Origin: Ignavibacteria bacterium
Lineage (GTDB): Bacteria; Bacteroidota; Ignavibacteria; Kapaibacteriales; Kapaibacteriaceae
Assembly: GCA_947458785.1 (NCBI GenBank)
Contig: CANGZU010000004.1
Location: 1-51,691 of the forward strand
Reading direction: 5' to 3'
DNA length: 51,691 bases
Both the position numbers and the translations under genes were made by a program. The notes under the pieces are model-generated. The model was not told where the DNA came from and did not search any database. It saw nothing but the letters and a program-made list of their open reading frames with translations. Positions 1-51,691 of the stretch are shown here, in pieces; position 1 is the first letter of the stretch; every line of letters starts with the position of its first letter.

Positions 1-3
1 AGA

Positions 4-83
4 TGTGGATAACCATGCGTTTTTGTGTGGATTCTATACTGATTTAGATGGTAATTCGGGACTAAACCCCTATTTTATCCACA
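4..83. promoter_or_regulatory. Two perfect DnaA-box-like 9-mers upstream of repeat gene A
   Basis: The bacterial DnaA-box consensus TTATCCACA occurs perfectly on the minus strand at 4-12 and on the plus strand at 75-83. A weaker copy (TGTGGATTC on the plus strand) begins at position 26. The two perfect copies face each other in the AT-rich leader of the first surface gene. They could be DnaA-binding regulatory sites, part of a replication origin lying off the left edge, or chance. No dnaA, dnaN or gidA gene is visible to favour an origin. Confidence 0.4.
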
Positions 84-131
84 TTGACCTTGCAGTGAAA
101 TACTAACTTTACTTTTCATGGAGTTATTGGC

Positions 132-3100
132 ATGAGTTCACAATTCTACAGCGTTTGCAAACGACTTGGGGCACTAGTCGTTGCACTGCTTGTACTTGGG
201 GTGGCCACGAACGCCCAGCCTGGTATTCCTCGACAGATTTCGTACCAAGGCGTCATATATGATGCAACTGGCATCCCATCGTGCGACAGCACATACACGG
301 TGGACTTCGCTATGTATGACGTTGCAGTTGGTGGAGCACCGCTATGGTTTGAGCGTCACATTATCCAGACGAAGTCTGGCATGTTCAGTGTGATTCTTGG
401 GAACACAACGGCACTAAACGTGAACTTCAACCAGCGTCTCTGGCTCGGGCTCTCGGTGAATGGACGCACGGAACTCAATCCGCGAACATTCCTCACCGCA
501 GTGCCGTATGCATTGAACTCAGAGTGGTCAAACATGTCGGGCATGGCTAATGATGTTGCCGACTCTGTGCGCTTGAGGATTCGCGGACGCCTTGCAGCAG
601 TTGCAGGATCCGACATTGATGTCAGCGGCAGCTTGGACAGCATGAACCTCACAATAAAGCCGAACACGGTAGGCGCTGATGAACTCGAAGAACTTCACCC
701 TGGTGTCATTGGTCCATTTGGCTCGGCAACACAGTCGGCAGTGATCACGATCGACCCACAAGGACGTGTGGTTCGTGCCGGACAGGTTCCGATCTCGGGC
801 GTTAGTCCAGGGGGTGCTGCCGGTGGTGACCTTGCCGGTACATATCCCAATCCTACCATCAGAGATGGGGCGATTACGACTGCTAAGATTCCGGATGGTT
901 CGGTCACGGGTGCAAAGATTGCTCCGGGTACGATCGGCACTGCGAACATTGCTGATGGTGCAATTACAGCATCGAAGATCGCCAATGATGCAGTAACCAG
1001 CGCCGCCATCAAGGATGGCGATGTCAATACGATTGATCTCGCAGACGATGCGGTAACGAGTCCGAAGATCAGGGACGGCGAAGTAAGAACACAAGATCTT
1101 GCTAACGATGCAGTAACGACTCCGAAGGTTGTTGATGGTGCTATCACGAGCGCGAAGATGTCGACCATGCAGGCGATTTTCCCTTCTACATATGGTGCGT
1201 CATCAAAGGTCCCACAGTTCACCGTTGACCAAGCTGGTCGAATCACCAACATTCGCGAAGTAGATGTGACAATCGCTCCAGGTGGACTTATTGCTGGGGG
1301 CGACCTTGAAGGCTCATTCCCGAATCCAACGATTGGAACGGGTAGGGTCACCTCGACCAAGATCCTCGATGGAACGATCCAAGACATTGATCTTGCAAAT
1401 GGTGCGGTAACCACACCAAAGATTTCGGACTTTGCTGTAACAGCTCAGAAGATCGCTGACGGAGCAGTCACAGCTGCTAAACTTGAGAACAGCGGAGTTG
1501 GAGTTGGTACGTATGGTTCTCCAACGCAAGTTGGACAGTTCATTGTCGACGCAAAGGGTCGCATCGTCTCTGCTCAGAACGTCCCAATCGCCGGCATGCC
1601 CCCTGTTGGAGTTGCTGGTGGAGACCTTACGGGAACATATCCCAACCCCCTGATCGCACCTGATGCCATAACATCTGCCAAGATCCTTAACGGCACAATC
1701 GCTACGGGTGATATTGCACCAAACACGATCACTAACGAACTCATCGTTGATAATGCGGTTACAACAACGAAGATCGCCGATGGCAACGTGACAAATCAGA
1801 AGTTGGCTGACAACGCAGTTTCAACAATGAAACTCCAGGATGGTTCAGTTACTGGCCCGAAGCTTGCAGATAATGCAGTGACAACAACGAAGATTGCAGA
1901 TGGAAACGTCACAGGAGCCAAGCTCGCCGATGGTGCTGTTTCTACGGCTAAACTTGCTGACGGTGCAGTTACAACGAACAAGTTGGCAGACGGATCAGTT
2001 ACGGCAGCCAAATTAGCCCCTGGTTCGGTCACTGCAGACAAGCTGGAAAACTCAGGCGTTGTGCTCGGCCAATACGGTTCGGCAACACAAGTGGGTCAGT
2101 TTACTGTTGACTCAAAGGGCCGCGTTACGCAGGCTGCAAACATCACAATCAGTGGTGTCGCTCCAGGTGGCCCAGCCGGCGGCTCCCTATCAGGAACATA
2201 TCCAAACCCATCAATTGCTCCGAATGCAGTCAACTCATCAATGATTCAGGACGGTACAGTTTCTGCAGCAGACCTTGCAGATAATGCTGTAACGACGCAG
2301 AAGATTCTCGACGGAAATGTAACGACGTCTAAGCTGGCCGACGGAGCAGTAACAACAGCAAAAATCCAGGATGGAAACGTTACAACAGCGAAACTTGCTG
2401 ATGGTGCTGTAACGACATCTAAGATTGCTGACGGATCTGTAACAGGTGCAAAGCTTGCCCCAGGTTCAGTAACTGCAGATAAGCTCGATAACACTGGCGT
2501 AATCCTTGGGCAGTATGGTTCAGCCACCCAGGTCGGTCAGTTCACGGTGGACTCAAAGGGGCGCATCACTGCAGCTCAGAATGTCACGATAGCAGGCGTC
2601 GCACCGGCAGGTCCTGCAGGCGGATCGCTCACAGGAACATATCCTAACCCATCGATTGCTCCAAGCGCCGTTACCTCGCAGATGATCCTCGATGGAACAG
2701 TTGCAACTGTAGACCTTGCCGATAACGCAATTACGACTGCGAAGATTGCTGACGCAAATGTCACAACCGCAAAACTCGTTGATGGTGCGGTTACGACTGC
2801 CAAGCTTGGTGACAATGCTGTAACGACCGCAAAGATCCAAGATGGCAACGTGACAACATCAAAACTTGCTGATGGTTCAGTTACTGCGGCTAAGCTTGCT
2901 CCCGGATCTGTCTCGGGAGATAAGCTTGAGAACACAGCCGTGGTTGTTGGTCAGTATGGCTCGGCCACACAAGTAGGTCAGTTCACGGTTGATTCAAAGG
3001 GCCGTGTTACGCAGGCTGCCAACATCACCATCACCGGAGTAACGCCGGGTGGAGCAGCTGGCGGTTCTCTCACAGGCACATACCCTAATCCATCTATTGC

Positions 3101-4931
3101 ACAAAGTGCGGTAACATCAGGTACAATCCTGGATGGTACAGTTGCAACAGTTGACCTTGCAGATAACGCAGTAACAACGCCGAAGATTGCCGATGGTAAT
3201 GTGACGAATGCAAAGCTGGCGGACAATGCCGTTACAACGACGAAGATTCAGGATGGTAACGTAACCACGGCCAAGCTGGCAGATGATGCAGTGACAACTA
3301 ACAAGCTTGATGATGGTGCTGTCACAACGGCTAAGATTGCCGATGGCTCAGTTACGTCAGTGAAACTCGCTGACGGTGCAGTTACTGCAGACAAGTTGGC
3401 CAGCACCGCAGTCGTTACAGGTACGTACGGCTCTGCGACAGAAGTTGGTCAGTTCACTGTGGACTCAAAGGGTCGAATTACGTTCGCACAGAACGTTACT
3501 ATCTCTGGCGTTGCACCATCTGGCGCAGCTGGAGGGTCTCTGACTGGAACATATCCTAACCCAACCATCGCGAACAGTGCTGTTACATCGCCAATGATCC
3601 TCGACGGAACAGTTGCAACTGTAGACCTTGCTGACAATGCGGTCACAACAGCGAAGATTGCAGATGGCAACGTCACAACTGCCAAGCTCGCAGACGGCGC
3701 AGTGTCGGGGGCTAAACTTGGCGACAATGCTGTTACCACGACGAAAATCCAAGATGGCAACGTCACCGGTGCTAAGCTTGCAGATGGTGCAGTATCAACG
3801 GCTAAGTTGGGTGATGGTGCAGTAACGACTGCCAAGCTTGCTGATGGTTCGGTAACAGCCGCAAAGCTTGCTCCGGGCTCAGTCACTGCTGACAAACTTG
3901 AGAACTCAGGCGTTGTGCTTGGTCAATATGGCTCGGCAACTCAGGTAGGTCAGTTCACCGTCGATTCAAAGGGTCGCGTGACACAGGCTGCCAACATCAC
4001 GATCACTGGTGTAACTCCAGGTGGAGCAGCTGGTGGAGATCTTACAGGCACATATCCAAACCCATCGATTGCTGCAAACACGATCAATTCAAGTAACATC
4101 GTTGATGGTGCTGTTGCGACCGGCGACATTGCTACAGGCGCAGTTACAACACCACTGATCGCCGATGGTGCGGTAACAGCAGCGAAGCTCTCAACAACAG
4201 GTGTAAGTGCTGCGACATATGGTTCAGCAACACAGGTAGGCCAGTTCACGGTTGATGCGAACGGACGAATCACTGCGGCTCAGAATGTTACGATCACAGG
4301 TGTTACTCCTGGTGGCGCTGCTGGTGGTGACCTAAACGGAACCTATCCGAACCCAACAGTTGATGGTCTCCAAGGTCGTGCGGTCGCAGCTACGGCACCA
4401 ACGAACAATCAGGTTCTAACATGGGATGCTACCGCTAATACATGGAAGCCTGCTGCCGTAACAGCAACAGCCACTTCAATTGGTGGAATTGGCGTTGACC
4501 CTGTTCTCAATCCAAACGACGGAGATGCTCTCACGTATGATGCAGCTCAGAATAAGTGGGTTCCACTCAATCCGACGGCTAACATCAAACAGTTGATTCT
4601 GGGCGAGGGTACCGCAATCAATATCGACTTGCTTCGCGGTGCGGGAACTGTGATCAACAACATCGATATCTCAGATCACGCGTTCTTCCGGATGACGAAT
4701 GCTGGACAAGGCTCCGACATTACGGGATTTGATAACGGTGCGAATGGTCGCGTGATCATCATCATCAATCAGTCCGGCAAGAACATAACGTTCCAAAATG
4801 AGGATGCTCGCTCTGACGCTGACAACCAGCTCATTTTGGGTGTTGCTAACAAGACAATCGGTAACAACCAGTCAATCACATTCATCTATTCTGGTACTCT
4901 GGGCAAGTGGGTCCTCATGGCCACTACCTAA
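132..4931 (+). CDS. Giant secreted repeat protein A (phage-tail-fibre-like modular repeats)
   Basis: This 1599-residue protein has a signal peptide at about residues 1-28 and an N-terminal domain (about 29-130) of the kind found on many secreted FCB-group proteins, with motifs [18 protein letters not shown] and [10 protein letters not shown]. The middle is nine modules. Each starts with a [13 protein letters not shown]-type segment, continues through GTYPNP and then a run of decapeptides such as [10 protein letters not shown]. The last 237 residues form a beta-rich C-terminal domain ending in KWVLMATT, with no T9SS sorting motif. The modules resemble repeats common in phage tail fibres. The ATG at 132 follows GGAG at 120-123. 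It is the first gene of a three-gene module whose second member begins 31 bases downstream. An adhesive or fibre-forming surface role is inferred, not shown. Confidence 0.85.
717..4220 (+). repeat. Coding repeat array A, modules of 57+10k codons
   Basis: The aromatic codon that opens each module lies at 717, 1191, 1512, 2073, 2514, 2955, 3426, 3927 and 4218. The intervals are 158, 107, 187, 147, 147, 157, 167 and 97 codons. All but the first fit 57+10k, with k between 4 and 13. Modules therefore differ by whole 30-base decapeptide units. The repeats are well conserved as protein but differ at many third codon positions, so they are not recent copies. Confidence 0.9.
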
Positions 4932-4962
4932 TCCAATCACAGTATCAAGGATGAAAACAACT

Positions 4963-5868
4963 ATGAAACACATACTCGTGATTGGTTGTCTTCTCTGCCT
5001 CGTGGGATCAACGATGCAGGGTCAGACAGTCGTAGGCGGGGTTGTTACCAGTGGAGCGACAACTGCGATCCAACTTGGTGACTACCACATGCAAGGGGCT
5101 GTTGGCCTCCCAATTGTTGGCGAAGCGGGTCTCGACCCAATCGTCCGCTCCGGCATCATCAGCCATGGTAACGCCGTGCAGAAGTTCTACGAATCAACTC
5201 TTATTCGAATCGACAGCGTCGTGAAGCAGATTGGCGACACGTTCGCACTCGATGTTCTTTACGGTGCGTCGTGCGCGTTGTTCCAAAGCAACGTGGCATC
5301 CCGCGATTGGGAACTCAAGGTCAGCTTTAACCGGACTGTTCTCGAGCCCCTTCGATATGACTCAATCGTTGATGATGGCGAACGCTACACGATCACTTTA
5401 ACAGGAAACGCTGCATCAAATGGCGGCGTGTTAACACGGCTGCTTCTGATGGGACGCTTGGGGAATGATTCTCTTACTGATGTTCGCCTCGAATCATTTA
5501 GATGGATTGATGCTCAGCGTCAGTACGTGCAATCAACGCCTGGCTCTGTCCTGCTGCGTGGACTCTGCAATACCTACGGTTCTACACGACTTCTCAAAGA
5601 TCCGAGCAAGATGGCTATCCTGATCGCACCGAACCCCGTTACGGGCTCGTCGTTCACCATGCGCACGTATTCCGATCGTCCGCAAGTTGGCACTCTTGTG
5701 GTAACAGACATTCATGGAAACGTGGTGTACACAGCAGACCGGGTGGAGGCAGGATCAACATGGCCGATGACAACTGTTGAGCTTCAGGTTATCCCTGCTG
5801 GTTCGTACACAGTTGCTCTCTTTACGGAAAACGATGTGGTACGAACAACTATGGTGAAGCTGCCATGA
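4963..5868 (+). CDS. T9SS-sorted protein with cohesin-like domain (module A, gene 2)
   Basis: The 301-residue product has a signal peptide ending near residue 20. A short Gly-rich segment (about 23-67) follows, typical of the N-termini of T9SS cargo. A beta-sandwich-like region (about 88-185) has the pattern QIGDTFALDV ... ELKVSFNRTVLEPL, reminiscent of cohesin-type domains. The T9SS type A sorting domain starts at APNPV (222-226). Cys104 and Cys202 are conserved in the paralogue at 11932 and could form a disulfide. The ATG at 4963 is preferred because the signal peptide begins there and AAGGA lies 11 bases upstream; an ATG at 4951 is possible. The stop overlaps the next start by 4 bases. Its paralogue occupies the same slot in module B. 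The function is unknown; a surface anchor or partner for the long repeat protein is inferred. Confidence 0.8.
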   Translation: MKHILVIGCLLCLVGSTMQGQTVVGGVVTSGATTAIQLGDYHMQGAVGLPIVGEAGLDPIVRSGIISHGNAVQKFYESTLIRIDSVVKQIGDTFALDVLYGASCALFQSNVASRDWELKVSFNRTVLEPLRYDSIVDDGERYTITLTGNAASNGGVLTRLLLMGRLGNDSLTDVRLESFRWIDAQRQYVQSTPGSVLLRGLCNTYGSTRLLKDPSKMAILIAPNPVTGSSFTMRTYSDRPQVGTLVVTDIHGNVVYTADRVEAGSTWPMTTVELQVIPAGSYTVALFTENDVVRTTMVKLP

Positions 5869-6788
5869 TATCAAGCTTCTCTCTTGCTCTCATGGCAGCG
5901 TATATGCTTTGCATGACATCGGCATCTGCGCAGCAAACCGATACAACGCATGTGCATGATCACAACCATGGGCACTCACATCAGCATTCAACGAGCAGTC
6001 CTCACCCGCATGACCATTCGCATGCACACGGACACGTGCACGAGCATCAGCATGTGCATGATCACGGTGTACCACATTCGCACGACGAGTTCACGTTAGC
6101 GTTCATAGGCAACCTGGCCACACATAACGCATCATTCAACTCGCTGCCTCCAATCGAAAACTGTTGCACAGGATTCAGCGACAGCAAGGGGCTAGGGTTC
6201 GGCTTTGAGCTTGGATACACAACGCCCCTTACCGCTGATGGCCTTACGATCACCCCACACATCGGCTATTTGAACATGCCCGTGTCATTTGATTCGTATT
6301 CTACCGAGAAGGCGTTTACTGGTGGTGTTGTTTCTGGCGATGCCCTGTTCCGTCACACGCTCGATGTGACATGGACAACCGTAACGTTTGGTGCTCGACT
6401 TGAGTATCCTGTTCTTAGTGGCTTCTACCTTGGATTTGGGCTCGACGGCTACTTCTTTGCAACTGGGTCTTTCCATCAGACAGAGACACTTGAAGAGCCG
6501 TCCAACCTTGTTTTCGAAACGGGCACGCGCGTCCGTTTGGATAGGAATGGATACGTTCGCGGCCAGAATGCCGTCGTGTTCAATGCCACAGGGTCTGCAC
6601 GCATCCGCTTGATTGAAAAGCAACAAGGTTCTGTTGGTGTCGACATCTTCGGACGCTACTCCCTTCCCCTTCAGCCATTGTTCGCCGCCCAAACATGGAA
6701 GGGTATGTCCGGGAATCCACCGGGTAGATTCTTCATCGATTCGTATTCAATATCGATGCTGACGTTTGGAATCGGATTGGTTTTCTAA
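5865..6788 (+). CDS. Outer-membrane beta-barrel-like protein with His-rich N-terminus
   Basis: The 307-residue product has a signal peptide (about 1-23). Residues 29-73 contain 20 histidines in an H-x-H-x pattern. The rest is a predicted beta-barrel: alternating hydrophobic strands, many glycines and aromatics, and a terminal Phe. The motif FNSLPPIENCC (91-101) with adjacent cysteines is kept in the paralogue at 12837, which lacks the His tract. The His tract would lie at the mature N-terminus and could bind Zn, Ni or Cu (inference). The start overlaps the previous stop (ATGA), implying translational coupling. A strong terminator follows. It is not a transporter of a family I recognise. Confidence 0.75.
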   Translation: MISSFSLALMAAYMLCMTSASAQQTDTTHVHDHNHGHSHQHSTSSPHPHDHSHAHGHVHEHQHVHDHGVPHSHDEFTLAFIGNLATHNASFNSLPPIENCCTGFSDSKGLGFGFELGYTTPLTADGLTITPHIGYLNMPVSFDSYSTEKAFTGGVVSGDALFRHTLDVTWTTVTFGARLEYPVLSGFYLGFGLDGYFFATGSFHQTETLEEPSNLVFETGTRVRLDRNGYVRGQNAVVFNATGSARIRLIEKQQGSVGVDIFGRYSLPLQPLFAAQTWKGMSGNPPGRFFIDSYSISMLTFGIGLVF

Positions 6789-6813
6789 AGCGCATAACAA
6801 CACAGATTACCGC

Positions 6814-6849
6814 GCGGGACTTCACGGTGAGTGAAGTCCCGCTTTTTTT
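6814..6849 (+). terminator. Strong rho-independent terminator closing module A
   Basis: A perfect 12-bp stem (GCGGGACTTCAC at 6814-6825 pairs with 6831-6842) with a 5-base loop is followed by seven T residues at 6843-6849. It lies 25 bases after the stop of the third gene of module A, so it should end that transcript before module B. Confidence 0.93.
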
Positions 6850-6867
6850 ATAATCAAATATTAGAAT

Positions 6868-6895
6868 TGTGGACAAGTAACCATGGTTATCCACA
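6868..6895. promoter_or_regulatory. Palindrome with paired DnaA-box-like sites upstream of repeat gene B
   Basis: A perfect TTATCCACA lies at 6887-6895, and a one-mismatch copy in opposite orientation lies at 6868-6876 (TGTGGACAA). Between and overlapping them is the 12-bp palindrome TAACCATGGTTA (6878-6889). The 14-mer TGTGGATAACCATG at 4-17 recurs here inverted (6882-6895). The site lies between the terminator of module A and the start of repeat gene B, in a 254-base spacer that holds no other gene. Confidence 0.45.
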
Positions 6896-7042
6896 GCCAT
6901 GCGCGCGCTACGAGACAGGCTCATCATAATTTTGCGACGCAGGCGTAAAAGCACCGTCGACAAGGGGTTATCGAAATCGGCACTGACGGTCCACGCCACA
7001 TTACATCGAAACAAAACATATTTACACTGTGAGGTTTTTCAT

Positions 7043-10000
7043 ATGGCACAGACGATAGCACGTGGCCTGTTCATGGCGCTCATGTTTGCGGTTTTCATCG
7101 CAGCTGCGTCTATCAGCGCTTTGGCGCAGACGGGCATTCCAAAGAAGATCACGTATCAAGGGGTATTGATCGATACTACTGGCATCCCAGTCTGCGACAG
7201 TGTCTGGACAGTCGACCTCACGGTCTACAATGTAGCGATTGGTGGCACTGGTGTTTGGAATGAACGCCATACAGTTACGACCAGCGGTGGCGTGTTCAAT
7301 GTTATCCTTGGTGAAAAGTCACCACTAAACATTTCATTTGACCAATCCCTTTGGCTCGGCACATCGATCAACAGCCAACCGGAATTGACACCTCGCGTCT
7401 TTCTCACGGCTGTGCCTTACGCACTCAATGCACTCAATGCAAAGTCAGCAGAGATCGCAAGCGCAGTAACGCCGCAGGTTGCTGATTCCATCCGTCAGTC
7501 GATCAACAACCCAACGAACAATATGGGTGATGTACTGATTAATGCCATCAACGGCACTGGAACAACAACAATCAACGCCGCTCGCGTTCAGGGGGCTGCC
7601 TCAGGTGCAGGATCAGACATTACTGTTAACGGCCCACTGAACGCCCTGAACCTCAAGATCAATGACAACACCATTGGTGCTGCTGCTCTGCAGGAGATTC
7701 ATCAGGGTCCGCTCGGACCATTCGGTTCATCCAACACCAGCACTGTGCTTCGAGTCGACGAGCAGGGTCGCGTTACGTTTGCTGAGCAAGTCCCTATCAT
7801 CGGCGTACCACCAGGGGGAACAGCGGGTGGGGAACTCACGGGATTCTACCCGGCACCAACGATTAAAAATGGTGTCATCACTACGGAAAAGATTGCGCGT
7901 GGTGCAGTAACGACAACAGAGCTTGCCGATAATAGCGTTACGACTTCCAAGCTGGTTGACTTCAACGTCACAACACCGAAGCTTGCCGAAGGTGCCGTTA
8001 CATCAGAGAAGATCTCCGGTGGTGCAGTTACAACAACGAAGATCGCCGACAAGTCTGTCACTGAACAAAAGCTTGCAGACTTCGCTATCACTAGCCAGAA
8101 GATTGCCCCTAACACAATCACCGGTGCGAACATCAAGGATGGCTCGATTGGGAGCGATGAACTTTCGCAGATGCCACTCGACGCTGGTCTCTATGGCTCG
8201 TCGACGCTGATCCCACAGATGTATGTAGACAAGTCTGGGCGCATCGTTACGATTCAGAATGTTCCATTGGCTGGCTCGCCCCCTATCGGTCCAGCAGGCG
8301 GCGCGTTGGTTGGCTCCTACCCAAATCCGCAGCTTGCTCTCGGTGTCGTTGGTACTGAGAACATCAAGGACGCAGCGGTAACAACGGCCAAGATTCTTGA
8401 TGGCGCGGTTAGTAATGCCGACCTTGCTAGCAACTCGGTATCGACGGACAAGATCATTGACCGCTCTGTGACGTCACAAAAGCTCATTCCAACGGGTGTG
8501 AATCCAGGTCAGTATGGTTCGTCAACCCACTCAGCAGTTGTAGCTGTCGACTCGTCAGGTCGAGTAGTAACAGCATTTTCAATTCCGATTGCACCAACAG
8601 CTCCGAGTGGTCCTGCAGGCGGGTCATTAACTGGCACATACCCCGACCCACAACTTGGTAACGGTGTTGTCACGAGTGCCAACATCGCTGATGGTACAAT
8701 CCAATCGCTCGATATTGCCAATGGTAGCATTACATCCGCCAAACTGACGACAACAGGAGTTACGTCTGGAATCTATGGCAACGCAACGCAGGTAGGTCAG
8801 GTCACGGTAGATGCTCAAGGCCGCGTAACAGCAGCGCAGAACATCACGATCAGTGGCACAACGCCAGGTGGTGCAGCTGGCGGCGTCCTCTCAGGCACAT
8901 ATCCAAACCCAGGTCTTGGAACTGGAGTTGTAACGTCGAACAACATTCAAGATCTCACGATTACCACCAACGACATAGCTGATGGTGCCATCACCGCTCC
9001 GAAGCACTATCTATCGGGTGTGACAGCAGCAACCTACGGTTCGAACCTGCTTGTTCCTCAGATAACGATTGATGCCCGCGGTCACATCACATCAGCAACG
9101 AATGTTGCTATCTCCGGAATCTCCCCGAGTGGCCCGGCTGGTGGTGTCCTCTCTGGCACATATCCAAACCCTGCCCTTGCCGCTGGTGCCGTTACATCTG
9201 CAGCGATAGCAGATGGTTCAATAACATCTGCAGATCTGGCAGATGGGGCTGTTACAGCAAGCAAGCTGGCCAACACAACTGTTACCGCCGGTTCATACGG
9301 AACGCCAACACAGGTAGGTGCATTTACCGTAGATGCGCAAGGTCGTCTGACAGCAGCATCAAACGTGACAATTTCGGGTGTGACACCAGGTGGCGCGGCG
9401 GGCGGAGTCTTATCAGGGACATATCCGAACCCAACGCTTGCCATCAGCTCTGTGTCATCTGCCAACATTGTAGATGGCACAATAACATCTGCCGACATCG
9501 CGGCTAGCGGCATTGCAACAACCAATCTTGCTGATGCTGCTGTAACCGACGCGAAGCTTTCGGCTACCGGTGTTACCGCCGCAACCTATGGCAGTGCAAC
9601 ACAGGTCGGACAGTTCACCGTCAATTCACAAGGTCGTCTCACCTTTGCCGGCAACGTCACAATTACGGGCACTACACCTGGCGGTTCCGCTGGCGGAGCA
9701 CTCACAGGAACATATCCTAACCCAACGCTCGCAGCCAATTCTGTGAGCTCTAGCAATATCACAGACGGCTCGATCGCAACTGGAGACCTTGGTGATGGCA
9801 TTGTAACACCTGCAAAGCTTTCAAACACTGGTGTTTCTGCTGGCGTTTATGGTTCGTCATCGCAAGTTGGACAGTTTACGGTTGATGCTTCTGGACGAAT
9901 CACAAGCGCAGCCAACGTAACGATTGCCGCTGCAGCTCCAACAGGTGCGGCAGGCGGTGCCCTTGCTGGAACATACCCTAATCCAATTCTTGCAACTGGG

Positions 10001-11896
10001 TCAGTTTCTTCATCGAACATCGTCGATGGTACGATCACAGCCTCGGATGTTGCAGACGGAACACTGAGTTCGGCCAAGATGACTGCAACTGGTGTAACGG
10101 GGGCTTCATACGGTACATCGACACAGGTAGGACAGTTTACCGTTGATGCAGCTGGCCGCATAACCACTGCACAGAACGTTACAATCTCCGGTGTAGTCCC
10201 GGGCGGCAGTGCTGGTGGAGCTCTCACGGGAACGTACCCTAGTCCATCGCTCGCAACAAACAGTGTTGGCTCGGGCAACATCACAGACGGATCGATTGCA
10301 ACGTCTGATCTCGCAGACGGAGCTGTTACAACCAACAAGTTGGCTGCTACTGGCGTAAATGCAGGAACATTTGGTTCTGCCACGCAGGTGGGACAGTTTA
10401 CCGTAGATGCTTCCGGTCGGATTACAAGCGCTGGCAACGTAACGATCACCGGCGCCGCTCCTACAGGCGCGGCTGGTGGTGCACTGTCTGGCACCTATCC
10501 AAATCCAACACTCGCCACAGGCGCAGTAAGTTCTACGTCTATTGCAGACGGCGCTGTTGGCTCGGCTGACCTTGCAGATGGTGCAGTAACGGATGCGAAA
10601 CTTTCGAATACCGCTGTAACCAGTGGCACGTATGGTTCAGCCACGCAGGTTGGTCAGTTCACTGTCGATGCCAAGGGTCGCATCACAAGTGCCACCAATG
10701 TCACCATCACAGGGGCATCGCCAACGGGTACAGCCGGTGGTGCACTCGCAGGAACGTTCCCTAATCCAACACTCGCCAATGGCTCTGTAGGATCGGCAAA
10801 CATCATCGATGGCTCTGTATCAACAGTAGATCTTGCTGATAATGCAGTCACCACAGCAAAGGTTGCTGACGGCGCGATCACCAGTGCGAAGCTCAGCACA
10901 ACGGGTGTTGCCGCCGGTTCGTATGGTACTGCCACTGAAGTTGGATCGTTTACAGTCGATTCGAAGGGTCGCGTCACAGCAGCAGCCAACATCACGATTG
11001 CCGGTGTCACGCCAGGCGGAAGTGCGGGCGGCGCTCTCACTGGTACGTATCCGAATCCGACTCTCGCTACAGGGGCGGTCACATCCACATCGATACTTGA
11101 CGGAGCTGTGGGCACGGCAGATATTGCTGACGGTTCGGTAACAAGTGCTAAGCTCTCAAACACTGCCGTCACGGCAGGCCAGTACGGCACAGCAACACAA
11201 GTAGGTTCATTCACAGTTGACGCGCAAGGTCGCGTAACGGCAGCCAACAACGTAACCATCAGCGGTGTTGCTCCAGGTGGAACAGCTGGTGGTGATCTCA
11301 ATGGCTCCTATCCGAATCCAACGGTTGACGGCCTTCAGGGCCGCGCAGTAGCAGCAACGGCTCCAACGAACAACCAAGTGCTCACGTGGGATGCAACTGC
11401 TAACACATGGAAGCCGGCAACGGTTTCTGCTGACGCATCTACGATCGGTGGCAAGCAGATTACATCACCATTGACACTGCAAGATGGCTTTGCTCTCGTC
11501 TACGACGCTGCTACTGATAAATGGGTAGCTGAGAATCCATCTAGTAACATTGGCAAGTTTGTTCTAACAGAAGGCACAACCATCGACATTGATCTTCTAC
11601 GCGGTGCCACGACTGTCATCAACAACATCAACATTTCTGACAACGCATTTTTCCGCATGATCAATGCAGGCCAAGGCTCTGATATCACCGGCTTTGATAA
11701 TGGTGAGAATGGACGTGTGATCATCATCATCAATCAGTCCGGCAAGAACATCACGTTCCAGAACGAGGACAATCGTTCTGCTGTCGACAATCGCCTCGTC
11801 CTCGGCGTAGCGAATAAGACAATTGGCAACAACCAATCGATCACGTTTATCTACTCTGGAACGCTTCAGAAGTGGGTTCTTATGGCAACAACGTAA
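7043..11896 (+). CDS. Giant secreted repeat protein B (paralogue of repeat protein A)
   Basis: The product has 1617 residues from the ATG at 7043, which has GAGG at 7031-7034 and starts a clear signal peptide (about 1-30). The frame stays open upstream to 6899, but that extension is basic and runs through the regulatory palindrome region, so I reject it. The layout is that of protein A: the N-terminal domain [12 protein letters not shown] ... [10 protein letters not shown], thirteen modules opened by [13 protein letters not shown]-type segments with GTYPNP motifs, and a C-terminal domain of exactly the same 237-residue length ending KWVLMATT. The decapeptide runs are shorter than in A, but there are more modules. 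No T9SS sorting motif is seen. It heads the second three-gene module. The role is inferred to be a surface or extracellular fibre. Confidence 0.85.
7721..11185 (+). repeat. Coding repeat array B, modules of 57+10k codons
   Basis: Module-opening aromatic codons lie at 7721, 8192, 8513, 8774, 9035, 9296, 9587, 9848, 10109, 10370, 10631, 10922 and 11183. The intervals are 157, 107, 87, 87, 87, 97, 87, 87, 87, 87, 97 and 87 codons. All fit 57+10k with k of 3, 4, 5 or 10. The first two intervals match those of array A (158 and 107), pointing to a shared ancestral N-terminal part. Confidence 0.92.
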
Positions 11897-11931
11897 TGAC
11901 AGCACCAATGCGTCATAATGAAGGAACAACC

Positions 11932-12840
11932 ATGAGAATAAACATCATCATCCCTCTCCTCCTCGTCATGCTACTTGTTGGCCGCGTGACTGCTCAATAT
12001 GGTGTTGCTGGTGGCGGCGTTACAAGCGGCGCAATCGCAAGCCCCGTTTCGGGCAAGTTCGGATTGCGCGTGTCGATTGGCCAACCATTGCTTGGAGATG
12101 CAGGCCCTGCACCTCGTCTTGCTGGCGGTCTGCAGAGTATCGGCGACTACTATCAACAGAGCTACGAGAACACAACGATTGTTGTTCCCGAGCAGATCCA
12201 ACAGGTTGGAGACACGTTCAACTTCGATCTTAACTACGGTGCTCCATGTGCGTTTTTCCAAGACGGTGTGGAGCGCGAATGGGAATTGAAGCTCACATTC
12301 AACCGAACGGTCCTAGAGCCGCTTGTCTTTGATGCGGTGGACGACAACGGTGAGTATCACACAATCACTGTCACTGGGAAAGCCTCGCTTCAGGCAGGCA
12401 AGCTTGCGACGCTGAAGTTTCTCGCGTTGCTCGGAAACGACAGTACGAGTGTGGTTCGCGTTGAGTCGTTCCGTTGGACGAGTGTACGTCGACAGTTCAC
12501 GCAATCAACTCCTGGATCTGTTACCCTCAAGGGGCTATGCACGACGTACGGCAACACGCGCCTAATCAAAGCACCCGGCAAGACTTCTATTCTTGTTGCT
12601 CCGAACCCAGTTACAGGCTCAACTGTTGGTCTGCGTGTATACGCAGAACAAGCGGTTTCCGGCACAATCGTGATCACTGATATGCACGGCAATGTGATTG
12701 CAAACAAGACAGACGTTGAAGCAGGCTTGCAGTGGCCACTCGTTACCATTGAACTGCCGGTTATTGCAGCTGGCACGTATACTGTGACGTTCGCTGCATC
12801 TGACATCATTGCAAGAACTACTCTTTTGAAACTACCATGA
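11932..12840 (+). CDS. T9SS-sorted protein with cohesin-like domain (module B, gene 2)
   Basis: The 302-residue product is a paralogue of the protein at 4963 over its whole length. It has a signal peptide to about residue 21, the Gly-rich start with IGQPLLGDAG (49-58), the cohesin-like region with QVGDTFNFDL and FNRTVLEPL, and a T9SS type A domain from APNPV (223-227). Cys106 and Cys203 match the two cysteines of the paralogue. The ATG at 11932 has AAGGA at 11921-11925 with good spacing. The gene lies 35 bases after repeat gene B, and its stop overlaps the start of the barrel gene. T9SS cargo is exported across the outer membrane and often held at the surface; its partner here is unknown. Confidence 0.82.
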   Translation: MRINIIIPLLLVMLLVGRVTAQYGVAGGGVTSGAIASPVSGKFGLRVSIGQPLLGDAGPAPRLAGGLQSIGDYYQQSYENTTIVVPEQIQQVGDTFNFDLNYGAPCAFFQDGVEREWELKLTFNRTVLEPLVFDAVDDNGEYHTITVTGKASLQAGKLATLKFLALLGNDSTSVVRVESFRWTSVRRQFTQSTPGSVTLKGLCTTYGNTRLIKAPGKTSILVAPNPVTGSTVGLRVYAEQAVSGTIVITDMHGNVIANKTDVEAGLQWPLVTIELPVIAAGTYTVTFAASDIIARTTLLKLP

Positions 12841-13658
12841 TGAACCGCATTCTCGTTCTTATAACGATGTTGATGTTTGGATTGATCCATGCTAGTGCTC
12901 AAGAGTTGCGCTCGAGCGATAGCACAAAGCCTGAATCACGATCGACATCATCGACGGAATGGTCAGTTAATCTCATTGGCTCCTACGGAATGCACGATGT
13001 TGATTTCAATTCTCTGCCTCCAGTAGAGAATTGTTGTTTGGGTTTCGAAAACTCAAACGGCATCGGCTATGGCATTCAGTTAGGTGGCAGTTTCCCATTG
13101 TCTGAAAACGGCCTTCGTCTTTCGACGCGGGCTGGATATCAGCAATTGCCTGTTGCCTATTCGTCGTTTTCGACAAGCCCCGTGTACCTGCCCGGTACTG
13201 GCACTGTAAACGCAGTGTTTAAGCATGGCCTAGATGTTACATTCCACACCGTGCCAGTTCACATAACGTTGGAGTACGAACTTACTGACTGGCTATGGCT
13301 CGGATTGGGGCCAGATGCTTACTACATCGCATCATCTGCGTTTCAACAAACTGAGACGCTCGAGAATCCTTCAGATCTGTTGTTTGAGAACGGATCACGC
13401 ACGCGGATCGACACGACAGGTTCATTGTCGAACTACAATTCGATCGTCTTCAATGCCCACGCTTCACTGCGTGTTCGCCTTGGACGCGATATCGGTTCGA
13501 TTCGCAGTGTTGATCTGCTTGTGGGATATTCACTTCCCCTTACTCCAGTGTTTGATCCTCAAACATGGCAGGGTACAGCCGGGAGCCCCGTTCGCTCGTA
13601 CTTCATCAACAGGTACAACCTCTCACTTCTTACCGCCGGTATTGCGGTTGCGTTGTAG
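12837..13658 (+). CDS. Outer-membrane beta-barrel-like protein (module B, gene 3)
   Basis: The 273-residue product has a signal peptide (about 1-21), a short Ser/Thr-rich linker and a barrel-like body with the motif [11 protein letters not shown] (57-67). It aligns along its length with the protein at 5865 but lacks that protein's His-rich tract. The first two codons are both ATG (12837, 12840), and the first gives the ATGA overlap seen in module A. No hairpin terminator follows. The next gene, icd, starts 43 bases on, so readthrough is likely. Confidence 0.75.
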
Positions 13659-13701
13659 CACGCAGCAACAACGTTGTCATCACTATTTGCTTGCACAAAG
13701 A

Positions 13702-14937
13702 ATGAACAAGATCTCCGTCGCAAATCCCGTCGTCGAGCTCGATGGCGACGAAATGACACGCATCATATGGAAGTTTATCAAGGATAAGCTGATCCTTCCC
13801 TACCTCGATATCGACATCAAGTACTTTGATCTTGGTATGGAGCATCGCGATGCAACGAACGATCAAGTAACCATCGATGCTGCCGAAGCCATTCGTCAGT
13901 ATTCCGTGGGCATCAAGTGTGCAACTATCACACCGGATGAAGCACGCGTCAAGGAGTTCGGGCTAAAGCAGATGTGGAAGTCGCCCAACGGCACCATTCG
14001 CAATATTCTTGACGGAACAGTATTCCGCGAGCCTATCGTCTGTTCAAATGTTCCGCGCCTGGTGCCAAATTGGACCGCGCCGATCTGTATCGGACGTCAT
14101 GCCTTTGGTGACCAGTATCGTGCAACAGACTTCGTTACAAAGGGTAAGGGTAAGCTTACCGTTACATTTACCCCTGAAGACGGCTCTGAGCCACAGAGCT
14201 TCGAGGTATACAACTTCAAGGGTGATGGTGTGGCTCTGGCGATGTACAACACCGATGAATCGATAAGCGGCTTTGCGCGTGCTTGTATGAATCAGGCACT
14301 CGCTAAGGGTTGGCCCTTGTACCTTAGCACGAAGAACACCATTCTCAAAAAGTATGACGGTCGCTTCAAAGACATTTTCGAAGATGTTTACAGTAGCGAA
14401 TTCAAAGATCGATTCGAGGCTGCAGGCATCACCTATGAGCACCGTCTCATCGATGACATGGTGGCCTCGGCACTCAAGTGGCACGGCAACTTCGTATGGG
14501 CATGTAAGAACTACGACGGTGATGTGCAGTCTGACACCGTTGCGCAGGGATTTGGCTCGCTCGGACTGATGACATCAGTCTTGGTTACACCCGATGGTAA
14601 GACCATGGAATCGGAAGCAGCTCATGGTACAGTGACACGTCACTATCGCGACCACCAGCAAGGAAAACCTACCTCAACAAATCCGATCGCCTCAATCTTT
14701 GCATGGACAAGGGGCTTGGAGTTCCGCGGTAAACTTGATGGAAATCAAGAGCTCATCAATTTCTGCCACACTCTCGAACGTGTCTGCATAGACACGGTTG
14801 AGAGCGGCAAGATGACAAAAGACCTCGCTGTGTGCATTCACGGCAACAAGGTCAACCATGGAGAGCACTACCTCTACACACAAGAATTCCTCGACGCACT
14901 CGATACAGAATTGCGCAAGCGCCTAGCTGCAGCATGA
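13702..14937 (+). CDS. icd: NADP-dependent isocitrate dehydrogenase (eukaryote-like type)
   Basis: This enzyme of the TCA cycle oxidises isocitrate to 2-oxoglutarate and CO2 with NADP. The 411-residue product opens with [16 protein letters not shown] and carries [32 protein letters not shown] and a C-terminal [16 protein letters not shown], the marks of the dimeric eukaryote-like isocitrate dehydrogenases, with the usual length. The frame is open further upstream (to 13315), but that part lies inside the barrel gene, so the ATG at 13702 is the start. The stop overlaps the start of the DsbA-like gene by 4 bases. Confidence 0.95.
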
Positions 14938-15584
14938 GCATTGAGAACATTGAGCGTCCGACGCTTCACTATTTCCAAGACACTCTGTGCGGATGGTGCT
15001 ATGGGTTTGGTCCCGTTGTGTCTCGCATAGCAGAAGAATGGTCAGAGCACCTCGAAATCGTCGTTTATGCCGGCGGTATGGTCACGGGAGATAGCATACG
15101 GGCGCTCTCTGAGATGTCCGACTTCATTCGTGGTGCCCGTGCCCGTGTGGAAGAGACCACCGGCGTAACGTTTGGCGAGGCCTTCCTGCATGGACTGCTG
15201 AATCGTAAGGACGTCGTTCTCGACAGTGAGCCCCCTGCCAGAGCCCTCGAGGCCATGCGAGCCATGCAGCCAAGTAATCACATCGCATTTAGCCATCGCC
15301 TCCAGCGTGCGCTGTATGCCGATGGACTTGACATGAACGCTGAGTCGACCTATCGTGTGCTCTCCAGCGAGGCTGGTTTGAACCCAGATGAGTTCATCAT
15401 GCTCATGAACTCCCCCGAGATCAGTGATGCAGTTGCCGACGAGTTCGAATACGTTGCATCTCTTGGCATAGGGGGCTTTCCCACGATGCTTCTCGAAATC
15501 GGCGATAATGTGCACCTGCTCTCGAATGGGTATGCCCCCTATGAGCACATCGACACTATGCTACGATCCGCACTTCATGGGTGA
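14934..15584 (+). CDS. DsbA-family thiol oxidoreductase with CGWC motif
   Basis: The 216-residue product has a thioredoxin-fold start ([17 protein letters not shown]) with a CxxC pair at Cys19 and Cys22. It resembles the cytoplasmic DsbA/FrnE-like family, whose members carry a D-x-x-C-x-W-C motif. The GGFPTMLLE segment near residue 180 provides the cis-Pro loop. No signal peptide is present, so it probably acts in the cytoplasm on small thiols or stress-damaged proteins (inference). The start overlaps the icd stop (ATGA). The 3' end overlaps the convergent osmC-like gene by 29 bases, which also handles peroxide or thiol chemistry. Confidence 0.85.
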
Positions 15585-15981
15585 TGTCTGAGGCCTTCTC
15601 GAGCATCGCATGGACACCACAGTACTTCGTAACCGACAGCTCAACGGCTCGTTCGACGCTCTCCCTGTCGTCTTCATTGCAACCTACCTCGTAGACCATA
15701 TGCATCGTTGCATACGTCCGTGGGTGGTCCTCCGTTAGCGTGGCTTCAACAACAACTCTTAGCGAGCTAAACTGCACACGCATCTTTGGCAGAATCGAGG
15801 CAACATCGAGTCCTGTACAGCCCGCAAGTCCAGTCAATAAAAGCTGTTTCGGTGATACAGCCTTGCCATCAGGATCCTCATGCGGAGACGACATGATCGT
15901 AAGCGTCCGCCCCTGCTGATGAGCATCAAAAGTGAGGTCGTTTCTCCAAACAACATCGACGACTTGGTTTGGCATGGGCAT
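15556..15981 (-). CDS. OsmC/Ohr-family protein
   Basis: The 141-residue product matches the OsmC fold, a small dimeric cysteine-based hydroperoxide reductase family. It has the segment SPKQLLLTGLAGCTGLD with Cys55, and a second cysteine at Cys121 in KYCGVHAML. It looks closer to the YhfA-like branch than to Ohr. An alternative start two codons downstream (15975) is possible. It is convergent with, and overlaps, the DsbA-like gene, and its 5' end faces the DEAD-box helicase across 221 bases. Confidence 0.85.
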   Translation of the reverse strand: MPMPNQVVDVVWRNDLTFDAHQQGRTLTIMSSPHEDPDGKAVSPKQLLLTGLAGCTGLDVASILPKMRVQFSSLRVVVEATLTEDHPRTYATMHMVYEVGCNEDDRESVERAVELSVTKYCGVHAMLEKASDITHEVRIVA

Positions 15982-16032
15982 GCTCCACGGTGCATAGGGT
16001 GTGAATAACTATGTTGATAGCACACAATTTCG

Positions 16033-16040
16033 TATGTTTG
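16033..16040 (+). promoter_or_regulatory. Putative -7 element (TATGTTTG) for the helicase gene
   Basis: TATGTTTG fits the Bacteroidota -7 consensus TAnnTTTG exactly. A TTG lies 16 bases upstream (16014-16016), shorter than the usual spacing to a -33 TTTG. If used, it would give a leader of about 155 bases before the helicase start, which would suit post-transcriptional or cold-shock control. The rest of the 15982-16202 spacer shows no gene. Confidence 0.35.
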
Positions 16041-16202
16041 TGCGTCATACAAAAGACAACGATGCACATGCATCGCGGTTGTTCTTCTCTCTGCCCCGTT
16101 CTCTCCTAGTTGTCGCGGTGAATCACGGTTGCACAGTTGCTGACAAGGTCAGCATGAGAGTTGGTAGCCGATTCACACATATTCACAATTACGGAGAGGT
16201 CT

Positions 16203-17330
16203 ATGACCTTTGCTGATTTGTCGTTGTGCGCGCCCCTACAGAAGGCCGTACAACAAGCGGGTTACACGAACCCAACCCCAATCCAAGAACAAGCTATTCC
16301 CGTTGTCCTCTCTGGACGCGACGTCTTCGGATGCGCACAGACAGGTACAGGTAAGACGGCTGCGTTCGCACTTCCAATTCTGAATAGACTTCACGCCGAA
16401 GGTCCGCAACGTGGCGGCCCCCGCGTGCTTATCCTTGCTCCAACGCGCGAACTGGCCATCCAGATCGACGAGAGCTTCCGCGCTTACGGTGCAGGCATCA
16501 AGGCTCGCACGGTTGTGCTACTCGGTGGAGTTAGCATCCGCCCGCAGATCGAGCGCATCCGACGCGGCGTAGACATCGTGATCGCAACACCTGGGCGTCT
16601 GCTCGATGTGATCGATCATCGTGCCTTGCGCCTTGACAACGTCCATACGTTTGTACTCGACGAAGCAGATCGCATGCTCGACATGGGCTTCTTGCCTTCG
16701 ATCAAGCAGGTCGTCAAGCTTATCCCAACGGAACGTCACACGTTGTTCTTCTCGGCTACCCTGCCGAAGGAGATTCGCTCTCTTGCGAACTCGATCCTTA
16801 CAGATCCAGTGCACATTGCCGTTACGCCAGAGAACACTACGACAGAGATGGTCGATCAACGACTCTACTACGTCGAGCGTGATCGTAAGCGTGCCCTTCT
16901 GACACACCTTGTTAAAGAAGATCTCGATGGAAGCGTTCTTGTGTTTACGAGAACAAAGCGTGGCGCTGACCGAGTTGCGAAGGACCTCATGACTGCTGGA
17001 CTGCGTGTTGCGGCCATTCATGGTGATAAGTCACAGATGGCACGCCAGCGAGCTCTGCAGGACTTCAAGTCCGGCAAAACACGAGTTCTCGTAGCAACAG
17101 ACATTGCCGCTCGCGGTATTGACATAGCAGAACTGCCGTTCGTTGTCAACTACGACGTTCCGGAGAGTCCTGAGACATACGTACACCGCATCGGACGAAC
17201 AGGTCGCGCCGGACGCAATGGTGTAGCACTTACCATTGCAACACCTGAAGACCGTAACCCGCTGCGCGATATCGAGAAGCTCATCAAGATGCGCATACCA
17301 ACTGTGCGCGATCATCCGTTCGAAGGGTAA
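16203..17330 (+). CDS. DEAD-box ATP-dependent RNA helicase (RhlE-like core)
   Basis: The 375-residue product is a complete two-domain DEAD-box core: Q motif around NPTPIQEQAIP, Walker A AQTGTGKT (45-52), PTRELAIQI, TPGRLLD, VLDEADRMLDMGF, the SAT motif in FFSATLP, ARGIDI and HRIGRTGRAGR. It unwinds RNA in ribosome assembly or mRNA decay. The ATG at 16203 has a strong Shine-Dalgarno GGAGAGG (16193-16199). It ends soon after the helicase core at HPFEG and lacks the basic C-terminal tail many RhlE proteins carry. The next gene, 47 bases on, encodes a protein with just such a basic arm. Confidence 0.93.
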   Translation: MTFADLSLCAPLQKAVQQAGYTNPTPIQEQAIPVVLSGRDVFGCAQTGTGKTAAFALPILNRLHAEGPQRGGPRVLILAPTRELAIQIDESFRAYGAGIKARTVVLLGGVSIRPQIERIRRGVDIVIATPGRLLDVIDHRALRLDNVHTFVLDEADRMLDMGFLPSIKQVVKLIPTERHTLFFSATLPKEIRSLANSILTDPVHIAVTPENTTTEMVDQRLYYVERDRKRALLTHLVKEDLDGSVLVFTRTKRGADRVAKDLMTAGLRVAAIHGDKSQMARQRALQDFKSGKTRVLVATDIAARGIDIAELPFVVNYDVPESPETYVHRIGRTGRAGRNGVALTIATPEDRNPLRDIEKLIKMRIPTVRDHPFEG

Positions 17331-17377
17331 CAACCTCCGTATATTTGACGAAATCTTTCGACATTCATACCGAAACC

Positions 17378-18286
17378 ATGACAGCGTCAGAGGCACAACA
17401 CGAGCAACAATCTCCAGCAACCGCCGAAGGGGGCGCGCAAAGTGGCGAAGGCCGCAACAGGCGCAGACGCCGTCGCGGCGGGCGCAGGCCAGGTGAAGCT
17501 CGACAAGATGGACAAGAAGTAACTCAATCAGAACAACCTCAGCGGGAAGCAGACAACACTCCCGCTGAGAGCTCTGAATCCCAACAGCAAGGTGCAGACG
17601 GTGAGCGCCGCGGCCGCAATCGGCGCCGTAACCGCCGTGGCAGAGGTGCCGAGGCTGGATCAGAGGGCACCTCCGAGATTGCACAAGAGCCTACAGGCGC
17701 CGAGGGCGACCAAGGTGTCGTGCCAGCTCCCAAAGCTCCTCCTGCGCAACAGCAGAAGCCAAAGCAGGGTCAGCCACAACAGCAGCAGTCAAAGAAACAG
17801 CAAGATCAGCCCAAGAAAGAGCGTCCGCCGCGTGGTTCCGTGCTTAACAGGCGCCAGACAAGGGGCGATTACGACGATGCTCCTAAGGCCAAGGAAGAAG
17901 CGCCAGCATACGTTCCTGTGGTTGCGGCAACAGTCGATGCATATGTGACGCAACATCGTGGCTGGCAGCGCGATGTTCTTGCATCGCTACGCTCTCTCAT
18001 CAAGAGTGCTGTACCCGACATCGAGGAAACAATCATGTGGTCACAACCAGTGTTTCTGTCGAATGGACCAGTCTGTTTTATAAAGGCCTATGCCGAGGCC
18101 GTGCATTTCGGTTTCTGGCGCGGCACAGAGCTGGAAGACTCCGAGGGCCTGCTCACGGGAGACTTGACGAAGATGCGCCACATTGCCATCAAGTCGGCCA
18201 AAGAGATCAAGTCCGATGTCTTTGAGGTGATGGTGCGTCAAGCGACAAAACTCAATCGAGACAAGGGCGACCCAACACTGTCGTAG
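17378..18286 (+). CDS. DUF1801-domain protein with long basic, Gln-rich disordered arm
   Basis: The 302-residue product has two parts. Residues 1-182 are low-complexity and probably disordered, with Arg-rich patches (RNRRRRRRGGRRPG at 27-39, RRGRNRRRNRRGRG at 78-90) and a Gln/Lys/Pro stretch at 120-150. Residues about 186-292 match the DUF1801 (YdhG-like) alpha/beta fold, including DIEETIMWSQPVF and HFGFWRG. The frame is open from 17345 with a TTG, but the ATG at 17378 is the better start. The arm resembles nucleic-acid-binding tails of RNA helicases and ribonucleases. With the helicase next door, a role in RNA metabolism is a reasonable inference. DUF1801 itself has no firm function. Confidence 0.8.
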   Translation: MTASEAQHEQQSPATAEGGAQSGEGRNRRRRRRGGRRPGEARQDGQEVTQSEQPQREADNTPAESSESQQQGADGERRGRNRRRNRRGRGAEAGSEGTSEIAQEPTGAEGDQGVVPAPKAPPAQQQKPKQGQPQQQQSKKQQDQPKKERPPRGSVLNRRQTRGDYDDAPKAKEEAPAYVPVVAATVDAYVTQHRGWQRDVLASLRSLIKSAVPDIEETIMWSQPVFLSNGPVCFIKAYAEAVHFGFWRGTELEDSEGLLTGDLTKMRHIAIKSAKEIKSDVFEVMVRQATKLNRDKGDPTLS

Positions 18287-18326
18287 TACAGCGTTACATG
18301 CATGTTGATGTTTCGTGTTTCGTTCC

Positions 18327-19166
18327 TTATCGGAGCGCGGCCTCAAGTGCCGTTCGGGCGTCGGTCTTGTCGTCTCGATACTTGACGATGAGTGGTGTAC
18401 TCACCGACAGACCATTTTCTGTACCCCATCCCGTTTGCACAGCCCTTGATCCTGCTACTACGACAGCCCCCTCGGGAATCTCCAGCGGTACCTCAGAAGA
18501 ACTGCGGATAACTGTCTCACGGACAAGGTCGTAGACCGGCGTGGATGCATTGAGCACAACACCGCTACCGAGAACCGCGCGCTTGCGCACACAGACGCCT
18601 TCGTACACACCGCAATTGCCCCCGACCATGACATCATCTTCGATGATCACCGGACGAGCGCCTGCAGGCTCAAGTACACCACCGATCTGCGCAGCAGCGC
18701 TGATGTGAACACGGGCACCGATCTGCGCACATGTACCAACGAGCGCGTGAGAATCGATCATCGTGCCCTCACCAATCCAGGCACCGATGTTGATGTACAT
18801 AGGGGGCATGCAGATCACGCCAGGCGAGAGGTATGCTCCGGTTCGAATGGATGAGCCACCTGGCACAATACGCACGCCGTCGTCAAGCCCAATTGTCTTC
18901 GTTGGAATAGTATCCTTGTCAAAGAACCTGAAATTGTCATCGGTGGACATATCAATCATCTTGCCTTTGCGGAACAACAGCAGGATCCCCTGCTTCACCC
19001 ACGTGTTCACGATCCAAGAACCATCGTCAATCGGGCTGGCTGCTCTAACAGCGCCAGTATTGAGCGCAAACAGAAAGTCTGAGCATACATCGTTAAGTGC
19101 TGCGTCATAGATAAGCTCGGATGACGGCAATGCAAACAGGCGTTCTACTTCGTGTTGGAGATTCAT
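18327..19166 (-). CDS. dapD: 2,3,4,5-tetrahydropyridine-2,6-dicarboxylate N-succinyltransferase
   Basis: This enzyme of the succinylase branch of lysine and meso-diaminopimelate synthesis transfers succinyl from succinyl-CoA to tetrahydrodipicolinate in the cytoplasm. The 279-residue product has the family's usual length and the left-handed beta-helix hexapeptide repeats through the middle ([34 protein letters not shown]). The start overlaps the stop of the upstream agmatinase-family gene by 4 bases, so the two are probably cotranscribed. Meso-DAP also feeds the mpl recycling ligase at 44909. Confidence 0.94.
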
Positions 19167-20089
19167 GGTTTCTTCTTTGCAGTCCGAAGGGTTGAAGGAG
19201 AGAAGGCAAGATTCAGGATCTTGTATATCAAACGTGCGGTCGTAAGATCAGGGTGAGAGACATCCTTGACAGGAGCCAATTCGACAACATCAAGTCCAAC
19301 GATGCGCCGTCCCGATGCTATGACCTGTCGGATCACATCGATCGTTTCACTGTAGTAGAGTCCGTCTGGCTCCGGCGTACCGGTAGAGGGCATGATTGCG
19401 GGATCGAAGACATCTACGTCAAACGTGATGTAGACGTCTTTGGCAAGTGTGTCAACAACAGTCTTCTGCCAGTTTGCTCCATGTAATCCCCTTCGGATAG
19501 CAGAGGCATAGAACGTGTTGATTTTTTTCGATCGAATGAACTCTGACTCTTCCTTGCATTGGGCGCGGATACCGACCTGTGTTATGCATTTGGTTGGAAA
19601 GAATTCTGCGACGCGCGCCATGAAGGATGCATGCGACCAAATCGAGCCCTGATACTCCTGGCGCAGGTCAGAATGTGCGTCAAAATGCAGGATGCTCATC
19701 TTCGGATACTTACGATAGTGTGCAGCAATTGGTGCCGTCGAAATGGTATGCTCTCCACCAAGTGTGACCACAAACTTGTCCATCTCCAACAGGGCATCAA
19801 CATGCTCCTCAATGATCGTCAGCGCTGCTTTGTTAACGCTCTTGCCAAACGATAGGGGCTTTAGGGTAGCTATCCCCTTGTCAAAGCAGAGCTCGCGATC
19901 GGTCTCATCATCATAGAACTCTACATATGCGCTCGCATTGAGGATACCTTTGGGTCCATGCTTTGCCCCACCGCCATAACTAACAGTATGCTCGTAGGGG
20001 GCTGAAACAATTGCAATAGCAGACGACTCGAGGGAGGAATGCTCTTCGTCAATTGCCAGGAAGTTCTTTTTCGGTCCAAGAGTTTGCAT
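19163..20089 (-). CDS. Agmatinase/arginase-family ureohydrolase
   Basis: The 308-residue product has the binuclear manganese site of ureohydrolases: GGEH (His114), FDAHSD (Asp137, His139, Asp141) and FDVDVFDP (Asp224, Asp226), plus LDVVELAP near the C-terminus. The family includes agmatinase, arginase and formimidoylglutamase. The SpeB-like pattern [11 protein letters not shown] favours agmatinase, which makes putrescine and urea. The specificity cannot be settled from sequence alone. It heads a two-gene leftward unit with dapD and is divergent from a transporter gene 81 bases away. Confidence 0.87.
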
Positions 20090-20170
20090 GATCAGTTTGG
20101 AGTGGTGTAGAAGAGTTGCAATTTAGCTGGTAGGCCACAGAGAACGAACTCATGGGAAGTATATAGAGGA

Positions 20171-21433
20171 ATGTCTACAATTCAACGACAGCGACGTGGC
20201 TGGTATCTCTACGACTTTGCCAACAGCGGCTTTAGCACGTCAGTGATCACGGTGTTTTTCGGACCGTATCTAACGATGCTTGCCATATCGATGACGGAGC
20301 GCACCGGACAGATGTCGTTTCTTGGTATGCATGTCCATCCCGGAGCGGTATACTCCTACTGCGTCTCGCTCTCGGTGCTACTTCAAGTAGCGATCATGCC
20401 GCTGCTTGGAAGCTACATTGATGCTACTCATCGCAAGCGGTTGTCCCTTCTGGTAACATCTTCGATTGGAGCCTGCGCAACAATCGGCATGTATGTCCTC
20501 GATGTTCAGCATCCGAACCCAATCGTTGTTGGCGCGATGTTGTTTGTTCTGGCAAATGTGGCTTTCGGTGCAAGTATCGTTGCCTCGAATTCATTTCTCA
20601 ACGACCTAGCAGCGCCGAGTGAACGAGATACCGTCTCATCGCGAGGATGGGCACTAGGATATCTTGGCGGTGGACTGCTACTGGTGATCCACCTGTACAT
20701 GTATTCGCAATGGCCTGATTCAATCAATGTTATACTGGCAAGCACTGGACTCTGGTGGCTTGTTTTCTCGATTGCATCGGTAGCTCTGCTCAAGGATCCA
20801 CCAGCCCCTTCACAGCGCCGGCGTACAGGTATCATCCGTCAGGCATGGACATCACTCAAGGGGCTTAGAGAACATCCAAGTGCTTTTCGCTTTCTGATCG
20901 CCTATCTCATCTATAACGAGACTGTTCAGACTGCTATTTCGATGGCCAGTATCTACGGTAAAATGGAAATGCGCGTGGGCGACGATGTCCTCATTCTCGG
21001 GATTCTGTTGGTTCAGTTTGTTGCGTTGTTCGGTGCGCTTCTGTTCAACAGAATAGCAAGCCTTCTGGGCACACTTAATGCGATCCTCATTTCGATAGCT
21101 GGTTGGGCATTTGCACTAGGAGCGGCGCTCGTGATACCACCGTCGGATGCCAGCTTCTATGGTTTAGCTGTAACCATTGCCGTTGTGCTTGGAGGCATTC
21201 AAGCGCTGAGCAGGTCATACTTCTCCACGCTGATTCCTGAAGGTACAGAAGCAGAGTATTTTGCTTTGTATGAAATCAGTGATAAGGGCACTTCGTGGAT
21301 TGGCCCGCTGCTCTTTGGCGTAGTTGTATCAGTGACCGCCAGTTACCGACTTGCGCTCGCTTCGTTGGCCATTTTTCTCGTTGTTGGAGCGCTGTTGCTT
21401 CTACAAACAAAACGGCGTGGGCTCGTTTCCTGA
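20171..21433 (+). CDS. MFS transporter of the UMF1/Atg22-like family
   Basis: The 420-residue membrane protein has about 12 hydrophobic segments. It opens with RGWYLYDFANSGFSTSVI, the hallmark of the UMF1 family of major facilitators (related to the vacuolar amino-acid effluxer Atg22). The cytoplasmic loop GSYIDATHRKR after the second or third helix fits the MFS loop motif. The substrate is unknown; export of amino acids or nucleosides is a family-based guess. AGAGGA lies just before the ATG. The last 29 bases of the gene form part of the ftsZ terminator hairpin on the other strand. Confidence 0.85.
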   Translation: MSTIQRQRRGWYLYDFANSGFSTSVITVFFGPYLTMLAISMTERTGQMSFLGMHVHPGAVYSYCVSLSVLLQVAIMPLLGSYIDATHRKRLSLLVTSSIGACATIGMYVLDVQHPNPIVVGAMLFVLANVAFGASIVASNSFLNDLAAPSERDTVSSRGWALGYLGGGLLLVIHLYMYSQWPDSINVILASTGLWWLVFSIASVALLKDPPAPSQRRRTGIIRQAWTSLKGLREHPSAFRFLIAYLIYNETVQTAISMASIYGKMEMRVGDDVLILGILLVQFVALFGALLFNRIASLLGTLNAILISIAGWAFALGAALVIPPSDASFYGLAVTIAVVLGGIQALSRSYFSTLIPEGTEAEYFALYEISDKGTSWIGPLLFGVVVSVTASYRLALASLAIFLVVGALLLLQTKRRGLVS

Positions 21434-21443
21434 ACCCACGCCG
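21405..21443 (-). terminator. Terminator of the ftsQAZ cluster, inside the transporter gene's 3' end
   Basis: On the minus strand a 9-bp perfect stem (CGGCGTGGG pairs with CCCACGCCG) with a 13-base loop is followed by TTTTGTTT. It lies 35 bases beyond the ftsZ stop. On the plus strand the same hairpin has no T-run, so it serves mainly leftward transcripts. The hairpin covers the last codons and stop of the convergent transporter gene. Confidence 0.8.
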
Positions 21444-21478
21444 CATGATACTAGTCGGTACCTGTTTTGACGTATATG

Positions 21479-22792
21479 CTAGTCCATGATCTTTCGAAGG
21501 AAGGCCGGCTGATTACCCGCAGCTACTTTCTTTGCAGGTACTGCCATTGACGACGCATCCTGATTCGTTGAGATCGTTACGCTCGCGGGAGTAGGCGGAT
21601 CCACACGCGGTGTACCCGCGGACATTCCTCCCTGACGCTGTTCCTGTTCACGCTGACGCCTGATGTATGCCGGTACATTGAGGTCGGTCATATCAATGTC
21701 TGTTTGGGGCGTCGGCGCAAGAGCCGGTGTTGAGCTTGATGGACGAGCTACGTCTAACGATATCTCCTGCTCAGGCTGCGTGCGGACGATTTCAATCGTT
21801 GGAACAGAGATTTGCAGCTTTCTTTCTTCTTGTCTGCGGAACCCTGTTGCCACGACGGTGATGGCGAGCTCGTCTTCCATGCGCTCATCGACAACGACAC
21901 CATGAATCAGGTTCACCTCGTCACCGGCGGCCTTCTCAATAGCTGAGACAGCCTCGCTCACTTCAAACATGGTAAGGGTGTTGCCGCCTGTGATGTTTAC
22001 AAGCAAGCCCTGTGCACCATAAATGGACATGCCCTCAAGAATCGGAGAATTGAGTGCGTTCTGAGCTGCCTCGATCGCACGATGTTCACCGCTAGCTACC
22101 CCGATGCCCATCAAGGCATCCCCCATTCCACTCATTACTGTACGAACATCTGCAAAGTCAACGTTGACGTAACCGACTCCTGAGATGATATCGGCTATTC
22201 CCTTCGTGGCATTGTAAAGAACTGTATCAACCATAGCAAGCGCATCAGCAAACGTCACATTCTTATCGACTACGCTCAGGATTCGCTCGTTCGGGATCAC
22301 GATCAATGCGTCGACGTTCTCGCGCAGCTCTTTGATACCGTTTTCAGCCACCTGCATGCGTCGCTTCGACTCATAGCCAAACGGCTTTGTAACGATGCCA
22401 ACAACGAGAGCACCCATCTCACGGCCCACACGTGCGATCACGGGTGCCGCTCCGGTGCCAGTGCCACCACCCATGCCCGCAGTTACAAAGATCATGTCGC
22501 TTCCAGCAAGAGCGTCATGTACCTCCTCGATGCTCTCTTCAACTGCAGCACGACCCTTCTTCGGATCGGCACCAGCACCGAGACCACGAGTAACATCCTT
22601 GCCAAGCTGAAGCTTGATACCTGCAGGGTTGTTCATGAGGGCTTGACGATCGGTGTTTGCTGCTACAAACTCAACCCCGTCCAAGCCGCGTGAGATCATT
22701 GTTTTGACGGCATTACCACCGCCACCGCCGACTCCGACCACGCGTAAACGTGCATCGGACATCAGCGAAGATGTATCCAATTCGATTGCCAT
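21479..22792 (-). CDS. ftsZ: Cell division protein FtsZ
   Basis: This tubulin-like GTPase forms the division ring. The 437-residue product has the nucleotide loop VGGGGGNAVK (21-30), the tubulin signature GGGTGTG (108-114) and the T7 loop NVDFADVRTVM. A variable linker runs from about residue 320. Two C-terminal-peptide-like motifs occur: DLNVPAYIRRQ at 370-380 and QPAFLRKIMD at the very end (428-437). The gene follows ftsA by 42 bases and is closed by the hairpin at 21405-21443. Confidence 0.97.
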   Translation of the reverse strand: MAIELDTSSLMSDARLRVVGVGGGGGNAVKTMISRGLDGVEFVAANTDRQALMNNPAGIKLQLGKDVTRGLGAGADPKKGRAAVEESIEEVHDALAGSDMIFVTAGMGGGTGTGAAPVIARVGREMGALVVGIVTKPFGYESKRRMQVAENGIKELRENVDALIVIPNERILSVVDKNVTFADALAMVDTVLYNATKGIADIISGVGYVNVDFADVRTVMSGMGDALMGIGVASGEHRAIEAAQNALNSPILEGMSIYGAQGLLVNITGGNTLTMFEVSEAVSAIEKAAGDEVNLIHGVVVDERMEDELAITVVATGFRRQEERKLQISVPTIEIVRTQPEQEISLDVARPSSSTPALAPTPQTDIDMTDLNVPAYIRRQREQEQRQGGMSAGTPRVDPPTPASVTISTNQDASSMAVPAKKVAAGNQPAFLRKIMD

Positions 22793-22834
22793 TATTCCCC
22801 CCGGAATACAGTCGTGATCTTCAAATTACGTGAA

Positions 22835-24142
22835 TTAGAAGTTCTCAAACCAGTCTTTGACTCGATTTAGTAAACCTCTTTTTTCCACATGAATCTCTTC
22901 TGTGGTATTCGTGGATTGAGGAGGCGCTACTGTTGATAAAACCTGTGCAGTGATCGTGCTTTGCTGAGGTGTTGAGCTCTTCGCAAACTCTTGCTCATGA
23001 TCAATGCTGTAGAGTGCTAGGCCGATCGCTGTTGCATGTGATGGCGTGGTGACCTCGCGTGCAAATCCCTCTGAGCCGAATCCACGTGGAAGTCCTTTAT
23101 TCACCGGTAGTCGGAAGGTTCGCTGAGCAAGCATCTCAGAGCCATAGAGATCTGATGAGCCACCCGTGATGACAATACCTGCAGCAAGTTGATGCGACAG
23201 ACCGCTTTCGTGAATACGCGCTAGGACGAAGTCGTAGATCTCTTCCATGCGGGGCTCAATGACCTGGCAAAGGATGGACTTCGAAAGATCCGTTGGTGTA
23301 CGACCACCAACACCTGGTACCTGAAAATGCTCGTCACGCAGAATACTATCGGCAATGGCATGGCCGTATTGGACCTTGATCGACTCTGCATCTGCATTAC
23401 GAATACCAAGCACTGTTACAATGTCATCCGTCACACGTTGGCCTGCAATTCCAATGACACTTACGAAACGCAACACGTTGTCTTTGAAGATTGCCATGTC
23501 AGTTGTTCCGCCACCGATGTCAACAACAGCAACACCAACCTCTTTCTCTGCCTCATCGAGCACAGCAAGTGAGCTAGCCATTGACTGAAGCACGACGGCA
23601 TCAACATGAAGACCGGCGCGCTCGGCGCACTTGTGAACATTCTCCACTGCTGATGACGATGCTGTAATTACAAGGGCATTTGCCTCCAGACGACGTCCAC
23701 TCATACCAAGAGGGTCGCTAATGCCGTCCTGCCCATCAATGATGTAGTCCTGCGGAATCACATGCAGGATGCGTCGATCGGGTGTTACATGAACCTGATG
23801 CAGCTCGTCACGCAGTCGCTTGACATCGTCTTCTGTTATCTCCGAGGTGCGTGTAGTAACAATGCCACGGGTGTAGAATGTTGATACGTGTTCGCCACTG
23901 ACACCAATAACAACACGTGCAAGCTTATATCCACTTTGCTGTTCGGCTCGCTCGATAGCAACCTTGATTGCCTCGGCAGTCTTGTTGATGTTACTGACGA
24001 CTCCCCGCTTGAGTCCGTCACAATCTGCAACACCATTACCGATAATCTCAACCGATTTGCGAACTGGATCGAATGCTGCCACAACAACACAAACCTTGGT
24101 CGTGCCGATATCCAGCCCTACGTGAATCTCTTGAGCACTCAT
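22835..24142 (-). CDS. ftsA: Cell division protein FtsA
   Basis: This actin-like ATPase tethers FtsZ to the membrane. The 435-residue product starts HVGLDIGTTKVCVVV (phosphate 1 motif), has VVDIGGGTTDMAIF (phosphate 2) and GIVITGGSSDL (adenosine motif). It ends in the amphipathic helix LLNRVKDWFENF that inserts in the inner membrane. The start overlaps the ftsQ stop by 4 bases, so the two are translationally coupled. Confidence 0.96.
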   Translation of the reverse strand: MSAQEIHVGLDIGTTKVCVVVAAFDPVRKSVEIIGNGVADCDGLKRGVVSNINKTAEAIKVAIERAEQQSGYKLARVVIGVSGEHVSTFYTRGIVTTRTSEITEDDVKRLRDELHQVHVTPDRRILHVIPQDYIIDGQDGISDPLGMSGRRLEANALVITASSSAVENVHKCAERAGLHVDAVVLQSMASSLAVLDEAEKEVGVAVVDIGGGTTDMAIFKDNVLRFVSVIGIAGQRVTDDIVTVLGIRNADAESIKVQYGHAIADSILRDEHFQVPGVGGRTPTDLSKSILCQVIEPRMEEIYDFVLARIHESGLSHQLAAGIVITGGSSDLYGSEMLAQRTFRLPVNKGLPRGFGSEGFAREVTTPSHATAIGLALYSIDHEQEFAKSSTPQQSTITAQVLSTVAPPQSTNTTEEIHVEKRGLLNRVKDWFENF

Positions 24143-24951
24143 GCAGAGCCCCCTGGAATGCTAGCTTGTTGATGGTAGCGCAACACGACCTGATGATGCC
24201 AGCGAAGATCAACCTCGCGTACACTTGCCATGTTGATGGTGTTGGCAGCTTCCCGCCAGAATACATTCATGTCTGTCAATGCCTGCTGAATCCGATCAGG
24301 ATTTAAGGCACCTAGATTCCATCGCGTTTCGTCTGTGATCACTGCAACAGTCGAGCGTGCCCTATCGACAGCTACCTCGGAAATTGACTGGTATAGACGC
24401 CCGTCAAGCACTCTCGACGCATTAACAAGGATGGCAGCAACCCGGGCAACATCGGACGAGGTAAGCCTGCTGCCATCATGCGACCGCAGGACCGGAACAT
24501 TGTGTGCCGTGCGCTCATGTGCAAGTGGAAGAATTGTACCGTGCTGATCAACATAGCGAAGCGTACCGTCCTCATACAACACATGTGCAATGGGCAAGCG
24601 TTCATCCACGAGCACAGTGATCTCACGGACACCGGAGAAGTACACCGAGGCATTGCGAACATAGGGAAGAGCCTCTACCTGTGCTCGTATAGAGGCCAGC
24701 GATAAAGACTTGATGCTGCGGAAGCGCAGTGAATCAACAGATCTCTGCACGGCGATACGACTCAAACCTGTGGCACCCTCGATAGCGATGCTTGAAATCT
24801 TCTGCCGCTCGTGCCACTGGGCAGACATGAATGCCAAGAACACCACGCTCAACAGGGCTATGACAAGCCCCGAGGAACGCTTGCCCTCATGTGCGACATG
24901 CTTTGATTCTTGACGTTTTCGTGCCACCACTTCCTCAACCGCGAAACGCAC
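24139..24951 (-). CDS. ftsQ: Cell division protein FtsQ/DivIB
   Basis: The 270-residue bitopic division protein has a short basic cytoplasmic tail, one transmembrane helix (about 27-46) and a POTRA domain (about 51-120, from ISSIAIEGATGLSRIAV to ITVLVDERLPIAHV), then the beta domain. The frame opens at a GTG (24951). In-frame GTG codons 8 and 9 are alternatives, so the exact start is uncertain. No mur gene precedes it, unlike the classical dcw cluster. Confidence 0.85.
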   Translation of the reverse strand: MRFAVEEVVARKRQESKHVAHEGKRSSGLVIALLSVVFLAFMSAQWHERQKISSIAIEGATGLSRIAVQRSVDSLRFRSIKSLSLASIRAQVEALPYVRNASVYFSGVREITVLVDERLPIAHVLYEDGTLRYVDQHGTILPLAHERTAHNVPVLRSHDGSRLTSSDVARVAAILVNASRVLDGRLYQSISEVAVDRARSTVAVITDETRWNLGALNPDRIQQALTDMNVFWREAANTINMASVREVDLRWHHQVVLRYHQQASIPGGSA

Positions 24952-25061
24952 ACGTTATCAACATGTGTGCAAAAGCTTCAGCATCTGGGTCGTAAACTCA
25001 TTGAGCCGTTTCACGAAAAACTAGCTTACTAACACATATTATCAAGGAGTTACAACTTCGG

Positions 25062-25092
25062 CAAAAGTATAGTATAGAAACGCAAAACGCAA
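25062..25092 (-). promoter_or_regulatory. Putative promoter of ftsQAZ
   Basis: On the minus strand TACTTTTG (25069-25062) matches the Bacteroidota -7 consensus TAnnTTTG. TTG (25092-25090), about 20 bases upstream, is a partial match to the -33 TTTG. Overlapping TATACT sequences could also act as a sigma70-like -10. It would give a leader of about 105 bases before the ftsQ GTG. Confidence 0.4.
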
Positions 25093-25148
25093 GTGGAAAT
25101 CATGGGGCAGCAGACGGCAGTGCACACACGATTTCCACACTGTGTGGA
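25093..25148. promoter_or_regulatory. Nested inverted repeats between the SDR gene and ftsQ
   Basis: GTGGAAATC (25093-25101) pairs with GATTTCCAC (25130-25138). Overlapping the second arm is TCCACAC-T-GTGTGGA (25134-25148), a 7-bp perfect dyad around a single T that also contains a near-match to a DnaA box (TGTGGATAG). The position fits either an operator next to the ftsQ promoter or a weak terminator for the leftward SDR transcript. Confidence 0.4.
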
Positions 25149-25173
25149 TAGTGGTACGGGGCTTCATGGCGAG

Positions 25174-25968
25174 TTAGCTCAATGATTTCGTCCTGCCTCC
25201 GTCGACCATGATACTAGTCCCGGTAATGTAGCCGGCGGATGGGGAAGCCAGGAACGCAACGGCATTTGCTATCTCAGAGGGCTGTGCAAAGCGGCCCATC
25301 GGAATCTCTGCAAGCATGTTGCTCCGGGCTTCAGACTCTGATACTCCGCGCACATTCGCTTGCTTGGTGATGATGGCTTCTAATCGCTCGGTTTCTGTTG
25401 CACCAGGTAGAACATTATTCACGGTGATATGACGAGCGGCGAGTTCTGTTGCCAGGGTCTTTGACCAGCTAGCCATTGCTCCACGAATCGTATTACTCAC
25501 ACCTAATCCATCGATTGGCTGCTTGACGGACGTAGAGATGATGTTGATAACGCGGCCATACTGGTCGGACGTCATTCCAGGAGTTAGAATTTTGATTAAG
25601 CGCTGCGCCGTAAGGATATGCTGCACAAAGGCTTCCATCAAGCTGTCGACTGTGCTGTCGATCAACTTCCCTGCCGCTGGTCCAGCCGTGTTATTCACAA
25701 GAATGTGAAAGGAGCCATGTTTTTCCACATGGTTATTCACCGCTTGAATAAGCTCAAAGTCTTGAGTTGCATCAACCGCCAACGCATAATGGACCTGCCC
25801 TGCGTGGATGACGGGAAGTGTGGTTCTGACGTGCTCAAGCTGCTCAGCTGAGCGAGCAAGCACGGTAACGGAAGCCCCATTGGCGGCAAGCTCCATTGCC
25901 GTGGCCTTGCCAATGCCTCGGGAGGCCCCACAAACAAGTGCTCGTTTTCCAGTCAGATTCAGATCCAT
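25174..25968 (-). CDS. SDR-family oxidoreductase lacking the catalytic Tyr and Lys
   Basis: The 264-residue protein has the short-chain dehydrogenase fold: cofactor loop CGASRGIGKA (13-22), VNNTAGP (91-97) in place of NNAG, and INIISTS (141-147) supplying the Ser. Where the family has Y-x-x-x-K, this protein reads S-N-T-I-R (158-162), so both catalytic residues are replaced; the flanking SKTLATELAARHITVNNVLPG (169-189) keeps the register. Divergent SDR subfamilies with such substitutions exist and are usually labelled 3-oxoacyl reductase-like. The gene is divergent from the 3-hydroxyanthranilate dioxygenase gene, suggesting a link to that pathway. Its reaction is unknown. Confidence 0.87.
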   Translation of the reverse strand: MDLNLTGKRALVCGASRGIGKATAMELAANGASVTVLARSAEQLEHVRTTLPVIHAGQVHYALAVDATQDFELIQAVNNHVEKHGSFHILVNNTAGPAAGKLIDSTVDSLMEAFVQHILTAQRLIKILTPGMTSDQYGRVINIISTSVKQPIDGLGVSNTIRGAMASWSKTLATELAARHITVNNVLPGATETERLEAIITKQANVRGVSESEARSNMLAEIPMGRFAQPSEIANAVAFLASPSAGYITGTSIMVDGGRTKSLS

Positions 25969-25985
25969 GAGGTGTTCCCTTCAGT

Positions 25986-26016
25986 TTGTAGCTTTGTCGT
26001 TTCTACGAAACTACAA
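25986..26016 (+). promoter_or_regulatory. Putative promoter and operator for the 3-hydroxyanthranilate genes
   Basis: TAGCTTTG (25989-25996) matches TAnnTTTG exactly. It lies within an inverted repeat TTGTAG (25986-25991) / CTACAA (26011-26016), with a smaller dyad GTTTC-TAC-GAAAC (25999-26011) inside. The element sits in the 64-base gap between divergent starts and could bind a regulator serving both genes. No regulator gene is adjacent, and no clear -33 box is seen. Confidence 0.38.
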
Positions 26017-26032
26017 TCCTACGGGAAGGAAT

Positions 26033-26557
26033 ATGGCGATTCTACCACCTTTCAACCTGCAATCGTGGATCGACGAGCACCGCGATCTCCTGAAACCTCC
26101 TGTTGGTAATGCTACGATCTACCAGGACACGGAATTCATTGTGATGATCGTTGGGGGTCCAAACTCGCGCAAGGATTACCACTACAACGAAGGTGAAGAG
26201 CTGTTTTATCAGATCGAAGGCGACATTACTGTCAAGATCATCGATGATGGACAGCCCAAAGACATCCATATCAAGCAGGGCGAAATGTTCTTGCTTCCCC
26301 CGCGGGTTCCTCATTCTCCTCAGCGCTCTGCCAACACGGTTGGATTGGTCATCGAGCGCAAGCGTCGCGACGGCGAACTTGACGCTTTCATGTGGTTCTG
26401 CGAATCCTGCGGGACGAAGCTTCATGAGAAGTTTTTGCCACTGACGAACATCGTAACCGACCTGCCGAAGGTCTTTGAAGAGTACTACGGAAGTGAAACA
26501 AGCCGCACATGTTCAAGTTGCGGTGCCGTGATGCAGCCCCCTGTTAAGCTTGCCTAA
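26033..26557 (+). CDS. nbaC: 3-hydroxyanthranilate 3,4-dioxygenase
   Basis: This non-haem iron enzyme opens the ring of 3-hydroxyanthranilate to give 2-amino-3-carboxymuconate semialdehyde (ACMS), in tryptophan/kynurenine or 2-nitrobenzoate breakdown. The 174-residue product keeps the cupin iron ligands His50, Glu56 and His94. A C-terminal rubredoxin-like iron site has Cys123, Cys126, Cys160 and Cys163, as in bacterial enzymes. GGGAAGGA lies just before the ATG at 26033. The next gene encodes the enzyme that uses the product, 7 bases downstream. Confidence 0.94.
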   Translation: MAILPPFNLQSWIDEHRDLLKPPVGNATIYQDTEFIVMIVGGPNSRKDYHYNEGEELFYQIEGDITVKIIDDGQPKDIHIKQGEMFLLPPRVPHSPQRSANTVGLVIERKRRDGELDAFMWFCESCGTKLHEKFLPLTNIVTDLPKVFEEYYGSETSRTCSSCGAVMQPPVKLA

Positions 26558-26564
26558 TCCCACA

Positions 26565-27587
26565 ATGAAAATCGACTGTCACGCACATATCCTACCTAAG
26601 TCATGGCCATCACTCAAAGAGAAGTTTGGCTATGGAGGTTTTATAACACTAGACCACCACACGGCCGGAAGTGCACGCATGATGCGCGACGACGGGGTGT
26701 TCTTTCGCGAGATTGATGAGAACTGTTGGAACCCAGAGGCCATCCTTCGAGACATGGATGCCCATGGGGTGGATGTCATGGTGCTCTGCACTGTGCCAGT
26801 GCTCTTCTCCTACTGGGCGCAGCCAGAGCACACTCTTGAATGGTCGCAGTTTCTCAACGACCACCTTGCTGGTGTCGTTAGCGCCTACCCCAAGCGGTTC
26901 GTCGGACTCGGCACATTGCCCATGCAGGATGTGACTCTTGCGTGCGAAGAACTTCGTCGCGTTGTTCTTGAACTTGGCATGCCTGGCGTAGAGATTGGTT
27001 CCAACATCAATGGCATGAACCTTGACGACGCTTCCCTTGATCCATTTTGGCGTGAAGCCGAACGACTAGGTGCAGCCATATTTGTTCACCCATGGGAGAT
27101 GATGGGTGCAGATCGCACATCGCGGTACTTCCAACAATGGCTCGTTGGTATGCCCGCTGAAACCACTCTTGCTGCAACCTCAATGATGTTTGGCGGCGTA
27201 TTCGACCGCTTCCCCAAGCTCCGCGTGATGTTCTCTCATGCAGGGGGCTCTTTGCCGTTTACCATCGGCAGAATCTCGCACGGCTATCATGCCAGACCAG
27301 ATCTCTGCAACGTTAACAATGTCCAAGACCCGCGCTCGTATGTGGGGAAGTTTTGGGTGGACGGAATTACACACGACGCCGATGCGCTGCGATTCCTCAT
27401 CAAACTCATGGGAGCTGAGAAGATTGCCTATGGAACAGATTACCCGTTTCCACTGGGCGACCTCGAGCATGGCAGGTTCATCGAAGACATGACCGATCTT
27501 GATGCAGCGACGAAAGAACGACTCTTTTCTACGTCTGTGTGCGAATTTCTTGGAATTGATGTTCGGAAATTTCAGCCGACTGCGTAA
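26565..27587 (+). CDS. nbaD: 2-amino-3-carboxymuconate-6-semialdehyde decarboxylase
   Basis: This zinc amidohydrolase-superfamily enzyme decarboxylates ACMS and steers it away from quinolinate and NAD synthesis. The 340-residue product has the metal pair in CHAH (His6, His8), FVHPWEM, FSHAGG and YGTDYPFPLGD, and the family's usual length. The ATG at 26565 is preferred over an upstream TTG at 26550 that would overlap the dioxygenase gene. The pair with the preceding gene makes the assignment strong. The steps before and after are not in the window. Confidence 0.92.
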   Translation: MKIDCHAHILPKSWPSLKEKFGYGGFITLDHHTAGSARMMRDDGVFFREIDENCWNPEAILRDMDAHGVDVMVLCTVPVLFSYWAQPEHTLEWSQFLNDHLAGVVSAYPKRFVGLGTLPMQDVTLACEELRRVVLELGMPGVEIGSNINGMNLDDASLDPFWREAERLGAAIFVHPWEMMGADRTSRYFQQWLVGMPAETTLAATSMMFGGVFDRFPKLRVMFSHAGGSLPFTIGRISHGYHARPDLCNVNNVQDPRSYVGKFWVDGITHDADALRFLIKLMGAEKIAYGTDYPFPLGDLEHGRFIEDMTDLDAATKERLFSTSVCEFLGIDVRKFQPTA

Positions 27588-27608
27588 ATTCGTACTCGCT
27601 CTCGCGAC

Positions 27609-27690
27609 GGAGGGCTCGCATAATGGTATTGCAGCTGTCTTGAAAACAGCCGGGAGAGATCCTGTGGGGGTTCGAGTCCCTCGCCCTCCG
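27609..27690 (+). tRNA. tRNA-Ser (anticodon UGA)
   Basis: A full class II cloverleaf folds: acceptor GGAGGGC (27609-27615) with GCCCTCC (27683-27689) and discriminator G27690; a 3-bp D stem (GCA/TGC) with GG in the loop; an anticodon stem GCTGT/ACAGC with loop CTTGAAA; a 5-bp variable arm CGGGA-GAGA-TCCTG; and a T arm with TTCGAGT. The anticodon TGA is at 27641-27643. CCA is not encoded. The D loop is short for a serine tRNA, and position 9 is C. Confidence 0.95.
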
Positions 27691-27764
27691 CTCCGTCCTG
27701 AAGATTCACCACATTCTTTCATTCACGAAGGCACGGACGTCCTGTTCGTGCAGGAGCGACCAAC

Positions 27765-28535
27765 ATGAAGCGTATAGCAGCCCTTGCTATCCTTGCTGGC
27801 GCAGTTCTCACCTCTTGCGGTGACGACGCCACAACACCTGAACCAACCAATGAAACATACGTTGCAGCATCTGGAAGCTACATGCTTCACCAGAACACCG
27901 AGCTTGCAATTGATACAGCCACGAAGGCCGTTTCGGAAACTCCGGCCCCTTCAGACAGCACAGTTGCTGGTGCAGTTGTAACCTATAACGGCAAGTCAGC
28001 CACACCGTTCTACGCCTTTGTTGGTGGCGTTGCATTCGATACCACTTACTATTATCAGGACGGCGCAGCGCTGTACACATCCATTCCGCTTTCCTACGAC
28101 ATCGGCGGCATCCCGTTGGATCTCGGCTCGAAGTGGGCAAAGATTATGGATCAGGGCGCTACAACCTGGACAGCTCTCACGGACTCAATCGCTCCGATCG
28201 ATCTTCCAATCGGTGGGTACAAGCTTTCTGCAAAGCTCAACTTCACAGGACAGTCACTTGGATCAGAGAACGTAACGATCAACGGTGTAACCTTGGCAAC
28301 AAAGAAGGTACAAGTTGACCTCAATGCACGCCTCTATGCAATGGCAGGGCCGACAGCTCTGCCAGTTGATGTGAACCTGAAGGTCATGTATTGGCTCGCC
28401 GACAAGGTTGGTCTGGTGAAGCGCGAACAGCCGGCAGCGATTGTCAACCTCGGTCTTCTCGGCCAATTGATGGGCTCGCCAATCCAAGCAGTCCCTGGTA
28501 TTCGCCAAGTAACAACCAAGTACGAGATCAAGTAA
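27765..28535 (+). CDS. Predicted lipoprotein of unknown function
   Basis: The 256-residue product has a lipoprotein signal peptide with lipobox LTSC (Cys18), followed by an acidic, Thr/Pro-rich linker (DDATTPEPTNET). The body has alternating beta-type sequence and no motif I recognise. GGAG lies 8 bases before the ATG. It is probably anchored at a membrane on the periplasmic side or at the surface. It stands between the tRNA-Ser and a strong hairpin terminator and appears to be a single-gene unit. Confidence 0.75.
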   Translation: MKRIAALAILAGAVLTSCGDDATTPEPTNETYVAASGSYMLHQNTELAIDTATKAVSETPAPSDSTVAGAVVTYNGKSATPFYAFVGGVAFDTTYYYQDGAALYTSIPLSYDIGGIPLDLGSKWAKIMDQGATTWTALTDSIAPIDLPIGGYKLSAKLNFTGQSLGSENVTINGVTLATKKVQVDLNARLYAMAGPTALPVDVNLKVMYWLADKVGLVKREQPAAIVNLGLLGQLMGSPIQAVPGIRQVTTKYEIK

Positions 28536-28560
28536 CGCGATCTCTCCTCGAAGAAAACAC

Positions 28561-28597
28561 AACGGGCATCATCAATATCGATGATGCCCGTTTTCGT
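28561..28597 (+). terminator. Rho-independent terminator after the lipoprotein gene
   Basis: A 13-bp perfect stem (AACGGGCATCATC at 28561-28573 pairs with 28580-28592) with a 6-base loop is followed by a T-rich stretch. Read leftwards, the hairpin is followed by GTGTTTTCTT, so it may also stop the convergent leftward transcript. Confidence 0.88.
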
Positions 28598-28626
28598 TTC
28601 GGCTAATCTGCAGGTTGGTGGGCCGA

Positions 28627-29472
28627 CTAAGGTCTCTCTCGTCCAACATGAGGCAACAGCCACAAGACAGACGCCCCCTGTTGTTCACTTGTATTGCGCA
28701 CAAAGATCATGTCACCATCACGGGTCACTACGGCGTCTGTTTCGTTAAGGTGGGAGTTCACCTGTTCCACCGGCACTGGATCTTGCCAAGCCCCATTGCG
28801 ATAGACAGACAAGAACACATCCATTCCGCCCTGACCTCCGAATCCATCCGAGCTAAACAGAAGCGTATCGTTTGCAACGAAATGCGGCGTAGTTTCAGCT
28901 AGCGGAGTGTTGATGGACCCACCGCAGTGCTGTGGCGTTGACCACGAGTTATCTGAGAGTCGCTCTACATACCAAAGGTCCGTCTGCCCTACCGTCCCCA
29001 GACGATTTGAGCTAAACACGATTCGCGACCCATCGGGTGATATTGTTGGGAACGAGGCGTAACTCTCGGAACGGACACTCTCTACCGGATCCCCGATCAC
29101 GATTGCATTCTCTTCGAGAAAGACCCGTACGATGTTTGCATGTCGCTGCCGTGCACCCATGAAGTAGGCAACGCCATAGGCCTCCCCGCTCTCCGAGATT
29201 GTAATGCAACCGAGACCTCGAGCCGCCGCTGACTCCTGCACACGCATTTGAGCAGGTGGAGTGCTGAATCCACTTGTAGCAAAAATCATCGGCCCATTGG
29301 CACCATCCATCGTGATGAGCCAGCGCTGATGTACTCTATCAAAACATGGAGCATACATTGCTGCATCAGCACGCCACGCGTTTAGCACTTGCGGCTGGAC
29401 TGATGTGGTGTCACCATCGAACGCTTGTGGCAATCCAGCCACGGCAAGCGCTAGTAGCGTATGCAGCATCAT
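28627..29472 (-). CDS. Secreted PD40/TolB-like beta-propeller protein
   Basis: The 281-residue product has an N-terminal hydrophobic export signal and WD40-like PD40 repeats such as FPTISPDGSRIVFSSNR, TPHFVANDTLLFSSDGFGGQGGMD and DAVVTRDGDMIFVRN. Similar propellers occur in TolB and in OmpA-linked proteins of Bacteroidota. No sorting domain or lipobox is clear, so the final location is uncertain. Its start overlaps the queE stop by 4 bases, making it the last gene of the leftward ilvE-recG-queE run. Confidence 0.75.
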   Translation of the reverse strand: MMLHTLLALAVAGLPQAFDGDTTSVQPQVLNAWRADAAMYAPCFDRVHQRWLITMDGANGPMIFATSGFSTPPAQMRVQESAAARGLGCITISESGEAYGVAYFMGARQRHANIVRVFLEENAIVIGDPVESVRSESYASFPTISPDGSRIVFSSNRLGTVGQTDLWYVERLSDNSWSTPQHCGGSINTPLAETTPHFVANDTLLFSSDGFGGQGGMDVFLSVYRNGAWQDPVPVEQVNSHLNETDAVVTRDGDMIFVRNTSEQQGASVLWLLPHVGRERP

Positions 29473-30134
29473 ACACCTCGTGTCTCAGGAGGCCAGACGA
29501 ACTTGTGCATCTGCAGCTGGAATCGGACGTTGAGATGATCGGCTAAAATCCACAACACGAGATCGACAAACTGCAAACTCCCGAACACACACGAGAGCAG
29601 CACGGCACCAACATTTTTCTCAAGGTTGTACTGTCGAACGATGTCTCGCGCAAACTCATAGTCACCGCGCGAGGCAATGACGAACTTGGCCTCATCCTTT
29701 GCTTGCAGAAGCGGAAGATTTTCAAGCTTATTAAGGGTCGACATTTTCGAATCTGGGCATTTTACATCCATGATGATGACAACCCTGGCGTCAACGTAAC
29801 TCACATCAACATGTCCGCCGGTCTCTACGGCTACGGTGTAGCCTCGATCACAAAGCTGACTCATAATCTCAAAAACGGCTTCTTGTTCAAGGGGCTCGCC
29901 ACCAGTAAACTCGATGAAGGAGCATTGATGCTCTTCTGCATAGGACACGATGTCTTCGACTGACATAGCAAGCCCCTTCTGACGATGATCCAGCGCATAT
30001 GGCGTATCGCACCAGACACAGCGCAGCTTGCACCCCTGCAATCGGATAAAGACACATGGCATTCCAGCTCTGGTGCCCTCTCCCTGGATAGAGTAGAATA
30101 CTTCGTTGACGTTGACAATCTGCTGATGGGTCAT
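29469..30134 (-). CDS. queE: 7-carboxy-7-deazaguanine synthase
   Basis: This radical-SAM enzyme of the queuosine/7-deazaguanine pathway converts carboxytetrahydropterin to 7-carboxy-7-deazaguanine. The 221-residue product has FYSIQGEGTRAGMPCVFIRL, the iron-sulfur motif CxxxCxxC at Cys35, Cys39 and Cys42, and FTGGEPL. The other que genes are not in the window. It lies 10 bases after recG and overlaps the propeller gene by 4 bases. Confidence 0.93.
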   Translation of the reverse strand: MTHQQIVNVNEVFYSIQGEGTRAGMPCVFIRLQGCKLRCVWCDTPYALDHRQKGLAMSVEDIVSYAEEHQCSFIEFTGGEPLEQEAVFEIMSQLCDRGYTVAVETGGHVDVSYVDARVVIIMDVKCPDSKMSTLNKLENLPLLQAKDEAKFVIASRGDYEFARDIVRQYNLEKNVGAVLLSCVFGSLQFVDLVLWILADHLNVRFQLQMHKFVWPPETRGV

Positions 30135-30144
30135 GGCAACAAAA

Positions 30145-32376
30145 CTACGCTACCGAGCTCATGCTTGATTCGTCAAACATCTTGAGCAGCTCACGCTTGA
30201 GAAGTTGATGCTCATCCCGCCGCAGCTGAGGGTCTTGGTCGAGCACGGAGAATGCATCATTGCGGGTTGTACCAATAAGTTCGGCGTCCGTTACGAGATC
30301 GGCGAAGGTAAAGTCCGGCACGCCACTCTGACGCGTCCCCATAACGTCGCCCGGGCCGCGCAATCGCAGATCTACTTCTGCAATGCGAAATCCATCAGTT
30401 GTCTCTTCCATGGTCTTGAGACGGACGGGTGCCTTTGCCATGTCCTCTGCGTGCGCAGACCGATGTAGCTGATAGCGAAAGTGGTCCTTCGTTGCCAGAA
30501 AACAATATGATTGTTCTCCGCCCCGACCTACCCGGCCGCGCAACTGATGCAGTTGTGACAATCCAAATCGCTCGGCATTTTCAATCAGCATAACGGTTGC
30601 ATTCGGAACATCAATACCAACCTCGATAACTGTGGTTGATACCAGGATGTCAAACTCACGCGCAAGAAAGGCCTTCATCACATCTTCTTTTTCGTTCCAC
30701 GCCATCTGACCGTGCAAAAGCCCAACGCGCAGATCGTCGAACACCGAGTCGCATAGGTATTGATAATGCTCCACTGCGCTCTTAGCATCGATCTTCTCGC
30801 TCTTCTCAACAAGCGGGTAGACAATGTAGGCCTGGCGGCCAGCAGCGATCTCAGTACGGATGAACTGGTGAACATCAAACAACTTTGATTCAAAGACCAC
30901 GTGCGTCTTGATCGGCTTACGTTGAGCAGGAAGCTGATCGATCACCGATGCGTCGAGGTCACCATAGAGCGTCATAGACAAAGTGCGTGGAATGGGCGTT
31001 GCCGACATCACCAGGATATGCGGAGTGCGCTGGCCTTCTGGATGGGAGTGCTGTCCAAGACGCTTGAGCTCTGCGCGCTGCGCAACACCAAATCGGTGTT
31101 GCTCATCAATCACAATCAGTCCAAGCCTATTGTAGACCACGTCTGACTCAAACAATGCATGTGTCCCAATAACGATGTTAGCACTTCCGTTAGCGATCTG
31201 CTCAAGCACTGCTGCGCGCGCCTTCTTACGCTGTGAGCCTACGAGCTGTACGATTCCCAATCCGTGATCAGGTCCAAGGAGACGTTGAATTCCGTGATAA
31301 TGCTGCTCAGCTAGAATCTCAGTGGGCGCCATGAGCAGTGTCTGATAGCCGTTATCGACGGCACTGAGCATGCACAACAGAGCAACAATCGTCTTGCCCG
31401 AGCCAACATCGCCCTGTAGGAGTCGGTTCATTGGTGTTCCTGACGTCATATCGGCAACGATCTCACGAATGACGCGCTTCTGCGCTGTCGTAAGCTCAAA
31501 CGGCAAATGCTCTATCAATGTGCGCGCTCTTGCACTTTGTGCCTGCATCGGAATGCCCCTTTCAGGACGCTTACGAGAGCGTCTGCGCGCTGCGAGCAGC
31601 AGTTCAAAGAGGAACAGCTCCTCATACTTCATCCTCCAGCGAGCACGATGAATATCCGCATGACTACTTGGGTGGTGCAAGGCGTTCAACGCGTCGGCCC
31701 TTGCCATGAGTTCTCGGTGCTGCAGCAGCGAAGTCGGCAATGGATCGTGGAGTTCGGACATCACCTTTTCGAGACACTGATCCACGATCGAGCGGAGCAG
31801 CTTCATCGTGATGCCGGCCTGTGTCATCCCCTGTGTGATCCGATAACGCGGCAGGATCGCGCCCGTTCCATACTGCTCTATCTCCTCTTCATCAACCAGT
31901 TCAAGTTCTGGATGGTGCATAGAGAGTGTATTCCACCGCGTGTCGAATTGAGGTGATCCGTGCACAACAAACGTTTGCCCCGGCTGAAGAAGTTTTGTGT
32001 AGTAAGGGATCTGATTCCAGAACACCAGCTGCAGGATGGCCTGGGAGTCATCTGTGAGATCCACTTGGAGCATAGTACGCCCCTTACCAACAGTCCGCTT
32101 TTCTGCGCGCACGACTGATGCAACGATCGAGATCTGCTGTTGCATTGCACTGAAACCGGAAGCCTCTTCGTTCCCTGAGGTTGATGCGCTGCGCTGCGAC
32201 TGACGCAACTGAGCGATGCTGTTCACACTACGCCTATCGACGTAAGCCCTGGGAACGTACATCACTACATCACTGTAGCTAACAAGCCCCTCTGTTGCGA
32301 GTGCTTCAGCTCGTCGAGGGCCAACGCCTTTGAGGTACTGAAGCGGCAGTATCGTGGGTGTTCCTTCCGGTTTCAT
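30145..32376 (-). CDS. recG: ATP-dependent DNA helicase RecG
   Basis: RecG remodels stalled replication forks and branch-migrates recombination junctions. The 743-residue product has an N-terminal wedge/OB domain (about 80-160), Walker A GDVGSGKT (322-329), the DEQH box in VIDEQHRFGVAQR, the SAT motif in VMSATPIPRT, and the C-terminal QLRGRVGRG motif. It is slightly longer than the E. coli enzyme, partly from a Ser/Gln-rich insertion near residues 58-80. It sits 18 bases after ilvE. Confidence 0.96.
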   Translation of the reverse strand: MKPEGTPTILPLQYLKGVGPRRAEALATEGLVSYSDVVMYVPRAYVDRRSVNSIAQLRQSQRSASTSGNEEASGFSAMQQQISIVASVVRAEKRTVGKGRTMLQVDLTDDSQAILQLVFWNQIPYYTKLLQPGQTFVVHGSPQFDTRWNTLSMHHPELELVDEEEIEQYGTGAILPRYRITQGMTQAGITMKLLRSIVDQCLEKVMSELHDPLPTSLLQHRELMARADALNALHHPSSHADIHRARWRMKYEELFLFELLLAARRRSRKRPERGIPMQAQSARARTLIEHLPFELTTAQKRVIREIVADMTSGTPMNRLLQGDVGSGKTIVALLCMLSAVDNGYQTLLMAPTEILAEQHYHGIQRLLGPDHGLGIVQLVGSQRKKARAAVLEQIANGSANIVIGTHALFESDVVYNRLGLIVIDEQHRFGVAQRAELKRLGQHSHPEGQRTPHILVMSATPIPRTLSMTLYGDLDASVIDQLPAQRKPIKTHVVFESKLFDVHQFIRTEIAAGRQAYIVYPLVEKSEKIDAKSAVEHYQYLCDSVFDDLRVGLLHGQMAWNEKEDVMKAFLAREFDILVSTTVIEVGIDVPNATVMLIENAERFGLSQLHQLRGRVGRGGEQSYCFLATKDHFRYQLHRSAHAEDMAKAPVRLKTMEETTDGFRIAEVDLRLRGPGDVMGTRQSGVPDFTFADLVTDAELIGTTRNDAFSVLDQDPQLRRDEHQLLKRELLKMFDESSMSSVA

Positions 32377-32394
32377 CGCAGAAGGCCGTTCGTG

Positions 32395-33459
32395 TTACTT
32401 CACGAAACCGTCGATGATCGTCATCCAGTTATGTGCGTCAGGAGCTGCACCAGTGCGAATGTCAAGAAGCTGCTGCTTAAAGCCAAACATGAGAGCATCC
32501 TGCTTAATCTCGAGATGATAGTCCTCACCATCGATGCCTACCGTTGTGATCGGCGCTACAGATGCCGCCGTACCCACACCGAAAGCTTCGGTGAGAGACC
32601 CATCGAGAATGCGCTCCCGAAGCTCCGTAACAGATACTGATCGCTCGTCGATTGGGATGCCCTGTTCTCGCGCCAAGACAAGGATAGAGTCGCGGGTGAT
32701 ACCATCAAGAATCGTATCGCCCAGCGGAGCTGTTGTTAGTACACCGTTGATAAAGAACATGACGTTCATTGTGCCCGACTCTTCAATGTACTCGTGCTCA
32801 TGAGCATCTGTCCAGAGCACCTGGTCGTAGCCTGCTTCGTTGGCCAGGATTGTTGGCAGCATAGCTGCAGCGTAGTTACCGCCACACTTTGCGTATCCGG
32901 TTCCACCCTTTGAGGCACGCGTATACTGACGCTCGACGCGCACACGCAGAGGCTTCGGGTATACTGGGCGAAACGGGCCACCACCGACAAGGAACATGAA
33001 TTCTTCGGATGGCTTTAAGCCGATGCGCTCTTCTGTTGCGATAACGAACGGACGGATGTAGTAGGCCGAGTCGGGTCCTGGTGGCACCCATTCTCTTTCA
33101 AGGTCCACAAGTGTGTGCACAGCATTTGCAAACATGTCTGTCGGCACCTCAGGCATAGCCATTCGGCGCAGCGAAGCATTAAATCGTTGTGCATGACGAT
33201 CTGTTCGGAACACGCCGATACGACCATCATTCATGCGGTATGCCTTCATCCCCTCGAATACCTGCTGGGCGTAATGCAGACCCAACGACAGCGGGGTAAG
33301 CTGCAACGGCCGGTAAGGGGCTATGCGCTCTTTACGCCATTCCATGTGGGCGTACTCGGCGATATAGAGGTGATCGCTCGGTACATTGGAAAGCTTCAGA
33401 TTCGCCACAGCGTCTGCGTCGAGTCGTGGGTTGGTGCATCGATCTATAGGAAGTCGCAT
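32395..33459 (-). CDS. ilvE: Branched-chain amino acid aminotransferase (group II)
   Basis: This PLP enzyme makes or breaks down Val, Leu and Ile. The product has GLHYAQQVFEGMKAYR near the N-terminus and GGTGYAKCGGNYAAAM, which carries the PLP lysine; EESGTMNVMFF and ILDGITRDSIL complete the fold-type IV pattern. From the ATG at 33459 it is 354 residues, the usual length. The frame extends to ATG 33492 and TTG 33495, but those would leave about 20 bases before the divergent panC start. It heads the leftward ilvE-recG-queE-propeller run. Confidence 0.9.
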   Translation of the reverse strand: MRLPIDRCTNPRLDADAVANLKLSNVPSDHLYIAEYAHMEWRKERIAPYRPLQLTPLSLGLHYAQQVFEGMKAYRMNDGRIGVFRTDRHAQRFNASLRRMAMPEVPTDMFANAVHTLVDLEREWVPPGPDSAYYIRPFVIATEERIGLKPSEEFMFLVGGGPFRPVYPKPLRVRVERQYTRASKGGTGYAKCGGNYAAAMLPTILANEAGYDQVLWTDAHEHEYIEESGTMNVMFFINGVLTTAPLGDTILDGITRDSILVLAREQGIPIDERSVSVTELRERILDGSLTEAFGVGTAASVAPITTVGIDGEDYHLEIKQDALMFGFKQQLLDIRTGAAPDAHNWMTIIDGFVK

Positions 33460-33515
33460 GCGCGAATCTATGGAGTTCGGTTGAGTCAACATCAATGTGT
33501 TGATATCTTCGCCAC

Positions 33516-34406
33516 ATGAAGAATGAACATCCTCTCGTTGTTGTCTGCGCTACTATCACCGAAATGCACGCTCAGATCGCGCAGGCCCGAAGCACGGGGA
33601 AGTCTGTTGGATGTGTTCCTACCATGGGATATCTCCATGAGGGGCACGCCTCACTCATTCGTGTCGCTGCTCAAAACCACCCATTCGTGGTTGTCTCGAT
33701 TTTTGTGAATCCGACGCAGTTTGGGCCCTCGGAGGACTTTGAGCGCTACCCTCGCGATCTGGAACGCGACATGCAGATTGCAAGTGAAGCAGGGGCAACG
33801 CATGTATTCCTGCCGAGTGTTCAGGAAATGTACCCCGACGAGGTCCGCTCCACCATTCACATAGACGGGATTACGGATGTGTTGGAGGGGGCAAGCAGAC
33901 CAACGCACTTTGATGGCGTGGCAACAGTAGTTGCGCGGTTGTTCCAGGCCATGTTACCCGACGAGGCCTACTTCGGTCAGAAAGACCTACAGCAGACCCT
34001 TGTTATTCGCAAACTCGTGGCTACGTCAACGGACGATGCTGTGCGCTCAACAAAAGTTACCGTTCTGCCAACGGTGCGTGAAGAAGATGGGCTTGCCAAG
34101 AGCTCACGCAACGTCTATCTCAACGACGTCGATCGGCGCGATGCCACGGCGATCTACGATGCGTTGTGCTCGGCCCGCGATCAGATAGTCGCCGGATGCT
34201 CATCGCGCGCAACCATCGAACTGCTGATGAAGGTGATGCTTCAGCGTGTTGATCGCCTAGAGATTGACTACGCAGTTGCAGTTGAAGCTGAATCACTTCG
34301 ATTAGACTCCGATACCCTGCCGGCCCATGTTGCCCTCTGCATAGCAGCGCGACTTGGGGGAACAAGGCTCATCGACAATATGCTTGTCGAACGTCCTACA
34401 ACGTGA
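33516..34406 (+). CDS. panC: Pantothenate synthetase (pantoate-beta-alanine ligase)
   Basis: PanC joins pantoate and beta-alanine with ATP in coenzyme A synthesis. The 296-residue product has VPTMGYLHEGHASLIR (nucleotide motif with His41 and His44), FVNPTQFGPSEDFERYPR, FGQKDLQQ, and DGLAKSSRNVYL, the KMSKS-like segment. The 3' end overlaps the convergent GNAT gene by 11 bases. It is divergent from ilvE. Confidence 0.96.
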   Translation: MKNEHPLVVVCATITEMHAQIAQARSTGKSVGCVPTMGYLHEGHASLIRVAAQNHPFVVVSIFVNPTQFGPSEDFERYPRDLERDMQIASEAGATHVFLPSVQEMYPDEVRSTIHIDGITDVLEGASRPTHFDGVATVVARLFQAMLPDEAYFGQKDLQQTLVIRKLVATSTDDAVRSTKVTVLPTVREEDGLAKSSRNVYLNDVDRRDATAIYDALCSARDQIVAGCSSRATIELLMKVMLQRVDRLEIDYAVAVEAESLRLDSDTLPAHVALCIAARLGGTRLIDNMLVERPTT

Positions 34407-34869
34407 TCCGATAGAGCAGCCACTCATTCATGCAGACAGCCCCCTGCTTGGTATAAAACTCACGTGCCGTGGTGTTCCAGTCGAGCACCTGCCAGTCTAC
34501 CCTGCCACATCCGCGTTGCCTAGCTTGGCCTACGACAAAATCGAACAGTAATCTTCCGAACCCATTCCCTCGGTGCGACTCGAGAACGAAGATGTCCTCA
34601 AGGTACATTGTTGGTAATGCTAGGAACGAAGAGTACGTCTCGAGGATGATCGCATAGCCAACCGCCTGACCTAGTTCTGTATCAAGCAGGTAGGCCTCAA
34701 TGCGCGGCATCGACCCAGTTATATCTTGATGCAGCCGATGTTTGGCTTCTTCCGTCGGACGGTCCAAGTGCTCGTAGTCAGCAAGGGCACACACGAGCGA
34801 AAAAAACTCCTCAAACCGAGATGCATCAACCCTTCGAACTACTCCGTTCACCTTAGAGGGCCTTCTCAA
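34396..34869 (-). CDS. GNAT-family N-acetyltransferase
   Basis: The 157-residue product has the GNAT fold with the acetyl-CoA loop in VLESHRGNGFGRLL and a C-terminal WNTTAREFYTKQGA segment, as in diamine and small-molecule acetyltransferases. The region from PTMYLEDIFV to LDWNTTAREFY resembles spermidine/spermine acetyltransferase-like proteins, but the substrate cannot be named. Its 5' end overlaps the dsbD 3' end by 17 bases on the same strand. Confidence 0.85.
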   Translation of the reverse strand: MRRPSKVNGVVRRVDASRFEEFFSLVCALADYEHLDRPTEEAKHRLHQDITGSMPRIEAYLLDTELGQAVGYAIILETYSSFLALPTMYLEDIFVLESHRGNGFGRLLFDFVVGQARQRGCGRVDWQVLDWNTTAREFYTKQGAVCMNEWLLYRITL

Positions 34870-36859
34870 GGAATGCTACAAACAGTCCCGGATTGGAACG
34901 GAACTGCGTCTGGAACCCTGTCTGAGCTACGTACGTCCCATCTGACTTAAGCAATACGTACAACGGGTTGGCTACCGTACCGTAGGTCTTCAGGATATTC
35001 TGATTGGTAATGTAGGGCTCTGTCTTTCTGTCGGTATAGAGCTGCACAAGAACGAACTTCTTGAACTGTTCAACGACATCGGGCCTTGGGAAGACATCCT
35101 TCTCCATGAGCCTGCAATTCACACACGCAAATCCGGTAAAGTCGATAAAGATCGGCTTGCCTTCACGAGCAGCAATCTTCTTTGCTTCATCAAGGTTGTT
35201 AAGCCAGACAAGCCCACCATGTGCATCAGAAGCTTCCTTCGAAGGAGCCTGCGATGTTGATGCAATGACAGCCGTACCATTCATCTGGGCGAGAAGCTCA
35301 TGGTAGTTTTCAGGCGGGAGTAACGCTTCGAGGTCTGCGGCAAGGGGCTTGCCTAACATACCTGCGGCAAACCAAAGACCAAGCGTTGCGAAGATGACAG
35401 CAAAGAGTGCACGTAGGCCGCCGATGCGCTCAACGGGTGTATCAAGTGTGAGTTGGTAGGTACCCAAGATGTAGAGCACGATCAGAAGACAAACACCAGC
35501 CCATATGGCAAGAAAGACTTCACGCGGCAGCAGCCCAAGTCCAAAAATGAATTCGGCTGTGGAGAAGAACTTCACCGCAGCGGCGATCTCGAGAAATCCC
35601 ATCACAACTTTCAGGTTGTTCATCCAGCCGCCTGCGCGTGGTAGTCGCACAAGCAACGACGGGAACATCGACAGCACAACGAACGGGATGGCAAATGCTG
35701 TGGCAAAGCCGAGTGTGCCAACGGCCGGGTAAAGGTAATCGCCTCCCGAGGCACTCAGCAGCAGTGTGCCCACAAAAGGGACCGTACAGGTGAAGGACGT
35801 CAACGAGAATGTTAGCCCCATGAGGAGAACGGAGAATACTCCATCGCCTTGCGACTTCTTGTTGAGCGCGTTCATGATCGAGACAGGAACTTGAATCTCG
35901 AACGAGCCAAAGAGATTAAAGGCCAACGCCATGAACAACAAGCCAATACCAAGATTCAACCATGGGTTGGCGGCCAGATCCTGAACGGCCGTTCCGCCGA
36001 ACAGGATTGAGGCAATGATGCCCACTGCCGTGAATGTCGAAATGATGCCAACCCCGAAAAGCACACTATCGCGCAGGCCAGAGCCTTTGGTCTTCTCGTG
36101 GCGCTTCGTAAAGAACGATACGGTGATTGGAATCATTGGGAAGACGCACGGCGTGAGCAACGCCAGAAAGCCGATTCCCATGGCATAGAGGAAAAAGCTC
36201 AGAAGCCCCTTACTCTTTTCTGCCTCGATTTCCTGCTGCGTATCCATAGGAGCAGCAACAGTTTCCGATGCCTTGCCTGGAAGATCTGCAGGTGCTGATT
36301 CCGTCGTATCCTCGAGTGGGAGAGCTGCGCTGGATGCTACGTCTGTGATCGTAATCGAAACTTCCTGCGGCATATCCTCTGAGGGCAAGCAGGCCGACGT
36401 GTCGCAGAGCTGCATGAGGAAATTCACGCTGGCCTTTTGCGTTCCTTTTGGCAGTGTGGGCGACAGACGCACGGGGATTCGCAGTTCAATGCTACCTGAG
36501 AGCTCTTCAACGTTTGTCTCCCACGTTTTATCAAAGGCTGTATGCGCTCCCTTGGTGAAACGGGGCTTACCAGCGATTTTGAGAGCAGACTTAGGCCCGA
36601 CTGTGACGACTGTAGCCTCAGGTCCGAGGCCGTCGGGTCCGACTGCAGGTGTTAGACCGTAGCTATGCCAGTGCTTGGCAATCTTGGCCGCAACAACAAT
36701 CTCAACGGTATCGCCTGCACGCCCACTGATCGGGGCAACCGGCGCAAATGTGATCTTGTTTTTCGCAGATGGCATCTGTGCTGCAAGATTAGCAGCAGAA
36801 AAGCCGAGGCAGATGACCAGGGCAACATAGCAGCGAACTACGGCGCGTACGTGTTTCAC
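34853..36859 (-). CDS. dsbD: Thiol:disulfide interchange protein DsbD
   Basis: DsbD carries reducing power from cytoplasmic thioredoxin across the inner membrane. The 668-residue product has a signal peptide (about 1-27), an N-terminal domain with Cys152 and Cys157 in LCDTSACLP, a membrane domain (about 220-505) with the redox pair Cys238 (LTPCVFPMIP) and Cys358 (FTCTVPFVG), and a C-terminal thioredoxin domain with CVNC (Cys579, Cys582). All three redox pairs are present. It could serve cytochrome c maturation or cysteines of exported proteins. Confidence 0.95.
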   Translation of the reverse strand: MKHVRAVVRCYVALVICLGFSAANLAAQMPSAKNKITFAPVAPISGRAGDTVEIVVAAKIAKHWHSYGLTPAVGPDGLGPEATVVTVGPKSALKIAGKPRFTKGAHTAFDKTWETNVEELSGSIELRIPVRLSPTLPKGTQKASVNFLMQLCDTSACLPSEDMPQEVSITITDVASSAALPLEDTTESAPADLPGKASETVAAPMDTQQEIEAEKSKGLLSFFLYAMGIGFLALLTPCVFPMIPITVSFFTKRHEKTKGSGLRDSVLFGVGIISTFTAVGIIASILFGGTAVQDLAANPWLNLGIGLLFMALAFNLFGSFEIQVPVSIMNALNKKSQGDGVFSVLLMGLTFSLTSFTCTVPFVGTLLLSASGGDYLYPAVGTLGFATAFAIPFVVLSMFPSLLVRLPRAGGWMNNLKVVMGFLEIAAAVKFFSTAEFIFGLGLLPREVFLAIWAGVCLLIVLYILGTYQLTLDTPVERIGGLRALFAVIFATLGLWFAAGMLGKPLAADLEALLPPENYHELLAQMNGTAVIASTSQAPSKEASDAHGGLVWLNNLDEAKKIAAREGKPIFIDFTGFACVNCRLMEKDVFPRPDVVEQFKKFVLVQLYTDRKTEPYITNQNILKTYGTVANPLYVLLKSDGTYVAQTGFQTQFRSNPGLFVAFLEKAL

Positions 36860-36966
36860 GACTCTCTCACAAGTGGTTGAATACGGCGGAAGGGGCGTAA
36901 ACTACGCAACAGAGCGGACTTCGTATTTTGCTGGACTTTCTCACGACGAACTAATGACAACAACTT

Positions 36967-38400
36967 ATGGCCTCACAAACTACGCTTGACGCAATCCTCT
37001 CGCTCTCGAAGCGAAAAGGGTTTGTTTACCAATCTTCTGAGATCTACGGTGGGCTTAACGGCTGCTGGGATTTTGGCCCACTTGGGGTCGAGCTTCTCCG
37101 GAACATCAAGGACTCATGGTGGAAGGCAATGACCTACCGCTCTGACATTGTCGGCATCGACTCTTCAATCCTGATGCATCCCAGGGTATGGGAGGCGTCA
37201 GGACACGTTGGGCAGTTCTCCGACCCAATGATTGATAACAAAACGTCGAAGTCACGTCATCGTGCAGACAATCTGATCGAAGACTTCATATTCCGCCTGC
37301 GCAATAAGGGCAAGACAGAGCAGGCCGATGCCATCGAACAGGCGCTCAACAGTTCATCAAACAATGAGGATCTTCACACGATCATCATGTCGAACAATAT
37401 TCCCGATCCAATCTCCGGAACAACTGATTGGACGGAGGTACGCAATTTCAATCTGATGTTCGAGACGCATGTGGGTCCCGTTGCCGACGCGGCAAACGTT
37501 GTCTACCTGCGACCAGAGACTGCCCAGGGGATCTTTGTGAACTTCAAGAATGTCATGGAATCGGCCCGCATGAAGCCTCCATTCGGCATTGCACAGATCG
37601 GCAAGAGTTTCCGCAACGAGATCAACACAAAGAATTTCCTGTTCCGCACCCGTGAGTTCGAACAGATGGAGATGCAGTTCTTTATCAAGCCCGGCACGCA
37701 GGACGAATGGTTTGAATATTGGCGCAATGCCCGTTGGAATTGGTTCACGGAGACGCTCGGTATAGACGCCGCGAAGCTACACCGCAAGCCCCATGAGAAG
37801 CTCGCTCACTATGCTGCAGCAGCAGAAGACATCGAGTATCTCTTCCCATTTGGATGGGGCGAGATTGAAGGTATTCATTCTCGAACCGACTTCGACCTGG
37901 GGCGCCACCAGGAGTTCTCAGGCAAGAAGCTTGAGTATGTCGACACTGCCACGAAGGACAGATTCACTCCGTACGTTATTGAGACGGCCGTTGGGGCCAC
38001 GCGGACGTTCATGGCTGTTCTCTGTGATGCCTATCGCGAAGAGCAACTCCCAACGGATGATGGCGGCACCGATACACGGTCAATGCTGAAACTCAAGCCG
38101 TCGATCGCGCCGATCACTGCTGCCGTTCTGCCACTTGTGAACAAGGACGGAATGCCCGAAGCCGCCGAGAAGATCATAACGAACCTTCAGCAGCACTTCC
38201 GCGTTGACTACGACACAAGTGGAGCGATTGGTCGCCGATATCGCCGTCAGGATGAAGTTGGAACGCCGTTCTGTATCACCGTTGACGGTCAGACACTAAG
38301 CGACTCCACGGTTACGCTTCGTGATCGGGACACCATGCAGCAAGACCGTATACAGGTTGATGCACTGGTAGCCGAGATCCAACGTCGAATGCATTCATGA
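36967..38400 (+). CDS. glyS: Glycyl-tRNA synthetase (alpha2 type)
   Basis: This class II synthetase charges tRNA-Gly. The 477-residue product opens with LSKRKGFVYQSSEIYGGLNGCWDFGPLG and has VWEASGHVGQFSDP, RPETAQGIFVNF, FRNEI and the motif 3 region near ETAVGATRTFMAVL, all typical of the homodimeric form. No clear Shine-Dalgarno precedes the ATG. The stop overlaps the ctpA start by 4 bases. It begins a seven-gene rightward run. Confidence 0.95.
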   Translation: MASQTTLDAILSLSKRKGFVYQSSEIYGGLNGCWDFGPLGVELLRNIKDSWWKAMTYRSDIVGIDSSILMHPRVWEASGHVGQFSDPMIDNKTSKSRHRADNLIEDFIFRLRNKGKTEQADAIEQALNSSSNNEDLHTIIMSNNIPDPISGTTDWTEVRNFNLMFETHVGPVADAANVVYLRPETAQGIFVNFKNVMESARMKPPFGIAQIGKSFRNEINTKNFLFRTREFEQMEMQFFIKPGTQDEWFEYWRNARWNWFTETLGIDAAKLHRKPHEKLAHYAAAAEDIEYLFPFGWGEIEGIHSRTDFDLGRHQEFSGKKLEYVDTATKDRFTPYVIETAVGATRTFMAVLCDAYREEQLPTDDGGTDTRSMLKLKPSIAPITAAVLPLVNKDGMPEAAEKIITNLQQHFRVDYDTSGAIGRRYRRQDEVGTPFCITVDGQTLSDSTVTLRDRDTMQQDRIQVDALVAEIQRRMHS

Positions 38401-40034
38401 GCCCCCTTCGAAGACTTGTCCTCATCGTCACGATTGCTGTAGCACCCGCTGCAGCGCTCGCCTACACGGATGATGCATATGTGCGCATTGCGAAGGCCAT
38501 CGAGGCCTTTGGGGAAGTATTCCGAGAAGTACAGGTGCGCTATGTAGACCCTGTAGATCCCATCGAGCTTGTCGATGTCGGGATCAGTGCTATGCTCGAG
38601 CATCTCGATCCGTACACGGAGTACTTCGTGGGCGATGAGTCCGAAGACATGCAGAATTTGACCACGGGCAACTACGTGGGAGTAGGCATCGTTGTCGACG
38701 AGGTAGACAGCGCACTCTACATCGCAGACCTCAGGCAGGGTGGATCAGCGCTTGAGTCGAAGGTCCGGATTGGAGATCGCATCGTGCGGGTTGATACCGT
38801 CTGGGCAGACTCGCTGGATCAAGAAACACTGCGCACTCATACACGCGGGGAAGAGGGTACATCGGTGTCGATGTGGCTGCTCCGGGCTGGCAGGCCCGAC
38901 ACGATGAAGGTTATGCTCGAGCGCCGCGCACTTCAGCTCGAGTCGGTCTACGCGGCCGATCGACTCGGACAATCGGTTGGCTACGTTAAACTCACGCGAT
39001 TTACGAGCACAACTCGTGATGAGCTGTTGGAATCGATACGCGCATTAGAACGTTCTGGTCCGCTGAGTGCCCTGGTCCTTGACCTACGTGACAACCCTGG
39101 AGGACTGCTTGAAGCTGCTATTGGTGTTACCGAACTATTCGTTCCGCAGGGTCGTGAAATCGTAACGACGCGCGGACGAGCATATGAAGAGACCCGTCTC
39201 TATGCCTCAACAAGGGCACCACAATACCCGAAGCTTCCGCTGGCCATCTTGATCAATGCCAATAGCGCAAGCGCCAGTGAAGTTGTGGCCGGAGCGATCC
39301 AGGATCTCGATCGTGGGGTGATCATTGGTGAACGTTCCTACGGAAAAGGATTCGTTCAGTCGATGGTGCCGATCTCACAGGGATCTTCCATCCTCAAACT
39401 GACAACTGCTCGCTACTTCACTCCCTCTGGACGCTGCATCCAGCGCATCGATAAGCGTGGTGCAGATCCATCTGGTCAGAAAGAATCGTTTGCCACGGCG
39501 GCTGGACGCGCAGTAGAGGCGCGACACGGGATCGATCCCGACACTATTGTCGTCGATTCCGTCCTACCCACAGTGCTGCACAATCTCGAGAGCTCAGGGG
39601 TTATCGGAATGTTTGCTACACAATATGCTGCCCGGTTTGCCAGCCTGCCGCAGGACTTTGAAGTTCGCAAGCCCCTTGTCGAGGAATTCCTGCGCTATAT
39701 CACGAGTCTGCCCACGAAGAAGCGCGATCCCCTCTTGCAGACCATGCAACGGTTGCAACGCGGATTCGACGGAATGAACATGCAGCAGGCAACCAAGACG
39801 GCCATCACGAATCTCCAAGCGCAGATAGAACGTGAGTACATAGCACTAGTTCGGTCGCACACCCCGCTGTTGCAACGGTTGCTTGATGAGCAGATTCGAT
39901 TGCGATTTACGACCGGAAACGTACAATATCTGCGCACACTGCTCGACATACCAACCGTGCTGACAGCTTACGAGGTTCTACGAGGCCCGAAATATGGTGC
40001 ATTCCTCGCACCGAAATTGCCGTCAGATCAGTAA
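38397..40034 (+). CDS. ctpA: C-terminal processing peptidase, S41 family
   Basis: The 545-residue product has a signal peptide (about 1-22), a PDZ domain (about 95-175 with YVGVGIVVDE and VRIGDRIVRVD) and the S41 protease domain. The catalytic Ser lies in SASASE (290-295) and the Lys is probably Lys317 in GERSYGKG. The enzyme trims or degrades periplasmic proteins from their C-termini. The start overlaps the glyS stop. The stop TAA also forms the first bases of a promoter-like TAACTTTG for rpoD. Confidence 0.93.
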   Translation: MSPLRRLVLIVTIAVAPAAALAYTDDAYVRIAKAIEAFGEVFREVQVRYVDPVDPIELVDVGISAMLEHLDPYTEYFVGDESEDMQNLTTGNYVGVGIVVDEVDSALYIADLRQGGSALESKVRIGDRIVRVDTVWADSLDQETLRTHTRGEEGTSVSMWLLRAGRPDTMKVMLERRALQLESVYAADRLGQSVGYVKLTRFTSTTRDELLESIRALERSGPLSALVLDLRDNPGGLLEAAIGVTELFVPQGREIVTTRGRAYEETRLYASTRAPQYPKLPLAILINANSASASEVVAGAIQDLDRGVIIGERSYGKGFVQSMVPISQGSSILKLTTARYFTPSGRCIQRIDKRGADPSGQKESFATAAGRAVEARHGIDPDTIVVDSVLPTVLHNLESSGVIGMFATQYAARFASLPQDFEVRKPLVEEFLRYITSLPTKKRDPLLQTMQRLQRGFDGMNMQQATKTAITNLQAQIEREYIALVRSHTPLLQRLLDEQIRLRFTTGNVQYLRTLLDIPTVLTAYEVLRGPKYGAFLAPKLPSDQ

Positions 40035-40039
40035 CTTTG
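40032..40039 (+). promoter_or_regulatory. Putative -7 element (TAACTTTG) for rpoD
   Basis: TAACTTTG matches the Bacteroidota consensus TAnnTTTG and overlaps the ctpA stop codon. It would start transcription about 30-35 bases before the rpoD ATG. No clear -33 TTTG is seen at the usual distance, so it is only suggestive. Confidence 0.33.
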
Positions 40040-40079
40040 CAGTCTTTCCCCGCAAACGTCTCATAATAGGTCCCTGTCC

Positions 40080-40943
40080 ATGAGGATTACGAAACAATAC
40101 ACCAATCGCGAAAGCCAATCACTCGACAAGTATCTCCAGGAGATCGGACGAGTTGACCTTCTAACTGGTGATGATGAAATTGTGTTGGCCCAAGCTATCA
40201 AGCGTGGCGGTTTTGAAGGCTCCATGGCTCTTGAGCGCTTGGTCAAAGCTAACCTCCGGTTTGTGGTGTCTGTTGCGAAGCAGTATCAGAATCAGGGACT
40301 TTCGCTTGGCGACTTGATCAACGAAGGCAATCTAGGATTGATCAAGGCCGCAAAGCGCTTCGATGAAACACGCGGGTTTAAGTTCATTTCCTACGCCGTT
40401 TGGTGGATTCGTCAATCGATTCTTCAGGCACTTGCAGAGCAGTCACGTATCGTACGTCTACCACTCAATCGAGTCGGTGCTCTCAACAAGATTGGCAAGA
40501 AATTCTCAGAACTTGAACAGCAGTACGAGCGCGAACCAACCGCAGCTGAGCTGGCAGAACAGCTCGAAATGTCGATCGCGGAGATCTCTGAGACAATCAA
40601 GATCTCGGGACGCCACCTCTCGGTTGATGCGCCGTTTGTTCAAGGTGAAGACAACCGTCTTTTGGACATTCTTCCAAACGATCAACAACCGCCCCCTGAC
40701 AGCGAGTTGATGCGTGAATCTTTGCGCGTCGAAGTGCAGCAGGTTCTCAATACCCTGAGTGAACGTGAAGCCGAAGTCATTCGCCTCTATTTTGGTCTCG
40801 ATGATCAGCAGGCTCTGACTCTCGAAGAGATCGGCGAGAAGTTTAACCTTACGCGTGAGCGGGTTCGTCAGATCAAGGAAAAGGCCATCCGCCGTCTGCG
40901 TCATGCATCGCGTTCGAAAGCTCTCCGCACCTACCTCGGTTAA
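40080..40943 (+). CDS. rpoD: Primary RNA polymerase sigma factor RpoD/SigA
   Basis: The 287-residue product is a short sigma70 without region 1.1, of the kind used as housekeeping sigma in Bacteroidota. It begins [20 protein letters not shown], has the region 2 core ([32 protein letters not shown]) and the region 4 helix-turn-helix ([20 protein letters not shown]). It likely reads the TAnnTTTG promoters noted in this window. It sits 45 bases after ctpA and 12 bases before rimM. Confidence 0.95.
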
Positions 40944-40955
40944 GTGAGGACTCCT

Positions 40956-41507
40956 TTGGCTTCCCAACAACTCGAGTACATCGGTGTGCTTGGTCGTACA
41001 CACGGCCTTGATGGGACGCTTGTGCTCGACGATGCAATTGCGCTTCCAAATGGACTAGCTCACGGTTGTATCGTGCATGTTGGTTTTTCCAGAGATTTCA
41101 CCAAGAGCTTTGCGGTTGAATCCTTTGCGCAAACAGAACATCGCACGCTGATGAAACTCCGTGAACTATCCACTGCCGAACAGGCTTCTGGTCTTATTGA
41201 TCATGCCGTCTTTGCTCGCGGAGAGGACCTTGGTATCAACTCGAGCGACCGCTATCGTGTAGGCGACATTCAGGGATGCCGTGTGATCAACGAACAAGGT
41301 GATGAGATCGGCGTTGTTACAGACGTGTGGATCCTGCCAGCAAATGATGTTTGGGTTGTAACCACAGCATCTCGGACAACGATCCCCCTACCTGTTATCG
41401 AGCAGGTCATTCTTGGTGTTGATATCGAACATCGTACGATCACTGCGCGCCTGCTCGACGGATTAGAAAACGTTGACATTCACGAGGATCTTGAACCCGA
41501 TGCCTGA
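40956..41507 (+). CDS. rimM: 16S rRNA processing protein RimM
   Basis: RimM helps mature the 30S head. The product has the N-terminal GRTHGLDGTL motif and a C-terminal PRC-barrel with VITDVW-like and PLPVIEQVILGVD segments. A TTG at 40956 with GAGGA 5 bases upstream is the likely start (183 residues). A GTG at 40944, directly after the rpoD stop, lacks a ribosome binding site. It overlaps trmD by 8 bases, the normal partner. Confidence 0.92.
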   Translation: MASQQLEYIGVLGRTHGLDGTLVLDDAIALPNGLAHGCIVHVGFSRDFTKSFAVESFAQTEHRTLMKLRELSTAEQASGLIDHAVFARGEDLGINSSDRYRVGDIQGCRVINEQGDEIGVVTDVWILPANDVWVVTTASRTTIPLPVIEQVILGVDIEHRTITARLLDGLENVDIHEDLEPDA

Positions 41508-42204
41508 ACCGGTCATCCGCATCGACATCGTTTGCGTCGTTCCCCAGGTACTCGAGTCCGTCATCTCCACATCGATCCTGAAACGAGCACAGGATAAGGG
41601 GCTTGTACAGATCCATCTGCACAACCTGCATGACTATGCGACGGACACGTACCGTCATATTGATGACACCCCCTATGGCGGCGGCGCAGGCATGGTGATT
41701 CAATGCGAGCCCGTGTTCAGCTGCATTGAGGAGTTATTACGTGCTCGTTCCTACGATGATGTTATCTACCTTAGTCCGGATGGAGAAGTACTGACGCAAG
41801 AGCTGTGCAATGAGCTCTCATTGCGAAAGAACATCATCCTTCTATGCGGTCATTACAAAGGCATTGATCAGCGCATCCGAGACGTGCTGGTAACGCGGGA
41901 GATATCGGTTGGCGATTACGTGTTAACAGGTGGAGAGATCGCTGCAGGCGTTCTCACTGACGCCATTGTGCGTCTCGTCCCTGGAGTGGTTGGTGATGCT
42001 GAAAGTGTCCTGGAAGATTCGTTCATGAACGGACTCTTGGATGCGCCGCTCTACACAAAACCTGCAACCTTTCGAGACATGACCGTACCAGATATTCTTC
42101 TTTCAGGCAATCACGCCAAGATTCGTCAGTGGCGACATGAACAGTCACTTGCCAAGACTCGCACACGCAGGCCAGACCTTCTAGATCCTGGAGCCGACAC
42201 ATGA
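41500..42204 (+). CDS. trmD: tRNA (guanine-N1-)-methyltransferase
   Basis: TrmD methylates G37 of tRNAs reading CUN, CCN and CGG. The 234-residue product has the trefoil-knot SAM site: YLSPDGEVLTQ, LLCGHYKGIDQR and SVGDYVLTGGEIAAGVL, followed by VGDAESVLEDSF. The ATG at 41500 lies within the rimM 3' end and gives the expected length; the frame is open a little further upstream. The stop overlaps the hydrolase start by 4 bases. Confidence 0.96.
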   Translation: MPEPVIRIDIVCVVPQVLESVISTSILKRAQDKGLVQIHLHNLHDYATDTYRHIDDTPYGGGAGMVIQCEPVFSCIEELLRARSYDDVIYLSPDGEVLTQELCNELSLRKNIILLCGHYKGIDQRIRDVLVTREISVGDYVLTGGEIAAGVLTDAIVRLVPGVVGDAESVLEDSFMNGLLDAPLYTKPATFRDMTVPDILLSGNHAKIRQWRHEQSLAKTRTRRPDLLDPGADT

Positions 42205-43061
42205 TCGTGCCTGAAACTGAGCATAGTATTGTCAATCGACACGGCGACGTTCTCTACAGCACAGTGACGACCCCTCTCCAGAGTGCTGATGGCGGCCTGC
42301 CGCTATTGTTGCTGTTGCATGGATTCAAGGGATTCCGCAATTACAGCTTCATCCCCTGGCTATCGCAGTTTGCTGCTCACGCTGGCGCTATCGCAGTGCG
42401 TATGTGCTTTTCACTGAACGGTATGAAGAATACCTCTTGGCTCGTGCAGGCAACCGATGACTTTGCCAGGAATACAATCTCCCGCGAATGCGATGATGTT
42501 GCCGATCTTGTTGATGCGCTCTGCCACCATGAGGAGTTCGCCAATCTGCGGCGCGTCTGGAACGGCAAGATCAGTGTGCTAGGGCACTCACGCGGAGGAG
42601 GCATTGCAATGATTGCATCCAGCGAACTCCTGAAAACGCATCAAGAACAGTTGCATCATGTAGCTGTATGGAATTCTGTGGGCACGTGGACACGATGGAC
42701 TCCCCGCCAGGCAGCCACATGGAAGGGGGCCGGTACATTTGAGATGCAGAACCAACGAACGCTTCAAACTCTGAACATGCATTCGACATACCTCGTTGAT
42801 ATCGAGGAGAACGCCCCACGGCTCGACCTCGTAACTGCCAGCAGTGCCCTATCCGGCAAGCTGCGGTACGTTCACGCTCAGCATGATCTGACAGTGCCTC
42901 TGCGGGAGATCGAACTGTTGGCGCAGGCCTCTCGCACCGAGGATTCGATTACAATTATCGGCAACACAACCCACACATTTGGCATGGAGCACCCTGTAAG
43001 CCGCATTACTCGTGGATTTGCAGACGCCATCGAAGCAACATTTCCGTGGGTTGTGCGATGA
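42201..43061 (+). CDS. Alpha/beta hydrolase
   Basis: The 286-residue product has the oxyanion segment LLLLLHGFKGFRNY, the nucleophile elbow GHSRGG (Ser130), an Asp in HAQHDLTVP and a His in NTTHTFG, giving a full catalytic triad pattern. It resembles dienelactone-hydrolase or peptidase-like cytoplasmic hydrolases. The substrate is unknown. It is coupled by start/stop overlaps to trmD before it and to the lipoprotein after it. Confidence 0.85.
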   Translation: MIVPETEHSIVNRHGDVLYSTVTTPLQSADGGLPLLLLLHGFKGFRNYSFIPWLSQFAAHAGAIAVRMCFSLNGMKNTSWLVQATDDFARNTISRECDDVADLVDALCHHEEFANLRRVWNGKISVLGHSRGGGIAMIASSELLKTHQEQLHHVAVWNSVGTWTRWTPRQAATWKGAGTFEMQNQRTLQTLNMHSTYLVDIEENAPRLDLVTASSALSGKLRYVHAQHDLTVPLREIELLAQASRTEDSITIIGNTTHTFGMEHPVSRITRGFADAIEATFPWVVR

Positions 43062-43492
43062 AGACTCTAGGTACTTCGTTATGCATGATTGCTCTTGCCT
43101 TGGTTTGTGCAGGATGCGAACTCTTCGTGGTTGGCACACCAGCACGACCGCGCATGATCATTGAACGGAGCCAGCGCACAGCTCCAGGCGTCGTTCATCT
43201 CTTCAAAGCAGAGCTTGATTCGGGCAACACAACCGCAGCAACGGAACTCATGGTCTCAGCTACTGGACGTGCGTTGCTAGCAGTTGAGAAATATGAGTTG
43301 GCTGATGATCTGCAGCGTTGGAAATCTGTTATGTCGGGCCTGCCAATCTCTGATACGCGCGTCGATACGCTTGGACCGGACGCACATGAGGTTTCGATCA
43401 CGCTGGACTATATCCGCAAGATGAACTTCAGCGCCGTACGGCGCGACGGCCTCTGGTGGGTAACAAAGGTTACCGATCCGCAACGGAAGTAG
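43058..43492 (+). CDS. Small predicted lipoprotein
   Basis: The 144-residue product has a hydrophobic start ending at a lipobox-like CAGC (Cys20). A domain follows that pairs a helix-rich part (HLFKAELDSGNTTAATELM) with a beta part ending in DGLWWVTKVTD. This resembles small NTF2-like or DUF4878-like lipoproteins, but I cannot assign it firmly. The -3 position of the lipobox is Cys rather than Leu, so lipidation is likely but not certain. It ends the glyS-to-lipoprotein run, 3 bases from the convergent T9SS gene. Confidence 0.7.
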   Translation: MKTLGTSLCMIALALVCAGCELFVVGTPARPRMIIERSQRTAPGVVHLFKAELDSGNTTAATELMVSATGRALLAVEKYELADDLQRWKSVMSGLPISDTRVDTLGPDAHEVSITLDYIRKMNFSAVRRDGLWWVTKVTDPQRK

Positions 43493-43495
43493 GTC

Positions 43496-44845
43496 TTAGT
43501 TCGTTTTGACGAATGTCTTTGTCACCGTTGCAGCACCAATGTTGGCAACTAGAGTGTATGTACCAGCGGCAAGGGGCGCTGCATTCAGATGCACTGACGC
43601 TCCCGTGATTGCATATCCTGGCAGCGTAAGGCTTGGAAGAGCTTCGGTTCCTAGCAGAGAGTATACACGGATAACTACATCTGCCCCAGCCACGACCGAA
43701 CGCAAGTCAACCGAGATCTGATCGCGCACCGGATTAGGATGCGTTTCGATGAAACTTTGTCCGCTGAACAGTTCATCGACACTGGATGCAGGATCAAGAT
43801 GACGGTGAACGAAGGTACCTTTAGGAGCAACGAAGACGTGGTTGTCTTTGGTTACAATGACGCCATTGGCAGAGCCATCGATCGACTCAAGACCTTCTCG
43901 GACAAGCGTCCAGGTAGCCCCGTAGTTGGTGCTATGAAATGGCCCTGAGATCTTTTCCGTCGTTGCCCACATCTCACCGTTCTTGCCAATGGCAATGCCG
44001 GAGACTCTGTTGTTGGTAACATCGGCGTTATCCCAACCGGTTGTCAGATACGTCCACGAGTCGCCGTCATTGACTGATTTCATAACAACAGCGTTCTTGC
44101 TACGTGTCGATCCCGGAAGTGCATTCCTGCCAATGTAGAGGTGCCCTTTTTCATCGTGCGTCATCACGCGGAAGTTATCGTCACTCTCACCAGACTGCGG
44201 ATCAGAATCGATGCGCGTCCATGACGCGCCCTTATTGGTTGAGCGATACAAGCCCTTGTTGTAGGCAACAAGAACAAAGAGCTTATCGGAATTCGGCGAC
44301 TGAAACACTTCAAACAAAGCCGAGGTAGCACCCGGGATATTTGACCGTGGAATGTTCACAAACGTCTCGCCATTGTCAGCCGAGAGGCACATGCGCAAAT
44401 CTGCAGGACCGTTGTCGTATCCTACGAAGAGACTCGTAGCTCCTCCAGCGAGGATCTTTGTATCTACATAGATGCGGCTACCCGATGAGACCTGAAATCC
44501 AAGATTGAGTTTCTGCCATGTTTGGCCGTCGTCCGTTGATCGCATAACACCAACGCCATTGACAGACGCAAACACAACATCATTGGCACCAACCTTGATG
44601 TTGCTAATGGTTACAAAGTTGATTCCGTCATCAATACCGCGGTCGGAAAAATCCCACGTCTCGCCTTTGTCAGTCGTGCGGTAGACCTTGCTGTAGTCTG
44701 TACCGGCAAACACATGCCCCTTACTGTTTGTCGCAAGGCATACAGCAGAAGCTGCAGGCCCGGTAGTCACCTGCCAGTACTGCCCAACACTCGGAGATGG
44801 AGAGAGGAGCAGCAAAGTAGTGCAGAGGAGTGCTATGAAGCGCAT
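43496..44845 (-). CDS. T9SS-sorted Asp-box (BNR/sortilin-like) beta-propeller protein
   Basis: The 449-residue product has a signal peptide (about 1-21), then at least six Asp-box motifs of the form S-T-x-x-G-x-T-W (RTTDKGETW, RSTDDGQTW, LSADNGETF, RSTNKGASW, KSVNDGDSW, HSTNYGATW). A T9SS type A sorting domain starts near HPNPV (about 370). Such propellers occur in sialidases and photosynthesis-factor-like proteins, but no sialidase catalytic set is evident. It is probably surface-exposed. It is divergent from mpl. Confidence 0.85.
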   Translation of the reverse strand: MRFIALLCTTLLLLSPSPSVGQYWQVTTGPAASAVCLATNSKGHVFAGTDYSKVYRTTDKGETWDFSDRGIDDGINFVTISNIKVGANDVVFASVNGVGVMRSTDDGQTWQKLNLGFQVSSGSRIYVDTKILAGGATSLFVGYDNGPADLRMCLSADNGETFVNIPRSNIPGATSALFEVFQSPNSDKLFVLVAYNKGLYRSTNKGASWTRIDSDPQSGESDDNFRVMTHDEKGHLYIGRNALPGSTRSKNAVVMKSVNDGDSWTYLTTGWDNADVTNNRVSGIAIGKNGEMWATTEKISGPFHSTNYGATWTLVREGLESIDGSANGVIVTKDNHVFVAPKGTFVHRHLDPASSVDELFSGQSFIETHPNPVRDQISVDLRSVVAGADVVIRVYSLLGTEALPSLTLPGYAITGASVHLNAAPLAAGTYTLVANIGAATVTKTFVKTN

Positions 44846-44858
44846 GATTGTCCCGTTC

Positions 44859-44866
44859 TATCTTTG
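44859..44866 (+). promoter_or_regulatory. Putative -7 element (TATCTTTG) for mpl
   Basis: TATCTTTG matches TAnnTTTG exactly and would give a leader of about 35 bases before the mpl ATG. Its TATCTT half (44859-44864) is mirrored by AAGATA at 44876-44881, so the 63-base divergent spacer has a small dyad that could place a second promoter facing the T9SS gene. Confidence 0.38.
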
Positions 44867-44908
44867 TAACAACACAAGATACCACATTTCGCGCAAGGCA
44901 CTGAAAGC

Positions 44909-46339
44909 ATGCATATCCATTTCGTTGGCATCGGAGGAACCGCTATGGGTTCTGTTGCAGTGGCATGTAGACTGCAGGGACATACCGTCACGGGTAGTGA
45001 TGGGCCTGTCTATGAGCCGATGCGCAGTGTTCTTGCCAATGCCGGCATCGAACGGTTCGAGGGGTATGATGCTACACGATTGCTGGCCCTCTGCCCAGAT
45101 TTGACGGTTATAGGCAATGCGATCAGCAGAGGGAACGAGGAGTTGGAGTTCGTTCTCGATAATCGATGGCCGTATTCATCGATGGCCGAACTGGTGGGTC
45201 GGTTGTTCATTGACCGCAACACGTCGATCGTATGTGCTGGTACGCACGGCAAGACTACAACCTCGAGTATTACTGCTTGGCTTCTCGAACACGCAGGATT
45301 TCAGCCAGGATACCTAATCGGAGGAGTCCCACAAAACTTCGAGTATGGTTGCCGACCTGTTTCAGCGGACATCCACAATACGCGTGCAGGGGTGTTTGTA
45401 TCCGAGGGCGACGAATATGATACTGCGTTTTTCGACAAACGAAGCAAGTTTGTGCACTATCGTCCGACGATTGCAATCGTCAACAATCTTGAATTTGATC
45501 ATGCCGACATCTTTTCGTCTGTCGAGGCCATTATTACCTCGTTCAAACAGATGATCCGTGTTATCCCCCAGAGTGGTGTTGCATTGGTAAATGCAGATGA
45601 TGACAACGCCCTCGCAACAACAGAGAACGCACACTGCACAGTTGAGACAGTCGGCCTTTCTCTAGATGCTACCTGGTGCATCGACGACGTGCAAGAGCTC
45701 GGCGGCACAACAATCTGGAACGTCAAACACGCCGGCTCCAACTATGGTACATTTTCCCTGCCAATGCCCGGAATACACAATGTTCGTAACGCAACTATGG
45801 CCATAGCGGCAACATTTCATGCTGGGCTTTCACGTGAAGAGCAGCAGCAAGCCATGCCGCTGTTTTCCCCGCCCAAGCGACGTCTAGAGGAGCTCGGGTT
45901 GTGGAATGGTGCAACAGTGATCGACGACTTCGCGCATCATCCAACAGCCATCGAGTTAACCCTGCGGGCGTTGCGTCAGAAGTATCCGAGCGCGCGTCTG
46001 CACGTTGTGTTCGAACCACGCTCAAACACGACGACACGAAACTTTTTCCAGCACGAACTGGCATCTTGTTTTGCCGGAGCAACAACAGTATGCCTTGGAC
46101 CAGTCAACAGACCCGAACGCTATGCACCCGAGGAACGGCTCGACACAGACCGCCTTATGCATGAAATCAAGCTTCAGGGTATCGAAGCTATCGGCTTAGA
46201 TGCAGCACTTGCATCCGACAAAGAATGGGGCCGCGTCGTGATTGAACACCTGGTCTCCCGGGTCCACCCTGGTGATGTACTTGCCATCTTGAGCAATGGT
46301 GATGTAGGGGGCTTGCGGCGACTGCTTATCGCTGGATGA
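44909..46339 (+). CDS. mpl: UDP-N-acetylmuramate:L-alanyl-gamma-D-glutamyl-meso-diaminopimelate ligase
   Basis: Mpl recycles murein tripeptide by joining it to UDP-MurNAc. The 476-residue Mur-ligase-family product starts with HIHFVGIGGTAMGSVA, has the ATP loop CAGTHGKTTTSS (109-120), EGDEYDTAFFDKRSKFVHY and VIDDFAHHPTAIE. The EYDTAFFDKRSKF segment separates Mpl from MurC. A DAP-containing wall fits with dapD in this window. The 3' end overlaps the convergent subtilase gene by 14 bases. Confidence 0.95.
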   Translation: MHIHFVGIGGTAMGSVAVACRLQGHTVTGSDGPVYEPMRSVLANAGIERFEGYDATRLLALCPDLTVIGNAISRGNEELEFVLDNRWPYSSMAELVGRLFIDRNTSIVCAGTHGKTTTSSITAWLLEHAGFQPGYLIGGVPQNFEYGCRPVSADIHNTRAGVFVSEGDEYDTAFFDKRSKFVHYRPTIAIVNNLEFDHADIFSSVEAIITSFKQMIRVIPQSGVALVNADDDNALATTENAHCTVETVGLSLDATWCIDDVQELGGTTIWNVKHAGSNYGTFSLPMPGIHNVRNATMAIAATFHAGLSREEQQQAMPLFSPPKRRLEELGLWNGATVIDDFAHHPTAIELTLRALRQKYPSARLHVVFEPRSNTTTRNFFQHELASCFAGATTVCLGPVNRPERYAPEERLDTDRLMHEIKLQGIEAIGLDAALASDKEWGRVVIEHLVSRVHPGDVLAILSNGDVGGLRRLLIAG

Positions 46340-49300
46340 GTAACTTTTTCATCGGCCAAACATCGGAACTTCCATCAGGATCTCGGCTCGTGACAATGTA
46401 GTAATAGACGCCAGGTTCAATATCTCGAGCCGACGCTGTACGGAGATTCCATCGCAGTCCACCGTTACCGTCAACACTGCGCAGAAACGCTACTGGTTTG
46501 AGGTTGACATCGAAGATCTCAACATCGGCGATCGCTGGCAGTCCAGCAAACACGAGTTCCTGATGCGCCTGCAGTCTCAGCGGCTGAGGGTAGGCGTAGA
46601 CGTCCTGCTCCCCGCTCCCAAACACGCTGAAGGTGAGCGTGCTGCCAGCACCTTGGGCAATTGCGTGCGTTGTGTCAAACGTGACATCTCTTGCCGTGAT
46701 GGCATACGTGATGCCAATCGCCTTCAACGGCGCCCCTGCATCGAGTGCCAGCAAGACTGTCGAATCGTCGATACGTGCCACGCTGCTCACCACTCCTGCT
46801 GGACGAAGCTGATATGCTGATGCTTTAAGTGCACTGCCATCCACTGGGTGTGAGAACCGGATAGTGAGCTCAAGAGGTGTTCGCACGGTAACGCCTGATA
46901 GAGTTATCAGCTTACGTAAACGCTCCGGCTCTGGTGTATCAACAACTCGCAGAGTAAACGTCCTACCCACATATAGATCCCGGCTGACCGGAATCTTAAT
47001 AGTCACGCGAAGAGAATCTTCTGTGTACTCAACACCGGGAAAGACAAGATCGAGTGCTATGTCACCACGCGGCCGGCCATAACGCGCTGTCGTGATCACG
47101 TCGTTGCTTCGAACAGATAGAAGTTGCTGGGCCGGCAATGAGAGTCCACGTGGGAACACTCCGCCTGCGCCAATGGCAAAGCTCAAGGTCAACCCATCAC
47201 GAAGTTCTCGCCTCGTGATCGTTGTGCGATCGAGCCCTACTCCGAGGATAACAGGGCGTGCGTCGATGACAACCCGGTTTGATTCTCTGCCTGCAAGGAC
47301 AGAATTACCACTTGGAACAGCACGCACGACAAACGAGATCACTGAATCTGCTATGCCCCGCATCTTGTATACGTGGCTTGTTGACGTAGTCTCTGCAATC
47401 ACGGAATCAACTCGTCCTACTCGTCGAGTTAACTGATAAGAGGCAGCTCCATCAACAGGAAACCATGATAGCCGAATGGTACCGAGTGTACTGTCAGTTG
47501 GTTCATGTACTCCTCGCAGCGCACTCGGAGCCGGGAACTGCACACGATCTGTTTGCCGAACGAACGTGAAGTTCGTCATAGCGCCGATTTCAGGAATCGT
47601 TGATCCGAAGCCAAGCTCTACGCGTCCATCGTTATCGACATCGTAGGCAAGAACGCGCGGCGTTGCTACGTCATCGAAAAAGGCCTTCGGGACAATCTCA
47701 CGCTGCACAGTGTCGCGGCCGAACACAAAGAGTCGCGGGAATGCACTGATAATGATTTCCGCACCGGGCATTGAATCGATGTCGGCAATAGCAACTCCGT
47801 TTCGATAACCGATGCCGAGTCGAACACCAGCAACTCGATCAGTCCATACTTTGAAGTGGCCAGTTGACTGGTCTGCCGTGTAGAGATTGTAGGTCCATAC
47901 CTGACGCCCATACTCGCCATCTGCATTTGCCTCGACGCTGTCTGGTATGCCATGCAGGATGTCAGGAAGTCCGTCGGCATTCACATCTCCTGCAGCAACG
48001 AAACCCGAGCCCCCTGCCCCTGGATTCTCAAAAACAATCTCCTCCTCGAATGAGGCACCGTTCCATTCGTGTATAACGAGATCTCCGTCTGTGTCAGAAA
48101 ATGCGATCTCCATCTTACCATCACCATCGAAATCACCCGCTGCGATGCTTATCTCATCAACACGATTTGTTGCGCTTGACGAAGGGGGCTCACTCGTATT
48201 CTTGGCAATACCTAGGAGCGAGAACTTGTCGTCCTTGCAGGTGTAGACATAACATGCGTTATCAGCAAGCGCAAGGATCTCTTCCCTGCCATCGCCGTCG
48301 ATGTCTGCTGCGCCAGCAGCGTTCAGAACGTTTGTTGTGTCAGCAAAGAGGACAGAACCAAAGAGCGAGGAGGTTGGTGTTTGCTGTTCAAAGAGCACAG
48401 TCTTACCAACAACATGACACAGCACTTCGTAACGACCGTTACCATTTACATCACTCAGTGCGCGAGGGATGTACGTATCGCTCAACGAATCACGCAGAAT
48501 CCATCGTCCGTCCTTGAATTGCGTTACAATGGTACGTCCGAACGAACCATCGGACAGATCGTTCATAACAACGCACTTGCCACCATCGCGATAAATGTCA
48601 CGTACGTCATTGAGAACGTATCCCGCCCAAGGGGCTGATAGAACCGTATCCCATCCCGTTGTCGGGATGGCTTGATACGGGGGCTTAACCAACGAATGAC
48701 CAGTACTGAATGACTCTCCAACCATGGGCGTTGTTGTTATCTGTATCAATCGGTCGGATGTTGTTGTTCCCCATGTATCTGGAAGAACAATACTATGCAA
48801 CGCTGCATACTTCTTTGGAGTTGATGCGACATCGGCAAATGGTGCACTGCCATCAGTGATCGCGACGTTCGTTGGAACAAACGTTGAGAGGGTCACAACA
48901 TCGGTCTTTCGCTCTCGCATCCATGCCGTTACGTGCTCATATGCTCGTCGATTATCTGTCTGCCTTGTGACTCGAATGCGCACGTGCGCATCATGATGAC
49001 GCCCGTCTGTACAGTATACCCGCATGCGTATCGTATGCAGGCCGAGAGAAAGTGTATCGATGCTCAGCTCGCCAATCGTGTCATTGATGACAGAAACCGA
49101 CCGAGTGAAGGCTACGGTCCATTGCCGCGGATCAACACCCTGTCCAACGGATACTTCGTAACGTTCGAAGTTTGTGATATGGTTTGAACCGCGAAGTACA
49201 ACCATTTCTTGGGTTTCCGCGAAGAACTCCTGCTCGTTCAATGGGTGTGTGATTGCAAGCCGGCTCGTGCCGAGCGCGGCAAGAGCAGCATCTGCACGGA

Positions 49301-50630
49301 GTCTGCCAGCCCCATACAGAGGATCCCAACCGATCTCACCGAGATCCTTTGAGCTTGCCATAAGCGTACCGCGTATCTCCTCTGCCCCAAGATCTGGGAA
49401 CCTCTCCAGCAGAAGTGCTGCGGTAGCCGCAACGTAGGGCGCAGAGAACGATGTACCGCTCACGGTACGATACCGCGAGTTAACACTGGTCGTAATGATG
49501 GCCTGACCCGGCGCGCTGAGCGAAACAACTGGTCCTGTTGATGAGAACGGGGCTCGCAGGTCTTTGTTGGTGGTTGCAGCAACAACGATAACACCTGTAT
49601 AGCTAGCAGGATATTGCGTCGATACAATGCCACTGTTTCCGGCAGAGGCCACCAGTATGCAGCCTTGTGTACGGGCATATTCGATGGCATCCTGCATGAG
49701 CGGTGAATTGACTCCGTCACCAAAGCTCATATTGACAATGTCAACTCCGTTGGACGCCGCATATACAAGTCCTGCTGCGATGTCATCTTCCTCTGCAGAA
49801 CCTGTTGCATCAAATGCTCGAATCGCACGCAGACGAGCGCCGTGTGCAAGCCCTGCGATGCCTTTTCTGTTGTCCTTCGTTGCAGCGATAACACCGGCAA
49901 CAAGTGTGCCGTGACCATGTTCATCAAACGGCACAGGGTCATACCATCGGTCATCACCAAGGTTGCGAAACTCCTGATCCACAAAGTCAGCGCCAATCAC
50001 ATCGTCGACCATGCCGTTGTCGTCGTCATCAATCCCGTTGAGATCGCCCCATATGCCGGCGCGTTCCTGATCATAAGGCCATGCGTCGAACCGGCCGTTG
50101 GCATTGAGATCTTCTTTGGGGGATATCGCGAGAGCATCTCGCAGATCTTCATGGTCCCAATCGATTCCAGTGTCGATGATTCCGATCGTAATACCTGTTC
50201 CACTTGCAAGCTGCCATGCTTGTCGGGCTCCTACTAGCTCGAGTGCGTATTGGCTCGATGAAAGTGAATCATCACTGATGGGAGTCTCCTCGGGCGGTCC
50301 AGCATGTAGCTGAATGCGTTGCACATTCCATGCGGCGATCACACCAGGGATCGATCGAATCGAGTCGATCGTAGCTGTCATGTTGGATCGTGAGATCCGA
50401 ACATACCGATGCAGTCGCCGTAACAGTGATGCACTGACCTTCCCGTCTTGCAGCGTTTCGCTCCCCTTTTCAAGAAGTCCGTTTGGAACAACCCGTGTTG
50501 GTTGCATGGAACGAAGTTCTGCAGGCAGCTGATCCGTAGACGTGAGCACCAGAATGTCCTGAGCCGAGGCGTTTTGCGCGCTGCCGAACAACACAATGCA
50601 TGCAACAGCTATGGTCAATCGAACGATCAT
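46326..50630 (-). CDS. Large T9SS-sorted subtilisin-like protease with FG-GAP-like repeats
   Basis: The 1434-residue product has a signal peptide (about 1-23), a prodomain-like region to about 115, and an S8 peptidase domain with Asp153 (IIDTGIDWDH), His240 (HGHGT), Asn332 and Ser394 (SGTSFSAP), so the triad is complete. An acidic Asn/Asp-rich loop (about 172-212) may bind calcium. FG-GAP/VCBS-like repeats follow (DVNGNGRYE, DIDGDGREE, DFDGDGKME, DVNADGLPD), then a fibronectin-III-like part and a T9SS type A sorting domain. It is likely an extracellular or surface protease. The start overlaps the recQ stop by 4 bases. Confidence 0.92.
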   Translation of the reverse strand: MIVRLTIAVACIVLFGSAQNASAQDILVLTSTDQLPAELRSMQPTRVVPNGLLEKGSETLQDGKVSASLLRRLHRYVRISRSNMTATIDSIRSIPGVIAAWNVQRIQLHAGPPEETPISDDSLSSSQYALELVGARQAWQLASGTGITIGIIDTGIDWDHEDLRDALAISPKEDLNANGRFDAWPYDQERAGIWGDLNGIDDDDNGMVDDVIGADFVDQEFRNLGDDRWYDPVPFDEHGHGTLVAGVIAATKDNRKGIAGLAHGARLRAIRAFDATGSAEEDDIAAGLVYAASNGVDIVNMSFGDGVNSPLMQDAIEYARTQGCILVASAGNSGIVSTQYPASYTGVIVVAATTNKDLRAPFSSTGPVVSLSAPGQAIITTSVNSRYRTVSGTSFSAPYVAATAALLLERFPDLGAEEIRGTLMASSKDLGEIGWDPLYGAGRLRADAALAALGTSRLAITHPLNEQEFFAETQEMVVLRGSNHITNFERYEVSVGQGVDPRQWTVAFTRSVSVINDTIGELSIDTLSLGLHTIRMRVYCTDGRHHDAHVRIRVTRQTDNRRAYEHVTAWMRERKTDVVTLSTFVPTNVAITDGSAPFADVASTPKKYAALHSIVLPDTWGTTTSDRLIQITTTPMVGESFSTGHSLVKPPYQAIPTTGWDTVLSAPWAGYVLNDVRDIYRDGGKCVVMNDLSDGSFGRTIVTQFKDGRWILRDSLSDTYIPRALSDVNGNGRYEVLCHVVGKTVLFEQQTPTSSLFGSVLFADTTNVLNAAGAADIDGDGREEILALADNACYVYTCKDDKFSLLGIAKNTSEPPSSSATNRVDEISIAAGDFDGDGKMEIAFSDTDGDLVIHEWNGASFEEEIVFENPGAGGSGFVAAGDVNADGLPDILHGIPDSVEANADGEYGRQVWTYNLYTADQSTGHFKVWTDRVAGVRLGIGYRNGVAIADIDSMPGAEIIISAFPRLFVFGRDTVQREIVPKAFFDDVATPRVLAYDVDNDGRVELGFGSTIPEIGAMTNFTFVRQTDRVQFPAPSALRGVHEPTDSTLGTIRLSWFPVDGAASYQLTRRVGRVDSVIAETTSTSHVYKMRGIADSVISFVVRAVPSGNSVLAGRESNRVVIDARPVILGVGLDRTTITRRELRDGLTLSFAIGAGGVFPRGLSLPAQQLLSVRSNDVITTARYGRPRGDIALDLVFPGVEYTEDSLRVTIKIPVSRDLYVGRTFTLRVVDTPEPERLRKLITLSGVTVRTPLELTIRFSHPVDGSALKASAYQLRPAGVVSSVARIDDSTVLLALDAGAPLKAIGITYAITARDVTFDTTHAIAQGAGSTLTFSVFGSGEQDVYAYPQPLRLQAHQELVFAGLPAIADVEIFDVNLKPVAFLRSVDGNGGLRWNLRTASARDIEPGVYYYIVTSRDPDGSSDVWPMKKLLIQR

Positions 50631-51691
50631 GTTATCTCAATCTCGGAATAGAGAGCACGTCTGGCAAATGCTAATGCAACCCGCAACTCTGGCAACGATG
50701 GTTCGCCACCAAGATGCTCACGGACATCGCGCAGCTTGGCATAGCGATGATAGCGCATGTAATCGATAACACGCGCAAAGAGGGATTCATCGATCAAGCT
50801 ACCGCGATCAAGGGGCCGACCCGACTCTATGGCTCTCTGCAGCATCGCAGCAAGTGCTGGTTTGGTCATCTTCATTTCCTGCGCAAGCCCCTCAAACGTG
50901 GTTCTGTCACTAAGGACCCTGAGCATGCGCTCAACGTCGACGTCCACGGGACCTTTTGCGGACGTACCTCGCTGGTCTTCATCCTGCATGCAACCGAATA
51001 TCTCACCGGCATATTGTGTCAGGAACATTGCACTGCCATGACGGCCAGGCACGACCTCTGCAAGCGACGTCGGACAATCCTTGGCAAGTGCTGCCAGCTC
51101 AGCATTCGTACAGAGTGATTGCTCCGAAACACCTTGAAGAGCCGCAATACGCTCGCGCATCGCAAACAGCCGGCCAAGGACACGATCATAGATACCTTGG
51201 TTACGTTCTTGCTGAAAGTCGTTCGACCGCTGCATTGCCAGCGGCTTTGGTAAGGGGCCCGCATGGTCAACACCCTTTTCCGTAACTCCGATCACTGGAT
51301 AGAGATCTGCACTCTTAACAAGTAGTCCTGCATCAAGCGCAACATCAATGGCTTCGAGTAGCTCTGGCTTCGATCTCTCCCGCAATGCTCCGAATGCGAT
51401 GCTTCGGTCGAGTCGGTAGTCTTGGACCTTTGCAGATGCGATACCACGCACAATGTCTACGATCACATGCCGGCCAAACTTGCCGCGCACCTGCCATGTA
51501 GCTGTGATCAGCGCGTTGATATTTTCACGCATGCGATCTGAGATGGGCGTCCGCTGCTGGCTAGCAGAAGTGCAGCTCGAGCATGTACCGCAGGTACCTT
51601 CGTGAGTGCGGTCACCGAAATATGCGAGAATAACATTACGCTTGCACTGGCGTGACTCTGCGTAGCCGACCATGACATTGAGTTTCTGAAG
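50627..51691 (-). CDS. recQ: ATP-dependent DNA helicase RecQ, C-terminal part (cut by window edge)
   Basis: About 354 residues of the C-terminus are visible. The frame stays open to the window edge, so the helicase core lies outside. The zinc-binding region has CKRNVILAYFGD and CGTCSSC; a winged-helix RQC region (about 50-130 of the visible part) and an HRDC-like region (about 155-235) follow, then a helix-turn-helix-like tail. RecQ unwinds DNA in recombination and repair. It is upstream of, and overlaps by 4 bases, the subtilase gene. Confidence 0.88.
   Translation of the reverse strand, partial: LQKLNVMVGYAESRQCKRNVILAYFGDRTHEGTCGTCSSCTSASQQRTPISDRMRENINALITATWQVRGKFGRHVIVDIVRGIASAKVQDYRLDRSIAFGALRERSKPELLEAIDVALDAGLLVKSADLYPVIGVTEKGVDHAGPLPKPLAMQRSNDFQQERNQGIYDRVLGRLFAMRERIAALQGVSEQSLCTNAELAALAKDCPTSLAEVVPGRHGSAMFLTQYAGEIFGCMQDEDQRGTSAKGPVDVDVERMLRVLSDRTTFEGLAQEMKMTKPALAAMLQRAIESGRPLDRGSLIDESLFARVIDYMRYHRYAKLRDVREHLGGEPSLPELRVALAFARRALYSEIEIT

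Follow-up and report, generated by a model that had tools for sequence, protein, structure and literature searches.

Two tandem copies of a three-gene module, in the order fibre, T9SS-sorted adaptor and outer-membrane barrel, occupy positions 132-6788 and 7043-13658 of the stretch of DNA analyzed here (the window; 51,691 nucleotides from an Ignavibacteria bacterium of the order Kapaibacteriales). Our preferred reading, which we consider reasonably probable, is that each module encodes a MAT-like adhesive fibre for a putative ligand, which would be carried or captured by the T9SS adaptor and clamped by predicted disulfides to an outer-membrane anchor.

The features of both modules are shown in Table 1. 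A sequence-only reading had claimed the same gene order twice in a row, and indeed the six open reading frames follow this order, the two copies are homologous, and the ATGA overlap of genes 2 and 3 is found in both. Adaptors A and B are 50% identical, the two barrels 42%, and the fibres 79.5% over their C-terminal 200 aa. In a tree of concatenated adaptor and barrel sequences, copies A and B were sisters (support 0.996), and thus, judged from this tree, the modules arose by true tandem duplication. A third full module is present elsewhere in the genome, divided between contigs C25 and C20, which share 149 overlapping bases inside its fibre gene.

Table 1 Features of the two modules in the window
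Feature	Position	Strand	Basis
Fibre A, 1599 aa: signal peptide, ISYQG/MAT-N-like domain (225-548), decapeptide and 97-187-residue repeats, C-terminal tip (about 4335-4928)	132..4931	+	ORF; DUF5907; PHROG
Fibre A, sole cysteine codon of the mature protein (GIPSCDSTY), in the N-domain	282..284	+	
Adaptor A: signal peptide, GQP domain (5023-5193), cohesin-like region, T9SS type A CTD (about 5617-5865); alternative start 4963	4951..5868	+	Profiles, ORF
Adaptor A, extra cysteine, clade-specific (GASCALF)	5272..5274	+	
Adaptor A, hinge cysteine, conserved (GLCNTYGSTRL)	5566..5568	+	
Barrel A, 307 aa, His-rich N-terminal tail	5865..6788	+	ORF; relatives OMP_b-brl_2
Barrel A, vicinal cysteines (LPPIENCCTGF), strand 1-2 loop	6162..6167	+	Loop position from barrel B model
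Hairpin with a T run after it, resembling an intrinsic terminator, in the gap separating the modules	6814..6849	+	Sequence read directly
Fibre B, 1617 aa: signal peptide, MAT-N-like domain (7133-7462), 13 GGxLxGxYPNP repeats, C-terminal tip (about 11300-11893)	7043..11896	+	ORF; NF053851 29.4 bits
Fibre B, sole cysteine codon (GIPVCDSVW)	7193..7195	+	
Adaptor B: GQP domain (11995-12168), cohesin-like region, T9SS type A CTD (about 12589-12837)	11932..12840	+	Profiles, ORF, AF2 model
Adaptor B, extra cysteine, clade-specific (GAPCAFF)	12247..12249	+	
Adaptor B, hinge cysteine, conserved (GLCTTYGNTRL)	12538..12540	+	
Barrel B, 273 aa	12837..13658	+	ORF; AF2 model
Barrel B, vicinal cysteines	13032..13037	+	

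The fibres had been described as giant repeat proteins with signal peptides, no T9SS sorting domain and an 'ISYQG-type' N-terminal domain. Signal-peptide-like N termini could be identified in both, no T9SS CTD profile matched them, and the repeats are evident, including a GGxLxGxYPNP-type supra-repeat in 9 (fibre A) and 13 (fibre B) copies. Fibre A also matched DUF5907 (46 bits). The N-domain, however, can be placed: on profile evidence, it is a distant homolog of the Bdellovibrio MAT N-domain. In fibre B it matched NF053851 (Bdello_MAT_N) at 29.4 bits (6e-7), below the curated cut-off of 60 bits, and hhalign aligned the profile of the order's N-domains (A2) with Bdellovibrionales MAT N-domains (96.1%, E 3e-9, 71 columns). 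As in MATs, a conserved beta-rich domain of about 130 aa follows immediately after the signal peptide, and exchangeable tips are found on this common N-domain, other fibres bearing tips of the S74 or Phage Tail Collar kind. Because of the cut-off, we call the fibres MAT-like and do not file them in NF053851. The sole match above that cut-off among 60 genomes lies on a probable Bdellovibrionales contaminant contig. The strong MAT_N match in genome G052 was not taken to show that the order contains MATs, as the MAT on its contig is 78% identical to one from a Bdellovibrionales MAG and is probable contamination. The tips fall into many unrelated clusters. No meaningful match was obtained when tip and N-domain profiles were compared with PDB sequences, and a sequence search with the window tip found no matching solved structure. 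It should be noted that fibre B has an in-frame ATG upstream, at 6899; the ORF starting there is longer but does not begin with a signal peptide.

The shaft strongly matches PHROG tail-fibre profiles (8e-149), as would be expected if the fibres came from a prophage tail or were part of a tailocin. We give very little credence to such a phage derivation, since the similarity falls on repetitive sequence and the fibres have signal peptides and a T9SS partner. Moreover, the neighbors of the modules are chromosomal genes of housekeeping type (an isocitrate-dehydrogenase-like ORF is next and FtsZ nearby), with no phage genes identified, so the location does not correspond to that of a tail fibre.

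The second gene had been assigned a T9SS domain, which agrees with our results: adaptor B matched TIGR04183, the T9SS type A sorting domain, at 23.9 bits (cut-off 23), and adaptor A at 21.6 bits, just under it. The adaptor thus combines a signal peptide with a C-terminal TIGR04183 domain, as type A substrates of the T9SS do, and the strand-rich CTD was the confident part of the AF2 model of adaptor B. SprA and a PorU-type sortase, both above cut-off, represent the T9SS machinery in this genome. The N terminus of the adaptor is a domain of about 55 residues ('GQP...GFW'), and its distribution was analyzed in an unbiased scan that collected 34 proteins from 24 genomes without reference to fibres. 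A fibre start was located within 400 bp of 24 of these proteins and the 3' half of a fibre directly upstream of six more, while contig ends hid the neighborhood of two others. A fibre gene therefore directly adjoins 30 of the 32 GQP-domain proteins with a readable neighborhood, against a chance expectation of well under 1%. Outside the order, elsewhere in Bacteroidota, 10 of 14 GQP-domain proteins adjoin a fibre gene and at least 3 have no neighboring fibre. Linkage is kept whichever of the two genes, fibre or adaptor, comes first, and short adaptors, which consist of GQP and CTD and have neither cohesin nor barrel, also adjoin fibres. On the basis of this adjacency, the GQP domain is the best candidate for the holder of the MAT-like fibre family. 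A layout of barrel, short adaptor and fibre was rejected: the upstream gene is mostly QueC-like and in shared synteny, and short-adaptor cassettes are therefore generally without a barrel.

The same observations bear on whether fibre and adaptor belong together at all. The cohesin-CTD/barrel pair recurs within each genome, mostly without a fibre, and the fibre lacks a CTD. It could thus be argued that adaptor and barrel are simply the usual T9SS unit for surface anchoring in this order and that the fibre is a separately secreted adhesin that merely shares their operon. This appears improbable to us, because GQP, a separate N-terminal module of the adaptor, almost never occurs away from fibres, in either gene order and across Bacteroidota, and because the short adaptors adjoin fibres even without cohesin and barrel. 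The suggested refutation, that the three families would be found apart in most genomes, holds for fibre and barrel, because fibres occur without barrels and cohesin-CTD/barrel pairs without fibres, but neither for fibre and adaptor nor for long adaptor and barrel. The proposed dedicated assembly of fibre, surface-sorted and outer-membrane partners has good support from the conservation of gene order and from cysteine co-occurrence between partners, but it is modular and the threesome is not obligate.

Gene 3 had been said to look like a barrel, which is true of its relatives: these score 27.2 and 34.5 bits against OMP_b-brl_2 (PF13568; cut-off 27) and carry OmpA domains, to which the barrel is often fused, whereas barrels A and B themselves had no Pfam match above cut-off. 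The OMP_b-brl_2/OmpA-type assignment is thus made through the relatives. TIGR03519 (the PorP/SprF family) did not match the window barrels; the genome also gave no match, in a search whose control was uninformative. Wherever the gene downstream of a cohesin-bearing long adaptor was readable, it was a barrel gene. Single-chain AF2 models of barrel and adaptor, built from two-sequence alignments, were of low confidence (pLDDT 50 and 47). In Foldseek searches against PDB, the adaptor model gave generic Ig-like matches, with one cohesin construct at rank 18, and the barrel model gave nothing at E<=0.001, OmpT/OmpA being ranked first. We therefore make no fold claim for either protein. As a separate observation, a 210-aa gene beside a short-adaptor cassette on contig C2 of the same genome was read as a barrel.

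Among 57 adjacent pairs, the adaptor cysteine and the first-loop cysteine of the barrel are both present in 55, both absent in 2 and mismatched in none (49 pairs with 47, 2 and 0, respectively, and 8 further pairs, all with both). The two cysteine-less pairs keep most other columns that are conserved in at least 90%, and they rank among the more divergent pairs. Joint absence amounts to two events, with p about 0.0006 under the assumption, not fully valid, of independent pairs. An in-order control of genomes that carry barrels and lack the cohesin partner was discarded, as the partner proved to be present below the first search threshold; barrel homologs from other Bacteroidota were used instead. 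The CC motif was missing in these barrel-OmpA homologs (L275-L281), which lie outside the lineages studied and have no cohesin-CTD neighbor.

These patterns suggest a disulfide between adaptor and barrel. If the complex were instead non-covalent, like that of a type B CTD protein with PorP and PorE, the conserved cysteines would act within each protein, those of the barrel CC possibly bonding each other as a vicinal disulfide, and the cohesin cysteine would be structural or buried. Such type B complexes have been described without a disulfide (PMC9143113). The cohesin cysteine also occurs in cohesin-CTD proteins with no adjoining barrel, and the second barrel cysteine is absent from some pairs. 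On the other hand, most adaptors have a single conserved cysteine and no second one conserved within the protein to pair with it, the cysteines of adaptor and barrel are lost jointly and never singly, and barrel homologs without the partner also lack them. We thus regard the non-covalent explanation as rather unlikely. The lone fibre cysteine and the extra adaptor cysteine are confined to the same clade, that of the window, and this pairing represents one co-gain; alternatively, the two adaptor cysteines of this clade could bond each other.

In the disulfide-clamped assembly that we favor, gene 1 would be a long, MAT-type adhesive fibre, presumably trimeric, with a cell-proximal N-domain, a phage-tail-like repetitive shaft and an exchangeable, target-binding C-terminal tip. 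Gene 2 would be its holder, with a GQP domain devoted to the fibre, in the simplest case through binding of the fibre N-domain, and the C-terminal signal would direct passage through the SprA translocon, possibly with the fibre bound. Gene 3 would be an OmpA-type barrel in the outer membrane, accepting the cohesin-like part of the adaptor, the single conserved cysteine at the end of this domain bonding a cysteine in the barrel's first, probably extracellular, loop. Against such a clamp, type A CTD proteins are normally anchored by PorU via A-LPS. In the clade of the window, the extra adaptor cysteine may bond the only cysteine in the N-domain of the fibre, and with both proposed bonds, fibre, adaptor and barrel would form one covalent chain, extending to peptidoglycan in relatives with an OmpA-fused barrel. 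The most complete version, a covalently locked display chain in which a fibre without its own secretion signal is carried through the T9SS by the GQP adaptor and held by two disulfides (fibre-adaptor and adaptor-barrel loop), with anchoring to outer-membrane/peptidoglycan anchors across the order, is a possibility that we put forward tentatively.

Gene order across Bacteroidota thus points to GQP, a small specific domain, as the candidate holder of MAT-homologous fibres. The gene sets and their matching cysteines give a concrete candidate for the means by which fibres of the kind described in the predator Bdellovibrio are kept on the cell. Traveling together with an adaptor might provide a route to the surface for fibres without a T9SS signal. 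From the cysteine pattern, we further predict a mode of anchoring T9SS products through disulfides, which would cover many surface proteins in each Kapaibacteriales genome.

Among known systems, the MAT fibres of Bdellovibrio bacteriovorus (PMC10769870; NF053851) share the signal peptide, a homologous N-domain, the phage-tail-like shaft and exchangeable tips, with S74 and non-S74 kinds in the same order, and the surface element that holds their N-domain was stated to be unidentified (PMC10769870). The Kapaibacteriales N-domain differs in being distant and below the curated cut-off, and a T9SS adaptor and, in the window, a barrel are encoded alongside; at the single Bdellovibrionales locus inspected (L157), MATs lie in tandem with no adaptor or barrel neighbors. 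Type B CTD protein-PorP/SprF-PorE units (PMC9143113, PMC12618676) likewise encode a CTD surface protein beside an outer-membrane barrel dedicated to it, and some of them have a link to peptidoglycan of the OmpA type. In contrast, the CTD of the window modules is type A-like with no type B CTD match, and the barrel is OMP_b-brl_2/OmpA-like rather than PorP-like, with the OmpA domain fused to the barrel. The closest precedent for the cysteines is that of SprF and PorG, which are disulfide-bonded to GldK via twin cysteines (PMC12635249): there, too, twin barrel cysteines face a single partner cysteine, as in the inter-protein disulfide proposed here. Whereas that link is periplasmic and leads to the motor track, the CC described here is in the first strand-strand loop, which is expected to be extracellular, and its partner would be a secreted adaptor.

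The sequence-only reading had described a three-gene surface module occurring twice in a row, and this observation was confirmed: two operons, each encoding a fibre, a T9SS-sorted adaptor and an outer-membrane barrel, are arranged head to tail in the window, which is itself a complete contig, and genes 2 and 3 overlap by ATGA in both copies (see table). Copies A and B were sisters in the tree (support 0.996). Their adaptors and barrels share 50% and 42% identity, respectively, and their fibre tips are clearly more similar (79.5% identical over 200 residues). The same genome (2.13 Mb) holds a third module divided between two contigs, C25 and C20, which share 149 bases within the fibre gene. Two tandem modules were also found in a relative (G003), but these copies were not sisters, so this array has a separate history.

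Coordinates of the two tandem modules in the window
Feature	Position
Fibre A	132-4931
Adaptor A	4951-5868
Barrel A	5865-6788
Hairpin and T run between the two operons	6814-6849
Fibre B	7043-11896
Adaptor B	11932-12840
Barrel B	12837-13658

Both fibres begin with a signal peptide and a domain of ~115 residues carrying an ISYQG motif. Fibre B matched NF053851, the profile of the N-terminal domain of Bdellovibrio mosaic adhesive trimers (MATs), at 6e-7 but with a score under the curated cut-off. A profile built from 23 N-domains of the order matched Bdellovibrionales MAT N-domains with 96.1% probability (E 3e-9). The shafts are built of decapeptides and GGxLxGxYPNP repeats, and that of fibre A matches DUF5907 and phage tail-fibre PHROGs. 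Among fibres with the common N-domain the tips differ, including S74 chaperone, Phage Tail Collar and many unrelated families; the fibres have the same mosaic plan, a shared N-domain with varying tips, as described for MATs (PMC10769870).

The adaptors consist of a signal peptide, a domain of ~55 residues (GQP domain; SGG...GTVGQxxIG...GFWY in alignment A1), a cohesin-like region and a T9SS type A C-terminal sorting domain (CTD). One relative scored slightly under the Cohesin cut-off (E 2e-4), and T9SS machinery, namely SprA and a PorU-type sortase, is encoded in the genome. Searching 24 genomes with the GQP domain alone, fibres not being used in the search, yielded 34 proteins. An ISYQG fibre started at most 400 bp away on the same strand for 24 of them; another six had the 3' half of a fibre directly upstream, its 5' half lying beyond the contig, two were located at contig ends and the last two adjoined fibre-like or broken fibre genes. 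If a genome of a few thousand genes contains ∼1-2 GQP genes and 2-3 fibres, we estimate that chance adjacency would be far under 1% per protein. The cassettes had two arrangements: either the fibre comes first and a long adaptor follows, or a short adaptor (GQP domain and CTD, 160-240 aa) precedes the fibre. Outside the bacterial order, 14 GQP proteins had a neighbourhood that could be read, and 10 of these adjoined an ISYQG fibre. Because the linkage holds across the phylum and in either gene arrangement, it argues for a shared function; in the simplest reading, the GQP domain would serve as the holder of the fibre N-domain. In the reverse count, based on loci picked for holding fibres, 92 fibres of the order were adjacent to a GQP adaptor (47), another small CTD protein (6), a large CTD protein (5), another fibre (9) or none of these (9), or were cut by a contig end (16). 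No GQP, CTD or barrel neighbours of MAT genes were present in the single Bdellovibrionales locus fetched.

The window barrels matched no Pfam family above cut-off and did not match the PorP/SprF profile. Their relatives match OMP_b-brl_2, often followed by an OmpA domain in the same protein. Kapaibacteriales and sister families show a large expansion of this family, with at or near 13 scored candidates among the matches listed in nearly all listed genomes of the order; matches outside these lineages were rare and weak. A barrel lies downstream of every long cohesin-like adaptor with a readable downstream gene; short adaptors have none. Unrelated large surface proteins, such as one containing WD40 and VWA domains, have the same cohesin-CTD ending at the C-terminus, and here too a barrel follows. 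The cohesin-CTD/barrel unit therefore appears to be a surface-anchoring pair in general use in the order, into which the window module appears to plug a MAT-like fibre via the GQP domain. The earlier idea of a joint assembly of the three products was partly supported and is sharpened here. Barrel A has a His/Asp-rich tail past its signal peptide (5931-6080; HVHDHNHGHSHQH...), which looks metal-binding; barrel B has no such tail.

A cysteine that lies where the adaptor cohesin-like region ends (motif [IL]C..GG.RL) co-occurred with a barrel cysteine (motif LP..[SN]C[CS]): among 49 adjacent pairs, which include paralogues of common ancestry and are not fully independent, 47 had both, two had neither and none was mismatched. 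A later search, which included sister families, added eight pairs, and all of them had both. The two cysteine-less pairs, both among the more divergent, retain the majority of the other columns that are at least 90% conserved across the sequences. A second barrel cysteine was found in 40 of the 49 pairs, and the double cysteine was missing from barrel-OmpA homologues of other Bacteroidota that have no cohesin-CTD neighbour (L275-L281). In L275-L280, such homologues mostly adjoin proteins of ~425 aa that may be ice-binding-like. Single-chain models of adaptor and barrel were of poor quality; in the low-confidence barrel model the cysteines sit between predicted strands 1 and 2, a loop that would be extracellular in an OmpA-type barrel. 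In the window clade, each readable fibre (A, B and those of G003 and a second relative, G007) has an N-domain cysteine, the only one in mature fibres A and B, and no other long fibre examined has it; an extra adaptor cysteine occurs at one column in all adaptors of this clade and in no others (for G007, whose fibre and adaptor come from separate contigs, the pairing is inferred). This is a single co-gain and carries less weight than the adaptor-barrel pattern. The window also encodes a DsbD-like thiol-disulfide exchange protein (34853-36859, minus strand), compatible with periplasmic disulfide chemistry.

Several other loci were noted. Contig C21 of the same genome encodes a short protein with a divergent MAT-N-like domain alone (L163, 2758-3483), with two further small genes after it, and similar matches of ~250 aa occur in most relatives, about one per genome. 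On contig C2 (L023, 7270-2897, minus strand), a 210-aa barrel-like gene, a short GQP protein and a short ISYQG fibre form a cassette of another kind, followed by a further pair of tail-fibre-like genes and then by a gene for a CTD protein. A MAT in a Candidatus Kapaibacterium MAG (JAEUSO010000185.1; locus L156, contig C94 of G052) was rejected as probable contamination, being 78% identical to a MAT of a Bdellovibrionales MAG. Also encoded in the window (46326-50630, minus strand) is a 1434-aa protein that combines a subtilase domain with FG-GAP repeats.

The reading that these sequence patterns support best is a chain of covalently linked surface proteins, in which the fibre N-domain would be joined to the GQP adaptor and the adaptor to the barrel, which in many relatives would be tied to peptidoglycan via OmpA. 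The fibre might be carried along by the adaptor through SprA, or might be exported by another route and then captured at the surface. The window fibres have no CTD; T9SS export of MAT-like fibres is plausible by analogy, because some fibres of another relative (G033) bear their own. No paper on a combination of MAT-like fibre, T9SS adaptor and barrel was found in the open-licence literature. MAT fibres and T9SS anchoring are of a known kind, to which the module would add a new candidate partner domain (GQP) and a predicted disulfide anchoring, both testable. The proposed adaptor-barrel disulfide would resemble the inter-protein disulfides of SprF-GldK and PorG-GldK, where the barrel also carries twin cysteines (PMC12635249), and the proposed adaptor-barrel-OmpA chain would resemble the anchoring of a CTD protein through a barrel and an OmpA protein in PG1035-PorP-PorE (PMC9143113).
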